From Halorubrum aethiopicum (GTDB lineage: Archaea > Halobacteriota > Halobacteria > Halobacteriales > Haloferacaceae), in contig NZ_LOAJ01000001.1 in assembly GCF_001542905.1 (NCBI RefSeq), positions 310,001-374,000 on the forward strand: a DNA stretch of 64,000 bases, in the 5' to 3' direction. Each line of letters begins with the position of its first letter. The stretch's first letter is position 1. Below, piece after piece: positions 1-64,000 of this stretch. Made by a program: the position numbers and the translations under genes. The notes beneath the pieces were generated by a model. The model saw only the letters and a list, made by a program, of their open reading frames with translations. It was not told the origin of the DNA and made no database searches.

Positions 1-1
1 G

Positions 2-736
2 GCGGCCGGCAACGCGATGGAGGAGATGAACGCCATCGAGGACGAGTCCGGCGACACGATCGAGGACGTGGAGTCGCTGGCGGGAGAGATCGCGGAGATC
101 GGCGAGATAACGGACCTGATCACCGACATCGCCGAACAGACGAACATGCTCGCGTTGAACGCCTCCATCGAGGCCGCGCGGGTCGGAAAGGCCGGCGAGG
201 GCTTCGCGGTCGTCGCCGACGAGATCAAGGAACTGGCGGCCGAGACGGCCGAGGCGACCGACGACATCGAGACGCGGATCGACGCCATCCAGTCGACCTC
301 CACCGACGCCCTCTCCGGGATCCGGTCCGTCGACAGCCGGATCACGACCGGGGCGGACACGATCGAGGAGGCGCTCTCGGCGCTCGACGACATCGCCGAG
401 AACGTCGAGGAGGCCAACCGGGGGATCCAGGAGATAAGCGACGCGACGGACGACCAGGCGAGTTCCACCGAGGAGGTCGCGAGCATGGTCGAGGACGTCG
501 CGGAGTCCGCCCGACAGGTGAGCGCGGAGTCCGACAACGTGTCCGCGGCCGCAGAAGAGCAGACCTCGTCGCTGACGGAAGTCTCACGGAGCGCGTCGAC
601 GCTCGCCGAGCGGGCGACCGAGCTTCGCGAGCGGCTCTCGGAGTTCTCGATCGACCACGCGGCGACCGCGAATCCGCAGGTGACCGGCGAACGCGATGGG
701 ACGTCCGCCGCCGCGGACGGCGGGTTCGACTTCTGA
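2..736 (+). CDS. Methyl-accepting chemotaxis transducer, C-terminal part (gene begins before the window)
   Basis: The reading frame is open from base 2 to the stop at 736; the sensory and HAMP parts lie upstream. What is visible is the cytoplasmic signalling coiled coil. The hairpin tip that contacts CheW and CheA is recognisable by [20 protein letters not shown] and the following [15 protein letters not shown] (about bases 122-240). The rest is heptad-rich, very acidic helix, rich in E/A/S pairs that could serve as methylation sites, ending in a flexible tail ([13 protein letters not shown]). The input signal cannot be told from this fragment. It fits the chemotaxis operon 5 kb downstream. 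An internal ATG at 17 is not a credible start because homology continues before it. Confidence 0.93.
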
Positions 737-819
737 GATCGACTTCTGAGACCGTGACTCACGCACGGGCGTGAACCGCGGCCGCGGCGTTTTTCCACGC
801 GAATCACGTTCACCCGCAC

Positions 820-1563
820 ATGAGCGACGAGTTCGACAAGGAAGCCGAACGCGAGAAGCTCCGCGAGAAGTTCGCGAAGGACGAGAAAAAGCGCGAGCAC
901 ACCCAGCGGATGTCCGAACTGCTCTTACAGGGCGCGACGATGACGAACCGCCACTGCGACACGTGTGGCGACCCGATATTCCGACACGACGGCCGGGAGT
1001 TCTGCCCGACGTGTCACGCGACCGAGGACGGGTTCGAGGTCCCAGCGGCCGACGAGACCGGAGACCGCGGGACCGACGCGGGCGAGGGCGGCTCGACCGC
1101 GGACGCCGACCGGTCGGCGGCTCCGGAAACGACCCGGAACCGGGAGGGATCGGCGGCCGCCGCCAACGGCGACGCCGACGGTGACGCTCCCGCTGCGACC
1201 GACGCCCAAGCGAACGCCACGGCCGACGCCGCCCCGAACGTCTCGAACACCCCGAACGCCGCGGAACCGGCCGAGACCGGAGGCGGACGCGACGCTCCCG
1301 AGGCGGGCGGCGGACGGTCGCCGTCGAGGGCGTCGACGCCGCCGTCGACCGGGGAATCGCCGGACTCGGCGGGTACCGCCGCGCCCGTCGAAACTTCGCC
1401 CGGCGACGACGCGGCGGGCGGGATCGCCGCGGCTCGGGAGTCGCTGACGCGGACGCTGACCCGGTTCGCCCGCGCGGCGGAGGAGACGGACGACCCGCGC
1501 CGCGCCCGCGATCACCTGCACGCGGCGCGGGAGGCGGCGGAGGCGCTCGCGGCGCTCGACTGA
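820..1563 (+). CDS. Sjogren's/scleroderma autoantigen 1 (p27) family zinc-ribbon protein
   Basis: 247 residues. The N-terminus (1-45) is a charged helix. It is followed by a zinc ribbon, CDTCGDPIF...FCPTC at about residues 46-66, as in archaeal homologues of human autoantigen p27. Residues 75-200 are a low-complexity Ala/Asp/Gly/Pro linker with no fold, and the last 45 residues form a predicted helix (TRFARAAEETDDPRRARDH). The family role is unknown; a nucleic-acid or protein-binding ribbon is likely. The gene stands alone between the transducer and a structured repeat; a perfect hairpin starts 22 bases after the stop. Family call is fairly sure, function not. Confidence 0.8.
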   Translation: MSDEFDKEAEREKLREKFAKDEKKREHTQRMSELLLQGATMTNRHCDTCGDPIFRHDGREFCPTCHATEDGFEVPAADETGDRGTDAGEGGSTADADRSAAPETTRNREGSAAAANGDADGDAPAATDAQANATADAAPNVSNTPNAAEPAETGGGRDAPEAGGGRSPSRASTPPSTGESPDSAGTAAPVETSPGDDAAGGIAAARESLTRTLTRFARAAEETDDPRRARDHLHAAREAAEALAALD

Positions 1564-1585
1564 GACGACTCGGTTCCGTTACTCG

Positions 1586-1610
1586 TTGCCGGCGCGGTGA
1601 GCGCCGGCAA
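1586..1610 (+). terminator. Perfect 10-bp hairpin after the p27-like gene
   Basis: ttgccggcgc (1586-1595) pairs perfectly with gcgccggcaa (1601-1610) around the loop ggtga, 22 bases after the stop at 1563. The first 17 bases of this region recur as a direct copy at about 1634-1650. There is no long T run directly after it, so termination is an inference from position. A similar 8-bp hairpin (17541-17548 with 17565-17572) sits 21 bases after the npdG stop, at the head of repeat copy 2. Confidence 0.45.
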
Positions 1611-1902
1611 AGGCCCAGTCGCTCGGTCGTACGTCGTTGCCGGCGCGGTGAACGTGACTGGGAAAAACACCTCCAAAGCCCCAGCCGTGAGGACTCGCGC
1701 GGCTCGTTGCGCTCCTCGCTCAGTCGCTATCGCTCCTTCGCTGCGGTGCTTACTTCGCCGTGCTTCGTCCTCACGGCTGCCCCTTTGAGTCCCACCCCAC
1801 CCCGCACAGCCCGCACCTCACGCCTCCCCAGCCTCGCTGCTCACTTCGTTCGCAGCGTCCCTCGCGGGCTCCTCGCGGCCGGTGGCCGCTCGGAGGCGCG
1901 CC
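1586..1902 (+). repeat. Structured intergenic repeat, copy 1
   Basis: One of four related elements in this window. Order of parts: a short ccaaag-type block, the block cctccaaagccccag, a long stem (agccgtgaggac 1683-1694 with gtcctcacggct 1767-1778), the conserved tgcccctttgagtccc, the conserved cacctcacgcctcccc, a second hairpin (cgctgc 1835-1840, 11-base loop, gcagcg 1852-1857) and a third (gcggcc 1875-1880, ggt, ggccgc 1884-1889). It fills the gap between two convergent genes and lies about 22 bases from both stop codons. No credible protein is encoded. Read on the minus strand, the long stem is followed by a T5 run. Confidence 0.85.
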
Positions 1903-1924
1903 GGAGCCTTAGTGGAAATCGACC

Positions 1925-3286
1925 CTATCGACCGCTCTCGACCGCCGTGCGCATCTCCTCGGCCAGCCGCTCGGCGCGGTCGGGGTCGGCGGACTCGGCG
2001 TAGATCCGGATCTTCGGCTCCGTTCCCGAGGGGCGGACGAGCACCCACGCGTCGCCGTAGTCGAGCCGGTAGCCGTCGGTCGTGTTCGGCGTCGCCTCCG
2101 AGGTCTCGACGAACGCCCGCGCGGCCGACAGCATGTCCTCTCGCTCGTCGCCGTCGTCGTACTCGACGTTGACGCGCACGAAGTGGTAGTCGGTGTAGGG
2201 CGCGATCGCCTCGCTGACGGGGGCCTCGGCGTCCGCGAGCAGCTCGAGGAAGCGCGCGCCGATGTACGCCCCGTCCCGCGAGAGCCGGTACGGCGGGAAG
2301 AACACCCCGCCGTTGCCCTCGCCGGCGATGGGGACGGTGACGCCCTCGTCGTCGAGTTCGCGGGTCCGGGTGATGATGTTCGTCGCGCCGATGGGCGTCA
2401 ACTCGAGGTCGGCGTCGTTGGCGTCACAGACGTCGACGAGCCGCTGGGAGACGTTGACGGCGCTGACGACGGCGTCGCCCGGGGAGAGCGCGTCGTCGGC
2501 GAGCGCCGCGAAGGAGGTGTCACCGTCGACCACCCGCCCGGTCTCGTCGACGAAGACCGCGCGGTCGGCGTCGCCGTCGTGGGCGATGCCTACGTCGGCG
2601 TCGGAGGTGGCGACGAGCCGCGAGAGCGCCCGGAGGTTCTCGGGCACCGGCTCGGAGTCCCGGCCGGGGAAGTGGCCGTCGGGCGTGGCGTTCACCGTCA
2701 GCACCTCACAGCCGAGCTCGCGGTAGATCCGCGGCGAACTCACCGACGCCGCGCCGTGACCGGGGTCGACCGCCACGGTGAGGTCGGCGTCGGCGATCGC
2801 CTCCCGGTCGATCGCGGCGACGAGCTGGTCCGCGTAGTCGTCCACGACGCCCTCGACCGTCGTCTCGCTGCCGGCGGTCCGCCAGTCGGCGTGGTCGTAG
2901 TCGTCGTCGAGGACGCGCCGCTCGACGCGCTCCAACACGTCGACGGAGAGCTCGACGCCGTCGTCGCCGACGAGCTTGATCCCGTTGAACTCGGCCGGGT
3001 TGTGCGAGGCGGTGACGAGCACGCAGGGGACGCCGACGGACTCACAGTAGTTCCCGACCGCGGGCGTGGGGACGACGCCGAGCCGGTCGACGTCGCAGCC
3101 GACGGCGGCGAGCCCGCTGGCGGCGGCGTTGGCGAACAGCTCGCCGGTGGTGCGGGTGTCGCGGGCGACGGCGATCCGGTCGGACTCCCACGTCGATCCG
3201 GCCGCCTTCGCGATGTCGAGGACGAGCTCCGGCGTGAGATACCGGAGTGCGACCCCGCGAATGCCGCTGGATCCGAACAGCTCCAT
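1925..3286 (-). CDS. glmM: Phosphohexomutase of the GlmM/ManB family (probable phosphoglucosamine mutase)
   Basis: 453 residues, usual for the family. It converts a hexose 6-phosphate to the 1-phosphate, probably glucosamine-6-P to glucosamine-1-P for nucleotide-sugar supply (S-layer and glycoprotein glycosylation). The N-terminus MELFGSSGIRG is the family opening. The phosphoserine loop is VTASHNPAEFNG, the metal loop DGDADR, the sugar loop GEGNGG, and the C-terminal phosphate loop RPSGTEPKIRIY. A far longer open frame upstream is rejected because homology begins exactly at the ATG at 3286. Specificity (glucosamine, glucose or mannose) cannot be read from motifs alone, so the symbol is provisional. 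Confidence 0.88.
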   Translation of the reverse strand: MELFGSSGIRGVALRYLTPELVLDIAKAAGSTWESDRIAVARDTRTTGELFANAAASGLAAVGCDVDRLGVVPTPAVGNYCESVGVPCVLVTASHNPAEFNGIKLVGDDGVELSVDVLERVERRVLDDDYDHADWRTAGSETTVEGVVDDYADQLVAAIDREAIADADLTVAVDPGHGAASVSSPRIYRELGCEVLTVNATPDGHFPGRDSEPVPENLRALSRLVATSDADVGIAHDGDADRAVFVDETGRVVDGDTSFAALADDALSPGDAVVSAVNVSQRLVDVCDANDADLELTPIGATNIITRTRELDDEGVTVPIAGEGNGGVFFPPYRLSRDGAYIGARFLELLADAEAPVSEAIAPYTDYHFVRVNVEYDDGDEREDMLSAARAFVETSEATPNTTDGYRLDYGDAWVLVRPSGTEPKIRIYAESADPDRAERLAEEMRTAVESGR

Positions 3287-3419
3287 ACGGGGCCATGGGC
3301 CGGCCGACGGGAAAGCGGTTCCGAACGTGGTCGCGCGCGGCCTCGAACGCGGGCCCCGTCGACGCCCGCTGACCGACCGCACTCGCGGGGTTGAAACCCG
3401 TCGCGTCCGTACCCCGGAC

Positions 3420-4031
3420 ATGAAGCGTTCACGGCGGGACCTGCTGTTGCGAGCCGGCGCGGCCGGAGTCGCCCTCGGCCCGATCGCGACGGCCGGCTGT
3501 CTCGACGTCGCCGCCGGCGACGGGCCGCAGGGTCCCGAGGGGACGCCGGAGACCCTGTCGTGTCCCGACGAGGGGTTCGTCCGGCTCGAGGCCCCGTTCG
3601 ACGGGAGCGTCGAACCGCGGACCGTCGAGACGACGGGAGGGGAGGAAACGACCGTCGAGCTGTCCGCGGAGGGGACCGCCGAGACGTACGGACAGTCGCT
3701 CCGACTCGTGTTGCGGAACACCGGCGAGGCGGCGGCGGCGACCCGCGGCGAGCACGCGTACTCGATACAGCGCCGGACCGGCGAGGGGTGGCTCGACGTG
3801 CGCGGGTCGACGACCGGCGAGGCCGCGGACCTCCCCCGCGAGGACGACGCGCTCGAGCCGGGGGACACCTACAGCTGGTCGATCGAACTGGAGGAGTCGG
3901 CGATCGCCGACGCCGTTCCGGGACGCGAACTCGACGTCTGTCCCCCGCTCGGCTCGGGACCCCACCGGTTCGTCTACTGGGGGGTCGTCGACGCCCCGCC
4001 GGTCGGGATCGAGTTCGAACTGGTCGGGTGA
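3420..4031 (+). CDS. Tat-exported lipoprotein of unknown function
   Basis: 203 residues. The start KRSRRDLLLRAGAAGVALG is a twin-arginine signal, and ATAGC is a lipobox, so the mature protein should be exported folded and lipid-anchored at Cys. The mature part is acidic, beta-rich and immunoglobulin-like in feel (LRLVLRNTGEAA, SWSIEL), similar in layout to haloarchaeal proteins that bind or display on the cell surface. Two further Cys (LSCPDEG near the start, DVCPP near the end) may form a disulfide. Divergent from glmM with 133 bases between. No specific family recognised. Confidence 0.8.
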   Translation: MKRSRRDLLLRAGAAGVALGPIATAGCLDVAAGDGPQGPEGTPETLSCPDEGFVRLEAPFDGSVEPRTVETTGGEETTVELSAEGTAETYGQSLRLVLRNTGEAAAATRGEHAYSIQRRTGEGWLDVRGSTTGEAADLPREDDALEPGDTYSWSIELEESAIADAVPGRELDVCPPLGSGPHRFVYWGVVDAPPVGIEFELVG

Positions 4032-4089
4032 GGGTTCGAACCGGTCGGGTGAGGCGACGCCGCGGAGCGCTCGAAACGCCCGCCGGAGT

Positions 4090-4698
4090 TCAAAACGACT
4101 CCCAGCCGGAGGGGTGTCCCATCCGGTCGCGGACCCGGAACTGCCGCTCGTCGCCCTCGACGCGGGTCTCGACGACCGTGTCGAAGGGCTCGTACAGCGT
4201 GTGGATCACCTGCTCGTCGTGGGCCGTCGAGCCGACGACGCTCGCGAACGGCCACCCCTGCCCCGAGCACTGGGAGGCCATCACGCGGGTGAACTGGTAG
4301 ATCCGGTCGGGGTCCCAGTACATCAACAGCTCGGAGAGCGAGTAGACGCCGACCGCCCGCTCGCGTCCGGCCGACGACTCGACCACGTCGGTGAACTTGA
4401 TCCCGATCTCCGTGAGGTCGCCGGGACCGCTCACGTACTTCGTCGTCGGCGTGTCGGCGGGCTTTTCGCCCTGCTGGTGGGTGACGCAGTCGATGACGAC
4501 GAGGTCGTCGCCGCCGCTCCCGACGATCCGGTCGTGGTCCGCCCGCACCTTCTCCGCGGTCCGACCGGTCGAGACGACGACGGGCGCGTCCGACCACGCG
4601 GCGAGCAGGCGATTGAAGAGGTCGTACTTCCCGCTCATCGGTGGTCCGCTGACGAGGACGCTGTCGGCGGAGACGACAGCGTCGGGTAGCGGACTCAT
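4090..4698 (-). CDS. RecA/KaiC-superfamily ATPase-like protein
   Basis: 202 residues. A Walker A-like loop GPPMSGKY (Lys24) follows the first strand VLVSG; a Walker B-like strand DLVVIDCVT lies about residues 63-71. This is the compact NTPase-like type common next to signal-transduction genes in haloarchaea, often as an output or partner of KaiC-like proteins. The loop has Tyr where Thr/Ser normally follows Lys, so ATP hydrolysis may be weak. It ends 42 bases ahead of a small gene and a second ATPase gene on the same strand, suggesting a three-gene unit beside cheW. Function unknown. Confidence 0.75.
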   Translation of the reverse strand: MSPLPDAVVSADSVLVSGPPMSGKYDLFNRLLAAWSDAPVVVSTGRTAEKVRADHDRIVGSGGDDLVVIDCVTHQQGEKPADTPTTKYVSGPGDLTEIGIKFTDVVESSAGRERAVGVYSLSELLMYWDPDRIYQFTRVMASQCSGQGWPFASVVGSTAHDEQVIHTLYEPFDTVVETRVEGDERQFRVRDRMGHPSGWESF

Positions 4699-4741
4699 GT
4701 CTCACACATCGGGGCGACCCCGATAAAACCCTTCCGAGGGA

Positions 4742-5128
4742 TCACTTTCGGAGGAACCTCGGCAGGTCAAGCGCGGACGGTGGGCCGGTTCGCGGCGAGC
4801 GGGTGAGCGTCAGTTCGCTGAGAGCTCCGGGAAGCGCCGCCGGCAGCGGCGGCGTCCGCGGCGTGCCGACCCCGTCGACCAGCTCCGCCCAAACGGCCTC
4901 GGGCTCCTCGGCCGGAGCCTCGAGCGCCTTGGTCCGCCCCTCGTCGTAGGCGAGTTCGACCATGCTCCGTTCGTACGCGCCGGGGAACGCCTCGAGGATC
5001 CGGTCGAGTTCGGTCGGCCGTGCGCTCCCGCAGCCGGCCGCCACGCCGAGCGCGAACGCGCGGTCGATGGCGGCCTGGCGGGTCAGCTCCGCCGGCTCCC
5101 AGTCCGTCCCGAAGGTCCGGTCGTACAT
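4742..5128 (-). CDS. Small hypothetical protein coupled to a KaiC-like ATPase
   Basis: 128 residues from the ATG at 5128, whose A is shared with the TGA stop of the upstream ATPase gene (TGATG), so translation is very likely coupled. The first 80 residues look helical (RQAAIDRAFALGVAAG, MVELAYDEGRTKA) and the tail is Pro/Leu/Arg rich (LDLPRFLRK). No catalytic motif and no family recognised. Its position between two RecA-like ATPases suggests a dedicated partner or regulator. Confidence 0.72.
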   Translation of the reverse strand: MYDRTFGTDWEPAELTRQAAIDRAFALGVAAGCGSARPTELDRILEAFPGAYERSMVELAYDEGRTKALEAPAEEPEAVWAELVDGVGTPRTPPLPAALPGALSELTLTRSPRTGPPSALDLPRFLRK

Positions 5129-5823
5129 CACCGGGTCACCGTCGCGGCCGAGCCGACGCGGATCCCCCCGTCGGTGAACTCGACGTCTTGAATGTCCGTG
5201 TTCACGTCGGTTCCCCGCATCTTCAACACCTGTATCCCGCGGCGCATTCCCTCGTCCTCCAGGTAGTTGTGAAGGAAGACGACGCCGTGGGCGAGGTAGT
5301 GCTCCTCGGAGTAGGCGCTGGGATCGGTCATCTCGGAGATGAGCATCGTCGTCGCGTCCGTCCGCTTCAGCGAGGAGAGCAGCTGGATCATGGTGTCCTC
5401 GTCGTCGTCGAGCAGGAAGCGCAACAGCATCGTCGAGTCGAAGACGACCCGGTCGATGTCGCGGGAGTTGACGAACCCCGTGAGCCGGTTCGTGACCCCC
5501 GATCGGTCCCGGCGGTCGCCCGGGAGCCCGAAGAACCGCCGCCCGTCGGCCGAGAAGGAGTCGAGGAAGGTCACCCGGTCGGTGTCGAGGGCGCGGTCGA
5601 ACCCGAAGTCGTACCCGCCCATGTCGCGGCGGATCCCCTCCTTCGTCTCGTGCATGCTGACGTACAACACGTCGTCCCCGTTTCGGGCGCCCTGGGCCGC
5701 GAACTGCGAGCAGAACGTCGTCTTGCCGCTGCCGGGAGGGCCGCTCACCACGTACAGCCGGTCGGACGGGAACCCCCCGTCGACGAGCTCGTCGAACCCG
5801 GGAACCCCGCTGGAGACTCGCAT
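5128..5823 (-). CDS. RAD55/KaiC-family RecA-like ATPase
   Basis: 231 residues, one KaiC domain. It opens with the family signature SSGVPGFDELVDGGFP, then Walker A GPPGSGKTT (Lys34) and Walker B RVVFDS at about 128. The KaiC-type SMHETKEGI segment (about 55-65) follows the second strand. Such single-domain KaiC proteins in haloarchaea accompany bacterio-opsin activators, transducers and che genes and are thought to act as ATP-driven switches, but no role is proven here. It overlaps the next gene by one base and lies 86 bases from cheW, same strand. Confidence 0.85.
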   Translation of the reverse strand: MRVSSGVPGFDELVDGGFPSDRLYVVSGPPGSGKTTFCSQFAAQGARNGDDVLYVSMHETKEGIRRDMGGYDFGFDRALDTDRVTFLDSFSADGRRFFGLPGDRRDRSGVTNRLTGFVNSRDIDRVVFDSTMLLRFLLDDDEDTMIQLLSSLKRTDATTMLISEMTDPSAYSEEHYLAHGVVFLHNYLEDEGMRRGIQVLKMRGTDVNTDIQDVEFTDGGIRVGSAATVTR

Positions 5824-5909
5824 ACGTGGAGCATCGCGGGCGGCCCGATAAGCGTTGGCACCCGTTTTTCAGCGGTGAGAACCCGAGTCCGTCGGCGGCG
5901 ACCGGTCGA

Positions 5910-6401
5910 TCACGCCTCCGCGGACTCCTCGGCCGACGGGCCGTCCTCCGCGACGTCGACCTCGGCGTCGACGTCGACGTCGGGAGCGACCCAGACGACG
6001 AAGCGGTCGTCGGATTTGACGATCCCGTGGACCCCCTCGTCGTCGGCGGTGGTCCCCTCGTCGACGTCGTCGGGCGCTACGTCCCTGACCTGGAACACCT
6101 CGTCGACGATCCACCCGACGGTCCCGCCCTCGGAGACGCGGTCGTCGTCGTCGAAGACGACGATCCGCTCGCGGGGGCCCGTCTCCTCGATCGAGAAGAG
6201 CGTCTTCGGGTCGACGATCGTCGTGGTCCGACCGCGGAGGTCCATCACGCCCTCGACGTGGTCGGGGGAGTTGGGGATCCGCGTGAGCTCGCCGGCGTCG
6301 ACGATCTCGTCGATGACCCCGATGTCCAGACAGTACGTGCCGTCGCCGAGGCCGAACTCCAGTACCTTCGTGTGTTCGGCGTCCGCCTCCGTGGCTGGCA
6401 T
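5910..6401 (-). CDS. cheW: Chemotaxis coupling protein CheW
   Basis: 163 residues. CheW joins transducers to the kinase CheA. The core has the expected strands: VLEFGLGDGTYCLDIGVIDEI, then the conserved RIPNSPDHVEGVMDLRG (about 39-55), TTTIVDPKTLF, and GWIVDEVFQV. The last 25 residues are an acidic tail typical of halophiles. The start at 6401 is chosen because homology begins a few residues later and a TATA-like element lies about 30 bases upstream. It is transcribed away from cheB; the 102-base spacer carries two palindromes. Confidence 0.93.
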   Translation of the reverse strand: MPATEADAEHTKVLEFGLGDGTYCLDIGVIDEIVDAGELTRIPNSPDHVEGVMDLRGRTTTIVDPKTLFSIEETGPRERIVVFDDDDRVSEGGTVGWIVDEVFQVRDVAPDDVDEGTTADDEGVHGIVKSDDRFVVWVAPDVDVDAEVDVAEDGPSAEESAEA

Positions 6402-6424
6402 ACCTCCACTCGCGCCGAGACGGC

Positions 6425-6480
6425 GGATAACGGTATCCCCTGAATTATCACCGGTGATTCCTGGGTCCGTGGGTTTATGC
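6425..6480. promoter_or_regulatory. Divergent cheW/cheB promoter region with two palindromes
   Basis: ggata-acgg-tatcc (6425-6438) overlaps the place expected for the cheW TATA box, about 30 bases before its ATG. atcaccggtgat (6447-6458) is a perfect 12-base palindrome between the two promoters. gtttatgc (6472-6479) is the TATA box of cheB, 29 bases before the ATG at 6504, which implies a leaderless cheB mRNA. An alternative cheB start at 6477 would lie inside this TATA box. Operator function is an inference. Confidence 0.55.
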
Positions 6481-6503
6481 TCGCTCTGGGACCGGTTTCG
6501 GAC

Positions 6504-7592
6504 ATGAGCAGGACGACGGATCGGCGCGGCGGCCGAAGCGACGCCCCGCGGGTGGTCGTCGTCGACGACTCGCCGTTCATGCGCGGGCTGATCGGCGACC
6601 TCCTGACCGACGCTGGGGTGGCCGTCGTCGGAGAGGCGAGCGACGGCGAGGAGGCGCTGTCGGTGGTGGCCGAGACCCGACCGGACGTGGTGACCATGGA
6701 CGTCGAGATGCCGGGAATGGGCGGGCTCGAGGCCGTCGAGCGGCTGATGGCGGAGACGCCGACGCCCGTGTTGATGCTGTCGGCACACACCGCGGAGGGT
6801 GCCGAGGTGACCTTCGAGGCGCTCGAGCGCGGCGCGGTCGACTTCTTCTCGAAGCCCGGCGGCGAGGTGTCGACCGGCGTCTCGCGAGAGGCCGACCGGC
6901 TCGTCGAGGCGGTCCGGTCGGTCGCCGACGCGGACCTCGAGGCCGCGACCCGCGACCGAACCCCCCGAACCGCCTCCGCGACGGGATCGGCGTCGGACGT
7001 CGACCTCGCGGAGCCGCTGACCGCCGTGGTCGGCGCGTCGACGGGCGGTCCGAAGGCGGTCGAACGGGTGCTCTCCGCGCTCCCGATGGCCGACTGTCGG
7101 GTGCTCGTCGTCCAACACATGCCTGCGGCGTTCACCTCGCGGTTCGCGGAACGGCTCGACGCGGCCGCGGAGTACGACGTGCGGGAGGCGACGGACGGCG
7201 CGCGGATCGGGGCCGGCGAGGCGCTCGTCGCGCCCGGCGGCAGACACATGCGAGTCGGCAGCTACCGCGCGGGCCGTCTGCGCGTGAAGCTCGTCGACGA
7301 GGACGCCGTGGGCGGCGACGCCCCGTCGGTGACGCCGTCCGTCGACGTGACGATGCGGTCGGCCGCGGAGACCGTCTCCGACCCCCTCGTGGGAGTAGTC
7401 CTCACGGGCATGGGCGACGACGGATCGAGGGGGATCCGGGCGATGGCCGACGCCGGGGCGCGGACGGTCGCGCAGAGCGAGGACACCTGCGTCGTCTACG
7501 GGATGCCGAAACGAGCCGTGGGAACCGGGGCGATCGACTCGGTGTGTGACCTCGACGACGTCGCCGGCGCGATCCTCGGGGGTGCGGCCTGA
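6504..7592 (+). CDS. cheB: Chemotaxis response regulator and methylesterase CheB
   Basis: 362 residues. The receiver domain (about 15-130) has the acid pair in VVVVDDSPFMRG, the phospho-acceptor Asp66 in TMDVEMPGMGG and the conserved Lys in FFSKPGG. The methylesterase domain (about 175-360) has the catalytic Ser in GASTGGPKAV, His in VQHMPAAFTSRFA and Asp in LTGMGDDGSRG. It removes methyl groups (and deamidates Gln) on transducers to reset sensitivity. First gene of a five-gene operon; its TGA overlaps the ATG of cheA by one base. Confidence 0.95.
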   Translation: MSRTTDRRGGRSDAPRVVVVDDSPFMRGLIGDLLTDAGVAVVGEASDGEEALSVVAETRPDVVTMDVEMPGMGGLEAVERLMAETPTPVLMLSAHTAEGAEVTFEALERGAVDFFSKPGGEVSTGVSREADRLVEAVRSVADADLEAATRDRTPRTASATGSASDVDLAEPLTAVVGASTGGPKAVERVLSALPMADCRVLVVQHMPAAFTSRFAERLDAAAEYDVREATDGARIGAGEALVAPGGRHMRVGSYRAGRLRVKLVDEDAVGGDAPSVTPSVDVTMRSAAETVSDPLVGVVLTGMGDDGSRGIRAMADAGARTVAQSEDTCVVYGMPKRAVGTGAIDSVCDLDDVAGAILGGAA

Positions 7593-9829
7593 TGGACTCC
7601 CACCGCGCGGCGTTCGTCGCGGAGGCCGAAGAGGGGATCACGGACCTCAACAACGCGCTTCTCGCGCTCGAGGCGGACCCCGGGGACGACGCGGCGATGG
7701 ACGACGTGTTCCGGGTCGCACACACCCTGAAGGGCAACGCCGCCGCGATGGGGTACGAGGACGTCTCCTCGTTCGGCCACGCCCTCGAGGACCTCCTCGA
7801 CGCGGTCCGCGGCGGCGACCGGGAGGTCACGCCCGAACTCATGGACCTGCTATTCGAGGGGGTCGACACCGTCGAGGCCATGGTCGCGGAGATCGAGGAG
7901 ACCGGCGAGGTGTCGACGGACCCCTCCGACCTCGAATCCCGACTCCGGGCGGTCGAGGAGCACGGAACCGTCGATCCCGACGCCGACGGGGACGAAGACG
8001 TCAGCGAGGACGACGAGGTCGAAATCGGCGAGAGCGACGGAACGGGCGGCAGCGCGGTCGACGCCGACGAGCTCGATGACGAAGCCGACGACGAGGACGC
8101 GGAGGCCGAGGTCGACGTGCCCGAACCGCCTGCCGGAGCGGCCGACTTCGAAGACGCGGCGTACGCCGAGGTGACCGTGGGCGAGACCGCGATGCCGGGC
8201 GTCGACGCGGCGCTCGCCCTCCGGGCGCTCGAGGAGAACTTCGACGAGTACGCCACCCGGCCGGCCGCGGAGGCGCTGGAGGACGGCGAGTACGACGGGA
8301 CCTTCGACGCCTTCGTCGCCGACGCCGATCCGGCGGTCGTCGCGGAGGGACTCGAGGCGCTCACGCAGGTCGCGGGGGTGCGGACCGCGCTCGCGGGCGG
8401 CGATTCCGGATCGGAACGGGGCGGTGGAGCCGATCCGGACATCGCCGAGGAGGACTCCGACGACGGCGAGGTCGCAGGCGACGACGGCGAGGTCGCAGAC
8501 GACGCCGAAGACGTCCCCGAGATCGACGACGGCGACGGTGACGCCAATACCGACGACACCGAGGCCGATCCGGATGACGACGGATCGAAGTCATCGGGAT
8601 CGGTCGACCGCGAGGAGATCAAGTCGATCCGGGTCGACGTCGACCAGGTCGACGAGCTGTACGGGTTGGTCGAGCAGCTCGTGACGAGCCGGATCAAGCT
8701 CCGCCGGGAGCTCGAGGGAACCGGGACGGAGCCCGACACGCTCGACGAGCTCGACAAGCTCGCCTCCAGCCTCCAGGACACCGCGATGGACATGCGGCTC
8801 ATCCCGTTCTCGCAGGTGTCCGACTCGTTCCCGCGGCTGGTCCGGGACATCGCCCGCGACCTCGACAAGCGCGTTACCTTCGACATCGAGGGCGACGACG
8901 TCGAGCTCGACCGGACGATCCTCACGGAGATGCGCGATCCGCTCGTCCACGTGTTGCGGAACGCGGTCGACCACGGGATCGAGTCCGCCGAGGAGCGCGA
9001 GGCCGCCGGAAAGGATCCCGTCGGGCGGGTGAAACTCACGGCGGAGCGCGAGCGCGACCACGTCGTCATCGAGGTCGCCGACGACGGCGCGGGCCTCGAC
9101 GCCGACCGCCTCCGCGAGAAGGCGGTCGCGGAGGGCGTCGAGGACCGCGAGACCGTCGAGGCGATGACCGACGGGGAGGCCTACGACCTGGTCTTCCATC
9201 CGGGCTTTTCGACCGCCGAGGAGGTCACCGACGTCTCCGGCCGCGGCGTCGGCATGGACGTGGTGCGGACGACCGCCCGCGACCTCGACGGCTCCGTCTC
9301 GGTCGACAGCGAGCCGGGCGAGGGGACGACGGTGCGGTTCCGGCTCCCGGTCACCGTCGCCATCGTGAAGGTGATGTTCGTCGACGTGAACGGGACGGAG
9401 TACGGGATCCCGATAAAATCGATCGCGGAGGTGTCGCGCGCCGACGGCGTCGAGACGGTCCACGGCGACGAGGTGGTCCGCCACGAGGAGGACCTCTACT
9501 CGGTGATACGGCTCGAGGAACGGCTCGACGCCGCCGGACCGGGATCCGGAGCGGTCGACGACGCGGCCGCCGCGACCGACGGCGGCTCCGTCGGCGTCGG
9601 GGGCGATCCCGATCCGACCGCCTCCGACGCCGCGGCCGGCGAGGGGATGCTCGTCCGGATCCGCGAGGGGACCCGGAAGGTCGCGCTCCACTGCGACGGC
9701 GTGTTGGACCAGGAGGAGGTGGTCGTGAAGCCGCTCGACGGCCCGCTGTCGGGAACGCCCGGGCTCAGCGGAACGGCCGTGCTCGGCGACGGCGACGTCG
9801 TGGCCGTCCTCGACGTGGTGAGCCTATGA
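7592..9829 (+). CDS. cheA: Chemotaxis histidine kinase CheA
   Basis: 745 residues. P1: phosphorylated His44 in VAHTLKGNAAAMGY. Then an acidic linker (about 125-165), a P2-like alpha/beta domain (about 170-265), and a second very acidic linker of Asp/Glu repeats (about 270-340). P3 dimerisation helices: VDELYGLVEQLVTSR. P4 kinase: N box HVLRNAVDHGIE, G1 VADDGAGLD, G2 GRGVGMDVVR. P5 CheW-like domain at the end (about 590-745) with a low-complexity insertion. It autophosphorylates on His and passes phosphate to CheB and to a CheY not present in this window. Overlaps cheR by four bases (ATGA). Confidence 0.95.
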   Translation: MDSHRAAFVAEAEEGITDLNNALLALEADPGDDAAMDDVFRVAHTLKGNAAAMGYEDVSSFGHALEDLLDAVRGGDREVTPELMDLLFEGVDTVEAMVAEIEETGEVSTDPSDLESRLRAVEEHGTVDPDADGDEDVSEDDEVEIGESDGTGGSAVDADELDDEADDEDAEAEVDVPEPPAGAADFEDAAYAEVTVGETAMPGVDAALALRALEENFDEYATRPAAEALEDGEYDGTFDAFVADADPAVVAEGLEALTQVAGVRTALAGGDSGSERGGGADPDIAEEDSDDGEVAGDDGEVADDAEDVPEIDDGDGDANTDDTEADPDDDGSKSSGSVDREEIKSIRVDVDQVDELYGLVEQLVTSRIKLRRELEGTGTEPDTLDELDKLASSLQDTAMDMRLIPFSQVSDSFPRLVRDIARDLDKRVTFDIEGDDVELDRTILTEMRDPLVHVLRNAVDHGIESAEEREAAGKDPVGRVKLTAERERDHVVIEVADDGAGLDADRLREKAVAEGVEDRETVEAMTDGEAYDLVFHPGFSTAEEVTDVSGRGVGMDVVRTTARDLDGSVSVDSEPGEGTTVRFRLPVTVAIVKVMFVDVNGTEYGIPIKSIAEVSRADGVETVHGDEVVRHEEDLYSVIRLEERLDAAGPGSGAVDDAAAATDGGSVGVGGDPDPTASDAAAGEGMLVRIREGTRKVALHCDGVLDQEEVVVKPLDGPLSGTPGLSGTAVLGDGDVVAVLDVVSL

Positions 9830-10629
9830 CCGGCGGGAGCGCCTTCGAGGGTGTTCTCGAGCAGATCGACGACTCGGTGCCGTTCGAACCCGGCTACTAC
9901 AACGAGTCGTACCTCGACAGGCGGATCACCGCACGGATGCGACGGCGCGGGACGGAGTCACACCGCGAGTACCGCCGGCTGCTTCGCGAGGAGGACGCCG
10001 AGCGCGAGGCGCTCATGGACGCGCTCACGATCAACGTGACGGAGTTCTTCCGGAACGGGGAGATGTGGGCGGTCCTCCGGGACGTGTTGCGCGACCTCAC
10101 CGACGAGCAGCGCCGGGTCCGCGTCTGGTCCGCGCCGTGTGCGGACGGCCGGGAGGCGTACTCGCTCGCGATGCTCGCGTGCGACGACGGCGCCATCGAC
10201 GAGTCGCGCCTGGAGGTGCTCGGCTCGGACATCAGCGAGGAGGCGCTCGATCACGCCCGCGAGGGCGTGTACCACACGACGCGGACGACGGACATCGCCG
10301 AGGAACTCTCGCCGCTCTCGGAGCCGGACCGCTACGTCGACCGCGAGGGCGACGCGTTCCGCGTCCGCGACGCGCCGAGACGGCTCGTGACGTTCGACAC
10401 CCACGACCTGATCAGCGACGGGTCGCGGGGGCCCTTCGACGTGGTGTTGTGCCGGAACCTCCTCATCTACATCGACGCGGACCACAAGGGGTCGCTCTTC
10501 GACACGCTCGAGGCGTCGCTCGCGGACGGCGGCGTGCTCGTCGTCGGGATGACGGAGAGCGTCCCGCCGGACCGCAACGACGGGTACGAAGCGATCGACA
10601 AGCGTCGACGGGTGTTCCGGAGGCGCTGA
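9826..10629 (+). CDS. cheR: Chemoreceptor methyltransferase CheR
   Basis: 267 residues. The N-terminal helical domain (about 1-75) contains YLDRRITARMRRRG; the SAM-dependent methyltransferase fold follows, with the CheR signatures INVTEFFRN and VWSAPCADGREAYSLAML, and later FDVVLCRNLLIYI. It methylates glutamates on transducers, opposing CheB. The start overlaps the cheA stop (ATGA) and the stop shares an A with the next start, so expression is coupled through the operon. Confidence 0.95.
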   Translation: MTGGSAFEGVLEQIDDSVPFEPGYYNESYLDRRITARMRRRGTESHREYRRLLREEDAEREALMDALTINVTEFFRNGEMWAVLRDVLRDLTDEQRRVRVWSAPCADGREAYSLAMLACDDGAIDESRLEVLGSDISEEALDHAREGVYHTTRTTDIAEELSPLSEPDRYVDREGDAFRVRDAPRRLVTFDTHDLISDGSRGPFDVVLCRNLLIYIDADHKGSLFDTLEASLADGGVLVVGMTESVPPDRNDGYEAIDKRRRVFRRR

Positions 10630-11837
10630 TGTCGCTGTACCAGCACGCTCGCGAGGGGAACGTCGATCGACTCAGAGACGCGCTGGCGAGCGACAGCACC
10701 GCGGTCCGGAAGCGTGCGGTCGAGCTCCTCGGCGAGCTCGCCGACGAGGACGACCAGGCGACGATAGACGGACTTCTGCGCGCGGCGACGGTCGACGAGG
10801 ACGCCGGGGTCCGCGGGGCCGCCGTCGACGCCCTCGACGAGGTCGGACAGGAGGCGCTCGAACAGCTCCTGTCGGAGCTCACGGGCGGGAGCGGGTCGGA
10901 GGCCGAGTGGGTCACCGCCCGGAAGTTCGCCCGCGCGCTCGAGGCGGACCGCGCCGAGCTTCGGATCGCGGCCGCGAACGCGCTCGCCCGTCTCGACGAG
11001 CCGAGCGCGCTCCCCGCCGTCGTCGGTGCTCTGTCGGATCCGGACCCACGGGTGCGGCTCCGTGCGTGTCACGCGTGCGGGACGTTCGCCGACTCGAGAG
11101 CGGTTCCCGGGCTGATCGAACGCCTCGACGACGAACCACGGGTTCGGCGGGCCGCCGCGAACGCGCTGGGGGCCGTCGGAACCGACCGCGCGCTCGATCC
11201 GCTCGTCGACCTGCTCGAGGATCCCGACGAGTCGCTCCGGCGCATCGCCGCGGGCGCGCTCGGGAACGCGAGCAACCCGAAGCCGGTGGAGCCGCTCGCG
11301 CGCGCGCTCGGAGACGAGAGCGCGATCGTCAGGAACGCGGCGGTGTACTCGGTCATCGAACTGCTCTCGAACGTGCCGACCGAACACAGCCACGCGGTTC
11401 GCGATCGGGTCGTCTCCGAGCTGAAGGCGGCCGACGACGAGACGGTCGTCGAGCCCCTCGTCGAGATCCTCACCGAGGGCAAACAGAGCCGACAGCGCCG
11501 GAACGCGGCGTGGATCCTCGGGCGCGTCGCCGATTCCGACTCCGAGGCGGCCGTCGAGGCGCTCGCGGCCGCCCTCGACGACGACGACGCACAGACCGCC
11601 CAGTTCGCGGCGACGAGCCTCACGAACCTCGGCGGGCCGGTCGTCGAGGACCGGCTGCTCGACCGACTCGGCACCGAGCGTCCCGACGACGTCCGCGCGA
11701 AGGCGGTGTTCGTGCTCGGCCAGGTCGGCGGACAGGAGACGCTGAATCGACTGGAGGAACTGACGGACGACGAGAGCTCCGCGGTCCGGAAACGCGTGTT
11801 CTCGGCGGTCTCGAAGCTCCGGGCGGGGGGAGCCTAA
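10629..11837 (+). CDS. HEAT/PBS-repeat taxis protein
   Basis: 402 residues made almost wholly of HEAT-like repeats of about 30 residues with the pattern DPDPRVRLRAC, EPRVRRAAANALGAVG, DESLRRIAAGALGNA. The fold is an alpha solenoid for protein-protein contacts. In Halobacterium salinarum a HEAT-like protein encoded next to the CheF genes was shown to bind Che proteins and to matter for taxis; the position between cheR and cheF here supports the same role. No enzymatic motif. It overlaps cheR by one base and abuts cheF with no gap. Confidence 0.85.
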   Translation: MSLYQHAREGNVDRLRDALASDSTAVRKRAVELLGELADEDDQATIDGLLRAATVDEDAGVRGAAVDALDEVGQEALEQLLSELTGGSGSEAEWVTARKFARALEADRAELRIAAANALARLDEPSALPAVVGALSDPDPRVRLRACHACGTFADSRAVPGLIERLDDEPRVRRAAANALGAVGTDRALDPLVDLLEDPDESLRRIAAGALGNASNPKPVEPLARALGDESAIVRNAAVYSVIELLSNVPTEHSHAVRDRVVSELKAADDETVVEPLVEILTEGKQSRQRRNAAWILGRVADSDSEAAVEALAAALDDDDAQTAQFAATSLTNLGGPVVEDRLLDRLGTERPDDVRAKAVFVLGQVGGQETLNRLEELTDDESSAVRKRVFSAVSKLRAGGA

Positions 11838-12710
11838 ATGCCGACCGGCGACGGCGAGTACAAGATCACGGACACCCAGGCGCGGTTCGCGGTCGCCGTC
11901 CGCGAGGGGAGAGCCATCAACGACGTCTCCTGGACGCCGGGGCGAGTCCTGTTGTCGAACCGGCGGCTGATACTCGCGAGTAACGACGGGAAACGCACGG
12001 TTCCGCTCTCGCGACTCGAGCGACTCGGCGGCCGTCACGACGCCAACCAGTCGATCGCTCGCGTCTCCAACTACGTGAGCTTCGATCTCGGCGAGCAGGT
12101 GCTCTTAGTGGCCGCCGCCGAGCACGAGTCGTTCGAGCGAGACGTCTACCGGGCGCTGCTCGACCAGCGGACGCTGATGGCGAAACACCCGGCCGTCGAG
12201 GGCGGCGTCGTCCAGGACACCGGCTGGGAGCAGGCCCGCGTGAAGATCGACGAGAACGGCCTCGGGGCGGCGCTCGAGGGAGGCGCGTTCGTGGAGTTCG
12301 ACCTCGACGACATCAGCGGGCTCGACGCCGCGAGACGAACCGTCGACGGCGAGAAGAAGCCCGTGATCGAGGTGTCACACACGGACGACGCGGACACGAG
12401 CATCGAGACGCACCTCGCCGGGACGCCACGGCGGATGCGGTTCGTCGAGTCGTGGCTCCGGAAGGGAGAGGAGCGGAGCTCGACGAACGTCGACCTCTCC
12501 AGTCGGGATCGGGAGGTGTTGATGGCGCTGTACTCGGGCGTCTCGCCGTTCGAGATCCCCGCGTTCCTGGGCAGCGACGTCGACGAGGTCGAGGAGACGT
12601 TCGAGCGGCTGATCGAACTGGAGGTCGTCGAGGAGGTGCGGGTTCGCCGCGAGGTGGCGCTCAACTCACGCGGACGCAACATCGCCAGCGAGGCGATGAA
12701 CGAGCAGTGA
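11838..12710 (+). CDS. cheF: Archaellum-Che adaptor CheF (DUF439)
   Basis: 290 residues. CheF links phosphorylated CheY to the archaellum motor and is specific to archaea. The PH-like N-terminal half (GRVLLSNRRLILASNDGKRTVPLSRLERLGG) and the C-terminal winged-helix-like region (DREVLMALYSGVSPFEIPAFLG, EETFERLIELEVV) match the DUF439 family. The ATG directly follows the stop of the HEAT-repeat gene. Last gene of the operon; 239 bases follow without a recognisable gene. The archaellum genes themselves are outside the window. Confidence 0.88.
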   Translation: MPTGDGEYKITDTQARFAVAVREGRAINDVSWTPGRVLLSNRRLILASNDGKRTVPLSRLERLGGRHDANQSIARVSNYVSFDLGEQVLLVAAAEHESFERDVYRALLDQRTLMAKHPAVEGGVVQDTGWEQARVKIDENGLGAALEGGAFVEFDLDDISGLDAARRTVDGEKKPVIEVSHTDDADTSIETHLAGTPRRMRFVESWLRKGEERSSTNVDLSSRDREVLMALYSGVSPFEIPAFLGSDVDEVEETFERLIELEVVEEVRVRREVALNSRGRNIASEAMNEQ

Positions 12711-12920
12711 GGTCGGATCCGGCGACGACACACGATCGGGTCCTGCCGGTCGACGGCGGATCGGTGGGCGAACGGCCGGCGACGACGATCCCGGCCGAGT
12801 CGCCGGACGACCGCCTCGCCCGGACCGGGTCCACGATCACTTCACGGAGCGGCTGGCCGCGGCATCGGTCTTGAACCGTCGGGTCGTCCGCGAGCCTCCG
12901 CTCGAGGTGGGCGAACCACG

Positions 12921-12926
12921 TTTAAG
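12921..12926 (+). promoter_or_regulatory. TATA box for the pentose bisphosphate genes (HAD phosphatase)
   Basis: tttaag centred 26 bases before the ATG at 12950, which predicts a leaderless transcript. The preceding 210 bases contain no gene that I can support. Confidence 0.6.
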
Positions 12927-12949
12927 TCGCCGTCCCACGAGGAGCGGAC

Positions 12950-13663
12950 ATGGAGTACGAAGCGGTCTGTTTCGATCTCGACGACACGCTGTACCCGTAT
13001 CCGCCGTGTAACGAGGCGGGCAAGCGGGCGGCGCTGTCGGCGTTCCGCGATCGCGGGTACGATCTGGACCGCGCGACGTTCGACGACCTCTACGCAACCG
13101 CCCGTCGGGACGCGAAACGCGAGACGGGCGGCACCGCGGCCTCCCACGAGCGGTTCATCTACTTCAAGCAGGCGTTGCGGATCCACGCGGACGTCCACGA
13201 CGCGGCCGACGCCCACGCGATCGGCGAGGCGTACTGGGACGGATACATCGACGAGATGACACCGTACGACGGCGTCACGGACACGCTCGACGCGATCCGC
13301 GACGCCGGCGTCGCGGTCGGCGTCGTGACGAACCTCACGACGCGGGTCCAACTACGAAAGCTCGCTCGGCTCGGGCTCGACGACCGGGTGGACCGACTCG
13401 TCACCTCGGAGGAGGTCGGCCGCGAGAAGCCGAGCGCGCTCCCCTTTACGACCGCGCTCGCCGGCTTCGACCGTCGGCCGAGCGAGACGCTCATGGTCGG
13501 AGACAACGCCGTCACCGACGTCGAGGGCGGCAACGCCGTCGGGATGGACACCGTCCTGTTCGATCCCCGGGGAGAGGCCCTACCGACCGCCGAACTGACC
13601 GGCGAACGGCGGCCGGACCACCGGATCGAGTCGTTCCCGGCGCTCACGGAGGTGGTGGCGTGA
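12950..13663 (+). CDS. HAD-superfamily phosphatase (probable ribulose-1,5-bisphosphate phosphatase)
   Basis: 237 residues. HAD motif I is [11 protein letters not shown] (nucleophile Asp9, acid Asp11), motif II VVTNLTT, motif III Lys in GREKPSA, motif [14 protein letters not shown] helical cap lies at about 15-90. In the haloarchaeal non-carboxylating pentose bisphosphate pathway a HAD enzyme removes one phosphate from ribulose 1,5-bisphosphate to give ribulose 1-phosphate; the aldolase, isomerase and kinase genes of that pathway follow directly. The HAD call is firm; the substrate is inferred from neighbours. Its stop overlaps the GTG of the next gene. Confidence 0.82.
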
Positions 13664-14319
13664 GCGACGACTCGGCGGACTTTCGTGCGGTCCGCGAGGC
13701 GATCGTGGACTACGCTCCAGCGTTGGCGGAGCTGACGCCCGGTCGAACCGGGAACCTGAGCGTCCGCGACGGCGACGCCTTCGCCGTCACGCCGACCGGG
13801 GTCGCCTACGACGCCTTCGACGCCGCGGACGTGCCCGTCGTCGGTCTCGACGGCGAGCGTCGCGCGGGGCGGATGGCACCGTCGAGCGAGGTGCCGATGC
13901 ATACGGGGATCTACGAGCATGCGCGACCCGGCGCGATCGTCCACACACACTCGCCGTGGGCGACGACACTGGCGACGCTCGGGTTGTCGCTCCCCCCCGT
14001 CCACTACATGATCGTCGCGGTGGGTCGGGAGGTTCCGCTGGCCGACTACGCGCCCTACGGGACCGAGGAGCTCGCCGCCAACGTCGTCGCCGCGATGGCC
14101 GAGGCCGACTCGGACGCCGCGATCCTCGCGAACCACGGGCTGGTGGTGACCGGCCCGGATCTGGAGACCGCGATCGAGAACGCACACCACGTCGAGGACC
14201 TGTGTCGGCTCTACGTGCGCGCCTCGGCGCTCGGCGAGCCGAACCTTCTGACGGACGACCAGCTCGCGACCGTCGAGGAGCGCTTCGAGAGCTACGGCCA
14301 GCAGCCGGATGACGAGTAG
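13660..14319 (+). CDS. Class II aldolase/adducin family protein (probable ribulose-1-phosphate aldolase)
   Basis: 219 residues from a GTG start overlapping the preceding stop (GTGA). Features of the fuculose-phosphate aldolase family: [15 protein letters not shown], the [14 protein letters not shown] loop with the catalytic acid, the zinc site [11 protein letters not shown] (His-x-His), NHGLVVTG and a later His in ENAHHVED. The expected reaction is ribulose 1-phosphate to DHAP and glycolaldehyde, from pathway context; fuculose or rhamnulose phosphate would be the alternative, but no deoxysugar genes are near. Confidence 0.82.
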
Positions 14320-14366
14320 GTAGGGAGGTCGAGAGGGCGGGTGACGCGAGCGCGGCCCGAGCGGGG

Positions 14367-14374
14367 TTTATATC
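14367..14374 (+). promoter_or_regulatory. TATA box before the ribose-1,5-bisphosphate isomerase gene
   Basis: tttatatc is centred about 29 bases before the ATG at 14399, predicting a leaderless message. The isomerase and kinase genes can thus be transcribed separately from the phosphatase/aldolase pair. Confidence 0.65.
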
Positions 14375-14398
14375 CGTCCCGCCGGAAACGGTATCGAC

Positions 14399-15355
14399 AT
14401 GACCGATCACCGACTCGCCCCCGACGTCGAGGAGACCGCGGCGGCGATCGCGTCGATGGAGATCCGCGGCGCGGCGACGATCGCGGCCGGCGCGGCGGAG
14501 GCGCTCGCCACGCAGGCGCGCGAGGCCGACGCCGATTCTCCCGAGGCGTTCCGCGCGTCGATGCGCGCGGCCGCCCGGCGGCTCCGCGAGACGCGCCCGA
14601 CCGCCGTCTCGCTCCCGAACGCGCTCCGGTACGTCCTCCGACGGATGGAGGGGCGGAGCGTGGAGGCGCTGCGGGAGAGCGTGACCGACGCGGTCACGGA
14701 GTTCGTCGCGCAGCTCGACCGCGCCCAGGAGGACCTCGGACAGGTGGGCGCGAACCGCCTCGCCGACGGCGACACCGTGATGACGCACTGCCACTCGACG
14801 GACGCGCTCGCGTGTATCGAGGCGGCCGTCGACCAGGGCAAACACATCGAGGCGATAGTCAAGGAGACGCGCCCGCGAAACCAGGGGCACATCACCGCCG
14901 AACAGCTCCGCGAGGCGGGCGTTCCCGTCACGCTGATCGTCGACTCCGCGGCGCGGCGCTACCTGAACGAGGCGGACCACGTCCTCGTCGGAGCCGACTC
15001 GATCGCCGCCGACGGCGGCGTGATCAACAAGATCGGCACCTCGGGGCTCGCCGTCAACGCCCGCGAGCGCGGCGTGCCGATCATGACCGCCGCACAGACG
15101 ATCAAGCTCCACCCGGAGACGCTGACGGGCCACACCGTGGAGATCGAGATGCGCGCCGAAGACGAGGTGATCGCCCCGGAGACCCGCGAGGAGATCGGCG
15201 ACATCGCGGTCGAGAACCCCGCCTTCGACGTGACGCCGCCGCGGTACATGGACGCGATCGTGACCGAACATGGCCAGTTCCCGCCCGAGAGCATCGTGAC
15301 GCTGATGCGCGAGCTGTTCGGGGAGGGGGCCGCCGAGCCGTGGGCCGAGCCATGA
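14399..15355 (+). CDS. Ribose-1,5-bisphosphate isomerase
   Basis: 318 residues, eIF2B-alpha/methylthioribose-1-P isomerase fold. Diagnostic segments: the N-terminal EIRGAATIAAGAAEAL, the catalytic Cys/His region TVMTHCHSTDALA, VKETRPRNQGHITA, the catalytic Asp loop GADSIAADGGVINKIGT, and NPAFDVTPPRYMDAIVTE. It converts ribose 1,5-bisphosphate to ribulose 1,5-bisphosphate in archaeal nucleoside breakdown. The neighbouring kinase and phosphatase support this over a translation-factor role. No Rubisco gene is in the window. It overlaps the next gene by ATGA. Confidence 0.9.
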   Translation: MTDHRLAPDVEETAAAIASMEIRGAATIAAGAAEALATQAREADADSPEAFRASMRAAARRLRETRPTAVSLPNALRYVLRRMEGRSVEALRESVTDAVTEFVAQLDRAQEDLGQVGANRLADGDTVMTHCHSTDALACIEAAVDQGKHIEAIVKETRPRNQGHITAEQLREAGVPVTLIVDSAARRYLNEADHVLVGADSIAADGGVINKIGTSGLAVNARERGVPIMTAAQTIKLHPETLTGHTVEIEMRAEDEVIAPETREEIGDIAVENPAFDVTPPRYMDAIVTEHGQFPPESIVTLMRELFGEGAAEPWAEP

Positions 15356-16362
15356 GCGACGAGGTCGAACCCACGGTCGATCCGGATCTCGAACCCGAGG
15401 CCGAAACCGGACCGCCGGCGGTGATCTCCGCGGGCCACATCAACTGGGACGTGACGATCCACGTCGACGAGTTGCCCGAACGCGACGGGGAGACGCGGAT
15501 CGAGCGGCTCGAGCAGTCCGGCGGCGGCAGCGCCGCCAACGTCGCGGTCGGCGTCGTCGGCCTCGGCGGCCAGTCGGTCGTCTTCGGCAGCGTCGGCGGC
15601 GACGAGTCCGGCGCGCTCGCCCTCCGAGAGCTCGCGAGCGCGGGCGTCGACCCCGGCCACGTCCTCGTCGACGCCGACGCGCCGACCTCGGTCACCTACG
15701 TGATCGTCGACGGGAACGGCGAGCTGTTGATGCTCGCCAACGAGGGCGCGAACGAGTCGTTCTCGGCGGGCGACCTCGACCGGGAGACGCTCGCGGCCGC
15801 CGACCACCTCCACCTGACCGGCCAGAAGCCGGAGACCGCGGCCGCGCTGGCGACGACCGCGGCCGAACTCGGGCCGACCCGGAGCTTCGACCCCGGCCGC
15901 CGGGTGACCGACCGCGGGTACGACGCCGCGCTCCACGCCGCGGACCTGATCTTCGTGAACGACCGCGAGGCGGACGCGCTGGCTGACGCGACCGACATCG
16001 ACCCGCGAGCGCCGGACGACCGGGTCGTGGCGGTCAAACACGGTGGCGACGGCGCGACCGTCCACACCCCCCACGGCGACGTCTCGCATCCGGGGTTCGA
16101 CGTCGACGCGGTCGACACCGCGGGCGCGGGCGACGCGTTCGCCGCGGGCTTTCTCGGCGCGGCGCTCAGAGAGCCGGCGATCGCGGACGGCGGCTTCACG
16201 CACGACCCGCGCGAGTACCAGGTTCCCCTGCTCGTCGCCAACGCCTGCGGCGCGATCGCGGCCGGAACCGTCACCGCCCGCGCGGACCTCTCGTGGGACC
16301 GGGTCCGATCGATCATGGGCGAGTCGCCGGAGGCGGACCTGCTGATCGAGATCCGCGCGTAG
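15352..16362 (+). CDS. PfkB-family sugar kinase (probable ribose-1-phosphate kinase)
   Basis: 336 residues. An acidic leader of about 20 residues is followed by VISAGHINWDVTIHVDELP, the substrate loop SGGGSAANVAVGVVGLGG and the catalytic anion-hole motif VDTAGAGDAFAAGF. The bipartite PfkB signatures are complete. In haloarchaea an ADP- or ATP-dependent PfkB kinase makes ribose 1,5-bisphosphate from ribose 1-phosphate; coupling to the isomerase gene by ATGA overlap makes this the favoured substrate, but ribokinase or another sugar kinase cannot be excluded. Confidence 0.82.
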   Translation: MSDEVEPTVDPDLEPEAETGPPAVISAGHINWDVTIHVDELPERDGETRIERLEQSGGGSAANVAVGVVGLGGQSVVFGSVGGDESGALALRELASAGVDPGHVLVDADAPTSVTYVIVDGNGELLMLANEGANESFSAGDLDRETLAAADHLHLTGQKPETAAALATTAAELGPTRSFDPGRRVTDRGYDAALHAADLIFVNDREADALADATDIDPRAPDDRVVAVKHGGDGATVHTPHGDVSHPGFDVDAVDTAGAGDAFAAGFLGAALREPAIADGGFTHDPREYQVPLLVANACGAIAAGTVTARADLSWDRVRSIMGESPEADLLIEIRA

Positions 16363-16381
16363 TCCGACCGCGGAGCGAGCC

Positions 16382-16687
16382 CTATTCGCCCGAGCCGGCC
16401 CCGCCGGTCGTCTCGATCCGCTCCTCGTACTTCTCGAGGGCGACCGCCAGCGCTTCCCCGGCGTCGACGTCGGCCGCCTCGGCGACCGCGAGCAGCGCGA
16501 ACAGGCAGTCGCCGACCTCGTCGGTCGCGATCTCCGCGGCTTCGGGGGCCGACCCGTAGCCGGTCGAGGTCGTCACCTCCTTCGCGACCTCGCCGACCTC
16601 GCTCTCGAGGTCGAGCACGCGGTACGCGAGGTCGGCCTCCAGCCCGTGCTCGTCGACGAACGCCGAAACGCGGTCCTGCGCGTCCAT
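16382..16687 (-). CDS. MazG-like nucleotide pyrophosphohydrolase
   Basis: 101 residues, the length of a single MazG domain. The metal-binding pattern is visible: LDLESEVGEVAKEV (E-x-x-E) and IATDEVGDCLFALL (E-x-x-D). Such enzymes hydrolyse non-canonical or excess NTPs to NMP and pyrophosphate. The ATG at 16687 is preferred over an Arg-rich upstream extension. Convergent with the PfkB gene; only 19 bases separate the stops. Confidence 0.85.
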   Translation of the reverse strand: MDAQDRVSAFVDEHGLEADLAYRVLDLESEVGEVAKEVTTSTGYGSAPEAAEIATDEVGDCLFALLAVAEAADVDAGEALAVALEKYEERIETTGGAGSGE

Positions 16688-16850
16688 GGCGGCCGGATCG
16701 GCCGGGGGGCGTATAGACGCACCGAAGGTCGGTCGCGCTCGTCGCCGTCGACGGGGGCGGAGGGGTCGAGCGGCGGCGAGGACCGCCACCGCCGACGGCG
16801 AGGACGGCCGGTCACGCAACCCCTAAGGCCGTAACGCGCCGACGGATCCC

Positions 16851-17519
16851 ATGGACATCGCGATACTCGGCGGCACCGGCGACATCGGGGAGGGGCTCGC
16901 GCTCCGCCTCGCCGCCGACACCTCCCACGAGGTGCTGGTCGGCTCGCGGGACGCCGAGAAGGCCGAGACGAAAGCCGAGGAGTACACGACGGAGCTCGAC
17001 AGCCGCGGGCTCGACCGCGAGGTGTACGGGTTCGAGAACGTCGCGGCCGCCGAGCGGGCGGACGTGGTCGTGCTCGCGGTCCCGCCGTACCACGTCGGCG
17101 ACACCATCGAGGCGATCGCCGACGCCCTCGACGACGGCGACGTCCTCGTCTCGCCGGCGACCGGGATGAAACGTGACGAGGAGGGGTTCCACTACCACAA
17201 GCCCGGCGCGGGCTCCGTCACGCGGATCGCGGCGGACGCGGCCCCGGAGGGAGTCGCCGTCGTCGGCGCGTTCCACAACCTCGCGGCGGCGCGGCTCGCG
17301 AACCTCGACGCGGACTTGGGGATCGACACTCTCGTGATCGGCGACGACGAGGACGCGAAGGGGATCGTGGCCGACATCGCCGAGGGGATCGAGGGACTCC
17401 GGGCGCTCGACGCCGGTGGGATCGCGAACGCCCCCGAGATCGAGGGGCTCACGCCGCTTCTCATCAACGTCGCGAGCAACAACAAAGGGCTCCACGACCT
17501 CGGGATCCGGTTCCAGTAG
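16851..17519 (+). CDS. npdG: F420H2:NADP+ oxidoreductase
   Basis: 222 residues. The N-terminal Rossmann motif ILGGTGDIGEGLALRL and the Ser-Arg that selects NADP (GSRDAEKAE) match archaeal F420-dependent NADP reductases; VVLAVPPYH and GAFHNLAAARLANLD are further family segments. It transfers hydride between coenzyme F420 and NADP. A structured repeat begins 21 bases after its stop. Confidence 0.9.
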   Translation: MDIAILGGTGDIGEGLALRLAADTSHEVLVGSRDAEKAETKAEEYTTELDSRGLDREVYGFENVAAAERADVVVLAVPPYHVGDTIEAIADALDDGDVLVSPATGMKRDEEGFHYHKPGAGSVTRIAADAAPEGVAVVGAFHNLAAARLANLDADLGIDTLVIGDDEDAKGIVADIAEGIEGLRALDAGGIANAPEIEGLTPLLINVASNNKGLHDLGIRFQ

Positions 17520-17540
17520 GTCGGAGATCGATACGGGATC

Positions 17541-17853
17541 GCTGGCGCGGTGACCGTCTCCAAAGCGCCAGCCGCTCGGTTGTACGAAGTGTAATAGACG
17601 ACTGCGGTGAACACCTCCAAAGCCCCAGCCGCGAGGACTCGCGCGGCTTGTTGTGCGCTTCAGTCGCTCACTTCGTTCGCTCCTTCCAGTGCTTACTGCG
17701 CCGGGCTTCGCCCTCGCGACTGCCCCTTTGAGTCCCACCCCGCCCCGCACAGCACCGCACCTCACGCCTCCCCAGCCACGCGGCTCGCTTTGCTCGCCGC
17801 GTCCCTCGCGTTCCGGTCGCGGGCCTCTGGCCCGCTCCCGGGCGCGCCACCGC
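17541..17853 (+). repeat. Structured intergenic repeat, copy 2
   Basis: Same order of parts as copy 1. The head is an 8-bp stem (gctggcgc 17541-17548 with gcgccagc 17565-17572). The long stem is weaker here (agccgcgaggac against the complement of gccctcgcgact, 10 of 12). The second hairpin is cgcggc (17779-17784), 11-base loop, gccgcg (17796-17801); the third is gcgggcc (17819-17825), tct, ggcccgc (17829-17835). It lies 21 bases after the npdG stop and about 130 bases before the next start; the remaining 130 bases hold nothing I recognise. Confidence 0.85.
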
Positions 17854-17985
17854 GATAGCACGTGTGCGAGCGGCACGCGTGGCGAGGCGTGTCGACGCCT
17901 CGGAGACGTTCTCCGGTTCCGTCCGTCGTCCTCCCGTCCGGACGTTCCGTTAGGCCTTTGCGCGGCCGTCCCCTCTCGTCAGTGG

Positions 17986-18828
17986 ATGGAGTACCTGGAG
18001 CGCCGGGTCGCGCTGGTCGAGGACCGTCTCGAGGAGGTCATCGACCGCGTCGAGCCCGAGGAGCTGTCCGACGAGCTCGCCCACGTCGTGCTCGCGGGCG
18101 GCAAGCGCGTCCGCCCGGCGGTGACGATCCTCGCCTGCGAGGCGTTCGACGGCGACCCCGACGACGCGGTCGACTTCGCGGCCGGCATCGAGTTCGTCCA
18201 CAACGCCTCGCTCGTGATCGACGACATCATCGACCGCTCCGACGTCCGGCGCGGGACGCCCTCCGCATGGGCCGAGTTCGGCTACGGCCCGGCGATGATC
18301 ACGAGCGACGGGCTGCTCGGCGAGGCGTTCGCGCTCTTCTCGGCCGACGAGCGCGCGATGCGGACCGTCGCCGAGGCGATGGTCGAGCTCGGCGAGGGGG
18401 AGGCGACCGAGCTCGCCGCCCGCCCCACCACCGAGGCCGAGTACATGGAGCTGGCACGCCGGAAGACCGGCGCGCTGTTCCGCGCGGCCGCGGAGCTCGG
18501 CGCGGTCGCCGGCGGCGCGGAGCCCGCGGCGATCGAGTCGTTCGGCGAGTACGCCGAGCGCGTCGGCGTCGCCTTCCAGATGCGCGACGACGTGTTGGAC
18601 GCCACCGCCGACGCCGACGACCTCGGCAAGCCCACCGGCCAGGACGCCGAGATGGACCGCCCCTCGGTCGTCCAGGTGACCTCGCTCTCTCCCGAGGAGG
18701 TCGACGAGCGGGCCAGAGAGCAGTCCGAGCTCGCGCTCGCCGCGCTCGAGGACGCGGACCCGCCCGAGACCGAGGCGATCGAGTACCTCCGGGACCTCGC
18801 GGAGTTCGTCGTCGTCCGCGAGCGGTAG
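17986..18828 (+). CDS. Polyprenyl (geranylgeranyl-type) diphosphate synthase
   Basis: 280 residues. First Asp-rich motif LVIDDIIDRSDVRRG, second MRDDVLDATAD, and the GGKRVRP that binds IPP. It condenses isopentenyl diphosphate with allylic diphosphates to make C20 or longer chains for archaeal lipids and quinones. The short second motif and overall length (slightly shorter than typical GGPP synthases) leave the chain length open. A Trp-Met-Glu-Tyr start at 17986 is chosen; open frame before it is repeat-derived. CarS is encoded 28 kb downstream. Confidence 0.88.
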   Translation: MEYLERRVALVEDRLEEVIDRVEPEELSDELAHVVLAGGKRVRPAVTILACEAFDGDPDDAVDFAAGIEFVHNASLVIDDIIDRSDVRRGTPSAWAEFGYGPAMITSDGLLGEAFALFSADERAMRTVAEAMVELGEGEATELAARPTTEAEYMELARRKTGALFRAAAELGAVAGGAEPAAIESFGEYAERVGVAFQMRDDVLDATADADDLGKPTGQDAEMDRPSVVQVTSLSPEEVDERAREQSELALAALEDADPPETEAIEYLRDLAEFVVVRER

Positions 18829-18954
18829 CCCGTCAACGGGTCGGTCGTCCCGGGATCGGTCGTTCCCGGACCGGCCGCCCGTGGTTCGTTCGTGGATACT
18901 CGTCGCGCCGAACGACTTCGATGTATTCATGTTTGTGCGATCGCGATCATTACC

Positions 18955-19668
18955 ATGAATCGCGCAGAGAAGGCGGCCCTCCAGCTACAGGCGGTCGCCG
19001 TGTTGCGGACGCTGAAGGAGACGCGGACGTACGAGGAGCTGTCGACGCTGACGGGGTTGCCGGCGGGCGACCTGAACCGGTACGTGAACGGCCACGTGCT
19101 CCCCGGAGCCGACCGGGCTCGCGAGGTCGTCTCCGAGGTCGGCCGCGACGCCCTCGCCGACGAACTCGTCGCCCGCGTCGCCTTCGACGACGAGGGGTAC
19201 GTCGACAACTCGGAGGTCGTCTTCGACCAGTCGTTCCTCGACCTCGTCGCGCCCGTCGCCGCCGAGACGTTCGAGTTCGCCTCCCCCGACGTGGTGTTGA
19301 CCGCCGCGACCGACGGGATCACCCTCGGGGCGGCGATGGCCTCCTTCTTCGACGCCCGACTGGCGTACGCCAAGAAGTCGAAGGAGACCGCCGTCGAGGA
19401 GTTCATCGAGTCGCGCCAGCGGCTCGCATCCGGCATCGAGCTCACCTACTACCTCCCGAGACGCGCCATCGAGGCCGGCGACACCGTCCTCGTCGTCGAC
19501 GACCTGATCCGCTCCGGCGAGACCCAGGAGCTCCTCCTGGACATCGCGCTCCAGGCCGACGCCGACGTCGGCGGCGTGTTCACGCTCATCGCCGTCGGCG
19601 ACGAGGGAATGCGCCGGGCCCGCGAGATAATCGACGCGCCGGTCGGCGCGCTGACCACCTTCGAGTAG
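18955..19668 (+). CDS. gfcR: Phosphoribosyltransferase-like transcription regulator (GfcR type)
   Basis: 237 residues. The N-terminal 60 residues form a helix-turn-helix (TYEELSTLTGLPAGDLNRYVNG); the rest is a type I phosphoribosyltransferase fold with the PRPP loop VLVVDDLIRSGETQ. Proteins of this build were once called PyrE2-like; one in Haloferax volcanii, GfcR, activates glycerol, fructose and glucose breakdown genes. Here the next gene is a purine-type permease, so a purine or PRPP sensor is also possible. The ATG at 18955 has a TATA-like gtattcatg about 29 bases upstream and a 10-base palindrome gatcgcgatc between. Confidence 0.78.
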   Translation: MNRAEKAALQLQAVAVLRTLKETRTYEELSTLTGLPAGDLNRYVNGHVLPGADRAREVVSEVGRDALADELVARVAFDDEGYVDNSEVVFDQSFLDLVAPVAAETFEFASPDVVLTAATDGITLGAAMASFFDARLAYAKKSKETAVEEFIESRQRLASGIELTYYLPRRAIEAGDTVLVVDDLIRSGETQELLLDIALQADADVGGVFTLIAVGDEGMRRAREIIDAPVGALTTFE

Positions 19669-19772
19669 GCGTCGCCGACCGCGCCGGTCACGCGACCGAT
19701 CGATCTCTCGGACGGGGAACGGTAGGCCCTAACCGATCCATACTTGTGTACAACTGCGTATTTCAGGTAGTA

Positions 19773-19781
19773 ATATTTATG
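19773..19781 (+). promoter_or_regulatory. TATA box of the purine permease gene
   Basis: atatttatg lies about 35 bases before the ATG at 19812, so a short leader of some 8 bases is expected. The stretch is markedly AT-richer than its surroundings. Confidence 0.6.
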
Positions 19782-19811
19782 TTCGACACCGGGAGTATCC
19801 ACGAGTAACCA

Positions 19812-21191
19812 ATGGGAATCGCAGACACGCTGGCGACGCGGTTCGACGTCGACGAGCACGGGTCGGACTTCCGGACCGAGTTGGTGGCGGGGGTCACGAC
19901 GTTCCTCGCGATGTCGTACATCATCGTGGTGAACCCGTTCATCCTCGCCGAGGCGATCCAGATCCCGGGCTACGAGTTCTTCGAAGTGGTCCAGATGATC
20001 GCGATCGCGACGATCCTCTCCTCGGCGCTCGCGACGCTCGTGATGTCGCTTTACGCCAACCGACCGTTCGGGCTCGCGCCCGGGCTCGGGCTCAACGCGT
20101 TCTTCGCGTTCACCGTCGTGTTGGGCCTCGGGATCCCGTGGGAGACGGCGCTCGCGGCCGTCTTCGTCGAAGGGATCCTGTTCATGGCGCTGACCGCGGT
20201 CGGGGCACGCGAGTACGTCATCCGGCTGTTCCCCGAGCCGGTGAAGCGCTCGGTCGGAGCCGGTATCGGGCTGTTTCTGCTGTTCATCGGCTTTCAGGAG
20301 CTTCAGATCGTCGTCCCCGACGAGGCGACGCTCGTCACGCTCGGCGGGATCTTCGGGAACCCGTGGGCGATCCTGGGAATCCTCGGGCTCGCGTTCACCT
20401 TCGGCCTCTGGGCGCGCGGGATCACGGGCTCGATCGTGATCGGCATCCTGACGACCTCCGTCGTCGGCTGGGGACTCACGCTCGCCGGGCTCTTCGAGCG
20501 CGGCGTCGTCACTCCGGAGTCGCTGCCGTCCGCCCAGTACGACATCACGCCGCTCGCCGGCGCGTTCGTCGACGGGCTCGCGGACGTCGAGCCGCTCACG
20601 TTCGCCTTGGTCGTGTTCACGTTCTTCTTCGTCGACTTCTTCGACACCGCCGGGACGCTCATCGGCGTCTCGCAGTTCGGCGACTTCCTCGACGAGGACG
20701 GCGACCTGCCGGAGATGGACAAGCCGCTGATGGCCGACGCGGTCGGCACCACCGCCGGCGCGATGCTCGGCACCTCCACCGTGACGACGTTCATCGAGTC
20801 GTCGACCGGCGTCGAGGAGGGCGGCCGCACCGGACTCACCGCGCTCGTCGTCGCGCTCCTCTTTCTCGCGTCGCTCGCCGTGATCCCGCTGGTGGCCGCC
20901 ATCCCGGCGTACGCCTCCTTCATCGCGCTGATCGTCGTCGGCGTGATGATGCTCCAGGGGCTCGTCGAGGTCGACTGGAGCGACCCCGCGTGGGCCGTCT
21001 CGGCCGGGCTCACCGTCACCGTGATGCCGTTCGCCTACTCCATCGCCGACGGGCTCGCGGCCGGCATCGTGGCGTACCCGCTGATCAAGGTCGCGACCGG
21101 CGAGTACGACGACGTCGACCGCGGCCAGTACGTCATCGCGGCGCTGCTCGTCGTCTACTACGTGCTCCAGACGCGCGACGTGATCCTCTAG
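19812..21191 (+). CDS. NCS2-family nucleobase permease (AzgA/PbuG type)
   Basis: 459 residues, about 12-14 membrane segments. The N-terminus ELVAGVTTFLAMSYIIVVNP and the substrate region FTFFFVDFFDTAGTLIGVSQ, then GTSTVTTFIESSTGVEEGGRTG, mark the AzgA-like branch that imports adenine, guanine or hypoxanthine with protons or sodium. Located just after a phosphoribosyltransferase-like regulator on the same strand with its own promoter. Exact base specificity is not readable. Confidence 0.9.
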   Translation: MGIADTLATRFDVDEHGSDFRTELVAGVTTFLAMSYIIVVNPFILAEAIQIPGYEFFEVVQMIAIATILSSALATLVMSLYANRPFGLAPGLGLNAFFAFTVVLGLGIPWETALAAVFVEGILFMALTAVGAREYVIRLFPEPVKRSVGAGIGLFLLFIGFQELQIVVPDEATLVTLGGIFGNPWAILGILGLAFTFGLWARGITGSIVIGILTTSVVGWGLTLAGLFERGVVTPESLPSAQYDITPLAGAFVDGLADVEPLTFALVVFTFFFVDFFDTAGTLIGVSQFGDFLDEDGDLPEMDKPLMADAVGTTAGAMLGTSTVTTFIESSTGVEEGGRTGLTALVVALLFLASLAVIPLVAAIPAYASFIALIVVGVMMLQGLVEVDWSDPAWAVSAGLTVTVMPFAYSIADGLAAGIVAYPLIKVATGEYDDVDRGQYVIAALLVVYYVLQTRDVIL

Positions 21192-21338
21192 GGTCGGGAC
21201 CGCCGTCCGCGGCTCCATCGTCGTCTCCGCCGTCCTTGTCGTCGTCTCCGCCGTTCTCGCCGTCCTCACCGTCGCCCGTGCGCGCCGCGTACGCCGACCG
21301 CGGAGGTTCTTTACCTCCCGAGCCCGTATCCTCGGGCG

Positions 21339-21593
21339 ATGACGGAGCTGAAACTCTACGAGCTGGAGGGGTGCCCGTACTGCGCGAAGGTCAAAGAGAA
21401 GCTCGCCGAGCTCGACCTCGAGTACGAGTCGATCATGGTCCCGCGCCCGCACGGGGAGCGGACCGAAGTCGAGGAGGTGAGCGGCCAGACGGGCGTTCCC
21501 GTCCTCGTCGACGAGGCGAACGGGATCGACGCGATGCCCGAGAGCGACGACATCGTCGAGTACCTCGAGGAGACGTACGGCGGCGCGAGCTAG
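21339..21593 (+). CDS. Glutaredoxin-like thiol protein
   Basis: 84 residues with the redox motif CPYC at 12-15, the cis-Pro loop TGVPVLVDE and SDDIVEYLEETY at the end. Reduces disulfides; haloarchaea use gamma-glutamylcysteine rather than glutathione, so the natural reductant may differ from bacterial glutaredoxins. Stands alone; the 147 bases before it are rich in tcgtcgtctccgccg-like simple repeats with no gene. Confidence 0.9.
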   Translation: MTELKLYELEGCPYCAKVKEKLAELDLEYESIMVPRPHGERTEVEEVSGQTGVPVLVDEANGIDAMPESDDIVEYLEETYGGAS

Positions 21594-21671
21594 ACGCAGC
21601 GGAGGCGGCGACCGGTCGAACGCGGCGTTTCGAAGGCCAACGTTGATACGTCCCGAGACGAATCCACGGGC

Positions 21672-21914
21672 ATGAACCTCCCTCGCGTGCCGAAACAGCG
21701 GTGGGCGAGGGCGACGCTCGGGCTCTCGCTGCTCTTTGCGGTCGCCGCGTTCGTCTACCTCGCGCTCGCCGGCTCGCTGTTTCAGGGCACCGTCCTCGCC
21801 CTCCTCATCCTCGGTGCCGGCTACTGGGAGTACAAAAAGAAGCTCCAGGAGAAGCGGGTGGCGAGACAGTACGAGGCCAAAGCCGAGGAGCAGCGCCGGG
21901 AGGGCGGTCCCTGA
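21672..21914 (+). CDS. Small two-helix membrane protein
   Basis: 80 residues: a basic start (PRVPKQRWAR), two hydrophobic helices at about 14-34 and 36-53 (LGLSLLFAVAAFVYLALAG, GTVLALLILGAGYW), then a charged cytoplasmic helix (YKKKLQEKRVARQYEAKAEE). No family recognised. Codon use and spacing look genuine. Confidence 0.7.
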   Translation: MNLPRVPKQRWARATLGLSLLFAVAAFVYLALAGSLFQGTVLALLILGAGYWEYKKKLQEKRVARQYEAKAEEQRREGGP

Positions 21915-21999
21915 CGCGCGCGGCGCGCTCAAGACTCCCTACCGACCGCCGTCCCCGGAAGTCAGGGGTTTCATGTGTGAGAATGGAGATCAGACGTTC

Positions 22000-23460
22000 A
22001 TGAGCGACGAACGCGAGGAGGCGTTGGACGCGATGGACTGGCTGCTCGATACTCTCGAAGCCGACGACGCGGTGTCGTACGCGGAGGTCGGCGGCGTCTA
22101 CCAGGACAAGACCGACGTCGTCGTCACCGGCGACGGTCCCCGGAGCGAGACCGAGTTCACCGAGACCGGCGTGTGGCTCCGCGTCTTCGCGGACGGCGCG
22201 GCCGACTACCGCTACACGAGCTCGCTCGAGGAGGAGGCTCTGACCGACGTGGCCGAGCGCGCGATCCGAAGCGGCGAGGTGCTCGCCCAGGAGGAGCCGG
22301 GACGCTTCGACGCCTACACCACCCACCGGGGAACCCACGGCGGCTGGGCGAGCGAGGGGATACACGAACGCGACATCGACGAGAAGGTCGCGGCCGTCGA
22401 GGAGGGTCTCGCGGCGGCCGACGACCTCGATCTCGACCGCCGGTGGGCCAACTACATGGACGCCCACATCGAGGAGGCGGTCGGGACGACGACCGGCAGC
22501 GTCGTGCGCACGACGCTCGACCGGGCGCGAGTGAAGTTCAGCCTCACGCTCGCCGACGGGCCGAAGGTGAGCCGCCACGCCGGGTCGACGGCGGGCGCCG
22601 CGTTCCTCGGGACGCTCGAGGACACGTTCGAGGCCGCCGCCGCCGACGCCCGGGCGCTCGCGAGCGCCGACTCGGTCGACGCGCCGACCGGCGAGACCAC
22701 CGTCGCGTTGAGCCCGGAGGCGGCCGGCCAGCTCTTCCACTTCGTCTCACACTACCTCGAGGCCGACACCGGCTACATGGGGCTGAGTCCCTACGCCGTC
22801 GGCGACCGGATCGGGCCGGAGGCGCTCGGAATCGAGGACACGGTCCACGCCGGCTCCTGGGCGGCCCGCGCGTACGACACGGAAGTCAAACCGACCACGC
22901 CGACGCGGCTGGTCTCGAACGGACGGATCGAGCGGCTGCTCCACAACACCACCACCGCCGCGGAGGAGGACGCCTATCCGGCCGGCAACAGCGTTCCGAG
23001 CCTCGGGTTCACCGAGCCGCCGCGGATCCACGCTCGCCATCTGGAGGTCGACGCCGGCGATGCCGACGCCGCGGCGCTCCGTGCGGACGCCGACGTGTAC
23101 GTCGAGCGGTTCGAGGAGCCGTGGTTCCACGACGAGTTCGAACGGGTCCAGCGGCAGGGCGTGTTCCCGGCGAGCGCCCTCTACGCGAAGGACATCGACC
23201 GCAAAAGCGTCGACAGCCCCGACCGCGGCTCCGCGGAGTTCCCGATCGCCGAGGGGTATCGGCTCGAGGACGGCGAGCGGGCCGGCCGCGTCGACGACGT
23301 GTCCCTCGAGTACTCGCCGGACGTGCTCCGGACCGTCTCGCGGATCGGCGACGCTCGGGAGACGGTGACCGGCGTCTGTGCGAAACACAAATCACAGCTC
23401 CCGTTCGCGGTGACCGCGCCCGGCGTTCGGCTCGAAGCGCCCGTCGAGGAGCGGAACTAA
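22000..23460 (+). CDS. TldD/PmbA (TldE-like) metalloprotease family protein
   Basis: 486 residues. Matches the TldE/PmbA side of the TldD/TldE heterodimer that processes peptides and modified precursors. The middle has LSPEAAGQLFHFVSHYLEADTG where TldD proteins carry the metal site; the His-Glu arrangement is incomplete, as in the inactive TldE partner. Other family segments are SAVLYAKDI-like (SALYAKDIDRKSVD) and LLHNTTTAAEE. The ATG at 22000 (MSDEREEALDA) is preferred to an in-frame ATG at 21973. No TldD partner gene is in the window. Confidence 0.8.
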   Translation: MSDEREEALDAMDWLLDTLEADDAVSYAEVGGVYQDKTDVVVTGDGPRSETEFTETGVWLRVFADGAADYRYTSSLEEEALTDVAERAIRSGEVLAQEEPGRFDAYTTHRGTHGGWASEGIHERDIDEKVAAVEEGLAAADDLDLDRRWANYMDAHIEEAVGTTTGSVVRTTLDRARVKFSLTLADGPKVSRHAGSTAGAAFLGTLEDTFEAAAADARALASADSVDAPTGETTVALSPEAAGQLFHFVSHYLEADTGYMGLSPYAVGDRIGPEALGIEDTVHAGSWAARAYDTEVKPTTPTRLVSNGRIERLLHNTTTAAEEDAYPAGNSVPSLGFTEPPRIHARHLEVDAGDADAAALRADADVYVERFEEPWFHDEFERVQRQGVFPASALYAKDIDRKSVDSPDRGSAEFPIAEGYRLEDGERAGRVDDVSLEYSPDVLRTVSRIGDARETVTGVCAKHKSQLPFAVTAPGVRLEAPVEERN

Positions 23461-23533
23461 CTCTCGTCGAGGACGGGTCGTCGAACGGAAAGGGTCGTCG
23501 GACGGCGAACGAACCGGGGCGGGCGACGGAGCG

Positions 23534-24628
23534 TTAGTCGTCGGCGGGCGTGGATTCGGGTTCGCCGCTCGTCTCCGCCGCGCTCGGAGTCCCCGTCATC
23601 TCCTGGTACGGATCGTACCCCTCCGCGCTGTCGTAGAGGTGGCAGGCGATGTCCTGTTCGAAGTTCTCCTTCGCCTCCAGCGGCGGGACGACCTGGTCAC
23701 AGACGTCGCCGATGTACTCCGAACACCGGTCCTTGAACCGGCAGCCGGTCGGGATGTCGATGACGTCTCCGACCTCGCCCTGGAGCTCGACCCGCTCGCG
23801 ACCCACCGCCGGGTCGGGGACGGGAACCGCGTTGATGAGCGCCTTCGTGTACGGGTGTTGCGGGTTCTCGATGATCTGCTCGGTGGGTCCCTTCTCGACG
23901 ATCTTGCCCATGTACATGATCGCCAGTCGGTCACACATGTGCCGGAGCAGCGAGAGGTCGTGGCTGATGTAGACGACCGAGAGTCCGAACTCGTCGGTCA
24001 TCCGGTCGAGAAGCGAGAGCACCCCCGCACGGAGGCTCACGTCGAGCATCGACACCGGCTCGTCCGCGACGATGAAGTCGGGATCGAGCACGAGCGCCCG
24101 CGCGATCGCGACCCGCTGTCGCTGGCCGCCCGACAGCTCGTGTGGGTACTGATCGAAGTAGTGCTCCGCCGGGAGCAGCTCCGCGAACTCCAGCGCGCGC
24201 TTGACTCGCGCCGTCTCGTTGCGGATGTCGTGGATCCGCAGCGGCTCGGCGACGGTGTCGTACACCGTCATCCGCGGGTTCAGGCTCTCGAAGGGGTCCT
24301 GGAAGATCATCTGGGCGTTCTGCCGGAACTGCTTGATCTCCGCGTCGGTCGCCTCCGAGAGCCGCTTGTCGTCGTAGACGATGTCGCCGGCGGTCGGCTC
24401 GTGGAGCTTCACGAGCGACATTCCGGTGGTGGTCTTCCCGCAGCCGGACTCGCCGGCGAGCCCGAGCGTCTCTCCCTTGCGGAGTTCGAAGCTGACGCCG
24501 TCGACCGCGTGGACGTAGTCCGGCTCGCCGCTTCCGAAGGCGTCCATCAGGCTCGCGATCCATCCCTGGTTGACCTTGAAGTGTTTCTTCAGGTCGTCGA
24601 CCTCGAGGAGGACCTCCTTCCCGCTCAT
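23534..24628 (-). CDS. dppF: Peptide ABC transporter ATP-binding protein (DppF/OppF type)
   Basis: 364 residues. Walker [10 protein letters not shown], signature [15 protein letters not shown], Walker [13 protein letters not shown]. The C-terminal Cys cluster [13 protein letters not shown]...DVC is typical of Opp/Dpp ATPases. The start at 24628 overlaps the stop of the preceding ATPase gene by four bases. Energises import of di- or oligopeptides together with the four genes upstream. Substrate could also be another small solute carried by this family. Confidence 0.92.
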
Positions 24629-25665
24629 TCCTCGACACCCCCGTCGGTGGCCGCGGCGGTCTGGCTCCACGTCTCCGAGTCGTCGGCGTACGGCCGGAGC
24701 TCCGTGTCGATCTCGTCGGCGTAGTGACAGTACGAGCGAAGCCCGTTCTCGTAGTGGGCCTCAGGCTCCTCCTCGCGGCACCTGTCGGTCGCCATCGGAC
24801 ACCGCTCGGCGAACCGACAGCCCTGCGGCGGGTCGACGAGTTCCGGCGGGTATCCGGAGATCGAAAGCAGGTCCTGGCTGCTCTTCCGGATGTTCGGGAA
24901 CGCGCGCTTCAACCCGATCGTGTACGGGTGATACGGCCGGTCGAATATCTCCTCGACGGGACCCTCCTCGGCGACCTTCCCCGCGTACATCACGAGGACG
25001 CGGTCGCAGGTCTCGGCCACGACGCTCACGTCGTGGGTGATGACCAGCATCGAGGAGTTGATCTCCTCCTGGATCGACCCGATCCGCTTGAGGATCTGAT
25101 CCTGCATGATCACGTCGAGCGCCGTCGTCGGCTCGTCTGCCAACATCAGCGACGGCTCGAGCGCGAGCGCCATCGCGATCATGGCGCGTTGACGCATCCC
25201 GCCGGAGAACTGGTGCGGGTAGTCGTCGGCACGCTCCGGGTCGAGCCCGACGAGTTCGAACATCTCGGTGACGATCTCGTCGGACTCGACGCGACCGGTT
25301 CCGGGCCGGTGCGTCTCGATCGCCTCGACGATCTGCTCGCGGATGGTGTACACCGGGTCCAGCGAGTTCATCGCCGACTGGGCGATCATGGATATCTCCT
25401 CCCACTTGAGGCGACGCCGTTGGGCGCCGGTCATCTCCGTCAGGTCGTCACCCTTGAAGTTGATGCTCCCGTTGTTGATGTAGCCGGCGTCGGGCAGGAT
25501 CCCGATGATCGCCTTCGCGAGCGTGGTCTTTCCGCAGCCGGACTCGCCGACGATGCCGAGGTTCTCGCCCTCTTCGAGCTCGAAGGAGACGCCGTCGACC
25601 GCCTGTGCCGGCCCTTCTTCCGTTTCGTAGTAGACTTCCAGGTCTTCGACTTCCAGTTGACTCAT
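24625..25665 (-). CDS. dppD: Peptide ABC transporter ATP-binding protein (DppD/OppD type)
   Basis: 346 residues. Walker [15 protein letters not shown], signature FSGGMRQRAMIAMAL, Walker B LMLADEPTTALD, and C-terminal Cys motif PQGCRFAERCPMATDRC. Pairs with the DppF protein as the ATPase heterodimer. Four-base overlaps with both neighbours indicate translational coupling. Confidence 0.92.
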   Translation of the reverse strand: MSQLEVEDLEVYYETEEGPAQAVDGVSFELEEGENLGIVGESGCGKTTLAKAIIGILPDAGYINNGSINFKGDDLTEMTGAQRRRLKWEEISMIAQSAMNSLDPVYTIREQIVEAIETHRPGTGRVESDEIVTEMFELVGLDPERADDYPHQFSGGMRQRAMIAMALALEPSLMLADEPTTALDVIMQDQILKRIGSIQEEINSSMLVITHDVSVVAETCDRVLVMYAGKVAEEGPVEEIFDRPYHPYTIGLKRAFPNIRKSSQDLLSISGYPPELVDPPQGCRFAERCPMATDRCREEEPEAHYENGLRSYCHYADEIDTELRPYADDSETWSQTAAATDGGVEE

Positions 25666-26642
25666 TGTAGTTTGGGGTTAGTGATGTCCTCGTAGCCGCG
25701 GCCGATGAGGAAACCGCTGATGACGAGCAGGCCGATACAGATCCCCGGCGGAACGAACCACCACCAGGCGCCGAACGAGAGCGCCGAGTACGCCCGGGAA
25801 GCCTGTAGCATCGTTCCCCACGAGACCGTGTTGGGGTCGCCGAGGCCGATGAACGAGATGCCCGCCTCCGCGAGGATCGCCCACGCGATCCCGAACGAAC
25901 CGTAGAGGAACGTCATCGGGAGCACGTTGGGCGCGAGGTGTCTGCTGATGATGTGCCAGTCGCCCGCCCCGGCGACCTCCGCGGCCTTCACGAACGGGCG
26001 CTCGCGTAACGACAGCGACTGTGAGCGGATGACGCGGGCGGTCGAGCGCCACTGAAGGATGATCAACGCGAGGATGATGTTCCACAGGTCCGGGCCGAGC
26101 ACCGCGACCAGGACGATGACCGTCGGCAGAAGCGGCATCCCGTAGAGGAAGTCGACGATCCGCATCAGCGCGTCGTCGATCTTGCCGCCGTAGTAGCCGG
26201 CGACGAGCCCGACGAGGGTCCCGATCCCCGCGGTGAAGAACGCGGCGACGAGCCCGACCAGCAGCGCGGCGCGCGTGCCGTAGATGAGCTGACTGAAGAT
26301 GTCGAACCCCTCCGCGGTCGTCCCGAGGAGGTACTCGGTGTCCGCGCCGAGCAGCGACGGTTCGACCCAGTCCTCGATGATGATCCCCGCTTCTCCCTGG
26401 TACTGCCGCTGTAGCGGCTGGTGGGTCGCGATGAACGGCGCGAAGATCGCGATGAGCACGAACCCTCCGACGGTGAGCATCGAGAGCTTGACCGACAGCT
26501 CGTCGGTCAGCATTCCCCAGTGTTCCTTGAGCGTCTCCCGCCAGAGGCGGAACGTCCGCTGCCACTTGTCTATCTCCTCGTCGGAGCCGCCGTCGTCGAG
26601 GTCGGTGTATATCGACCGACTTGATTGTTCTTCTTGGGCCAT
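25662..26642 (-). CDS. dppC: Peptide ABC transporter permease (DppC/OppC type)
   Basis: 326 residues. A soluble N-terminal 45 residues, then six membrane helices; the permease EAA-like loop is RPFVKAAEVAGAGDWHIISRH, which docks the ATPases. OppC N-terminal signature LSMLTVGGFVLIAIFAPFIA. A sizeable extracytoplasmic loop follows helix 1 (QRQYQGEAGIIIEDW). Confidence 0.92.
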   Translation of the reverse strand: MAQEEQSSRSIYTDLDDGGSDEEIDKWQRTFRLWRETLKEHWGMLTDELSVKLSMLTVGGFVLIAIFAPFIATHQPLQRQYQGEAGIIIEDWVEPSLLGADTEYLLGTTAEGFDIFSQLIYGTRAALLVGLVAAFFTAGIGTLVGLVAGYYGGKIDDALMRIVDFLYGMPLLPTVIVLVAVLGPDLWNIILALIILQWRSTARVIRSQSLSLRERPFVKAAEVAGAGDWHIISRHLAPNVLPMTFLYGSFGIAWAILAEAGISFIGLGDPNTVSWGTMLQASRAYSALSFGAWWWFVPPGICIGLLVISGFLIGRGYEDITNPKLQ

Positions 26643-26646
26643 TGGT

Positions 26647-27630
26647 CTAGTCGTAAGTCACCCGTGGGTCGAGGTAGCCGTACGCGAGGTCGGCGATGAA
26701 GTTCAGGAAGATGATGGTCGACGCGAGCACGATGAACGTGCCCTGCGCGACCGGGAAGTCACGACGCAACACCGCGCGAACCATCTCCCGACCGATCCCG
26801 GGCCACGCGAACACCGTCTCGATGAGGACGCTCCCGCCCACGGCGTAACCGAGGGCGATCGCCGCCGCCGTGATGATCGGCAGAAGCGCGTTACGGGCGG
26901 CGTGTTTGAACATGATCGTCCGCTCTTTGAGCCCCTTGGCCCGACAGACGTCGATGAAGTCCTCGGAGAGCACCTCGAGCATGCTGGTACGCATGATCAG
27001 GAGCGGGTATCCCATGTAGTAGAACCCCAACACCGCCGCCGGCGCGATGAGGTGACGGAGGAAGTCGACGGTGAAGACCATGTCGAGGAAGCCGCTGTAC
27101 TGGCCGCCGGTCCCCAGACTGGTCATCCCGCTCATCGGGATCCAGCCGAGTTCGGCCCCGAAGATCCACAACACGATCAGGCCGACGTAGAACGTCGGCA
27201 CGCTCCGGGCGGTCAGCGCGGTGATGACCGTGCTCCGCTCGAACCGAGAGCCGCGGTACCAGCCCGACAACACGCCGAGCGTGATGCCGAGGGCGTACGC
27301 GACGATGAACGCCGTCAACATCAACACGAGCGTGTTCGGCATGTACGTCGCGATGATGTCCGTGACGGGCTGGTTCGAGTGGAACGACTGGCCGAAGTTC
27401 AGCTGGACGAGGTTCTCGAGGAACCGGATGTACTGGACGTGTAGCGGGTCGTTGAGCCCGTAGCTCTCGATGAGCTCCTGACGGGCCTCCTGGGTCATCT
27501 GTGAGGAGATGACGTATGACGTCGGATCGCCGGGCATGAGCCTGAACAGCCCGAACAGCACCGTTCCGACCGCCCACAACGTCACGAGGAGTTGGAGCGT
27601 GCGCCTGACAACGAAGCTAGCTTTTCCCAT
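26647..27630 (-). CDS. dppB: Peptide ABC transporter permease (DppB/OppB type)
   Basis: 327 residues, six membrane helices. Family segments: LWAVGTVLFGLFRLMPGDP near the start and the coupling loop EDFIDVCRAKGLKERTIMFKH. Four bases separate it from dppC. A TATA-like ctttaaac at about 27661-27669 lies some 35 bases before the ATG, in the 94-base gap after the binding-protein gene, so the membrane and ATPase genes may have their own promoter besides read-through. Confidence 0.92.
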   Translation of the reverse strand: MGKASFVVRRTLQLLVTLWAVGTVLFGLFRLMPGDPTSYVISSQMTQEARQELIESYGLNDPLHVQYIRFLENLVQLNFGQSFHSNQPVTDIIATYMPNTLVLMLTAFIVAYALGITLGVLSGWYRGSRFERSTVITALTARSVPTFYVGLIVLWIFGAELGWIPMSGMTSLGTGGQYSGFLDMVFTVDFLRHLIAPAAVLGFYYMGYPLLIMRTSMLEVLSEDFIDVCRAKGLKERTIMFKHAARNALLPIITAAAIALGYAVGGSVLIETVFAWPGIGREMVRAVLRRDFPVAQGTFIVLASTIIFLNFIADLAYGYLDPRVTYD

Positions 27631-27724
27631 GTTACTTAGTCACTAATATCCTTGTGGTTCGTTTAAAGATTGCGCCGTGAAGGTCGCGGTGAGCGACCGA
27701 TTCGCTCTCTGTTTGCTGTCCGCT

Positions 27725-29476
27725 CTATTCGCTCGGTGCCTGGATCGCGCCGTCGTCGTTCCAGGAGTAGCCGGCCTCCTCGAGGCGGCTGCGCGCGGCG
27801 TCCACGCTCTCCTCGTACGTCGTGACGTCCTCGGTGTGGAGCGGACCGAACGCCGGGGAGACGACGTTGAAGCCCGGCTCCGGGAAGCCGAACAGGATCT
27901 GGTCGACGATGGGCGTCCGCGGGATGGTCTCGACGAGCGCCTTCCGCATCTGCGGGTCGTCGAGTCCCTCCTGACGCTCGTTCGCGGTGAAGTGCCAGAA
28001 CGTCGGGGCGGTACCGAACTGCGTCCCGATGTTCTCGTTGTCCTGGTTCTGGTCGAGCTGGCGGTCGATCCGACCGAACGGCTCGTAGTTGAGGTCGCCG
28101 GCGATGAGGTTCTCCCACACCGTCGACGCCTCGGGGATGACCCGCCAGAAGCGCCGCTCGAAGCTGACGGGCGCGAAGTGGTCCTCGTTCCGGACCATGC
28201 CGAACTCGCTGCCCTGCTCCCAGTAGTCGAACTCCATCGGACCGCTGCCCACCGGCTCCGAGACGTTGGCCTGTGCCGGGTTGTCGCGCTCGGACCAGAT
28301 ATGCTCGGGGATGATCGGGATGATGTTCGCGACGGAGAGGTTGAACGGCCCCAGCGGCTGGGACATGTTGACGCGGACCGTCGTCTCGTCGACGGCCTCC
28401 GCGCCCTCGATGTACTGCGCCTGCGTGGAGTACAGCGGCACCTCGTTATCGACGATGTAGTTGTACGTGAACGCGACGTCCTGGGCCGTGAGGTCCTCGC
28501 CGTCGTGCCACGAGTGATCCGACCGGATGGTGTACTCCATCGTGGTCTCGTCGACCCGGGTCCAGTCGGTGGCGAGGCTGACCTCGGGGTCCATCTCGCC
28601 CTCGGGGTTGAGCTGGAGCAGCTTGTCGTACAGCATGTTGAACTGGTAGACGTGCTTGCTCTCGTCGTTGTGCCCGAGCACGTTCATCGTCGAGAGCGTC
28701 TCCGGCCAGTAGCCCTTCAGAGCGGTCTCGCCGCCCTCCATCTCCACGTTGATCATCGTCCAGTAGGAGTTGAACCCGTTCGCGAGGGTGGGCTCCCAGT
28801 TGGACGTCTGGTTGCTGTTGTAGATGCCCGCCTGCGGCATCTGCGCGATGGGCATGGTCGGCACGTCGTCCATCAGGGTCTGCTGGATCTCGTGACACTG
28901 GTCGATCCGGGTGTCGGCGTCCGGCTCGGCCAGGTAGTTGGTCATCAGCTCGTCGAGGTCCTCGTTCACGTACCCCGAGTAGTTCCCCTGGCCCGGATCG
29001 GTGTTGCTGGAGTTGAACAGGTTGTTCAGCTCGGTGACCGGCTCCGAGACGAAGAACGTGTGCCACGTCGCGAAGCTGTAGTCGTACTCCTGGGAGACCC
29101 GGCTGAACAGGGTCCCCCACTCGAGCACGTCGACCTCGATATCGAGGCCGAGCTCGTCGTCGAACTGGCTCGCGATGAGGTTGATCGCGTCGTGCCGCGG
29201 CGGGTTGTAGCTCTGTGAGTTGTTGACGTAGGTGTACGTCGGGAGGTTGCTCCCACCACCGCTGTCGGAGCCGTCGTCACCCGAGCCGTCGTCGCCGCTC
29301 GACCCATCGCCGCTCGAGCCGTCGTCGCCGCTCGAACCGTCGTCACCGCTCGAACCGTCGCCGCCGCCACCGCCGCCACCGGAACAGCCGGCGAGGGCCG
29401 TAATTCCGACCGTACCGCCAGCACCGGTCGCTTTCAGGAAGTCACGCCGTTTCATGTCCGCGTCTGACCTAACCAT
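27725..29476 (-). CDS. dppA: Peptide ABC transporter substrate-binding lipoprotein (SBP family 5)
   Basis: 583 residues. Tat signal MKRRDFLKATGAGGTVG and lipobox ALAGCSG; a long Gly/Ser/Asp repeat linker (about residues 35-80, SSGDDG units) tethers the domain to the membrane anchor. The binding fold carries family 5 features: PEGEMDPEVSLATDW, YTIRSDHSWHDGEDLTAQDVAFTYNYI. The start at 29476 (seven residues before the KRRDF ATG at 29455) is favoured because a strong TATA box lies about 32 bases upstream, giving a near-leaderless mRNA. First gene of the five-gene operon dppABCDF. Confidence 0.92.
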   Translation of the reverse strand: MVRSDADMKRRDFLKATGAGGTVGITALAGCSGGGGGGGDGSSGDDGSSGDDGSSGDGSSGDDGSGDDGSDSGGGSNLPTYTYVNNSQSYNPPRHDAINLIASQFDDELGLDIEVDVLEWGTLFSRVSQEYDYSFATWHTFFVSEPVTELNNLFNSSNTDPGQGNYSGYVNEDLDELMTNYLAEPDADTRIDQCHEIQQTLMDDVPTMPIAQMPQAGIYNSNQTSNWEPTLANGFNSYWTMINVEMEGGETALKGYWPETLSTMNVLGHNDESKHVYQFNMLYDKLLQLNPEGEMDPEVSLATDWTRVDETTMEYTIRSDHSWHDGEDLTAQDVAFTYNYIVDNEVPLYSTQAQYIEGAEAVDETTVRVNMSQPLGPFNLSVANIIPIIPEHIWSERDNPAQANVSEPVGSGPMEFDYWEQGSEFGMVRNEDHFAPVSFERRFWRVIPEASTVWENLIAGDLNYEPFGRIDRQLDQNQDNENIGTQFGTAPTFWHFTANERQEGLDDPQMRKALVETIPRTPIVDQILFGFPEPGFNVVSPAFGPLHTEDVTTYEESVDAARSRLEEAGYSWNDDGAIQAPSE

Positions 29477-29502
29477 GGATCAACCCACCGTTTCGGTAGG
29501 AA

Positions 29503-29514
29503 GTATATAAATAT
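29503..29514 (-). promoter_or_regulatory. TATA box of the peptide transporter operon
   Basis: On the minus strand the sequence reads atttatatact, centred about 32 bases before the start at 29476. Just upstream (29515-29528) is the inverted repeat gtgg-ttcat-ccac, a possible regulator site. Confidence 0.65.
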
Positions 29515-29519
29515 GTGGT

Positions 29520-29755
29520 TCATCCACTCCGACAGTCCTCCATTATCGGATCATGAAGGAGAGCAGTGATGATCTGTGCGTATATCCTCCTCGAAAAGGT
29601 ATTACTACGGATTTTCTTTTCATAATGGTCGTTACTGATCTATGATCGGGATATCGCGCCCGCGTTCGGCCATCGATCACGTGACGGTCCCGCGTCGACG
29701 ACGGCGGGTGGAGGACCGTCACGACCTCCGTCGACGAAGGTTCCGCGTCGGTCCC
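29520..29755. other. Non-coding gap between the dpp operon and lhr
   Basis: About 240 bases with no supported gene. The first half is unusually AT-rich for this genome (for example ggattttcttttcataatgg near 29610) and probably holds the upstream control region of the dpp promoter. The second half is GC-rich and unremarkable. Confidence 0.5.
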
Positions 29756-29800
29756 GGAGCGACGTGTCAGTCCCAGACGGAGCGACGTGTCAGTCCCAGA
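29756..29800. repeat. Tandem 23-base duplication over the lhr stop codon
   Basis: ggagcgacgtgtcagtccca begins at 29756 and again at 29779 (period 23, 22 bases identical). The right copy contains the lhr stop (29790-29792); the left copy repeats the Trp-Asp-stop segment just downstream of it. Confidence 0.85.
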
Positions 29801-32720
29801 ACGACTGCGTTCGCGCGTACTCGCGCTCCTGGCGCAACACGTCGCGGTAGAACTCGTCTTCGTCCTCGCGCAGCCTGTTGATGATCCGGGCGGCGTTGTG
29901 CGGGCCGACCCCGCGGGCGGCCATCGCGATCACCGCGCGCTTCCCGTGTGACTGGACCAGGCTCGCCGCCCGGTGTGCCCGCTCGGTGCGGCGCTCCTGT
30001 TCGTCGTCCTTCTCCGCGGCGCGGACCGCGGCGACCGTCTCCTCGTCCCACGGGTTCAGCGCCGCGACGCGCGTCGACCCGCACTCCGGACACTCCGGCC
30101 GCTCCCCGACCCGCCTGACCTTCGTGGTCCGCTCCCAGTCCGTACAGTGGAGACAGAACAGGCGAACCCGGTCGTTCCGGATGCGCTCGCGGACCGTCTC
30201 GATCACGTCGGCGTCGGCGTTCTCGGGCACGAGGAACTCCGTCCCGGCCGACCGGCCGGCCGTGCCGAGGGGCGTCCGCTCGCGAGCGGTCTCGAGGGCG
30301 ACCTCCCCGGACCGGATCGCCTCGAGGACGTCGGCCGTCTCCGCGACCGCGAGGTCGACGTGGAACACCTCCCGGAGCGCCTCGTCGTAGACGGGGGTTC
30401 CCTCGAGCGCCGCGAGCAGCCGGTCGCCGCCGAACTTCCCGCGACCCTCCCGGTAGCGCTTGACCGACCCGAACTTCGCGGCGACCTGTGCGAGCGTGAA
30501 CTTCAGCGCGTCCGAGTTCTTCACGGCGATCTCGAGGTACGCCTCCAACCCGTCCGGATCGGTCGTCTCGAGGACCTCCCGGAACGCGCCGGGACCGACC
30601 CCGCTCGGCACCTCGAACTCGACGCGGTAGGGGTCGACGTCCATCCCCACCGACGACCCCGCGCGCTGGCCGACGAGCGCGGCGAGCAGCCGGGCGAGCG
30701 TCTCGTTGACCTCGTGGCCGAACGTCGCGTTCACCGCGACGGTCCGCGCGCTCCCCTCGATGGTGACCCGCTCGTCCGTCGGGACGGGGTGGCCGGCGTC
30801 GACGTGGTCGGCGATCGTCCCGATCGCCTCCCGGACCGTCCGCTCGTCCGCCGGATACCGGTCCGCGAGGTCGCACGCGACCGCCGCGGGCGTCGACCCG
30901 GCCGCGAGCGCGCTCGCGACCTCGCCGCGGATCCGCCCGACCTCCTCGGCGACGGGCTTCGGGACGGGGATCTCCTGGCCGACCCACGACGGCACCTCCC
31001 CGGCGGGGTCGGCGATCGGCGTGACCTCGACGCGCTCCTCCTCCTCGTCTATCTCCGTGATCCGCCACATCTCGCCGCGCTGGACGAACGTCTCGCCGGG
31101 ACCGGCGAAGTTGACGACGAACCGCTCGTCGAGGGTGCCGATCCCCCGCCGCGAGGACATGTCGTACACCTCGTAGGTGGACTCGTCGGGGATCATCGAG
31201 AGGTTCGCGTAGAAGTACTGCCACGTCCCGCCGGACTTCTCTACGGTGTCCGACTCCTCGTCGAGCCACAGCAGGCGGTTCCCGTCGAGCTCGCGGACGA
31301 TCTCCTGGAACGTCGGCTCCGAGAGGTCCCGGAAGGGATACGCGTTCGTCACCGTCTCGTAGACCGCCCTGGCGTGGACCTCTCCCTCGTCCATCACGAC
31401 GCCGACGATCTGGTTCGCCACCGTGTCGAGGCTGCCGTGGTGGATGCTCGCGGGCTCGACGAGCCCCTCGCCGGCCCGCCGGGCGATCGCCATCGCCTCC
31501 AGGGTGTCGTCGCCGCCCTGCGTCACGACCGTCCCCTCGGAGACCAGGTCGCGACGGTGGCCCGCGCGCCCGATCCGCTGGAGCAGCCGGGCGACCTCGC
31601 GCGGGCTCCCGTACTGGACCACGTGGTCCACCCGACCCACGTCGATCCCCAGCTCCATCGATGACGTACAGACGAGCCCGTCGACCTCGCCCGCCTTGAA
31701 CCGGTCCTCCACGTCGACGCGGACCTCCGTCGAGAGCGAGCCGTGGTGGACCTCGATCGTGACCGCCTCGTCGCCGGTCGCCTCCGCTCGCTCCGCGAGC
31801 GCCTTGAACCGCGACCCGAGCGCCTCCGCGGTCTGTCGCGTGTTGACGAAGATCAGCGTCGACTCGTGGTCCGCGACGATCTCGCGGATCGTGCGCACGT
31901 GGCTCGCGGTCGTCTCGTCGGTCGCCAGCTCGCCCGCCAGCCGCGAGTCGCGGTCGGTGATCTCGGGATCGAGCACGCGCACGTCGGTCCGGGTCCCGGC
32001 GGCGACCTCGACCGTCTCGAACGCGCGGTCGCCCGCCCGGTCCGGATCGCGCCGCCCACAGCCGACGAGGAACCGCCCCACCTCCTCCGGCGACCCCACC
32101 GTCGCGCTCAGTCCGATCCGCTGGAACGGCCCCGCGACCCGCCGGAGCCGCTCGAGCCCGACCGTGAGCTGGGCGCCGCGTTTCGCCGACGCCAGCTCGT
32201 GGACCTCGTCGATCACGACGTGTGCGACGTCCTCGAGGGCGACCCGCATCTTCGAGCCCGTCAGTATCGCCTGGAGCGTCTCGGGCGTCGTGATCAACAC
32301 GTCCGGCGGGTCGTCGGCCTGCTTCGACCGCTCGTACTGGGTGGTGTCGCCGTGGCGCACCGCGACCTCGATCCCGAGCCGGTCGCCCCACCACTCCAGC
32401 CGGTCCATCATGTCGCGGTTGAGCGCGCGCAGCGGGGTGACGTAGAGTGCGGAGATCCCCGCTCGGGGCTCGTCGCCGGGGGCGTCGCGGGCCCGATGGA
32501 TCGCGTCGAGGACGGGCAGCATCGCGGTCTCGGTCTTCCCGGTCCCCGTCGGGGCGAGGACCAGGGCGTTCTTTCCGTCCGCGATCGGCGGAATCGCCTT
32601 CCGCTGCGGCTCCGTGGGCGTGGAGAAGCCCCGCTCGGAGAGCGCGTCGCGGACCTCGCTCCCGAGGCGGGTGAAGGCGTTCATGCCCGACGGTTCCGCC
32701 ATTCTCTGATCGTCGGACAT
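29790..32720 (-). CDS. lhr: Lhr-family ATP-dependent DNA/RNA helicase
   Basis: 976 residues, large helicase-related (Lhr) type. Q region TPTEPQRKAIPPI, motif I APTGTGKTE, Ia TPLRALNRDM, II DEVHEL, III LSATVG, V SSMELGIDVG, VI QRIGRAGHR. Then the Lhr winged-helix and core domains, and a C-terminal zinc motif FCLHC...CPEC (about residues 855-880) followed by a helical tail ending SFWD. Lhr enzymes unwind DNA:RNA and DNA junctions in repair. Not in an operon. Confidence 0.93.
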   Translation of the reverse strand: MSDDQRMAEPSGMNAFTRLGSEVRDALSERGFSTPTEPQRKAIPPIADGKNALVLAPTGTGKTETAMLPVLDAIHRARDAPGDEPRAGISALYVTPLRALNRDMMDRLEWWGDRLGIEVAVRHGDTTQYERSKQADDPPDVLITTPETLQAILTGSKMRVALEDVAHVVIDEVHELASAKRGAQLTVGLERLRRVAGPFQRIGLSATVGSPEEVGRFLVGCGRRDPDRAGDRAFETVEVAAGTRTDVRVLDPEITDRDSRLAGELATDETTASHVRTIREIVADHESTLIFVNTRQTAEALGSRFKALAERAEATGDEAVTIEVHHGSLSTEVRVDVEDRFKAGEVDGLVCTSSMELGIDVGRVDHVVQYGSPREVARLLQRIGRAGHRRDLVSEGTVVTQGGDDTLEAMAIARRAGEGLVEPASIHHGSLDTVANQIVGVVMDEGEVHARAVYETVTNAYPFRDLSEPTFQEIVRELDGNRLLWLDEESDTVEKSGGTWQYFYANLSMIPDESTYEVYDMSSRRGIGTLDERFVVNFAGPGETFVQRGEMWRITEIDEEEERVEVTPIADPAGEVPSWVGQEIPVPKPVAEEVGRIRGEVASALAAGSTPAAVACDLADRYPADERTVREAIGTIADHVDAGHPVPTDERVTIEGSARTVAVNATFGHEVNETLARLLAALVGQRAGSSVGMDVDPYRVEFEVPSGVGPGAFREVLETTDPDGLEAYLEIAVKNSDALKFTLAQVAAKFGSVKRYREGRGKFGGDRLLAALEGTPVYDEALREVFHVDLAVAETADVLEAIRSGEVALETARERTPLGTAGRSAGTEFLVPENADADVIETVRERIRNDRVRLFCLHCTDWERTTKVRRVGERPECPECGSTRVAALNPWDEETVAAVRAAEKDDEQERRTERAHRAASLVQSHGKRAVIAMAARGVGPHNAARIINRLREDEDEFYRDVLRQEREYARTQSFWD

Positions 32721-32825
32721 TGGTCGCTCGGCCGATTAAGTTCGTCGCTGTACGCGGTTCGGTTATATGTTGTCGGGGTCGAGGCCGGTTATCGATCCTC
32801 GATGGACGCCGACGGATCGGTAGCA

Positions 32826-33131
32826 AACGCCTCCAAAGCCCCAGTCGCTCGGCTGTACTGATCAACGAATACGACCGCGGAGAACACCACCAAAGCCCCA
32901 GCCGCGAGGAGGTCGTACGCTCGCTGCGCTCCTCACTCGGTCACTCACTTCGTTCGCTTCCTCGTTACGGTGCTTGCGTCGCCTACGACCTCCTCGCGGC
33001 TGCCCCTTTGAGTCCCACCCGACCGCCCCGCAACCGGACCTCACGCCTCCCCAACCTCGCGGCTCGCTCGGCTCGCCGCGTCCCTCGCGTGCTGCTCGCG
33101 CCCTGCCGGGCGCTCGCAGGCGCGCCACCGC
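32826..33131 (+). repeat. Structured intergenic repeat, copy 3
   Basis: The long stem is perfect over 18 bp: agccgcgaggaggtcgta (32900-32917) with tacgacctcctcgcggct (32984-33001). The second hairpin is cgcggc (33058-33063), 11-base loop, gccgcg (33075-33080); the third is gcgccc (33098-33103), tgcc, gggcgc (33108-33113). The 3' end of the element lies 27 bases from the kynU stop. The 105 bases between lhr and the element carry the lhr promoter region and nothing else visible. Confidence 0.87.
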
Positions 33132-33157
33132 CTCGCCACTGGGTGATCGACGTACCC

Positions 33158-34597
33158 TTACGTCACGCCGCCCTCGCCGACCTCGTACGCCAGGTGGTCC
33201 CCGCTCTCGAGGAGCGCCTCGATCCGGTCGACGACCTCCAGCACGTCCGCGAAGGCGGTGTACGGCGCGGCCGGACACACTCGCACGACGTTCGGGGGCC
33301 GGAAGTCGACGACGACGCCCCGGTCCGTCAGCGCCTCGCTCAACCGTTCGGCCTCGGGGTGTTCGAGGGCGACGTGCCCGCCGCGGGCGTCGCGCTCGCG
33401 GGGCGTGCCGATCGAGACCTCGGGGAGCCGCTCGTCGACCGAGGCGATCAGGAAGTCGGTGAGCGCGAGCGACTTCGCGCGGATCCGCTCGATGCCGGCC
33501 TCCCGGAGGAGTTCGACGGAGCCCTCGAGCGGCGCGGCGGCGAGCAGCGGCGGCGTGCCGATCTGCCACGCGCCGGCGGAGTCGGCGGGCGTGTAGGTCA
33601 GGTTCATCTCGAACTGCGTCGCCTTCTCGTGACCCCACCACCCCGCCAGCGCCGGGGTGAGGCCGTGGTGCCGCTCGGCGACGAACAGCGCGCCGATCGA
33701 TCCGGGGCCCGCGTTGAGGTACTTGTACGTACACCACACCGCGAAGTCGACGCCCGCGTCCGCGAACGCGTGCGGGACCGCCCCCACGGAGTGAGCGGCG
33801 TCGAACCCCGCGTACGCCCCGGCGTCGTGGGCCGCCTCCGTGATCCGCGCCACGTCGAACAGCTGTCCGGAGCGGTAGAGCGCGGTCGGCATGAAGACGA
33901 TCCCCACGTCGTCGTGCGCCTCGAGCGCGGCCTCGACGTCGGTCGGGTCGATCGTCCGCCCGTCGCGGCTCTCGACGGTCCGGAGCTTCTCCTCGGGATC
34001 GATCCCGCGCTGGCGGAGCTGTGCGCGGATCGCGTAGTGGTCGGAGGGGAAATCGAGGTCGTTGACCAACACCGCAGGCTCGACGTCGGGATCCCAGTCG
34101 CCGTCGGCGGCGTCGAATCCGGCCCGGTCCGGCCCGTTCCCGGCGCGCAGCTCGTCGAGGAACGTCCCGACGAGGGTATGGATGTTCACCGTGATCGAGT
34201 TGCCGACGACGACCTCGTCGGGGTCGGCACCGACGAGCGGGGCGAGCGCCGCACCGATCCGCTCGCCGACCTCGAACCACGGCGGGTCCGCGTCGGTCCA
34301 GCCGCCGATCAGCAGCTCGCGCCACTCGTCGACAACCCGGTCGAGGCTCGCGAGCGCGGCGTCGCTCGCGGGGCCGAGGGAGTTGCCGTCCATGTACAGC
34401 GCGTCGTCCGGGACCGAGAAGCGGTCCGCGAACGTCGAGAGCGGGTCGTCCGCGTCGAGACGGGCGGCGACCTCGACCGGGTCCGCGTCGAGCCCGCCGC
34501 GGTCGAGTGCCGCGGTCGCGGGGGCGTACGGGTCGTCCCCGGCGGCCGAGGACGGACCGCCCCCGGCGGGAGCGCCGTCGCCGTGTGAGTCGTCCAT
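33158..34597 (-). CDS. kynU: Kynureninase
   Basis: 479 residues, a PLP enzyme cleaving kynurenine to anthranilate and alanine in tryptophan breakdown. After an acidic, low-complexity leader (1-30): LYMDGNSLGP, VVVGNSITVNIHTLVGTFL, FDAAHSVGAVPHAFADAGVD, the PLP lysine in CTYKYLNAGPGSIGALFV, and HVALEHPEAERLSEAL near the end. Other kynurenine pathway genes are not in the window. The MFS gene just upstream on the same strand could be co-transcribed (60-base gap). Confidence 0.92.
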   Translation of the reverse strand: MDDSHGDGAPAGGGPSSAAGDDPYAPATAALDRGGLDADPVEVAARLDADDPLSTFADRFSVPDDALYMDGNSLGPASDAALASLDRVVDEWRELLIGGWTDADPPWFEVGERIGAALAPLVGADPDEVVVGNSITVNIHTLVGTFLDELRAGNGPDRAGFDAADGDWDPDVEPAVLVNDLDFPSDHYAIRAQLRQRGIDPEEKLRTVESRDGRTIDPTDVEAALEAHDDVGIVFMPTALYRSGQLFDVARITEAAHDAGAYAGFDAAHSVGAVPHAFADAGVDFAVWCTYKYLNAGPGSIGALFVAERHHGLTPALAGWWGHEKATQFEMNLTYTPADSAGAWQIGTPPLLAAAPLEGSVELLREAGIERIRAKSLALTDFLIASVDERLPEVSIGTPRERDARGGHVALEHPEAERLSEALTDRGVVVDFRPPNVVRVCPAAPYTAFADVLEVVDRIEALLESGDHLAYEVGEGGVT

Positions 34598-34657
34598 GGG
34601 AGGAGGGACGCCGCCGGCGACTAAGCCCTTCCGGGGAACGCCGGCGGCCGCGGCGGC

Positions 34658-35974
34658 TCACTCCCTGGACTCGCCGAACCGGTGGACGGACCCCGCGGCG
34701 AGCGCCCCGCAGACCGCGATCCCGGCGATCACGAAGAACAGCTCCCGGGTGCCGGCGACCGTGAGGACGAACCCCGCGAGTCCGGCCCCGAGCGAGCCGA
34801 CGCCGAAGATCGCGAGGTAGGTGTAGCCGAACGACAGCCCCCGCGTTCCCGGCGGCGAGTAGGTCGCGACGGTCGCCTGTGAGAGCGGCTGGACGGTGAA
34901 CAGCGCGACGCCGAGCAGCCCGGAGACGAGCAGGAACGACCAGACCTGCCCGGTGGCCGGCACGAACGCCAGCGCGAGCGTGGCCAGGATCGACATGAGG
35001 TAGACGAGTCCCCGCTCCGGCGGGATCCGGTCCGCGATCCGTCCGCCGAGGTACTGGCCGGGGACGCCGACCATCAGGATCGCGACGTAGAGGTACCGCG
35101 CCGGGTCGAACTCCTCGCCGAGCGCGCCCGACGGATCGACGATGCCGAGGTCGGCGAAGCCGCCGAGCGCGTCCCCGAGCAGGTCCGGGAGGAACGTGAG
35201 GAAGGTCCGGTAGTAGAGCCCGCTGAACGTGACGAACACCAACACGAGCGCGAACCCGAGCGTCAACAGCGACCGCGTGTCGCCGACGAAGCCGGCGAGC
35301 GAACTCCCCAGGCTCGCGTCTCCGTTCCCGTCCGCGGCGACGGCCGCGGCGTCTTCGTCGCTCGCGCGCTCGGAGTCGCCGTCGAGCGCCGCGTTGCCCG
35401 GCGCCGCGTCGGCACTCGCGAGCGCGGCGTCGACGTCGACGGTGAAGCCGTAGGCGGCGACGAGGAACGCCGGGACCGTGAGCAGCGCGGCGACGACCCG
35501 CCAGTCGAAGGCGAGGAGGAGCAGGACCGCCGCGAGGGGGCCGAGCGCGATCCCGAGGTTGCCGCCGATGCCGTGGTAGCCGAGCGCGGTCCCGCGGCGC
35601 TCGACCGCCTTCGAGAGCAGCGTGAGCCCCGCCGGGTGGTAGACGCTGGCGGTGACGCCCCACACCGCGAGCGCGAGCGCGAGCACCGGGAGGCTCGGGG
35701 CGGCCCCGACGAGCAGGAACGCGCCGCCCATCCCGAGCAGGCACGCGAGGATGACCGGCTTCGATCCGAAGCGGTCGACGACCACCCCGCCGGGGAGCGC
35801 GCCGACGCCGAAGAGCCCGTAGCCGACCGTGACGAGCGCGCCGAGCGTCGCGGCCGTGGTCGAGAACTCCGCGATCCACACCGTGAGCAGGATCGGGATC
35901 GATAGCTCGTAGGTGTGGACGAGCCCGTGGGAGCTCGCCGTGAAGGCGACGATGCGTCGCTCGTTCGCGTCCAT
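34658..35974 (-). CDS. Major facilitator superfamily transporter
   Basis: 438 residues, 12 membrane helices split by an acidic cytoplasmic loop (about 190-235, SERASDEDAAAVAADGNG). The loop 2-3 motif is GGVVVDRFGSKPVI, close to the MFS A motif G-x-x-x-D-R-x-G-R/S; a second copy is GGRIADRIPPERG. HGLVHTYELSIPIL and SVYHPAGLTLLS recall the sugar/nitrate or fosmidomycin-resistance-like branch. Substrate unknown; next to kynU, so an aromatic compound is conceivable. The start at 35974 is set by the first membrane helix; a much longer frame upstream is an artefact. Confidence 0.85.
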   Translation of the reverse strand: MDANERRIVAFTASSHGLVHTYELSIPILLTVWIAEFSTTAATLGALVTVGYGLFGVGALPGGVVVDRFGSKPVILACLLGMGGAFLLVGAAPSLPVLALALAVWGVTASVYHPAGLTLLSKAVERRGTALGYHGIGGNLGIALGPLAAVLLLLAFDWRVVAALLTVPAFLVAAYGFTVDVDAALASADAAPGNAALDGDSERASDEDAAAVAADGNGDASLGSSLAGFVGDTRSLLTLGFALVLVFVTFSGLYYRTFLTFLPDLLGDALGGFADLGIVDPSGALGEEFDPARYLYVAILMVGVPGQYLGGRIADRIPPERGLVYLMSILATLALAFVPATGQVWSFLLVSGLLGVALFTVQPLSQATVATYSPPGTRGLSFGYTYLAIFGVGSLGAGLAGFVLTVAGTRELFFVIAGIAVCGALAAGSVHRFGESRE

Positions 35975-36103
35975 GTGAACTCGAGGTTCATCGGGGACGG
36001 TGATAACCCCGCGGGTACATGAGGAGGTTGCCGGGACGGTCGAGTGGTTCGATTCCCGTTTCCCAACCGTTTTCGCCGTGTACGAGGAAGTCGGGATCCA
36101 GAC

Positions 36104-37813
36104 ATGGACCTCGTCCTGTTCAGTCACGTGGGCGTCTTCGCCGTCTCCGCGCTCGCCTGCGTGGCGAGTCTCCCGCGCGTGCGACGCATCCGACACGCCG
36201 ACACCCGCCGCGGGCTGGCGGCGCTCCTCCTCTCGGTCGCCGTCTGGTCGATCGGGTACGTCGGGTACCTGCTCGCTCCGGGCGCCGCGGGCAAGGTCGC
36301 GTGGTACACGGTGGGGTTCGTGTTCGCGTTCGTCGCCGTCGGCGCGTGGCTGTACTTCTGTGCCGCCTACACGGGTCGCCCGCCGGGACGGGCCCCGTAC
36401 CGGAACGCCGCGATAGCCGTCTTCTCGGTCTTCACCGCGCTCAAACTCACGAACGCGTTTCACGGCCTCTACTTCACCACCGCGTGGACGAGCGAGCCGT
36501 TTCCCCACCTCGCGATCCGCCACGAGTTGCTCTACTGGGTCGTCCTCGGACTGTCGTACGTCGTGATCGGCGTCGGCTTCTTCATGCTGCTCGAGCGGTT
36601 CTACTACACGGGTGCCGACAGTCGTCCGCTCGCGGCCCTCGTCGTCGTGACGGGGATCCCCGTCGTCGCGACGCTGTTCGGCGGCCGGGTGGAGTGGCTG
36701 CTTCCGCTGATGTACGAGCCGCCGGGGGTCGCGCTGTTCGCGGTCGGAACGCTCTTCGTCTACAGCAACCGCCTCGAGACGATCCGGCTCACCGGCGCGT
36801 CGGACAAGCCGGCCATCTACCTCGACGGCGACGGCCGCGTTCGGGACTACAACACGTCGGCACGGGAGATACTTCCGTCGCTCGCGGACTCGATCGGGGA
36901 GCCGATCGAGTCGGTAAACGCCGCGGTCGCCGACGGGCTGGAAACGGACGGCGTGTGTGCGATCGACCGAGAGGGCGAGCCGCGTTCCTACGAGGTCGTG
37001 AGCACGCCCTTCACCGTCGGAGACGTTCCGACCGGACGACTGGTGACGCTCACGGACGTGACCGACCGGGAGGCGTACCGACGGCGACTCGAGATGAAAA
37101 CGGAGCAGCTCGAGGCGCTGAACCGCGTCGTCAGACACGACATCCGGAACGACATGGCCGTGATCCTCGGCTGGATGGAGACGTTCGAGGGGCGCGTCGA
37201 CGACGACCTCGAGCCGGTCCTCGACCGCGTCCTGCGGAAGGGAACGCACGTCGTCGAGCTCACGGAGACCGCCCGCGACTTCATCGAGTCGCTGTCGACG
37301 GAGGGGGCAGTCGACCTCCGGCCGGTCGACGTGCGGGAGACGGTCGACACGGAACTGGCGGCCGTTCGCGAGTCGTTCCCGGACGCGACGTTTCGCGTCG
37401 ACGGCGAGATCCCGGACGTGCGGGTGCGCGGCAACCAGATGCTCTCGTCGGTTCTCCGAAATCTCCTCGAGAACGCGGTTCGCCACAACGACGAGGCGAC
37501 GCCCGAGGTCGCGGTCGCCGTCGAAACCGCCGGCGAGACCGTCAGGATCTCGGTTCGGGACAACGGGCCCGGCATACCCGACGAGCGGAAACGGGAGGTC
37601 TTCGGCAAGGGCGAGAAGGGACTGGACAGCCCCGGAACCGGCATCGGACTGTACCTCGTCCACGTGTTGACGAACCAGTTCGGCGGCGAGGTGTGGGTGG
37701 AAGACGCTGAGCCCAAGGGGTCGGTGTTCGTCGTCGAGCTCGTGAACGCGGACCGGGCCGAGGGTGCGGCGGACGACGCGGATCGGCCGCCCAGGTATCC
37801 CCCGAACCTATAG
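36104..37813 (+). CDS. Membrane sensor histidine kinase (7TM-PAS-HisKA-HATPase)
   Basis: 569 residues. Seven hydrophobic helices (about 1-220), the haloarchaeal 7TM histidine-kinase input domain, then a PAS-like domain (about 245-335, DKPAIYLDGDGRVRDYNTSA). The phosphorylated His is in RVVRHDIRNDMAVILGW; ATPase boxes are NLLENAVRHND, DNGPGIPDERKREVF and GTGIGLYLV. Divergent from the MFS gene over 129 bases. No response regulator gene adjoins, as is common in haloarchaea. Confidence 0.9.
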   Translation: MDLVLFSHVGVFAVSALACVASLPRVRRIRHADTRRGLAALLLSVAVWSIGYVGYLLAPGAAGKVAWYTVGFVFAFVAVGAWLYFCAAYTGRPPGRAPYRNAAIAVFSVFTALKLTNAFHGLYFTTAWTSEPFPHLAIRHELLYWVVLGLSYVVIGVGFFMLLERFYYTGADSRPLAALVVVTGIPVVATLFGGRVEWLLPLMYEPPGVALFAVGTLFVYSNRLETIRLTGASDKPAIYLDGDGRVRDYNTSAREILPSLADSIGEPIESVNAAVADGLETDGVCAIDREGEPRSYEVVSTPFTVGDVPTGRLVTLTDVTDREAYRRRLEMKTEQLEALNRVVRHDIRNDMAVILGWMETFEGRVDDDLEPVLDRVLRKGTHVVELTETARDFIESLSTEGAVDLRPVDVRETVDTELAAVRESFPDATFRVDGEIPDVRVRGNQMLSSVLRNLLENAVRHNDEATPEVAVAVETAGETVRISVRDNGPGIPDERKREVFGKGEKGLDSPGTGIGLYLVHVLTNQFGGEVWVEDAEPKGSVFVVELVNADRAEGAADDADRPPRYPPNL

Positions 37814-37840
37814 CGTGGCCGGCCGCAACCTCGACCCGAG

Positions 37841-38164
37841 ATGTCGTGGTACCTCCTGATCCTCGCCGGGCTGTTCGAGATCGCGTGGGCGATCGGCCTC
37901 GAGTACTCCGAGGGGTTCTCCAAACCCCTCCCGACCCTCGCGACCGGCGTCGCCATCGTCGTCAGCATGGTGCTTCTGGCGCGGGCCGTCGAGGACCTCC
38001 CCGTGGGCACGGCCTACGCGGTGTGGACCGGGATCGGGGCCGTCGGCACCGCGTCGCTCGGGGTCGTCCTCTTCGACGAGCCGGCCACGCTCGTCCGCGC
38101 CGGCTGTATCGGCCTCATCGTCGTCGGCATCGTCGGGCTCCACCTGGCGTCCGGCGGGCACTGA
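37841..38164 (+). CDS. SMR-family exporter, Gdx/SugE-like
   Basis: 107 residues, four membrane helices. The essential Glu13 is in LAGLFEIAWAIGLEYSEGF; this opening resembles the Gdx (SugE) guanidinium exporters more than the EmrE multidrug branch. GTAYAVWTGIGAVGTASLG is the family's second helix. Dimer acting as proton-coupled antiporter. Follows the kinase gene by 27 bases, so read-through is likely. Confidence 0.87.
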   Translation: MSWYLLILAGLFEIAWAIGLEYSEGFSKPLPTLATGVAIVVSMVLLARAVEDLPVGTAYAVWTGIGAVGTASLGVVLFDEPATLVRAGCIGLIVVGIVGLHLASGGH

Positions 38165-38210
38165 GGCGCGCCGAGGATCGCACGTCGGGGACCGGTCCGC
38201 CGGCGATGGC

Positions 38211-38774
38211 TCACACCGCGTCCAGATCGTAGGCGTCCGGGTGGTCGGGCTCCTTCCACCCCTCCTTGCCGCTCCAGGAGTCCACGTCGAGGCGGTAGAC
38301 CGCGGTCCGGTCGATGGACGCCTCGGACATCTCCTCGTAGTCCTCGCCCGGCGTCAACTGGGGAGCGAACTTCGCCATGAAGCGCTCGAGGACGCGGCGT
38401 TTGTCCGCCCGTTCCGTGACGAAGTCGACAGTCCCGTAGGCGACGACGCTCGAGTACTCGACGGTGAAGTTCACCGGCTCGTCGGCCGGGACGTACCGGC
38501 CCTTCTCGCTCGTCGTGAAGCTGGCTTTCGGCCCATCGCCCTCTGCGACGAGGTCGTGTGCGCGCCCGGCCTGCGCGCCGTGGAGGTAGATCGCGCCGGC
38601 CTCGGGATCGTAGACGAAGAGTTGCGTCACGAGGTGCGGCGTGTCGTCGTCGACGAGCCCGAGCACGCCCGTCTCCTGACCGGCGAGGAACTCCGGGATC
38701 CATTCGGGGTCGTCGATCGCCTTTCCCTGATAGCGGATCTCGTCGGAGACGTCGGCGGGCGTGTGTTCGGTCAT
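38211..38774 (-). CDS. Pyridoxamine 5'-phosphate oxidase-like flavin/F420-type protein
   Basis: 187 residues, split-barrel fold: VLGLVDDDTPHLVTQLFVYD, AIYLHGAQAGRAHDLVAEG, KASFTTSEKGRYVPADEPVNFTVEYSSVVAYG. Such proteins bind FMN or F420, sometimes as nitroreductase or antibiotic-resistance-like NimA proteins. Convergent with the SMR gene. The ATG at 38774 precedes a short AT-rich promoter. Substrate unknown. Confidence 0.82.
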   Translation of the reverse strand: MTEHTPADVSDEIRYQGKAIDDPEWIPEFLAGQETGVLGLVDDDTPHLVTQLFVYDPEAGAIYLHGAQAGRAHDLVAEGDGPKASFTTSEKGRYVPADEPVNFTVEYSSVVAYGTVDFVTERADKRRVLERFMAKFAPQLTPGEDYEEMSEASIDRTAVYRLDVDSWSGKEGWKEPDHPDAYDLDAV

Positions 38775-38805
38775 GCGGAGTGATAGCGATGACCATTATA
38801 AAATC

Positions 38806-38946
38806 TTACCGTGATTCGCAGGTCGCGTCGACGGGATCGAGGTCCGGAGCGTCTTCGACTGCGAGTTCCGCGAGTGCGTCGCCGAAGCCGAGATCGTCGT
38901 CCGAACCGTCTTCCTCATCGGTTGGCCGCCACTCTGTACTCGTGAC
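38806..38946 (-). pseudogene. Gene remnant: acidic C-terminal tail without a start
   Basis: On the minus strand 46 codons are open from 38946 to a TAA at 38806-38808, with a strongly haloarchaeal composition (EEDGSDDDLGFGDALAELAV). A TAG lies directly before the first codon and there is no ATG or GTG start, so this looks like the 3' end of a gene whose front part has been lost, at the left edge of the AT-rich island. The parent family is not recognised. Confidence 0.4.
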
Positions 38947-38987
38947 CTAGAGATCACGAACTGGACGAAGCTCGGAGACACGCACTA

Positions 38988-39910
38988 GCGGAGTCATTCG
39001 CGAGAAGTGTAGATTCTATTTAATCGACCACTTGTTTGAGATCTGGTAGTGTTGTGGGTGGGATCGTCAAAGATTGAAGGGTTTTCCCATCTGTATTCCA
39101 CCTTTATCGGTGGCAATATGGAATAAAACACAGTTCTTTGGAGATGCTAATACGATTTTACCACTACCCTTGACCGTCCCTCCTCGCGATGAAGTTATCC
39201 TAGAAGGATAAATTATCAGTTCTTCATTGTCATAATAGAATTTACCTTCAAACTGAATAACATCTGATTCTTTGTCATATACTAGCTTTAATCTGATATT
39301 TTCATCTGGATCCCATATTTTGAGTTCATTGCTTCTATAAACGAGATCCCAAACACGGTCTGTATAAGCTTTCCACTCATTGTTTGTGACTTCGGCTATT
39401 AATTCATTATCTTGATTATATATCTCTAGATTGAATGTGATCAAACCAGAGTTATATTCTAATACAAACAAATCTTTTTTGTTTATTTTGACTAGAGCAT
39501 ATTCTCCTTCCTGCGGTACTTCGCAAGTCAGATCTGCTATTTCAAATTTGGGCTGTTCTGACTCAAAATAGAATAGAGAATCAACAATTTCATCGTTATG
39601 TGGATTATTTTTTAAATAGTATAATCTTTCGCGAGATATTGCGCCATCATCTGCTAGCCTGTGATGGTTTGGACATAATGTGATCATATGCTCTGGGTTA
39701 TTATGATCTCGTTCATTTTTTGGAATGATATGATGATAGTCAACTAATGGAGAACCGCAAACAGCACAGCCATGATTCACTTCCGTTCTTAGGTCTCGGC
39801 GTACTGCTGCCGGAATATATCGATCCATTTGTTCTATGATGTCGTTCCTGCATAATGAATAACATGTGGCAATCTCACTTGTGTCACTAACAGTGAGCGA
39901 TTGACTCCGC
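38988..39910. mobile_element. AT-rich HNH gene unit bounded by imperfect 14-base inverted repeats
   Basis: gcggagtcattcgc (38988-39001) and, inverted, gcggagtcaatcgc (complement of 39897-39910) match at 13 of 14 bases and enclose about 900 bases holding a single gene. The inside is visibly AT-rich against a very GC-rich genome, which indicates recent arrival. No transposase and no clear target duplication at the ends are seen. A related motif (ctaacagt...gactccgc) recurs at about 39956-39976, so boundaries may be nested. Confidence 0.5.
39067..39828 (-). CDS. HNH endonuclease-domain protein, AT-rich, probably acquired
   Basis: 253 residues. The N-terminal 60-70 residues are an HNH nuclease: the zinc Cys pair CAVCG, VDYHHIIPK (catalytic His), then HMITLCPNHHRLADDG. 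The remaining 180 residues are beta-rich (KFEIADLTCEVPQEGEYALVKI, LITFNLEIYNQDNELIAEVTNN) and end with VLFHIATDKGGIQMGKPFNL; I do not recognise this domain. Unlike its neighbours it is rich in Lys, Asn and Ile, and codons end in A/T. It could be a restriction-type, homing or anti-phage nuclease; no partner gene sits beside it. Confidence 0.82.
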   Translation of the reverse strand: MDRYIPAAVRRDLRTEVNHGCAVCGSPLVDYHHIIPKNERDHNNPEHMITLCPNHHRLADDGAISRERLYYLKNNPHNDEIVDSLFYFESEQPKFEIADLTCEVPQEGEYALVKINKKDLFVLEYNSGLITFNLEIYNQDNELIAEVTNNEWKAYTDRVWDLVYRSNELKIWDPDENIRLKLVYDKESDVIQFEGKFYYDNEELIIYPSRITSSRGGTVKGSGKIVLASPKNCVLFHIATDKGGIQMGKPFNL

Positions 39911-40181
39911 GAAAACGAATTGGGTACGTTAACTGTGTGACCTTTGCCATATCTCTAACAGTTGACCGACTCCGCTGGTCGGCAGTCAATGGCGAGGTCG
40001 CGCTTGTGTGGCGGTCGAGATCAACACCTCTCGACAGAGTACAGACTGTGTATCTGAGAAGACACCAGCCTCGGCTCCTTGTCTCTGAAAGACCGAGTAA
40101 AATTCAGATGGACTCGCGGGGTCCCCGCGAGCGGAGCGAGCGGGGGCACGCGAGGAAACGAGACGAACGAAGTGAGTCGAG
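39911..40181. other. Gap between the HNH unit and tRNA-Ala
   Basis: No supported gene; an open frame on the plus strand (39901-40200) has no recognisable domain. The gap holds a second copy of the ctaacagt/gactccgc motif (about 39956-39976) and a 19-base palindrome ctcgcggggtccccgcgag (40113-40131) downstream of the tRNA 3' end, which may stop tRNA transcription. gaacgaagtgag (near 40166) also occurs, inverted, inside the structured repeats. Confidence 0.5.
40109..40121. repeat. Partial duplicate of the tRNA-Ala 3' end (candidate att remnant)
   Basis: tggactcgcgggg at 40109-40121 is identical to 40182-40194, the 3' terminal 13 bases of the tRNA-Ala gene. Elements that integrate into tRNA genes leave such copies. 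Only 60 bases lie between the two, so any element at this site has been lost or the copy is a chance product of local duplication. Confidence 0.45.
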
Positions 40182-40253
40182 TGGACTCGCGGGGATTTGA
40201 ACCCCGGGCCTCTTCCTTGCGAAGGAAGCGATCTGCCGCTGATCTACGAGCCC
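40182..40253 (-). tRNA. tRNA-Ala (anticodon CGC)
   Basis: 72 bases, no intron. Acceptor stem GGGCTCG/CGAGTCC with the G3-U70 pair that marks alanine tRNA, D arm GATC/GATC, anticodon stem CTTCC/GGAAG with loop TTCGCAA (anticodon CGC, codon GCG), T arm CGGGG-TTCAAAT-CCCCG, discriminator A. CCA is not encoded. Confidence 0.97.
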
Positions 40254-40456
40254 GCACCCGAAACGAGTCGCCGTCCGTACTTGTACCTTACTTTTCTGTG
40301 ATCCGCGAGCGAGAGGTTCACACCCGGCGAGCCGGCGACCAGGTGTACTGCGACCGCCGCGACCGACGCCCTTAGGTGACCGCCGGTCCGAGTTCGACAC
40401 GAAACGGGGGGACGCGACGCGCGATCCCACCTCTCGTAACGATTCTGAGATCCATC

Positions 40457-40471
40457 GCATATTCGTTATGC
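40457..40471 (+). promoter_or_regulatory. Candidate RbkR operator overlapping the ribK promoter
   Basis: gcata-ttcgt-tatgc is a perfect 5+5 inverted repeat, and its right arm is part of the likely TATA box (gttatgcttt, about 30 bases before the ATG at 40501). Riboflavin kinases with an N-terminal winged helix (RbkR) repress riboflavin genes in archaea, so autoregulation at this site is plausible; it is not proven by the sequence. Confidence 0.5.
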
Positions 40472-40500
40472 TTTTGCGTGCGGAGGTTCTCGATCGGGGT

Positions 40501-41262
40501 ATGTCAGAAGCGACGGCGGCGACCGCCGACCCGGCGGCGATGGCGGCGTTGAAACACGTCGCGCTCGCGGGCGGGCTGACGGAGACGAAGGTGTCGTGTG
40601 CGGCGCTCGGCGACCGCCTCGACGCGTCGACCCAGACCGCCTCCAGACGCCTCCAGACGCTCGAGTCCGCGGGGCTGCTCGAACGCGACGTGGTCGGCGA
40701 CGGCCAGTGGGTCCGGGTCACCGACGCGGGCGAGGCCGCCCTCCGTGGCGAGTACGCCGACTACCGCCGGCTCTTCGAGAGCGACGTCGAACTCGTGCTT
40801 CGGGGGGCCGTCACCGGCGGGATGGGCGAGGGCCGTCACTACATCACCCTGCCGGGGTACGCGGAGCAGTTCGCTTCCCGGCTGGGGTACGAGCCGTTCC
40901 CGGGGACGCTCAACCTCGAACTCGACGAGGAGAGCGTCCGCCGGCGCGGCGAGATCGCGGGGATCGACGCCGTCCCGATCGACGCCTGGGAGGACGAGGA
41001 CCGCACCTACGGCGCGGCCGCGTGCTACGCCGTCACCCTCGTCGCCGACGGCGGCCGCTACGAGGACGCCCACGCGATCGTGCCCGACCGCACCCACCAC
41101 GACGACGACAAGCTCGAGGTGATCGCCCCCGACGAGCTCCGGGCGGAACTCGACCTCGCGGACGGCGACGCCGTCGAGGTCCGCGTCGAGGCGACCTCGC
41201 GGGCGGACGCGCTCGATGCGGACACCGACGACCCCGACGAGCCGCTCGAGGAGGTGGCCTGA
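40501..41262 (+). CDS. ribK: CTP-dependent riboflavin kinase with N-terminal winged helix (RbkR)
   Basis: 253 residues. Residues 14-90 form a winged helix ([28 protein letters not shown]). The catalytic domain at about 97-230 is the archaeal CTP-using riboflavin kinase: [51 protein letters not shown]. It makes FMN and, through the DNA-binding domain, likely senses the product to control riboflavin genes. The stop overlaps the ribB start by one base. Confidence 0.92.
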
Positions 41263-42026
41263 TGCGCGCCGACGCCGAGGGTCCCGAGGCGGACCCCGAC
41301 CCGGCCGACGCGCCGGCCGCGGTCGGCGACGCGGACGGGGACGCCGATGCGGACACGGACGCGGCCGCCGCGGTCGACCGCGCGCTGGCGGCGTTCCGCG
41401 CCGGCGACCCGGTCTGTGTCCACGACTTCGCGGACCGCGAGGGAGAGACGGACATCGTCTACCCCGCGGGCGCGGTCGACGCCGCGGCCGTGGCGCACAT
41501 GCGCAACGACGCCGGCGGGCTGATCTGCGTCGCCGTCGACGACGCGGTCGCCGACGCGTTCGGGCTCCCGTTCCTCGCGGACGCGCTCGACCACCCCGCG
41601 GTGAACGACGACCCCGCCTACGACGACCGCTCCTCCTTCTCGCTGCCGGTGAACCACCGCGAGACGTTCACGGGGATCACGGACGCGGACCGGGCGCTGA
41701 CGATCACGGAGGTGGCGAACGCGGCCGCGGCGGCCGCCGCCGACCCGGAGGGGTACACCCCCGAGGACTTCGCGGCGTCGTTCCGCGCGCCCGGCCACGT
41801 CCACGTCCTGCGCGGCGCGGTCGAGGGGCTCGCGGACCGCGTGGGGCACACCGAACTGGGGCTGGCGCTCGCCGAGGCGGTCGACGCCCCGCCCGCCGCC
41901 GTGGTGTGTGAGATGCTCGACGACGAGACCGGCGACGCGCTCGCGCCCGCCGACGCCGCCGCCTACGCGGAGCGGCGCGGGATCCCCTACGTCGAGGGCG
42001 CGGCCCTCGTCGAGGCGCTGCGGTAA
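41262..42026 (+). CDS. ribB: 3,4-dihydroxy-2-butanone-4-phosphate synthase
   Basis: 254 residues: an acidic 35-residue leader, then DFADREGETDIVYPAG (the acidic metal loop), MRNDAGGLICVAV, FSLPVNHRETFTGITDADRALTI, FRAPGHVHVLRG and GHTELGLALAEA. Supplies the four-carbon unit of the lumazine ring from ribulose 5-phosphate. Coupled to ribK. A truncated copy of the structured repeat starts 17 bases after its stop. Confidence 0.92.
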   Translation: MRADAEGPEADPDPADAPAAVGDADGDADADTDAAAAVDRALAAFRAGDPVCVHDFADREGETDIVYPAGAVDAAAVAHMRNDAGGLICVAVDDAVADAFGLPFLADALDHPAVNDDPAYDDRSSFSLPVNHRETFTGITDADRALTITEVANAAAAAAADPEGYTPEDFAASFRAPGHVHVLRGAVEGLADRVGHTELGLALAEAVDAPPAAVVCEMLDDETGDALAPADAAAYAERRGIPYVEGAALVEALR

Positions 42027-42042
42027 CTGACCTCCGCGCTTT

Positions 42043-42180
42043 GCGGTGGCGCGCGCCTGCGAGCGCCCACCGGGTGCGAGCCAGCACGCGCGAGGGAGTC
42101 GCGAAGAGAGTGAGCGACGAGGCTGGGGAGGCATGAGGTGCTGTGCGGTCGGGCGGGACTCGCGACTGGGGCTTCGGAGC
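42043..42180 (-). repeat. Structured intergenic repeat, copy 4 (inverted, shortened)
   Basis: Reverse orientation relative to copies 1-3. The third hairpin is gcgccc (42063-42068) with gggtgc (42072-42077), one G-T pair on this strand. The second hairpin is gtcgc (42098-42102), 11-base loop, gcgac (42114-42118). The long first stem is missing: ccccagtcgcgag joins directly to the gagtccc block, a deletion across the stem. The element begins 17 bases after the ribB stop. Confidence 0.78.
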
Positions 42181-42272
42181 CGTCGATCGCCAGCTTTCCG
42201 GTATAGCGTTGTATCGACGAGCAGGTTCCCTCGATCCGGCCGACACCGGCGCTCCGAACGGCGTCCCTCCGG

Positions 42273-42719
42273 TCACCGATCCGTGCGTATCGCCGCGACC
42301 CGCCTGGATACCCAGCCGACGAGCCAGTACTGCCAGACCGCCGTTCCGGCCGCGCCGAGGGCGAACGACGCGACGACGACCAGCGGCGACGCGCCGGACC
42401 ACCCGAACCTGATCCCGAGGTACGTACCCCCCACCAGCGGCCACGCGAGCACCGCGGCCGCCGGGATCACGACGACGGCGATCGACAACACGTCGGCGAG
42501 GGCGACGACGAGGCCGAGGGCGGTGACCCCGGCGAGCGCGGCGGTCTTGACCGCCCGCGACCCCGACGGCGTCGGGACGCGGTCGGGCGCGAGGGCGACG
42601 GCGGCCGCGGCCGCGACGTATGCGAACACCGGCAGCGCGGCGACGAACAGCGCCTTGACGAACAAGGGCCACGGATCGAGCGCGACGAGTCCGCCGTAGC
42701 CGAGGACGTACCCCGCCAC
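42273..42719 (-). CDS. Hypothetical membrane protein
   Basis: 148 residues from a GTG at 42719; a longer frame adds a Pro/Arg-rich leader from another GTG (42839) that does not look translated. Four or five hydrophobic helices: VAGYVLGYGGLVAL, LFVAALPVFAYVAAAAAVAL, AALAGVTALGLVVALADVLSI and AVLAWPLVGG. No family recognised. Convergent with ribB. Confidence 0.6.
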   Translation of the reverse strand: MAGYVLGYGGLVALDPWPLFVKALFVAALPVFAYVAAAAAVALAPDRVPTPSGSRAVKTAALAGVTALGLVVALADVLSIAVVVIPAAAVLAWPLVGGTYLGIRFGWSGASPLVVVASFALGAAGTAVWQYWLVGWVSRRVAAIRTDR

Positions 42720-42875
42720 GAGGAGGGGAGGAGGTGCTGACGCCGGGGGCGGAGTGCGTCGCGGACGGCTGCGAGGGACCCGGCCATGCCGATATGGCCG
42801 TGGCGGCGCGTGATAGGCCTTCGGGGCTACGGGGCGCACGGCGACCGTTCCGGCAGTCCTCGGTCGGTTGTCACA

Positions 42876-42884
42876 GTTTTAAGC
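42876..42884 (+). promoter_or_regulatory. TATA box of ilvE
   Basis: gttttaagc is centred 27 bases before the ATG at 42907, predicting a leaderless mRNA. Confidence 0.65.
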
Positions 42885-42906
42885 CCGCCGACCGCAACGA
42901 GCGAGT

Positions 42907-43836
42907 ATGGGCTTCGACGAGATGGACGTCGACACGATCTGGAAGAACGGGGAGTTCCTCGACTGGGAGGACGCGACCACCCACGTCCTCACGCACGCGC
43001 TCCACTACGGCACCGGCGTGTTCGAGGGACTCCGGAGCTACGAGACCGAGCAGGGTCCCGCGATCTTCCGGCTCGAGGAGCACCTCGACCGGCTGTTCGA
43101 CTCCGCGAAGATGTACGACATGGAGATCGACCACTCCCGCGAGGAGATCACGGAGGCGATCCTCGAACTCCTCGACCGGCAGGACCTGACCTCCTGTTAC
43201 ATCCGGCCGATCGCCTACTACGGCTACGACTCGCTCGGCGTCTCCCCGGGGGACTGTCCGACCGACCTCGTGCTCGCCGCCTGGCCGTGGGGGACGTACC
43301 TCGGCGAGGAGGCCTTAGAGGAGGGCGTCGACGTGATGGTCTCCTCCTGGCGGAAACACGCCTCCTCGCAGGTCCCGACGAACGTGAAGACCACCGGGCT
43401 CTACGTCAACTCCATGCTCGCGGGCGAGGAGGCCCGCCGGAACGGCTACGTCGAGGCGATCGTCTTAAACAAGGAGGGGAACGTCGCGGAGGGCCCCGGC
43501 GAGAACGTGTTCATGGTCAACGACGGCGAGGTGTACACCACCGGCCAGGCGCAGTCGATCCTCGAGGGGATCACCCGCGACACCGTGATCACGCTGGCCG
43601 AGGAGCGCGGCTACACCGTCCACGACGAGGCCGTCATCTCGCGCGGACAGCTGTACACCGCCGACGAGCTGTTCTTCACCGGCTCGGCCGCCGAGGTGAC
43701 GCCGATCCGCTCCGTCGACGACACGGAGATCGGAAGCGGCACGCGCGGTCCCGTGACGGAGGAGCTTCAGGAAGCGTTCTTCGAGGTCATCGAGCGCCGA
43801 ACCGACGACCACGACGAGTGGTTCACGTACCTCTAG
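42907..43836 (+). CDS. ilvE: Branched-chain amino acid aminotransferase
   Basis: 309 residues, PLP fold type IV. THALHYGTGVFEGLRSYE is the family opening, the PLP lysine lies in QVPTNVKTTGLYVNSML, and the cofactor loop is NVAEGPGENVFMVNDG; ITRDTVITLAEERGY and FFTGSAAEVTPI complete the signature. Transaminates leucine, isoleucine and valine with 2-oxoglutarate. Monocistronic. Confidence 0.93.
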   Translation: MGFDEMDVDTIWKNGEFLDWEDATTHVLTHALHYGTGVFEGLRSYETEQGPAIFRLEEHLDRLFDSAKMYDMEIDHSREEITEAILELLDRQDLTSCYIRPIAYYGYDSLGVSPGDCPTDLVLAAWPWGTYLGEEALEEGVDVMVSSWRKHASSQVPTNVKTTGLYVNSMLAGEEARRNGYVEAIVLNKEGNVAEGPGENVFMVNDGEVYTTGQAQSILEGITRDTVITLAEERGYTVHDEAVISRGQLYTADELFFTGSAAEVTPIRSVDDTEIGSGTRGPVTEELQEAFFEVIERRTDDHDEWFTYL

Positions 43837-43913
43837 GTCGGCTCACGGCGCGGTAACCCCTCTCGTCGCCAGCCGCCGGTGCGGGTCCGTCACGACCCGC
43901 CACCCTCCAGCCG

Positions 43914-44651
43914 TCACGAACCGCCACTCCCGGTCGACTCGTCGCCCTCGGCGCTCGCGGATCCCCCGTCGCCCTCCGGCCGATCCCCCGCCGCCTTCCC
44001 CGGATGGGCGACGCCGGGACGGTGGTCCTCGGGTCCGTCGTCCGCGGGCGGGCGCTCCTCCTCAACGGGGATCTGGTGGGCGGACTCGCCGAAGCCCGCC
44101 GAGAGGATCCGCGTCATCCCCTCCTCGACGCTCTCGCCGGTGTCCTCGACCCGCTCGGGCTCGACCTCGATGACGAAGCCGGTGGTGATGTTCGGCGCGG
44201 TCGGCATGAAGAGGACGATCTTCCCGTCGCGGGTCTTCTTGCCCGTCCGGAACGCGGTCATCCGGATGCCGGGCCACGTCTCGAGGTACACCGGGTTCTG
44301 AAGCTCGTCGGTGCCGGAGATGGCGGTCTCGGCCGCCAGCTTCGAGGCGTTGTACACCACGCGGAGCGCGGGGATCCGGTTTATCGCGTCGTCGACCTTC
44401 GCCTCCGCGAGCCGGCCGAGCGTCGTCCGCATGAAGTAGCCGACCGCGAGCACGAGCGTCGAGAAGACGGCGACGGCGATGACGACCCGCGAGATCGGCT
44501 CCAGCGGAGCGGGGATCCAGTTCGGCTGGAGCGCGTCGATGAGCGGGATCGACGCGATGTGGAGGTAGATCCACCGGATGACGAGGAGCAGAACGAGGAG
44601 CGGGGCCAACACGATGAGCCCGCTGGCGAAGTCGCGTTTCCACGTGGACAT
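43914..44651 (-). CDS. DUF502 family membrane protein
   Basis: 245 residues. Two membrane helices near the N-terminus (LIVLAPLLVLLLVIRWIYL and VVIAVAVFSTLVLAVGYF), then the conserved DUF502 domain (PALRVVYNASKLAAETAI, TGFVIEVEPERVEDTG) and a disordered acidic tail. Function unknown; DUF502 proteins occur across bacteria, plants and archaea. Convergent with ilvE. Confidence 0.85.
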   Translation of the reverse strand: MSTWKRDFASGLIVLAPLLVLLLVIRWIYLHIASIPLIDALQPNWIPAPLEPISRVVIAVAVFSTLVLAVGYFMRTTLGRLAEAKVDDAINRIPALRVVYNASKLAAETAISGTDELQNPVYLETWPGIRMTAFRTGKKTRDGKIVLFMPTAPNITTGFVIEVEPERVEDTGESVEEGMTRILSAGFGESAHQIPVEEERPPADDGPEDHRPGVAHPGKAAGDRPEGDGGSASAEGDESTGSGGS

Positions 44652-44775
44652 CTATCGTCTCGCTATGCGACGGGGACGCTTAAGAGGGCTTCTCATGTCG
44701 GGCGACCGAGCGGTCCGCGGGCGACCGGAGCGACGCAGTCGTTCGTCCCCGGTCACCGGGCCGACGCTCACCGGC

Positions 44776-45615
44776 TCACGCCCCGGCGACCGCCCGCAAC
44801 GCGAACGTCAGGTTCTCCTTCCGCTCGCGCACGCGCCGGTAGAAGTACGAGAGCCACTTGTTCCCGTAGGGCGCGTACTGGTTCACGTCGACGCCCTGTC
44901 GCGCGAGGTCGCGCTGGGCGTCCTCGCGGACGCCCATCAGCATCTGGATCTCGTAGTCGGTGTCGTGTTCGGCCGCGAGCCGGTTGGCGAGCGAGATCAT
45001 CTCCGGGTCGTGACTGCCGACGGCGACGCCCCGATCCCGACGTTCGAAGAGGAACTCGATGTCGCCGCGGTACGCCTCGTCGACATCGGCCTTGTCCGTG
45101 TACGCGATCGAGTCGGGCTCGTCGTACGCCCCCTTCACGAGCCGGACCACGCCGGGAACGTCGACGAGGCGCTCGAGGTCCTCGCGGGTCCGTTTGAGAT
45201 TCGACTGGACGCACTGGCCGACGCTCCAGGGGTAGTCCGCCGCGATCGACTCGAAGGCGTCGAGGGTGGCGTCCGTGGTGTCGGCGTCCTCCATGTCACA
45301 CCAGACGAACGCGTCGCGCTCGTGGGCGTGTGCGACCAGGTCGCGATACTGCTCCTCGAAGAGGTCGGCGGAGACGTCGAGGCCGATCTGCGAGGGTTTC
45401 ACGGAGATACACGCGTCGAGGTCCGTGGCGGCCAGGTCGTCGAGGAGCCGCCGGTACGCGTCGGCGTCGGCCCGGGCGTCGGCCCGGGCGTCGTAGTGTT
45501 CCCCGAGCAGGTTCAGGATGACGCCGACGCCCTCCTCGTTGCGGGCCCGCGCGTGCTCGAGCGCCTCGGGAACGCTCTCGCCGGCGACGAACCGGCGCGC
45601 GATCGGGGGTATCAT
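44776..45615 (-). CDS. Proline dehydrogenase
   Basis: 279 residues, a monofunctional PRODH barrel. [67 protein letters not shown] and the C-terminal [22 protein letters not shown] (FAD and proline-binding Arg pair) are typical. Oxidises proline to pyrroline-5-carboxylate with FAD. A short Ala-Arg-Ala-Asp repeat (about 45-52) comes from a 12-base tandem repeat. Confidence 0.92.
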
Positions 45616-45694
45616 ACCGGGAGGTGGGTTCGCCCCGACTTGAGCGTTGTCACCCGTCGATCCGAGCGGGCGTCGAGGCTCGGCCGCCCGTCCC

Positions 45695-45740
45695 CTCGTC
45701 GGATCCGCGGCCCTCTCGTCGGATCCGCGGTTTATATGAC
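45695..45740 (+). promoter_or_regulatory. carS promoter with a duplicated 16-base upstream block
   Basis: ctcgtcggatccgcgg occurs at 45695-45710 and again at 45715-45730 (period 20); the TATA box tttatatg follows directly at 45731-45738, about 28 bases before the ATG at 45762. The second block occupies the place of the B-recognition element. Confidence 0.6.
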
Positions 45741-45761
45741 CCGGACGGGCGTGGGGCCGGC

Positions 45762-46304
45762 ATGGTCGGTTCCCTCGTCGCGACCGCGTTCTGGGCGATG
45801 GTGCCAGCGTACGTGCCGAACAACGCCGCGGTGCTCGCCGGCGGCGGTCGCCCCATCGACGGCGGCCGCGAGTGGCGGGGCGCGCGGCTGCTCGGCGACG
45901 GGAAGACGTGGCGGGGCACCGCGGTCGGGACGGCCGTCGGCGTGCTCGTCGCGCTCGGGCTCAACGCCGTCGTCGACCCCGCGAGCGCCGCCATCGGCGT
46001 CGACCTCCCGACGTTCGAGCTCCCCGCGGCGGTCGCGCTCGCGTTCGGCGCGATGGCCGGCGACATCGGCGCGTCCTTCCTCAAGCGGCGCTCCGGCCGC
46101 GAGCGCGGGGCGTCGTTCCCCGGACTCGACCAGCTCGACTTCGTCGTCGGCGCGCTCGTGGCCGCCTTCCTCGTCGCGCCCGACTGGGCGACGGCCGTCT
46201 TCACGCTCCCGGTGCTCGCCGTCGTGGCCGTGATGACGCCCGTCCTCCACGTGGCGACGAACGTCGCGGCCTACGCGCTCGGGCTGAAGAACGAGCCCTG
46301 GTGA
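45762..46304 (+). CDS. carS: CDP-archaeol synthase
   Basis: 180 residues, about five membrane helices. Family signatures: [16 protein letters not shown] near the start, [14 protein letters not shown], and the C-terminal [15 protein letters not shown], which includes the catalytic Asp. CarS activates unsaturated archaetidic acid with CTP to make CDP-archaeol, the branch point for polar ether lipids. Leaderless promoter. Confidence 0.92.
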
Positions 46305-46353
46305 GCGGGTCCGGTCGAGGGCGAGCCCCGATCGGAGATGAGCGCTCGCGCGG

Positions 46354-46644
46354 TTACCGACTCCGACCGGAAGCGAGATCGACGATCACCTGGTCGCCGA
46401 CCGCAGTGACCGCGTCACCGGGCAGCCGGATGGTTTCGTCGTCGACGTCGCGTTCACCGTCCGTGTCGCGTTCGGCTGACTCGAGCGCGTCGGGTTCGGG
46501 TACGTTCGGATCGGGATCGACGAGGAGCGTCTCGAAGTCTCCCGATCGCGGGTCGATGGTGAGGTTGTGGACGGTACCGAGCTTCCTGCCGTCTGCGCTG
46601 AGCACCGGCTTCTCGGGGAGGGCGCTCGCGAGGACCGTGGACAT
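46354..46644 (-). CDS. PRC-barrel domain protein
   Basis: 96 residues. The small beta-barrel pattern is LPEKPVLSADGRKLGTVHNL, then DFETLLVDPDP and IRLPGDAVTAVGDQVIVD. PRC-barrel proteins bind RNA or other proteins in archaea (for example with the cell-division protein CdpB family) but the partner cannot be inferred. Convergent with carS. Confidence 0.78.
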   Translation of the reverse strand: MSTVLASALPEKPVLSADGRKLGTVHNLTIDPRSGDFETLLVDPDPNVPEPDALESAERDTDGERDVDDETIRLPGDAVTAVGDQVIVDLASGRSR

Positions 46645-46799
46645 GACACCGGGAGGTGGGCGGGAACGCGACAAAAAAGTACTGGATCGGCTGACGGCGG
46701 CGTTCGTCCGTGACCGATCGATCGGATCCGTCCGGACGGACGGCCGGATCCGGAACCACGGAAAGATACTTATGCTGCCGTGGCATACGTTGTCACGCA

Positions 46800-46979
46800 A
46801 TGTCTAGCGCACCCAGCACGAACGACGACGTGTTCGACGAGTTCCTGTCCGACCGGGGCCACGAGACGGAGATCGTACGCTGGGAGCGATCGTATAACAA
46901 GCTTCAGTGCCCCGAGTGTGGTGCGCTTCACCCGGAGGGCACCGCCAGTTGCTCCGTCTGCGACTGGCGGCCGACCTGA
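46800..46979 (+). CDS. Zinc-finger microprotein with one Cys4 site
   Basis: 59 residues. A short acidic start (NDDVFDEFLSDRGH), then WERSYNKLQCPECGALHPEGTASCSVCDW with two CxxC pairs about 15 apart. Haloarchaea have many such small proteins, several with stress or biofilm phenotypes; this one resembles the HVO_0416-like type. TATA gatacttatg (46765-46774) about 30 bases upstream supports the ATG at 46800 and a leaderless transcript. Confidence 0.8.
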   Translation: MSSAPSTNDDVFDEFLSDRGHETEIVRWERSYNKLQCPECGALHPEGTASCSVCDWRPT

Positions 46980-47067
46980 CGCCGACGGCACCGATCGACC
47001 GGTTAGCGGTTTTCTTTCCGCCGCGTGCGGCGGCAGTATTATATGTAACGATTAGCTAGTGGGGCGT

Positions 47068-47226
47068 ATGCCGACCTGCCAGAACTGCGGTTCGTTCGTC
47101 ACGGCCGACTACGTCAGGGTGTTCACGCCGAACGACGTGGACCGACCCCGCGTCTGTCCGGGCTGTGAGGACCTGGTCCGTGACGGTGCCGACGTGCGAG
47201 AAGCGCGCGCGACTCGAAGCAACTGA
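47068..47226 (+). CDS. Zinc-finger microprotein, second
   Basis: 52 residues: MPTCQNCGSFV at the start and RVCPGCEDLVRDG later make a Cys4 zinc ribbon. The tail is charged and short. TATA gtattatatg (47036-47045) is 27 bases before the ATG, a leaderless arrangement. The gene follows the other microprotein by 88 bases, each with its own promoter. Function unknown; the family (DUF7563-like) is common in haloarchaea. Confidence 0.78.
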   Translation: MPTCQNCGSFVTADYVRVFTPNDVDRPRVCPGCEDLVRDGADVREARATRSN

Positions 47227-47474
47227 CGCCTCCGACCGACTTCATCGACCGATTCCACCGATCGAGTCCTCCGCCGACCCCCGCCGCTCGCTCGGACCCG
47301 CCCTCCGTCCCGCGTCCGCCCGGCACGGTCCCCCGCCGACCGACGGGTCCGCGTCCGTCCGGCACGGTGTTCGCGTTCGTCAGCGACGGCCCCGCGTTCG
47401 TCCGTGACCGGTCCCCGCGTCCGTGCCCGTCGGGGGCGTAGGCGGCCCGAACGCCCCGTCACCGAGCCACGGCG

Positions 47475-47480
47475 TTTAAG
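47475..47480 (+). promoter_or_regulatory. TATA box of the UvrD/Rep helicase gene
   Basis: tttaag centred about 28 bases before the ATG at 47505. The 240 bases before it hold only imperfect direct repeats (cgcgtccgtccggcacggt-like) and no gene. Confidence 0.55.
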
Positions 47481-47504
47481 GAGAGTCGCGATCAGTAGTC
47501 GGTA

Positions 47505-49349
47505 ATGAACGACCCCACCGTAACGCGACTGTTCGGCGGCCCCGGCAGCGGGAAGACCACGGCCCTCCTCGATCGGGTCGAGGAGATCCTCGAGGACGAC
47601 GCGGCCGACGTCCGCGACGTGCTCGTCGTCTCCTACACCCGCGCGGCCGCCGCGGAGATCCGCGAGCGACTCGCCGAGCGACTCGACGTCTCCCCGCGAA
47701 CCCTCCAGGGAAACGTCTGTACGATGCACGCGAAGGCGTACGAACTGCTCGACCTCTCGCGGGGGGACGTGGTCGGCGAGGACGACAAGGAGGGGTTCTG
47801 TGAGGAGTACGGCATCGAATTCGAGGACCAACACGGCGGGGCCGGCCGCCGGACCGCCCGGTCGACGACGATCGGCAACAAGATCATCGCCACCTCCCAG
47901 TGGCTCCAGCGCACCGAGCGCGACGTGGCCGACTGGTACGACGTGCCCTTCCAGTGGAACGTCGAGGAGGTGCGCCTCCCGCCCGAGGAGGACCCCAACG
48001 CCCAACAGGGGAACAAGTACACGCCGACGTGGCCCTCCGACGACGACCGGATCGACATCCCCGAGGCGATCCGCGCGTGGCGGGCGTACAAGGGCGAACA
48101 CGGCCTCGTCGGCTTCGCCGACATGCTCGAGCGCGTCGCCCAGCGCTCGCTCGTGCCCAACGTCGACTACCTCGTCATCGACGAGTTCCAGGACATCACG
48201 ACCCTCCAGTACGGCGTCTTCGAGGAGTGGAAGCCCCACATGGAGAAGGTGCTGATCGCCGGCGACGACGACCAGGTCGTCTACGCGTGGCAGGGGGCGG
48301 ACCCCGACCTCCTCCTGGAGACCGACGTCGACGAGGACGTCATCCTCCCGAACTCCTACCGGCTCCCCTCGGAGATCCTCAACGTCGTCAACGCGGAGAT
48401 CCGCCACATCGACAAGCGGCAGGAGAAGGACCTCCACCCGCGCAAGGAGGGCGGCACCGTCGAGGCGATCGAGTCGCCGTCGATGCTCGAACTCGTCCGG
48501 AACGTCCGGTACACGGTCGAGGACGACGAGGGCAGCGTGATGTGTCTGTTCCGCGCGCGCTACCAGATGTTCGACTTCATCGACGAGTTCATCGACCACG
48601 GGATCCCCTTCACGATGCTGACCGACGGGCGGATGTGGACCGACCGCGTCCAGGACTACGTGAGCGCGATCGAGAAGCTCGACGACGACGAGCCGATCAC
48701 GCTGCTCGAGGCCCGCCGGCTGGCGGACATGCTCCAGGAGTCGGCGTTCGGCACCCACGACCGCGAGGCGTTCTACGACTTCATCGACGACCGCGAGGAG
48801 GCCGCGGACGCGGAGGACATCTCGCTGGTCGAGGTGCCGACCGACGAGGTCCGCGACCGGATCCCGTTCATGCCCGACGCGGCGAGCGCCGACGACATGG
48901 TCCGGAAGGTGACGAGCTTCCAGCGGAAGTCGATGGGCGCGTACTTCGAGGGCGAGTACGCGGGGATGGACCCGACCCGCGTCCGCGTCGGCACCATCCA
49001 CTCCGCGAAGGGGCGCGAGGCCGACCACGTCTTCGTCGCGACCGATCTGACGGAGAAGGTGGTCGAGCAGATGGCTGCCTCCATCGACGACCCCACCGAC
49101 GTCGACGGCGTCGAGGAGTTCACGAAGACCACGAGCCCCGTGCCGGTGCTCACCGACAACGAGCGGCGGGTGTTCTACGTCGGGATGTCCCGCGCCCGCG
49201 AGCGGCTCGTGGTCATGGAGAGCCTCATCGGCGGCGCGCCGACGCTCCCGATCAGCGTGCTGTTGTTCAACGAGCTCCGCGACGAGCCGCCACAGGAGCT
49301 CATCGACGAGGTCCAAGACGAGGTGGCGGTCCCCGAACCCGAGCCGTGA
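47505..49349 (+). CDS. UvrD/Rep-type superfamily 1 DNA helicase
   Basis: 614 residues. Motif I GGPGSGKTTALL (Lys17), Ia VSYTRAAAAEIRERL, II DYLVIDEFQDITTLQ, III AGDDDQVVYAWQGA, IV region NSYRLPSEILN, V TIHSAKGREADHVFV, VI FYVGMSRARERLVV. Shorter than full UvrD, lacking a large 1B insertion. Likely a 3'-5' helicase in repair or replication restart. Its stop overlaps the GTG of a damaged M24 gene. Confidence 0.92.
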   Translation: MNDPTVTRLFGGPGSGKTTALLDRVEEILEDDAADVRDVLVVSYTRAAAAEIRERLAERLDVSPRTLQGNVCTMHAKAYELLDLSRGDVVGEDDKEGFCEEYGIEFEDQHGGAGRRTARSTTIGNKIIATSQWLQRTERDVADWYDVPFQWNVEEVRLPPEEDPNAQQGNKYTPTWPSDDDRIDIPEAIRAWRAYKGEHGLVGFADMLERVAQRSLVPNVDYLVIDEFQDITTLQYGVFEEWKPHMEKVLIAGDDDQVVYAWQGADPDLLLETDVDEDVILPNSYRLPSEILNVVNAEIRHIDKRQEKDLHPRKEGGTVEAIESPSMLELVRNVRYTVEDDEGSVMCLFRARYQMFDFIDEFIDHGIPFTMLTDGRMWTDRVQDYVSAIEKLDDDEPITLLEARRLADMLQESAFGTHDREAFYDFIDDREEAADAEDISLVEVPTDEVRDRIPFMPDAASADDMVRKVTSFQRKSMGAYFEGEYAGMDPTRVRVGTIHSAKGREADHVFVATDLTEKVVEQMAASIDDPTDVDGVEEFTKTTSPVPVLTDNERRVFYVGMSRARERLVVMESLIGGAPTLPISVLLFNELRDEPPQELIDEVQDEVAVPEPEP

Positions 49350-50832
49350 GCGGCGGGAACTCGGATCGCCGCCCGCTCCGAACCGACCTCTCCCCGGTCG
49401 TCGAGGCGGTCGGGACGGCTGACGCGGCCGGGTTCGTCGCGGTCGGCGACGGCGACGACGGCGACCTCCGGTACCTGACTCGGGTTTCCGAGTCGGACCG
49501 GACGTACGGCGTCGTCGTGACTCCCGGGTCCGCGTCGTCGCCGCCGCGGGCCGTCCTCCTCGCACACGCCGAGGTCGCGATCCGGGCCGAACGGGCGTTC
49601 GTCGACGCCGCCCGGGTCGACGCGACGGACGGGGAGCGACGAGCCGACGGGCAAACGAGCGACGGCGCGGCGCGGAACGACCCCGCCGCCTTCCACGACG
49701 GGGTCGTCCGCGCGGTGCGGACCGAACGCGACGACGACCCGCTCGGGGTCCGCGCCGCGGCGGTCCTCGACGAGGGGAGAGGGAACGATCGCGGCGACGG
49801 CGACGATGACGAGGGGGGCCGCAGCGACGACGACGAGGACGATCGCGACGACGATGAAGACGGTCGCGACGACGACGGGGTCGCCGACCGCCCCGTCCTC
49901 GTCCCGCGCTCAGTCCCCCACGACGCCGCGGTCTACCTCGAGCGAGCGGGCTACGAACCCGCGTCGACGCCGGTCGTGGCCGACTCGCGGGCGGTCAAGA
50001 GCCCGGCCGAAGTGGAGCGTCTCCGGCGGGTACAGCGCGCCGCGGCCGCCGGAATGGCGCGCGCGGAGACGGTGCTCGCCCGGAGCGAGCCGGCCGGCGA
50101 GTCGGCGGAGCCGAACGGGTCGGAGGCCCCGGACGGCGCGCGCCCCGCCCTTCGCTGGGACGGGGACCCGCTCACGACCGAGCGGCTCCGGCGGGCGGTG
50201 AACGCGGCGCTCGCCCAACGGGGCGTCGGCGACGCCGGAAACACCGCCGTCGCCGCGGGCCGGGCCGCCGCGGACCGGCACGGGGGGCCGGGTCCGTCAC
50301 CGCTCCCGACGCCCTCGACCGCGACGCCCCGATCCGGGCGGGCGAGACGGTCGTCGTCGACCTCGCACCCCGCGGGCCGGACGGCTACCGCGGCGCGCTC
50401 TCGCGGACCTTCGTCGTCGACGGCGACGGGGGCTGGGAGCGCCGGGCGTACGTCGCGGTGGAGGCGGCCCGCGAGGCCGCGCTCGCGGAGGTGGAGCCGG
50501 GAGCCCCCGCGGCGACCGTCCACGGGGAGGCCGCCGCCGAGCTCGCCGCGTACGGCTTCGACCCGAACGCGTCGCCGGGCGAGCCCGGATACACCCACGA
50601 CACCGGCCGCGGGGTCGGGCTGTCCCGGCGGGAGCCGCCGGCGCTGCCGGGGGGAACGGCCCTCCGCTCGGGGCACGTGATCGCGGTCGAACCCGGCGTG
50701 TACGACCCCGCGACCGGCGGCGTCCGCCTCGGCGACCTCCTCGTCGTCCGCGAGGAGGGATACGAGCTCCTCGCCGCGTATCCGTTCGGAACGACCCCCG
50801 AGGAGCGGGAGGACCTCGACGCGCACGGATAG
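49346..50832 (+). pseudogene. M24-fold (Xaa-Pro peptidase-like) protein, frameshifted, catalytic residues lost
   Basis: Starts at a GTG overlapping the preceding stop (GTGA). The N-terminal domain and the start of the pita-bread domain (VVADSRAVKSPAEVERLRRVQRA) are in one frame to about 50285; the rest (VVVDLAPRGPDGYRGALSRTF to the stop at 50832) is in the next frame. Restoring one G in the run at 50282-50287 rejoins both parts. Against the usual metal ligands Asp-Asp-His-Glu-Glu, only the first Asp and AVEPGVY Glu remain; GRGVGLSRREPP lacks the His and GVRLGD the last Glu. A low-complexity Asp-rich insert spans about 49790-49890. Either a sequencing slip or a true pseudogene of a non-catalytic relative. 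Confidence 0.72.
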
Positions 50833-50916
50833 CGGCCGATCGATGGCTTCGATGGCTACGACGGTCGTTTGAGCCACCGGGGGACCTTTTGAAACCCCGT
50901 TCGATCGCCGAAACAC

Positions 50917-51963
50917 ATGCCGACGCAGCCCTCCACGGCCGACGAGGCCGGATCGATCCGACGCATCGCGAGAAAACTGCTCCCCGCGGCGGGCACGGTC
51001 CTCGTGGCCACGCTCGCGGTCGTCGGGATCGCGCTGGCCGGAAGCGCGCTCGTCGGGACGGCCGCCGCGGACGGCACGGCCGAACTCGACGCCTCGATCG
51101 TCACGGTGACCGAGGGCGACACCGCCGCCGTCGAGGTCGAGACCGACGGCGTCGACGAGGTCGAGGTCGCGATCGGCGACGAGTCGACGAGCGGGTACGA
51201 ACTCCGCGCGACCGTGACGCCCGACGACGACGACGGGACCACGAGGCTCGTCTTCGACCACGCCGAGACGGGCGGAGGTGGAACGCCTCTGACCGCCGAG
51301 GGCGACGCCGCGGTGTCGATCGAGAGCGAGACCGACCTCGACGAGCCGATCGCGCCCGGCTCCTACGACGTGTCGGTGTCCGTCGACGGCGACGAACCCG
51401 CGGACATCGGGAACCTGATGGTCGAGCCCGAGTCGACGGGGGACGGAGCCGGAGACGACGAGGACGGCTCGCCCGATGAGGGCGACGGGTCGGATGACTC
51501 CGCCGAGACGACGGTCACCGAATCGGACGTCGAGGCGGCCGACGTGGTCGTCGAGCCGGCCGAGACGGACGTGACCGTCCCGGTCGACCTCGCGGACGGC
51601 GAGACCGTGACGCTCCGGATCCGGTCGGCCGCGGACGCGAGCCCCGCCTACATCAAGACCGAGGAGGCGACGGTCGAGGACGGCGAGGCGACCGCGAGGT
51701 TCGATCTCAGTGAGACGAGCCACGGCGACCGCGCGACGCTGACGGTCCGTGGCAACGACGGACTCGACGGCGAGAGCGAGCACGAGGTCCTCGTCGTCGA
51801 CGAGTCGATCGGCGTCGAGGAGGCGGACGGCGGGAGCGGGGACGACTCGACGGACGGGAGCGCCTCCGACGACGGAACCACTACCAGCGTTCCGGGCTTC
51901 GGGGTCGTCGCGGCCGCGCTCGCGCTCCTCGGGGGCGCGCTCGTCGCGCGCCGGCGAGCGTAA
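50917..51963 (+). CDS. Secreted surface protein with PGF-CTERM-like anchor
   Basis: 348 residues. A signal segment (about 22-50, LPAAGTVLVATLAVVGIALAG), two beta-sandwich-like parts (TAELDASIVTVTEGDTAAVEV; VVVEPAETDVTVPVDLADGE) joined by an acidic linker (DGAGDDEDGSPDEGDGSDD), then SVPGFGVVAAALALLGGALV with RRR at the end. Pro-Gly-Phe before a helix and basic tail is the archaeosortase A sorting signal, so the protein is probably lipidated on the cell surface. Similar to BGTF-type surface proteins. Confidence 0.83.
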   Translation: MPTQPSTADEAGSIRRIARKLLPAAGTVLVATLAVVGIALAGSALVGTAAADGTAELDASIVTVTEGDTAAVEVETDGVDEVEVAIGDESTSGYELRATVTPDDDDGTTRLVFDHAETGGGGTPLTAEGDAAVSIESETDLDEPIAPGSYDVSVSVDGDEPADIGNLMVEPESTGDGAGDDEDGSPDEGDGSDDSAETTVTESDVEAADVVVEPAETDVTVPVDLADGETVTLRIRSAADASPAYIKTEEATVEDGEATARFDLSETSHGDRATLTVRGNDGLDGESEHEVLVVDESIGVEEADGGSGDDSTDGSASDDGTTTSVPGFGVVAAALALLGGALVARRRA

Positions 51964-52029
51964 CCGGACGCGTCGACCGGAACGAGAGACGAGCGGGACG
52001 CGTCGCCGAGGACGGGTTCGCCGAACCGG

Positions 52030-52299
52030 TCACTTCTCTGCGGCGTCGCCGTCGGATCCCGACTCCGCGTCGTCGCCGCGGAGCTGTCGCGGGAGGAGCC
52101 CGCGGAGGAGTCCCCTGAGGATCCGACCGGGGTCGAGGAAGTACTGCGGCAACACGACCATCGCGACGGCGACGACGAGCAGTCCGGCTCCGAGGGCGGT
52201 CTCGCCGGCGAGGATGCGGACGACCGCGTAGTTCGCGAGCGGCAGCGCGAACACGAGCGACGCCGCCAGCCCGATCATGTCGAACAGCCCGAGGCTCAT
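52030..52299 (-). CDS. Small haloarchaeal membrane protein
   Basis: 89 residues, two helices (MIGLAASLVFALPLANYAVV, ALGAGLLVVAVAMVVLPQYF), a basic segment (LRGLLRGLLPRQLRG) and an acidic tail. Family of unknown function common in haloarchaea. Divergent from the aminotransferase gene. Confidence 0.72.
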   Translation of the reverse strand: MSLGLFDMIGLAASLVFALPLANYAVVRILAGETALGAGLLVVAVAMVVLPQYFLDPGRILRGLLRGLLPRQLRGDDAESGSDGDAAEK

Positions 52300-52453
52300 G
52301 TGGCCCCCTATCGCCCCGGCCCGGATAAACGGCTCTGTTGGCGCGTTCCGTCCGAGCGCGCGGTCCGCGGATCCGCCGGGCCGACCGCTCTCACGACGGC
52401 ATCAAAAGTACCATACCGTCTCCCGACCCGGTGTACGGTATCGGGTGACCCCA

Positions 52454-53566
52454 GTGACGAAGAAACGCGAATACCGAGACGACTACCGGAACAAGACGCT
52501 GTACATCCCGGGGCCGACGGAGGTCCGCGACGACGTCGTCGAGGCGATGGCCCAGCCGATGTTCGGTCACCGCATGGACCGGATGACGGATCTCTACACC
52601 ACCATCGTCGAGGACACGAAGGAGTTCCTCGGCACCGACAACGAGGTCGTGATCCTGACCGCCTCCGGCACCGAGTTCTGGGAGGCGTCAACGCTCAACC
52701 TCGTCGACGAGAACATCCTCGTGCCGACCTGCGGGAGCTTCAGCGAGCGCCACGCCAACGTCGCAGAGCGGCTCGGCAAGGACGTCGACCGCCTCGAGTA
52801 CGAGTGGGGCGAGGCGGTCAAGCCGGAGGACGTCCGCGCGCACCTCGAGTCCTCGGAGACGGAGTACGACGTGGTCGCCACCGTCATGAACGAGTCCTCG
52901 ACGGGCGTCCGGAACCCGATCGAGGAGATCGGCGACGTGGTCGCGGAGTACCCGGACACCTACTTCGTCGTCGACGCGGTCTCCGCCTTGGGCGGCGACT
53001 ACGTCGACATCGACGAACACGGCATCGACGTGATCTTCGCGTCGACCCAGAAGGCGTTCGCGATGCCGCCGGGGCTCGCGGTCTGTGTCGTCAGCGACGA
53101 CGCCTACGAGCGCGAGGTCGAGAAGGGCGACTCATCGTGGTACGGCGGCTTCCGCCGGACGATCGACTACTACGACCGCAAGGGCCAGACCCACTCGACG
53201 CCCGCGATTCCGATCATGCTCGCCTACCGCAAGCAGATGAAACACATGCTCGAGGAGGGCCACCGCGCCCGCGACGAGCGACACCGCGAGATGATGGAGT
53301 ACGTCCACGAGTGGGCGAACGAGCACTTCGCGATGTTCCCCGAGGCTGGGTACGAGTCGCAGACGGTCGCCTGTATCGAGAACACGCGGGGGATCGACGT
53401 GGCCGGGACCATCGAGGCGGTGAGCGAGGAGTACGACATGGCCTTCTCGAACGGATACGGCTCGCAACTCGGCGAGGAGACGTTCCGGATCGGGCACATG
53501 GGCGAACACACCGTCGAGAGCGTGCGGGAACTCACCGACGCCATCGAGGACGTCGCGGGACTGTAG
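52454..53566 (+). CDS. Class V aminotransferase (serine/alanine-glyoxylate type)
   Basis: 370 residues. TLYIPGPTEVRDDVVEAM and MFGHRMDRMTDLY open the fold; VVDAVSALGGDYVDI binds PLP and the lysine is in IFASTQKAFAMPPGLA. Similar proteins are alanine-glyoxylate, serine-glyoxylate or serine-pyruvate aminotransferases. Start chosen at the GTG (52454) followed by TKKREYRDD; another GTG lies at 52445. Exact donor and acceptor unknown. Confidence 0.87.
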   Translation: MTKKREYRDDYRNKTLYIPGPTEVRDDVVEAMAQPMFGHRMDRMTDLYTTIVEDTKEFLGTDNEVVILTASGTEFWEASTLNLVDENILVPTCGSFSERHANVAERLGKDVDRLEYEWGEAVKPEDVRAHLESSETEYDVVATVMNESSTGVRNPIEEIGDVVAEYPDTYFVVDAVSALGGDYVDIDEHGIDVIFASTQKAFAMPPGLAVCVVSDDAYEREVEKGDSSWYGGFRRTIDYYDRKGQTHSTPAIPIMLAYRKQMKHMLEEGHRARDERHREMMEYVHEWANEHFAMFPEAGYESQTVACIENTRGIDVAGTIEAVSEEYDMAFSNGYGSQLGEETFRIGHMGEHTVESVRELTDAIEDVAGL

Positions 53567-53650
53567 CGGCCGGCTTCCGATCAACGGGTCGAGGCGGGAG
53601 CGACCGACCCCGCGACAAGATACTTGAGTCGTCCCGCGGTTCCTCCCGCC

Positions 53651-54868
53651 ATGGACCGCGATTCCCTCCGCGCGGCGCTCGACCGCTGGACCGACGCGGG
53701 CGTGATAGACGAGGAGACCGCGTCGCGGATCCGGGAGTTCGAGCGGGCGGACGAGGTCCCCGAGACCGACGACGACGACGACACCGCCGAGGCCGACGAC
53801 GCAGGTGACGCGTCGGCCGGCCGCGGGGGCGGCCTCCTCGAGGAGAACCGGGTCGTCGTCGCGCTGGCGCTGATGGGCGGCGTCCTCGTCGCCGTCGGCG
53901 TCGGCGCGTACCTCTACGAGCGCTGGGAGTCGATCCCGGTCGTCGCGCGGGTCGCGATCCTCGTCGGCGTGCCCCTCGTCGCCGCCGCCGGCGGGACGCG
54001 GCTCCGGGAGGACTCCCCCAGGACCGCCCACGGCTTGTGGCTGCTCGCGGCGCTTTTCACCGGCGTGACCCTCTTTCGGCTCGCCGAGTTGACGCCCGTC
54101 GTCGACGTCGACGCCGCACGGGCGTGGCTGCTGGCGGCGTGGACCGCGGTCGCGGTCGCGATCGGGGCCGGACTCGACTCGCGGCCGATCGGGGGCGCGG
54201 GGGCGATCCTCGGCGCGGCGACCCTCGCGTCGGCGACCGACCCGGCGGAGTTCGTGCTCCTGTTCGGGGCGTATGGCGGCCTCCTCTACGTCGCCGGGCT
54301 CACCGGCCACGGCGAGCCGGCATCCGCCGACGAGAGCCGCGCACTCCCGCGGTTCGCGGCGACGCTCCGCTGGATCGGCGGGGCGTTCGCGGCGGCCGCG
54401 CTCGTGCCGGTCGTCGCGGTCGGATCGCCGCCGGAGGGGCTCTCCGCCGGAACCGTCCTGCTCGTCGCGGCGAGCGTCGTCGCCGCCGCCGTCGCGGTGG
54501 GTCGCGCCGGCGACGACCGGCTCGCGCGGTACGCGAGCGCGCCCGCGGTCGCGGCCCCCGTCGCGGCCGCGGTCGCGTGGGGCGTCCCCCGGCACGTCGG
54601 CGACTTCGCCGGGTCGCTGGTCGCGCTCGGCTGCCTGCTCGGCGTCGTGTTGGCGCTCGTCGTCGGCGCGGTGGGCCTCCGGGAGGCCGCCCCGGCGAAC
54701 GTGGCGGCGCTCGGGTTCGTCCTCGGCGTGGTCGCCTTCCTCGCCGGCCCCGTCGGGGACGCGATCTCCGGGTCGCTGGCGCTCGTCGTCGCGGGGGCGG
54801 TCCTGCTCGCCGCGGGGCTCGGCGCGGAGCGCGGCCGGCGGGCGGTGCTCGCGCGGATCGGCCGATAG
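53651..54868 (+). CDS. DUF2157-type multi-helix membrane protein
   Basis: 405 residues. The N-terminal 40 residues are the soluble DUF2157 head (DSLRAALDRWTDAGVIDEETASRIREFE), followed by an acidic linker and about ten membrane helices. Function unknown. A perfect hairpin begins two bases after the stop. Confidence 0.8.
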   Translation: MDRDSLRAALDRWTDAGVIDEETASRIREFERADEVPETDDDDDTAEADDAGDASAGRGGGLLEENRVVVALALMGGVLVAVGVGAYLYERWESIPVVARVAILVGVPLVAAAGGTRLREDSPRTAHGLWLLAALFTGVTLFRLAELTPVVDVDAARAWLLAAWTAVAVAIGAGLDSRPIGGAGAILGAATLASATDPAEFVLLFGAYGGLLYVAGLTGHGEPASADESRALPRFAATLRWIGGAFAAAALVPVVAVGSPPEGLSAGTVLLVAASVVAAAVAVGRAGDDRLARYASAPAVAAPVAAAVAWGVPRHVGDFAGSLVALGCLLGVVLALVVGAVGLREAAPANVAALGFVLGVVAFLAGPVGDAISGSLALVVAGAVLLAAGLGAERGRRAVLARIGR

Positions 54869-54869
54869 C

Positions 54870-54941
54870 GGTTATTGTAAGTCAGTTCCGGCGCTCTGCC
54901 AGGACGGGTCGGCAGAGCGCCGGTAAACGGTTACAATAACC
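54870..54941. terminator. Two-tier perfect hairpin between convergent genes
   Basis: Outer arms ggttattgtaa (54870-54880) and ttacaataacc (54931-54941) and inner arms ccggcgctctgcc (54888-54900) and ggcagagcgccgg (54911-54923) are both perfect, separated by 7-base unpaired segments, with loop aggacgggtc. It starts two bases after the DUF2157 stop and ends 26 bases from the stop of the opposing gene, so a shared bidirectional terminator fits; a palindromic mobile relic is the alternative. Confidence 0.72.
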
Positions 54942-54967
54942 ACTATGAGAACCATCCCAGCGAGCGC

Positions 54968-55669
54968 TCACGCCAGCCCGGCGAGCGCGTCGATCCCGGT
55001 CTCCCACAGCGAGACGCCGACGAGGACGTTCGCGGCGAAATCGAGCGCGAAGAAGCCGAACAGCGCGGCGCCGGCGAAGTGCGCCTTCCGGAGGTCGAAC
55101 CGGTGCGAGAAGCGGTGGAAGAAGTACGCGTTCGCGAGGCTCACGGGGACGATGGCGAGCATCTCGCCGGTCCAGATGGCGGTCGGGAACGCGCCGTACT
55201 GGGTGGCGAGCGAGATGGTGACGAGCTGGGTCTTGTCGCCGAACTCGCCGAACGCCATCATCGCGAAGATGGGGAGGAAGCCGCCGAACCGGTTCGGCAC
55301 CCGCCAGCCGACCAGGGGAACCCGCACGTCGAGTTCGCCCCCGTCGGTCAGCGGGGCGGTGGTCGCCTCCGGGTCCGCGGCGTCGGGGGCCGGGGCGCTC
55401 CGGACGAGCAGGTACGCGAAGACGACGAACAGGATCGCCGTCAGCGCGTCCAGGTAGATCCCCGGCAGCGTCCGGGTGAGCACCCGGCCGAACCGGATCT
55501 CGAGGGCGGTCCAGCCGGCGAACGACGCCGCGGCCGCGCTCACGACGACGGCGGGGCGGTACCGCGTCGAGAGGCCGGCGATCAGCAGCTGGACCTTCTC
55601 GCCGGGCAGGACCGCGAGCTGCGCGCCGGCGGCGATGAACAGAACGGTCAGCCACGTGGTCTCGCTCAT
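54968..55669 (-). CDS. GDT1/TMEM165 (UPF0016) family transporter
   Basis: 233 residues, about six to seven membrane helices in two halves. The second half carries the family motif FGEFGDKTQLVTISLA intact; the first half has GAQLAVLPGEKVQLLI, where the expected E-x-G-D-K is changed to L-P-G-E-K. The family moves Mn2+ or Ca2+ against protons. The loop between the halves (about 95-120) is acidic. Altered first motif may change ion choice. Confidence 0.82.
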   Translation of the reverse strand: MSETTWLTVLFIAAGAQLAVLPGEKVQLLIAGLSTRYRPAVVVSAAAASFAGWTALEIRFGRVLTRTLPGIYLDALTAILFVVFAYLLVRSAPAPDAADPEATTAPLTDGGELDVRVPLVGWRVPNRFGGFLPIFAMMAFGEFGDKTQLVTISLATQYGAFPTAIWTGEMLAIVPVSLANAYFFHRFSHRFDLRKAHFAGAALFGFFALDFAANVLVGVSLWETGIDALAGLA

Positions 55670-55767
55670 CGGGGATCGACTCGTTGACGCGGCGGCGGAG
55701 AACGACGCGCCGACGCCGAAGGTTTAGAGACGGCTAAAACAAATGTTTTGCGCATACGGAAGATCGG

Positions 55768-56067
55768 TCACAGCCAGAGCAGCTGGGCGTGTCGCGTTCC
55801 GTCGAACTCCATGACCGCGCCCTCGTCGACGAGCCCCGCGTCGACCGCGACGCCGACCGCCTCCCGACCGACGAGGTTCCCCACCTGCGCGCGGCGGAGC
55901 GCGGCGACGACCGCCTCGGCGTCGGCCTCGACGGCGTCGTCGCCGCCGTAGAACTCCTCGGTCACCGAGAGGCTGGCGCGCCCGTTGTCGTAGGTCTCGC
56001 CGAGGCAGTCGCCGTCACAGACCGAGACGAGCGTCCCCTCGGGCGTCTCCCGCTCGCGAAGCAGCAT
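55768..56067 (-). CDS. DUF424 domain protein
   Basis: 99 residues. LLRERETPEGTLVSVCDGDCLGE and the later VGREAVGVAVDAGLVDEGAVM match this archaeal family, often found near translation factors. Two Cys (CDGDC) could bind metal. It begins the base after the TPR gene ends, so the two form an operon. Confidence 0.82.
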   Translation of the reverse strand: MLLRERETPEGTLVSVCDGDCLGETYDNGRASLSVTEEFYGGDDAVEADAEAVVAALRRAQVGNLVGREAVGVAVDAGLVDEGAVMEFDGTRHAQLLWL

Positions 56068-56946
56068 CTAAAAGCCCTCTGGACCCTCTCCGTGAAGCTC
56101 GCGTTCCGGTTCGCCCGCCCCGGGCTCCCCGCCGCGGCCGCCCCGACCGTTCGGGGCGCGTCCGCCGCCTTGACCGGGCTGGCCGCCCATGCCGCCCTGC
56201 CCGGCCTGTTCCTCGACCATCCGCTCTTCGGCCTCCCGGCGGATCTCCTCGGCGCGGTCGGCGACCTCCTCGGCCTGCTCGTGTTCGCCCGCCTCCTCCA
56301 GCGCGCGGGCCTTCTCCTCCAGGACGCCGGCGTCGCGGTAGCCGAGACGGATCGCGTTGTCGAAGCAGTTGACCGCGTCCTCGGCGAGGCCGCGCTCGAC
56401 GAGCAGGAAGCCGCGGTTGTACCACGCCTGCGCGAACCGCGGGTCGATGTCCACGGCCCGCTCGGCGTGTTCGAGCGCCTGCTCGCCGCGCCCGGACTCC
56501 CAGAGCGCGTACGCGAGGTTCGTCTCGGCGCTCGCGGCGTGTTCGGAGTCGTCGTCGATGCGTAGCGCCTCCTGATACGCGCCGATCGCCTCGTCGTACT
56601 CCTCGAGTTCCGCGTGGGCCGCCCCCTTGTTCACCCACGCCTCCTGTGCCTCCAGCGAGTCCTCGTCGGCGAACCGGGCCGCGCGCTCGAACGTCTCCGT
56701 CGCCTCCTCGAAGCGGTTGATCCCCATGTAGGAGAGCCCGACGTCCATCAGCCGCTCGACGTCGACGGCGTCGCTTTCGACGTTCCGCCGGTCGAGCACG
56801 TCGGTGAGGGCCCGCGAGTCGACCGGGTCGACCGTGGTCGGGTCCGCGTTCAGCTCCTCGGGGTCGAGGGTGAACTCCTCGTAGTCGGCGTCGACGCCCT
56901 GGCCCGCGGAGAACTCGTGGCGGTCCGCGTCGCGCTCGTCGGTCAT
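56068..56946 (-). CDS. TPR-repeat protein
   Basis: 292 residues. An acidic leader (1-55), then about five TPR units (LMDVGLSYMGINRFEEATET, WVNKGAAHAELEEYDEAIGA, YNRGFLLVERGLAEDAVNCF) and a Gly/Gln-rich disordered tail (GQGGMGGQPGQGGG). A scaffold for protein contacts. The ATG at 56946 is preferred over a GTG at 56967. Divergent from the S49 peptidase gene. Confidence 0.83.
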   Translation of the reverse strand: MTDERDADRHEFSAGQGVDADYEEFTLDPEELNADPTTVDPVDSRALTDVLDRRNVESDAVDVERLMDVGLSYMGINRFEEATETFERAARFADEDSLEAQEAWVNKGAAHAELEEYDEAIGAYQEALRIDDDSEHAASAETNLAYALWESGRGEQALEHAERAVDIDPRFAQAWYNRGFLLVERGLAEDAVNCFDNAIRLGYRDAGVLEEKARALEEAGEHEQAEEVADRAEEIRREAEERMVEEQAGQGGMGGQPGQGGGRAPNGRGGRGGEPGAGEPERELHGEGPEGF

Positions 56947-57092
56947 ATACCCGGATCTGTCGGTCACGGCGGGTAAGCGTTACGTCGACGGTCGACCATG
57001 GGGCGTGGCTCACGGTACCACGAGACAGGGTTAAATTCGCGTTACGATCACCCGGAACCTTATGTGCCCGACTCGAGTGAGACTAACCGGTA

Positions 57093-58097
57093 ATGTCTAC
57101 CAACAAGCTCTCCACGGCCATCACCCCGCGACGACAGGTCGCGGCCGTCGTGTTGGCCGCCGCGTTGCTCGGCGTCGTGGTCGCGCCGAACGTGTACGCG
57201 GCGACCAACGAGACGACGGACACGGTGGCCGTCGTCGAAATCGAAGGCCCCGTCAACTCGGCCCTCGCCGACGACGTCGAAAGCGAACTCGCAGCGATCC
57301 GCGGCAACGACTCCGTCGGTGCCGTCGTCTTGAAGATCGACACGCCCGGCGGCGCGCCGGTCGCGTCCGAGCGCATGTACAAGGCGGTCCAGCGCACGAG
57401 CCAGGGGATGCCGGTCATCGCGAGCGTTCAAGCGATGAGCGCCTCCGGCGGCTACTACGCGATGGCTCCCGCCGACGACATCTACGTGTTGCCGACCTCG
57501 CAGGTCGGGAGCATCGGGCTGAACGCACCCGCTCCCCGGACGACCCCGCCCGTGTCGGGCCCGAGCGGCCCCGACAAGGCCGGCGGTAACGAGATCCAGG
57601 GCTGGGCGGAACAGCAGACGCTCGCCGACACCTTCGTCGACGCGATGATGGCGGAGCGCGGCGAGGAGTTCCAGATGCCGCGCGAGCAGGTCGCACAGGC
57701 CGACGTCTACCTCGGCACCGAGGCCGTCCAGAACGGCTTCGCCGACGAGATCGGCTCGCTCAACGAGGCGATCCACGAGGCCGCGACCCGCGCCGAACTC
57801 GGCGACTACCGGGTCGACACGCGCGAGACCGGCCTCGACACCGGCCTCCCGATCCTGCTCCGCACCGACTCGCAGGTCGTCGCGGTGTACGCGAACGACC
57901 CCGGCTACGCCGACGTCAAGCCGATGCCCTCCACGTACGTCCACCTCGAGGCGGTCCCGCACGTCGACACGGTCGAACGGTTCGCGGGGAGCGACCTCGG
58001 CGTCGACGCCGGGAGCGACGGAACCGCCGGGGACGCCGGCGCGGACGGTCCCGCCAACGACACCGCGGCCTCCCTGAACGGGGGTGTTTCCGCGTGA
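57093..58097 (+). CDS. S49 (SppA-like) signal peptide peptidase
   Basis: 334 residues. One N-terminal membrane segment (VAAVVLAAALLGVVVAPNVYA), then the S49 fold: VAVVEIEGPVNSAL, VGAVVLKIDTPGGAPVASE, and the nucleophile Ser in VQAMSASGGYYAMAPADDIY, followed by TSQVGSIGLNA. The general-base Lys is expected some 50 residues later but the region (SGPSGPDKAGGNE) is low in complexity. Degrades leftover signal peptides. A GTGA overlap couples it to the next gene. Confidence 0.85.
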   Translation: MSTNKLSTAITPRRQVAAVVLAAALLGVVVAPNVYAATNETTDTVAVVEIEGPVNSALADDVESELAAIRGNDSVGAVVLKIDTPGGAPVASERMYKAVQRTSQGMPVIASVQAMSASGGYYAMAPADDIYVLPTSQVGSIGLNAPAPRTTPPVSGPSGPDKAGGNEIQGWAEQQTLADTFVDAMMAERGEEFQMPREQVAQADVYLGTEAVQNGFADEIGSLNEAIHEAATRAELGDYRVDTRETGLDTGLPILLRTDSQVVAVYANDPGYADVKPMPSTYVHLEAVPHVDTVERFAGSDLGVDAGSDGTAGDAGADGPANDTAASLNGGVSA

Positions 58098-59173
58098 GCC
58101 GAGCCGTCACCCTCGCGGTCGCGTTCCTCGTGACGTTCGCGACGATCGCCGGCGGATCGGCGCTCGCCGGCTACGTCACCGCCGACGGCGCGGCCCCCGC
58201 GCCGGAGATCGAGAACGAGCACTACCAGTCGACGGACCTGATCGCGGACGACGACCCGGGCGAGGCGAACGTGACGATGGACAGCGACGCGGAGTCACAG
58301 ACGATCGTCATCGACCCCGGCGTCCAGGCGGCCGGCGGCGGCGTGGCGATCAGCCCGCTGTCGCTCATCGGACTCGGAACCGGCGGCGTCGCCGACCGGG
58401 ACATCCGCCCGCTGGCGAACGCCCTCATCGAGAACGGTCACGAGGTTCGGGTGTACACGCCGGACGCGAGCGCGTCGCGGTTCCCGAGCCAGCCGGGCGC
58501 GTCCGGCCCCACCCCGCTCGGCGAGGACCTCGCCGAGGCGGACGCGTTCGTCACGTTCCGGAGCGACTACGAGGAGGACGAGCTCGAGGACATCGAGACG
58601 TTCGTCGAGGCGGACGGTCGGATGATCCTGGCGACCGAGCCCGACGCGGCGTTCGGCCAGCCGGGGCCGACGTCGCTCGACGCCACCCTCGGAACCACCA
58701 CCGAGCCGGGCTACGTGTACAACATGGTCGAGAACGACCTGAACTACCAGCGCGTGTACGCGGAGCCGACCGGCGACTCCGGGCTGACGGAGGGGGTCGA
58801 CCGCGCGATGTTCCCGACGGTGACGCCCGTCGGGACGGCGGCCGAGGGCGGCGACGAGTTCCGCCCGATCGACGGCAGCGAGCTGTCGACGACGCGGGCG
58901 GCGACCGACGCGCCGCTTCTCGTCCGCGACGGCGGCGTCGTGATGGTCGGCGACGCCGGCTTCCTCTCGCCGGAGAACGCCCGGCGCGCGGACAACGACG
59001 CCCTGATCGGGAACCTGGCGGACTTCCTCGTGGAGAACGACCGGGACCCGGAGACGCAGCCGCCGGAGACCCAGCCGGAGGGCCCGACCGGCCCGACCGG
59101 GCCGACACAGCCCACGCAGCCGCCCACCCAGCCGACCCAACCGCCGACGAACGCGACGAACACGACGGCCTGA
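58094..59173 (+). CDS. DUF4350-like membrane-anchored protein
   Basis: 359 residues from a GTG overlapping the S49 stop. Signal/anchor helix (LAVAFLVTFATIAGGSALAGY), a beta/alpha domain resembling DUF4350 (RPLANALIENGHEVRVYTPD, DAFVTFRSDYEED, VVMVGDAGFLSPENARR) and a C-terminal Pro/Thr/Gln repeat tail (GPTGPTGPTQPTQPP). The tail suggests extracytoplasmic exposure. Role unknown; coupling to a peptidase suggests a common membrane task. Confidence 0.75.
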   Translation: MSRAVTLAVAFLVTFATIAGGSALAGYVTADGAAPAPEIENEHYQSTDLIADDDPGEANVTMDSDAESQTIVIDPGVQAAGGGVAISPLSLIGLGTGGVADRDIRPLANALIENGHEVRVYTPDASASRFPSQPGASGPTPLGEDLAEADAFVTFRSDYEEDELEDIETFVEADGRMILATEPDAAFGQPGPTSLDATLGTTTEPGYVYNMVENDLNYQRVYAEPTGDSGLTEGVDRAMFPTVTPVGTAAEGGDEFRPIDGSELSTTRAATDAPLLVRDGGVVMVGDAGFLSPENARRADNDALIGNLADFLVENDRDPETQPPETQPEGPTGPTGPTQPTQPPTQPTQPPTNATNTTA

Positions 59174-59258
59174 CGAGGGCCGTCCCGGTTCGTCGTCGAC
59201 CCACGCGGATCCGTTTTTTCGACCGACCGGCACCGGCAGCGTCGGCTCGGCGGAACGC

Positions 59259-59897
59259 ATGAGTGCCCGGCGACCGGACCCTCCCTCGTCCATGTCGCCG
59301 TCGCCATCGTCGTCGCCGTCGCCATCGTCCTCGTCCGTCCGGGCGTTCGTCGCCGTCGAGCTGCCCGACGACCTCGCGGAACCGATCGCCGACCTCCAGT
59401 CGTCGCTCGCGGACGCGCCGGGGATCCGACCCACGGACCCGCGCCAGGCGCACCTGACGCTGAAGTTCCTCGGCGACGTCGCCGTCGACCGCCTCGAGGA
59501 GGTGCGCGCCGCCGGCGAGCGCGCGGTCGACCGCGCCGGCGTCGGGCCGTTCGACTGTACGGTTGAGGGGCTCGGCGTCTTCCCCTCGCTCGAGTACATC
59601 TCCGTGGTCTGGGCCGGGATCGGGGAGGGCGACGAGGAGCTGACTCGGCTCCACGAGGCGCTGGAGGCGGAGACGACCGCGCTCGGGTTCGAGCCGGAAG
59701 AGCACGCGTTCACGCCGCACGTCACCCTCGCCCGGATGGACGACGGGCGCGGGAAGGACCTCGTACGGGAGGTCGTCCGCGAGCGCGACCCCGAACTCGG
59801 GAGCTTCGAGGTCGGATCGGCGTCCCTGATCGAGTCGACGCTCACGGAGGACGGGCCGGTCTACGAGCCGATCGCGACGTTCGACCTCCGGGAGTGA
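59259..59897 (+). CDS. thpR: RNA 2',3'-cyclic phosphodiesterase / 2'-5' RNA ligase
   Basis: 212 residues. The two H-x-T-x active-site motifs are HLTLKFLGD and HVTLARMDD. A Ser/Pro-rich leader (PSPSSSPSPSSSS) comes from a simple repeat, so a later start is possible (the core begins VRAFVAVELPDD). Opens 2',3'-cyclic phosphates on RNA ends. Convergent with the CNNM gene, nine bases between stops. Confidence 0.88.
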   Translation: MSARRPDPPSSMSPSPSSSPSPSSSSVRAFVAVELPDDLAEPIADLQSSLADAPGIRPTDPRQAHLTLKFLGDVAVDRLEEVRAAGERAVDRAGVGPFDCTVEGLGVFPSLEYISVVWAGIGEGDEELTRLHEALEAETTALGFEPEEHAFTPHVTLARMDDGRGKDLVREVVRERDPELGSFEVGSASLIESTLTEDGPVYEPIATFDLRE

Positions 59898-59906
59898 CGC
59901 CGGGAG

Positions 59907-61190
59907 TCAGGGCGACTCCGCCGCGGGGTCGCCATCGCCGGGAGTCGGAACCGGGTGTTCGACGCGGATCCGCGTCACCCGCGTCGGGGTCGCGTCGGTG
60001 ACGACGAGGGTGACGTCGCCGACCGCGACGCGGTCGCCCTCCTCGGGGAGCCGGCCCACGCGCTCCGTGATCAGCCCGGCGACCGTCTCGAACCCGCCGT
60101 CGGTCGGCAGCGCGATCCCGAGCGCGTCGTTGAGGTACGCCACGGTGGTCCAGCCGCGCGCGACCGCGACGCCCGGCTCGAGGACGTCGACGTGGTCGGT
60201 CTCGCCCCGCCCGACCAGCTCGCCGACCACCTCCTCGAGCACGTCCTCGAGGGTCGCGAGCCCGACGACCGCGCCGAACTCGTCGACGACGACGACCAGT
60301 CGCGCGCCGGTCTCGCGCATCTCCGCGAACAGCTCGTCCACCGGCTTCGTCTCGGGGACGAACGTCGGCTCCGCGAGCACGCTCGCGAGCCCCTCGCCCG
60401 CCTCGTCGGCGCGGATCGCGTCGCGGACGTCGACGACCCCCACCACGTCGTCGCGGTTCTCGCCGTAGACGGGCAGCCTGGTGACGTGTGCCGCCGTGGC
60501 CGCCGAGACGACCTCGGCGGGCGTCGCCGTGTCGGGGATCGCGACCATGTCGGTTCGGGGGACCATCACGGCGGTGACGCGGGTCGCGCCCAGGTCGAGG
60601 ACGCCGCGGATCATCGCGCTCTCGTCGGGATCGAGCGCGCCGGTCTCCTCCCCGGAGAGCACGAGCGTCTGGATCTCCTCGCGGCTCAGGTACGACTCGA
60701 TAGCCGTGTCGCCGCCGACGACGCGGGTGACGACCCCGCTCGCGGCCTCGAAGACGTAGAGGATCGGCCGGAGGAGCCGCTGGAGGGCGACGACCGGGCG
60801 GGCGACCCGGAGCGCGTGTCGCTCCGCGTTCGCGACCGCGTACGACTTCGGCGCGATCTCGCCGAAGACGATGACGAAAAACGAGGTGAAGACGGTGGAG
60901 CCGGTCGCGGCCTGCCCGGCCGGGAGGTACTGGACGAGCACCGCGGTCGCGACGGAGGCGGCCGCGATGTTCGCGACGTTGTTGCTCACGAGCGCGGTGA
61001 CGAGGAAGCGGTGCGGGTTCTCCCGGAGCGACGAGAGCGCCGCGCTGCCGGGGGTCCCGTCCGCGACGAGCGCGTCGACGCGGTGTTTCGCGACCGAGAA
61101 CACGGCGAGTTCCGAACTCGAGAAGAAGGCGCTGATCCCGGTCAGTGCGAGGATCGCGGCCGCCCCGAGAAACGAGAGCGTGAGGTCCAT
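59907..61190 (-). CDS. CNNM/CorC-type membrane protein (DUF21, CBS pair, CorC domain)
   Basis: 427 residues. DUF21 membrane domain (1-165): GISAFFSSSELAVFSVAKHR and FFVIVFGEIAPKSYAVAN. Two CBS units (about 180-320): VPRTDMVAIPDTATPAEVV, VGVVDVRDAIRA, VVVDEFGAVVGLATLEDVLEE. A CorC_HlyC domain ends the protein (LEPGVAVARGWTTVAYLND). Family members handle Mg2+ or Co2+ efflux. The ATG at 61190 is set by the DUF21 start; the frame upstream is repeat-derived. Confidence 0.9.
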   Translation of the reverse strand: MDLTLSFLGAAAILALTGISAFFSSSELAVFSVAKHRVDALVADGTPGSAALSSLRENPHRFLVTALVSNNVANIAAASVATAVLVQYLPAGQAATGSTVFTSFFVIVFGEIAPKSYAVANAERHALRVARPVVALQRLLRPILYVFEAASGVVTRVVGGDTAIESYLSREEIQTLVLSGEETGALDPDESAMIRGVLDLGATRVTAVMVPRTDMVAIPDTATPAEVVSAATAAHVTRLPVYGENRDDVVGVVDVRDAIRADEAGEGLASVLAEPTFVPETKPVDELFAEMRETGARLVVVVDEFGAVVGLATLEDVLEEVVGELVGRGETDHVDVLEPGVAVARGWTTVAYLNDALGIALPTDGGFETVAGLITERVGRLPEEGDRVAVGDVTLVVTDATPTRVTRIRVEHPVPTPGDGDPAAESP

Positions 61191-61260
61191 ACCCCCACAT
61201 GCGCGTCGACCCGAAAGGGTGTATCGGCGACGGCCAGGGCCACGGGGGGTGTCGCCACCC

Positions 61261-61350
61261 CGACGATGTCCCGACGCCCCGACGACGCCTCGACGCCCCG
61301 ACGATGTCCCGACGCCCCGACGACGCCTCGACGCCCCGACGACGCCCCGC
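61261..61350. repeat. 38-base tandem repeat in the divergent CNNM/serA region
   Basis: Two identical 38-base units (61261-61298 and 61299-61336), themselves made of cccgacg/cctcgacg-like steps, followed by a degraded third. 38 is not a multiple of three, so the array is unlikely to be coding. The rest of the 351-base gap is the upstream region of serA; the 120 bases before the serA start are less GC-rich. Confidence 0.85.
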
Positions 61351-61541
61351 CGCCTCGACGGCCCCCCGACCTCCCGACGACCAGTCCACGACGGTAGGCA
61401 CGGACGAGGTGTTTCCACCCGAAACAGAGGGATGGAATAACCACGATCGCGGATCGGAAATGGCATACGGATGAGATTTCGGGAGCGGAAAAACGGCGCG
61501 ATGAAGAAAGCGTTAACACCGCGCCGAGGGTCGGTACGGAC

Positions 61542-63146
61542 ATGAAGGTACTCGTCACGGACCCGATCGCCGACCCGGGCCTCGAGCGGCTCCGGGAGGC
61601 CGGCCACGAGGTGGAGACGGACTACGACGTCGAGGGCGAGGCGCTCTTGGACGCCGTGAGCGACGCCAACGCGCTGGTCGTTCGCTCCGGAACCGACGTC
61701 TCCCGCGAGGTGTTCGAGGCCGCGGAGGACCTCGTCATCGTCGGCCGCGCCGGCATCGGCGTCGACAACATCGACATCGACGCCGCGACGGACCACGGCG
61801 TCATCGTCGCCAACGCCCCGGAGGGGAACGTCCGGGCCGCCGCCGAGCACACGGTCGCGATGACGTTCGCGGCCGCGCGCTCGATCCCGCAGGCGCACGG
61901 CCGGCTGAAGGACGGCGAGTGGGCGAAAGGCGAGTTCCTCGGCACGGAGCTCAACAACAAGACGCTCGGCATCGTCGGGCTCGGCCGCGTCGGCCAGGAG
62001 GTCGCGAAGCGGCTCGACTCGCTGGGGATGGATCTCGTCGTCTACGACCCGTACATCTCCGAGGAGCGCGCGGCGCAGTTCGGCGCGGACCTCGTCGACG
62101 ACCTCCACGAGACGCTCGCCCGCGCCGACGTGGCGACGGTCCACACGCCGCTGCTTCCCGAGACCGAGGGGATGATCGGCGAGGACGAGCTCGCCCAGCT
62201 GGAGGGCGGCTACCTGATCAACTGCGCCCGCGGCGGCATCGTCGACGAGGACGCGCTCGCCGAGGCGGTCGAGGACGGCGTCGTCGCGGGGGCCGCGCTC
62301 GACTCCTTCGCCGAGGAGCCGCTGCCCGCCGACTCCCCGCTCCTCGACGTCGAGGACGTCGTCGTCACGCCGCACCTCGGCGCGTCGACGGAGGCCGCCC
62401 AGGAGAACGTCGCCGTCGACACCGCCGAGGCCGTGATCGCGGCGTTCACCGGCGAGCCGGTGCTCACGGCGCTCAACGCGCCCTCGGTCGACGAGACCGC
62501 GTTCCCGCGGATCGAGCCGTACATCGCCGTCGCGGAGACCGCCGGCAAGGTCGCCGCCCAGCTGCTCGACGGCCGGATCACGGGCGTCGAGGTGACCTAC
62601 GAGGGCGACATCGCCGCCGAGGACGTCGAGCTCGTCACGGCGTCGGCGCTGAAGGGCGTCTTCGAGCCGCTCGAGTGGCAGGTGAACTCGGTCAACGCGC
62701 CGCGGCTCGCCGAGGAGCGCGGCATCGAGGTGACCGAGTCGAAGACCCGACAGACCGAGGACTTCCAGAGCATCGTGCGGGTCGCCGTCCACAACGGCGA
62801 CGACGAGCTCGCCGTGGAGGGGACGCTGTTCGCGGGCGAGGACCCGCGGATCGTCCGCATCGACGGCTTCCGCGTCGACGCCGTCCCCTACGGCCACATG
62901 CTCGTCGCGCGCAACACCGACGAGCCTGGCGTCATCGGCCTCATCGGCACCGTCCTCGGCGACCACGACGTCAACATCGCGGGGATGTTCAACGGCCGCG
63001 AGACGCAGGGCGGCCAGGCGCTGACCGTGTACAACCTCGATCACCCGATCCCCGACGAGGCGATCGAGACCCTGCTCGCCGACGACCGGATCGTCGAGGT
63101 GACCGAGATCACCCTCGACGGGTCCGAGGAGCGGAAGGCGGAGTAG
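61542..63146 (+). CDS. serA: D-3-phosphoglycerate dehydrogenase
   Basis: 534 residues, the long form. Catalytic and NAD domains: GRAGIGVDNIDIDAATDHG, GIVGLGRVGQEVAKRL (Rossmann), INCARGGIVDEDALAEA (Arg), DSFAEEPLP (Glu) and VTPHLGASTEAAQENV (His). An intervening ASB-type domain (about 320-450) and a C-terminal ACT domain (LVARNTDEPGVIGLIGTVLG) suggest serine feedback. First step of serine synthesis. Monocistronic. Confidence 0.94.
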   Translation: MKVLVTDPIADPGLERLREAGHEVETDYDVEGEALLDAVSDANALVVRSGTDVSREVFEAAEDLVIVGRAGIGVDNIDIDAATDHGVIVANAPEGNVRAAAEHTVAMTFAAARSIPQAHGRLKDGEWAKGEFLGTELNNKTLGIVGLGRVGQEVAKRLDSLGMDLVVYDPYISEERAAQFGADLVDDLHETLARADVATVHTPLLPETEGMIGEDELAQLEGGYLINCARGGIVDEDALAEAVEDGVVAGAALDSFAEEPLPADSPLLDVEDVVVTPHLGASTEAAQENVAVDTAEAVIAAFTGEPVLTALNAPSVDETAFPRIEPYIAVAETAGKVAAQLLDGRITGVEVTYEGDIAAEDVELVTASALKGVFEPLEWQVNSVNAPRLAEERGIEVTESKTRQTEDFQSIVRVAVHNGDDELAVEGTLFAGEDPRIVRIDGFRVDAVPYGHMLVARNTDEPGVIGLIGTVLGDHDVNIAGMFNGRETQGGQALTVYNLDHPIPDEAIETLLADDRIVEVTEITLDGSEERKAE

Positions 63147-63252
63147 CCGGCGGTCGGCGGCCACCTGACACGCGTTCGCACGGACCACGACGTGTCGCGC
63201 CGAGTCGGGATCGACCCGCGTGCGGACAGTTCTCAAGCCACGTCGCGAAAAC

Positions 63253-63258
63253 TTTAGA
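63253..63258 (+). promoter_or_regulatory. TATA box of topA
   Basis: tttaga centred about 28 bases before the ATG at 63284, predicting a leaderless mRNA. Confidence 0.55.
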
Positions 63259-63283
63259 CGCGGGAGCGGCGTACCCAGTCCCA

Positions 63284-64000
63284 ATGAGTCGCGGCCCCGA
63301 ACTGATAATCACGGAGAAGGACAACGCCGCCCGGCGGATCGCGGAGATCCTGAGCGGCGGCTCCGCGACGGCGGAGCGGAGAAACGACGTCAACGTGTAC
63401 AAGTGGGGCGGCAAGCGGTGTATCGGCCTCTCGGGCCACGTCGTCGGCGTCGACTTCCCGCCGGAGTACAGCGACTGGCGCGACGTCGAGCCCGTCGAGC
63501 TGATCGACGCGCCGGTCCACAAGACGCCGACCCAGGAGGGGATCGTGAGCGCGCTCCGGACGCTCGCGCGCAACGCCTCCCGCGTGACGATCGCCACCGA
63601 CTACGACCGCGAGGGGGAGCTGATCGGCAAGGAGGCGTACGAGCTGGTCCGCGAGGTGAACGAGGACGCCCCGATCGACCGCGTGCGGTTCTCCTCGATC
63701 ACCGAGCGCGAGGTGACGGAGGCGTTCGCGGATCCCGACGACCTCGACTTCGATCTCGCGGCCGCCGGCGAGGCCCGCCAGGTGATCGACCTCACGTGGG
63801 GAGCGGCGCTCACCCGCTTTCTCTCCTTATCCGCCCGCCAGCTCGGCAACGACTTCATCTCGGTCGGTCGGGTCCAGGGGCCGACGCTCAAGCTGATCGT
63901 CGACCGCGAGCGGGAGATCCGCGCGTTCGACCCGGAGGCGTACTGGGAGCTGTACGGCGACCTCTCGAAGGCGGGCGGCGACCCCTTCGAGGCGCAGTAC
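63284..64000 (+). CDS. topA: DNA topoisomerase I (type IA), N-terminal part; continues past the window
   Basis: 239 codons are seen, open to the window edge. The Toprim domain has the Glu in LIITEKDNAARRIAEIL and the metal motif TDYDREGELIGKEAYEL (D-x-D-x-E). ARQVIDLTWGAALTRFLS and ISVGRVQGPTLKLIVDRE lead into the domain with the catalytic Tyr, which lies beyond 64000. Relaxes negative supercoils. The N-terminal MSRGPELII start is supported by the TATA position. Confidence 0.94.
   Translation, partial: MSRGPELIITEKDNAARRIAEILSGGSATAERRNDVNVYKWGGKRCIGLSGHVVGVDFPPEYSDWRDVEPVELIDAPVHKTPTQEGIVSALRTLARNASRVTIATDYDREGELIGKEAYELVREVNEDAPIDRVRFSSITEREVTEAFADPDDLDFDLAAAGEARQVIDLTWGAALTRFLSLSARQLGNDFISVGRVQGPTLKLIVDREREIRAFDPEAYWELYGDLSKAGGDPFEAQY

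What the first reader, a model, noticed from the sequence alone, without database searches (positions are those of the whole stretch)
38988..39910. AT-rich HNH gene enclosed by 14-base inverted repeats
gcggagtcattcgc and its near-perfect inverted partner (13/14) bracket a single HNH gene whose base composition is unlike the rest of the window. The 180-residue C-terminal domain is not one I recognise. A minimal unit of nuclease plus terminal repeats could be a selfish or homing-like element, or a one-gene defence module. No known transposase is inside.
Basis: partly seen in the sequence, partly recalled or inferred. Interest (0 to 1): 0.62.

Follow-up and report, generated by a model that had tools for sequence, protein, structure and literature searches.

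The report
Virus cargo gene in a provirus relic
The AT-rich nuclease gene is not a tiny transposon but the surviving cargo of a decayed archaeal membrane-virus provirus, sitting in a slot where related viruses carry ever-changing, often antiviral, genes.

Summary
The 14-base arms (13/14) and the AT-rich HNH gene are real, but the arms are not element ends. The left arm is coding sequence: codons R-S-H-S-R of the last 28 codons (two TAGs) of a pleolipovirus gene (HRPV-9 ORF21 type, "ORF9-like"). The right arm straddles the edge of a second viral remnant, the intergenic tail next to the replication gene (DUF7845, Rep-Arvir). An arm pair this good occurs in 82% of the window's other 1.4-kb segments and is absent from sister loci.

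The real unit is the space between the two genes that mark betapleolipoviruses. I extracted 45 such slots across haloarchaea: most hold different, AT-rich cargo (mean GC 13.6 points below flanks), including matches to PD-T7-4, PDC-S45, TIR, Mrr and methyltransferase families; a few are empty. Two sister species share one provirus relic (flanks ~93% identical) but carry different cargo in opposite orientation, so cargo is swapped in place. In the window the virus has decayed beside tRNA-Ala while the HNH ORF kept every family-invariant residue.

The protein belongs to a broad single-gene family common in phages: an HNH domain resembling Cap5/McrA plus an unmatched beta-domain. Most likely an antiviral nuclease; that function is inferred, not shown.

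The parts
38211..38774 (-). Chromosomal flanking gene (187 aa), conserved beside tRNA-Ala in sister species
   Evidence: ORF list; 88-91% identical DNA in G039, G049, G011, G036, G025
38804..38942 (.). Fragment of another mobile element, found in G039:C2, G025:C11 and G010:C43 beside an HRPV-9 ORF8-like gene
   Evidence: 84-88% identity; ORF8 neighbours
38939..39015 (+). Remnant of the 3' end of the pleolipovirus ORF9-like gene (HRPV-9 ORF21, phrog_2095): TRDLEITNWTKLGDTH*RSHSREV*
   Evidence: 82% aa identity to HRPV-9 ORF21 residues 101-122; profile match to model positions 98-125 with 2 TAG stops; translation
38988..39001 (.). Left 14-base arm; part of the viral coding sequence (codons R-S-H-S-R), not a terminal repeat
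39016..39905 (.). Cargo slot content, GC 0.37, bounded by the two conserved viral remnants
   Evidence: alignment of 18 homologous slots; GC
39067..39828 (-). HNH cargo gene, 253 aa; keeps the family-invariant residues R14, C21, C24, H33, C52, D161
39604..39810 (-). HNH domain (residues 7-75), resembling that of CBASS Cap5, EcoKMcrA and ScoMcrA
   Evidence: model mean pLDDT 87.6; Foldseek PDB; profile search of PDB sequences
39190..39591 (-). C-terminal all-beta domain (residues 80-213) with no structural match
39897..39910 (.). Right 14-base arm; straddles the edge of the cargo and the conserved right remnant; not conserved in other slots
39906..40034 (.). Decayed remnant of the intergenic region next to the 3' end of the DUF7845 (Rep-Arvir) gene
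   Evidence: matches in other provirus loci, e.g. 39993-40034 at 83-86%; alignment
40109..40121 (.). 13-base copy of the tRNA 3' end (TGGACTCGCGGGG), repeated at 40182-40194; attachment-site-like
40181..40253 (-). tRNA-Ala (CGC), variable insertion site in the genus
   Evidence: variable content in sister species

Best explanation
The HNH gene is cargo in the accessory slot of a betapleolipovirus-type provirus that once lay next to tRNA-Ala and has since decayed. Shown: the gene lies between remnants of the two viral landmarks that flank such cargo elsewhere; the slot holds different AT-rich genes in related viruses and proviruses; cargo can be replaced while the flanks stay. Inferred: replacement works by ordinary homologous recombination between the conserved flanks of a resident provirus or relic and an incoming virus; the HNH protein is a stand-alone nuclease that cuts the DNA of competing viruses, with the beta-domain choosing the target, so it benefits first the virus and then the host that retains the relic.
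For: Both flanks recur together, 0.8-5.4 kb apart, around other genes in same-genus genomes. The left one is the 3' end of the HRPV-9 ORF21 type gene and the right one adjoins the HRPV-9 ORF23 type gene. HRPV-9 itself has a cargo ORF22 there. 45 slots order-wide: 37 with GC more than 0.05 below flanks, mean drop 0.136; five short near-empty ones of 284-503 bp. Cargo matches: PD-T7-4 E=1e-69, PDC-S45, ThsB/PDC-S66 TIR, TIR effector, MTase + PDC-S02, Mrr_cat, AAA_5, DUF4145, DUF6414 in two genera. G037 and G017: same locus (93.6% over 5.5 kb on the left, 93.4% over 2.1 kb on the right and continuing beyond), same relic, different cargo in opposite orientation. HNH family: 160 loci in genomes and viral contigs, no conserved partner gene, HNH part close to defence nucleases. 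Precedent: HHPV4I, an HNH-containing m6A-dependent restriction enzyme of a betapleolipovirus (PMC10101028).
Against: No antiviral activity is known for this HNH family and PADLOC gives no significant match to it. HHPV4I lies at another place in its virus. Many slot genes have no recognised domain and some are pilin-like or membrane proteins, so the slot is not purely defensive. The window relic is so decayed that the Rep gene itself is gone and the site has been rearranged (38804-38942). No enrichment test against control gene sets was run.
Confidence: 0.8

Rival explanations
1. A minimal selfish element: nuclease gene with 14-base terminal inverted repeats that moves by itself (IS/MITE-like).
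For: Arms 13/14 at both sides, one gene inside.
Against: Left arm is viral coding sequence, present without the HNH gene and with quite other cargo elsewhere; arms absent at other slots; chance level in this window; no transposase.
Confidence: 0.02
2. A homing endonuclease gene that cuts cargo-free slots and copies itself in by repair.
For: HNH nucleases include homing enzymes; cargo-free slots exist.
Against: The slot holds dozens of unrelated genes, most without a nuclease; homologs sit in unrelated places without a shared neighbour gene; 3D neighbours of the HNH part are Cap5 and McrA.
Confidence: 0.05
3. A viral helper nuclease (replication, packaging or host takeover) rather than a defence gene, in the same cargo slot.
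For: HNH proteins are common in tailed phages and this family is frequent in viral contigs; HNH-like genes of unknown role are reported in epsilonpleolipoviruses (PMC10599561).
Against: Not conserved among betapleolipoviruses; shares the slot with restriction, TIR and PD-T7-4 genes; kept intact where the virus is lost.
Confidence: 0.2
4. The HNH gene is a neutral passenger: AT-rich DNA that landed in a relic and will decay.
For: The flanks are pseudogenised and the relic is old.
Against: ORF is full length with all family-invariant residues; cargo ORFs also persist in other decayed relics (G036, G051, G037, G017, G044).
Confidence: 0.15

Closest known systems
Betapleolipovirus HRPV-9 (KY965934) and relatives, proposed as Deltapleolipovirus by Alarcon-Schumacher et al. 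2023 (PMC10599561)
   Same: Same two flanking landmarks in the same order and orientation, with a cargo gene (ORF22) between
   Different: HRPV-9 is a complete virus with another cargo; the window holds only short remnants of both landmarks
P2-like phage and P4-like satellite hotspots of antiviral systems (PMC9122126)
   Same: Fixed place in a temperate virus where unrelated defence genes replace each other
   Different: Here in unrelated archaeal membrane-vesicle viruses (Trapavirae); cargo identified by sequence only, no activity tested
HHPV4I, m6A-dependent restriction endonuclease of HHPV4 (PMC10101028)
   Same: HNH nuclease encoded by a betapleolipovirus, proposed to exclude other viruses
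   Different: SRA-wH-HNH architecture and another genomic position; the window protein has an N-terminal HNH and an all-beta C-terminal domain
EcoKMcrA / ScoMcrA type IV restriction enzymes and CBASS effector Cap5
   Same: Closest HNH domain folds and sequences
   Different: Their sensor domains are not found here; the beta-domain of this family is unmatched
phrog_6544
   Same: Phage protein family covering residues 1-183 (E=2.4e-28)
   Different: No function assigned

Membership tests
Betapleolipovirus-type provirus | Two hallmark ORFs (HRPV-3 ORF6 and ORF9 types) downstream of the core block | tested here: inconclusive
   Window keeps 28 codons of the first and only the intergenic tail beside the second; intact pairs in sister genomes. 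A relic, not a functional member.
Betapleolipovirus-type provirus | Conserved core block (spike, NTPase etc.) and an integrase | tested here: not met
   tblastn of all 28 HRPV-9 ORFs over window 30001-50000 finds only the ORF21 tail
Betapleolipovirus-type provirus | Integration at a tRNA gene | tested here: inconclusive
   tRNA-Ala at 40181-40253 with a 13-base repeat of its 3' end and variable content in sisters; the integration event itself is not reconstructed
Viral accessory-gene (defence) hotspot | Fixed flanks with unrelated, exchangeable content | tested here: met
   45 slots, almost no cargo similarity between slots, in-place swap G037/G017
Viral accessory-gene (defence) hotspot | Cargo shown to give antiviral protection | not testable with these tools
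   Only family matches
Transposon / MITE with terminal inverted repeats | Inverted repeats at the ends of every copy | tested here: not met
Transposon / MITE with terminal inverted repeats | Target-site duplication and empty site with the same edges | tested here: inconclusive
   No clean empty site for this gene alone; sister sites differ over other and mostly larger stretches (335 bp to about 21 kb between the same flanks)
HNH homing endonuclease | Sits inside its recognition site in a conserved host gene, intron or intein | tested here: not met
   Lies beyond the end of the ORF9-like gene in a slot shared with unrelated genes
Type IV restriction enzyme (McrA-like) | HNH domain with cysteine zinc site | tested here: met
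   C21, C24, H33, C52, H56; HNH hits to McrA
Type IV restriction enzyme (McrA-like) | Modified-base sensor domain | tested here: inconclusive
   The beta-domain has no match to any known sensor

The most novel reading that the evidence does not exclude
The space between the two hallmark genes of betapleolipoviruses is an order-wide exchange locus for antiviral genes that keeps working after the virus dies: host lineages retain the relic and swap its cargo by recombination with later viruses. The HNH plus beta-domain protein is one such cargo and represents an undescribed single-gene antiviral nuclease family.
Probability: 0.35. Interest if true: 0.72.

Novelty: new variant of a known kind. Interest (0 to 1): 0.52.

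Why it matters
Hotspots of antiviral genes are documented in tailed phages and their satellites (PMC9122126); none of the papers I could search describes one in pleomorphic archaeal viruses. The slot gives a simple address, between the ORF9-like gene and the DUF7845 gene, at which to look for unknown archaeal defence genes. The in-place swap at a dead provirus suggests that relics can go on serving as exchange sites. The widespread HNH plus beta-domain family becomes a concrete candidate to test.

Tried and rejected
Terminal-repeat element: rejected by chance level and absence elsewhere. Close relatives of the HNH protein by single-sequence scan: none in genome contigs and one weak in viral contigs; the alignment-based scan then found many. 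Structure from the single sequence failed (mean pLDDT 35.6); with 66 sequences it succeeded. The relative in G076 (41%, L002) was checked for the same slot: it lies beside an Orc1/Cdc6-like and a serine-resolvase-like ORF instead, with no HRPV-9 homologs nearby. Conserved partner gene of the HNH family: none. A strict empty site for the HNH gene alone was not available.

Full report
Observation. The arms at 38988-39001 (GCGGAGTCATTCGC) and 39897-39910 (GCGATTGACTCCGC) exist and are 13/14 complementary. Between them is a single ORF, 39067-39828 on the minus strand, 253 aa, with an HNH_2 domain and GC 0.36 in a window of GC 0.70. The pair is not remarkable: 82% of other 1.4-kb segments of this window contain at least one as good.

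What the flanks are. A DNA search of the same genus showed that 38939-39014, which contains the left arm, and 39906-40022, which starts within the right arm, recur together in many genomes, 0.8-5.4 kb apart, around other genes. The left stretch is the 3' end of a 131-133 aa gene, phrog_2095, whose closest virus relative is ORF21 of Halorubrum pleomorphic virus 9 (92% between the G025 copy and HRPV-9). The right stretch lies beyond the 3' end of a DUF7845 / phrog_3288 gene, HRPV-9 ORF23, a family recently shown to be the replication initiator Rep-Arvir (PMC13107129). The literature names two extra ORFs as the mark of betapleolipoviruses (PMC7547991; HRPV-3 ORFs 6 and 9 in PMC10599561); these are the same two genes by my profiles. 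In the window the first is cut to 28 codons with two TAG stops: TRDLEITNWTKLGDTH*RSHSREV*. The left arm is the stretch coding R-S-H-S-R. No other HRPV-9 protein is found in window 30001-50000.

The slot. HRPV-9 carries ORF22 between the two landmarks. I built profiles of both landmark proteins, searched loci from the genus, the order and the isolated viruses, and extracted 45 convergent pairs (a few are near-identical pairs such as L178/L179, so they are not 45 independent events). The space between them ranges from 284 to 5,371 bp. In 37 of 45 the slot is more than 5 GC points below the two landmark genes; the mean drop is 13.6 points. Five slots of 284-503 bp (including SNJ2) hold no gene or only a short ORF. 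Cargo proteins of different slots are almost all unrelated to each other. Recognised cargo: PD-T7-4 in G027 (E=1.3e-69); trypsin-like PDC-S45 candidates (one confirmed individually in G017; two members of the set match); TIR proteins in L193 (PDC-S66, ThsB) and L125 (TIR effector); adenine methyltransferase plus Mrr-like PDC-S02 plus a small HNH_2 protein in G026; a methyltransferase / type IIG-like protein in G025; Mrr_cat in L208; AAA_5 ATPase with a DUF4145 protein in G047; DUF6414 independently in G036 and L195. Several others have no known domain, and some are membrane or pilin-like proteins.

Exchange. G037 and G017 carry the same relic at the same chromosomal place: 93.6% identity over 5.5 kb to the left, 93.4% over 2.1 kb to the right starting at the slot edge and continuing beyond, both with the same truncated last 82 residues of the Rep gene. 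Their cargoes are different trypsin-like genes (33% identity) in opposite orientation, with sharp boundaries at the end of the ORF9-like gene and at the GGTACCTTAG edge on the other side. So cargo has been replaced while the relic stayed. That recombination with an incoming virus did this is inference. Relics at the window's own tRNA-Ala site carry yet other cargo in G036 (DUF6414) and G051 (a 279-aa protein that looks membrane-bound).

The site. tRNA-Ala(CGC) at 40181-40253 is a variable place in the genus: the stretch between the same two flanks is 335 bp in G039, 2.6 kb in G025, 4.1 kb in G036 and about 21 kb in G049. A 13-base copy of the tRNA 3' end at 40109-40121 is attachment-site-like. 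There is therefore no clean empty site for the HNH gene alone, but the boundaries seen elsewhere are not the arms.

The protein. Alignment-guided scans found relatives in 80 genome loci and 80 viral loci (both lists capped). The 123 near-full-length relatives have a median length of 264 aa, 68 of them non-redundant. Six residues are invariant: R14, C21, C24, H33, C52, D161; N150 and H56 nearly so. The window protein has all of them. No neighbour gene is shared across the family, so it probably works as a single gene. The model built on the alignment of 66 sequences has mean pLDDT 87.6: HNH domain at residues 7-75, all-beta domain at 80-213. PDB sequence and fold searches bring up only the HNH part, with the type IV restriction enzymes ScoMcrA and EcoKMcrA and the CBASS effector Cap5 (all Foldseek E-values weak, above 0.001, TM about 0.25 because only the HNH part aligns). 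The beta-domain has no convincing match.

Mechanism. Shown: cargo position, provirus decay, intact HNH ORF, cargo variability, one in-place swap. Inferred: the protein cuts DNA of competing viruses and the beta-domain sets specificity. A betapleolipovirus HNH enzyme with modification-dependent restriction is already known (HHPV4I, PMC10101028), which makes this plausible, though it has another architecture and position. I put about 0.55 on an antiviral role; the 0.8 in the best explanation is for the whole with the provirus-cargo identity (about 0.93) as its core.

Novelty. The kind, a viral hotspot for accessory antiviral genes, is known from P2 and P4 (PMC9122126). I found no report of one in pleolipoviruses in the searchable papers; that is absence in an open-access library, not proof. 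Host genus: the virus and plasmid relatives are from Halorubrum, so the window is probably Halorubrum; this was not tested directly.

Noticed in passing
window 38804-38942: Fragment (84-88% identical) shared with three other loci of the genus, next to an HRPV-9 ORF8-like gene; joined to the viral remnant with a 4-base overlap. The site is a patchwork of at least two elements.
   Followed up: partly
L202 1010-2395 (G154:C2): A complete ORF9-like gene, a 210-aa cargo ORF, then a second copy of the ORF9-like 3' end (101 bp, 85% identical): two relics in tandem or a duplication made by cargo insertion.
   Followed up: partly
L131 14764-15240: HRPV-9 ORF26 is a diverged paralog of the ORF9-like protein (profile match); similar second copies are seen in several proviruses.
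   Followed up: no
L178 and L179 (G299:C1 near 266 kb and 302 kb): Two apparently identical provirus slots with pilin-like cargo about 36 kb apart in one chromosome.
   Followed up: no
L111/L118 (G037, G017): Both relics keep exactly the last 82 residues of Rep and sit near a type IV pilin-like gene, so the deletion probably predates the split of the two species.
   Followed up: partly
window 40094-40203 and loci of G029, G013, G049: GC-rich repeated hairpin segments beside the tRNA recur many times across the genus.
   Followed up: no
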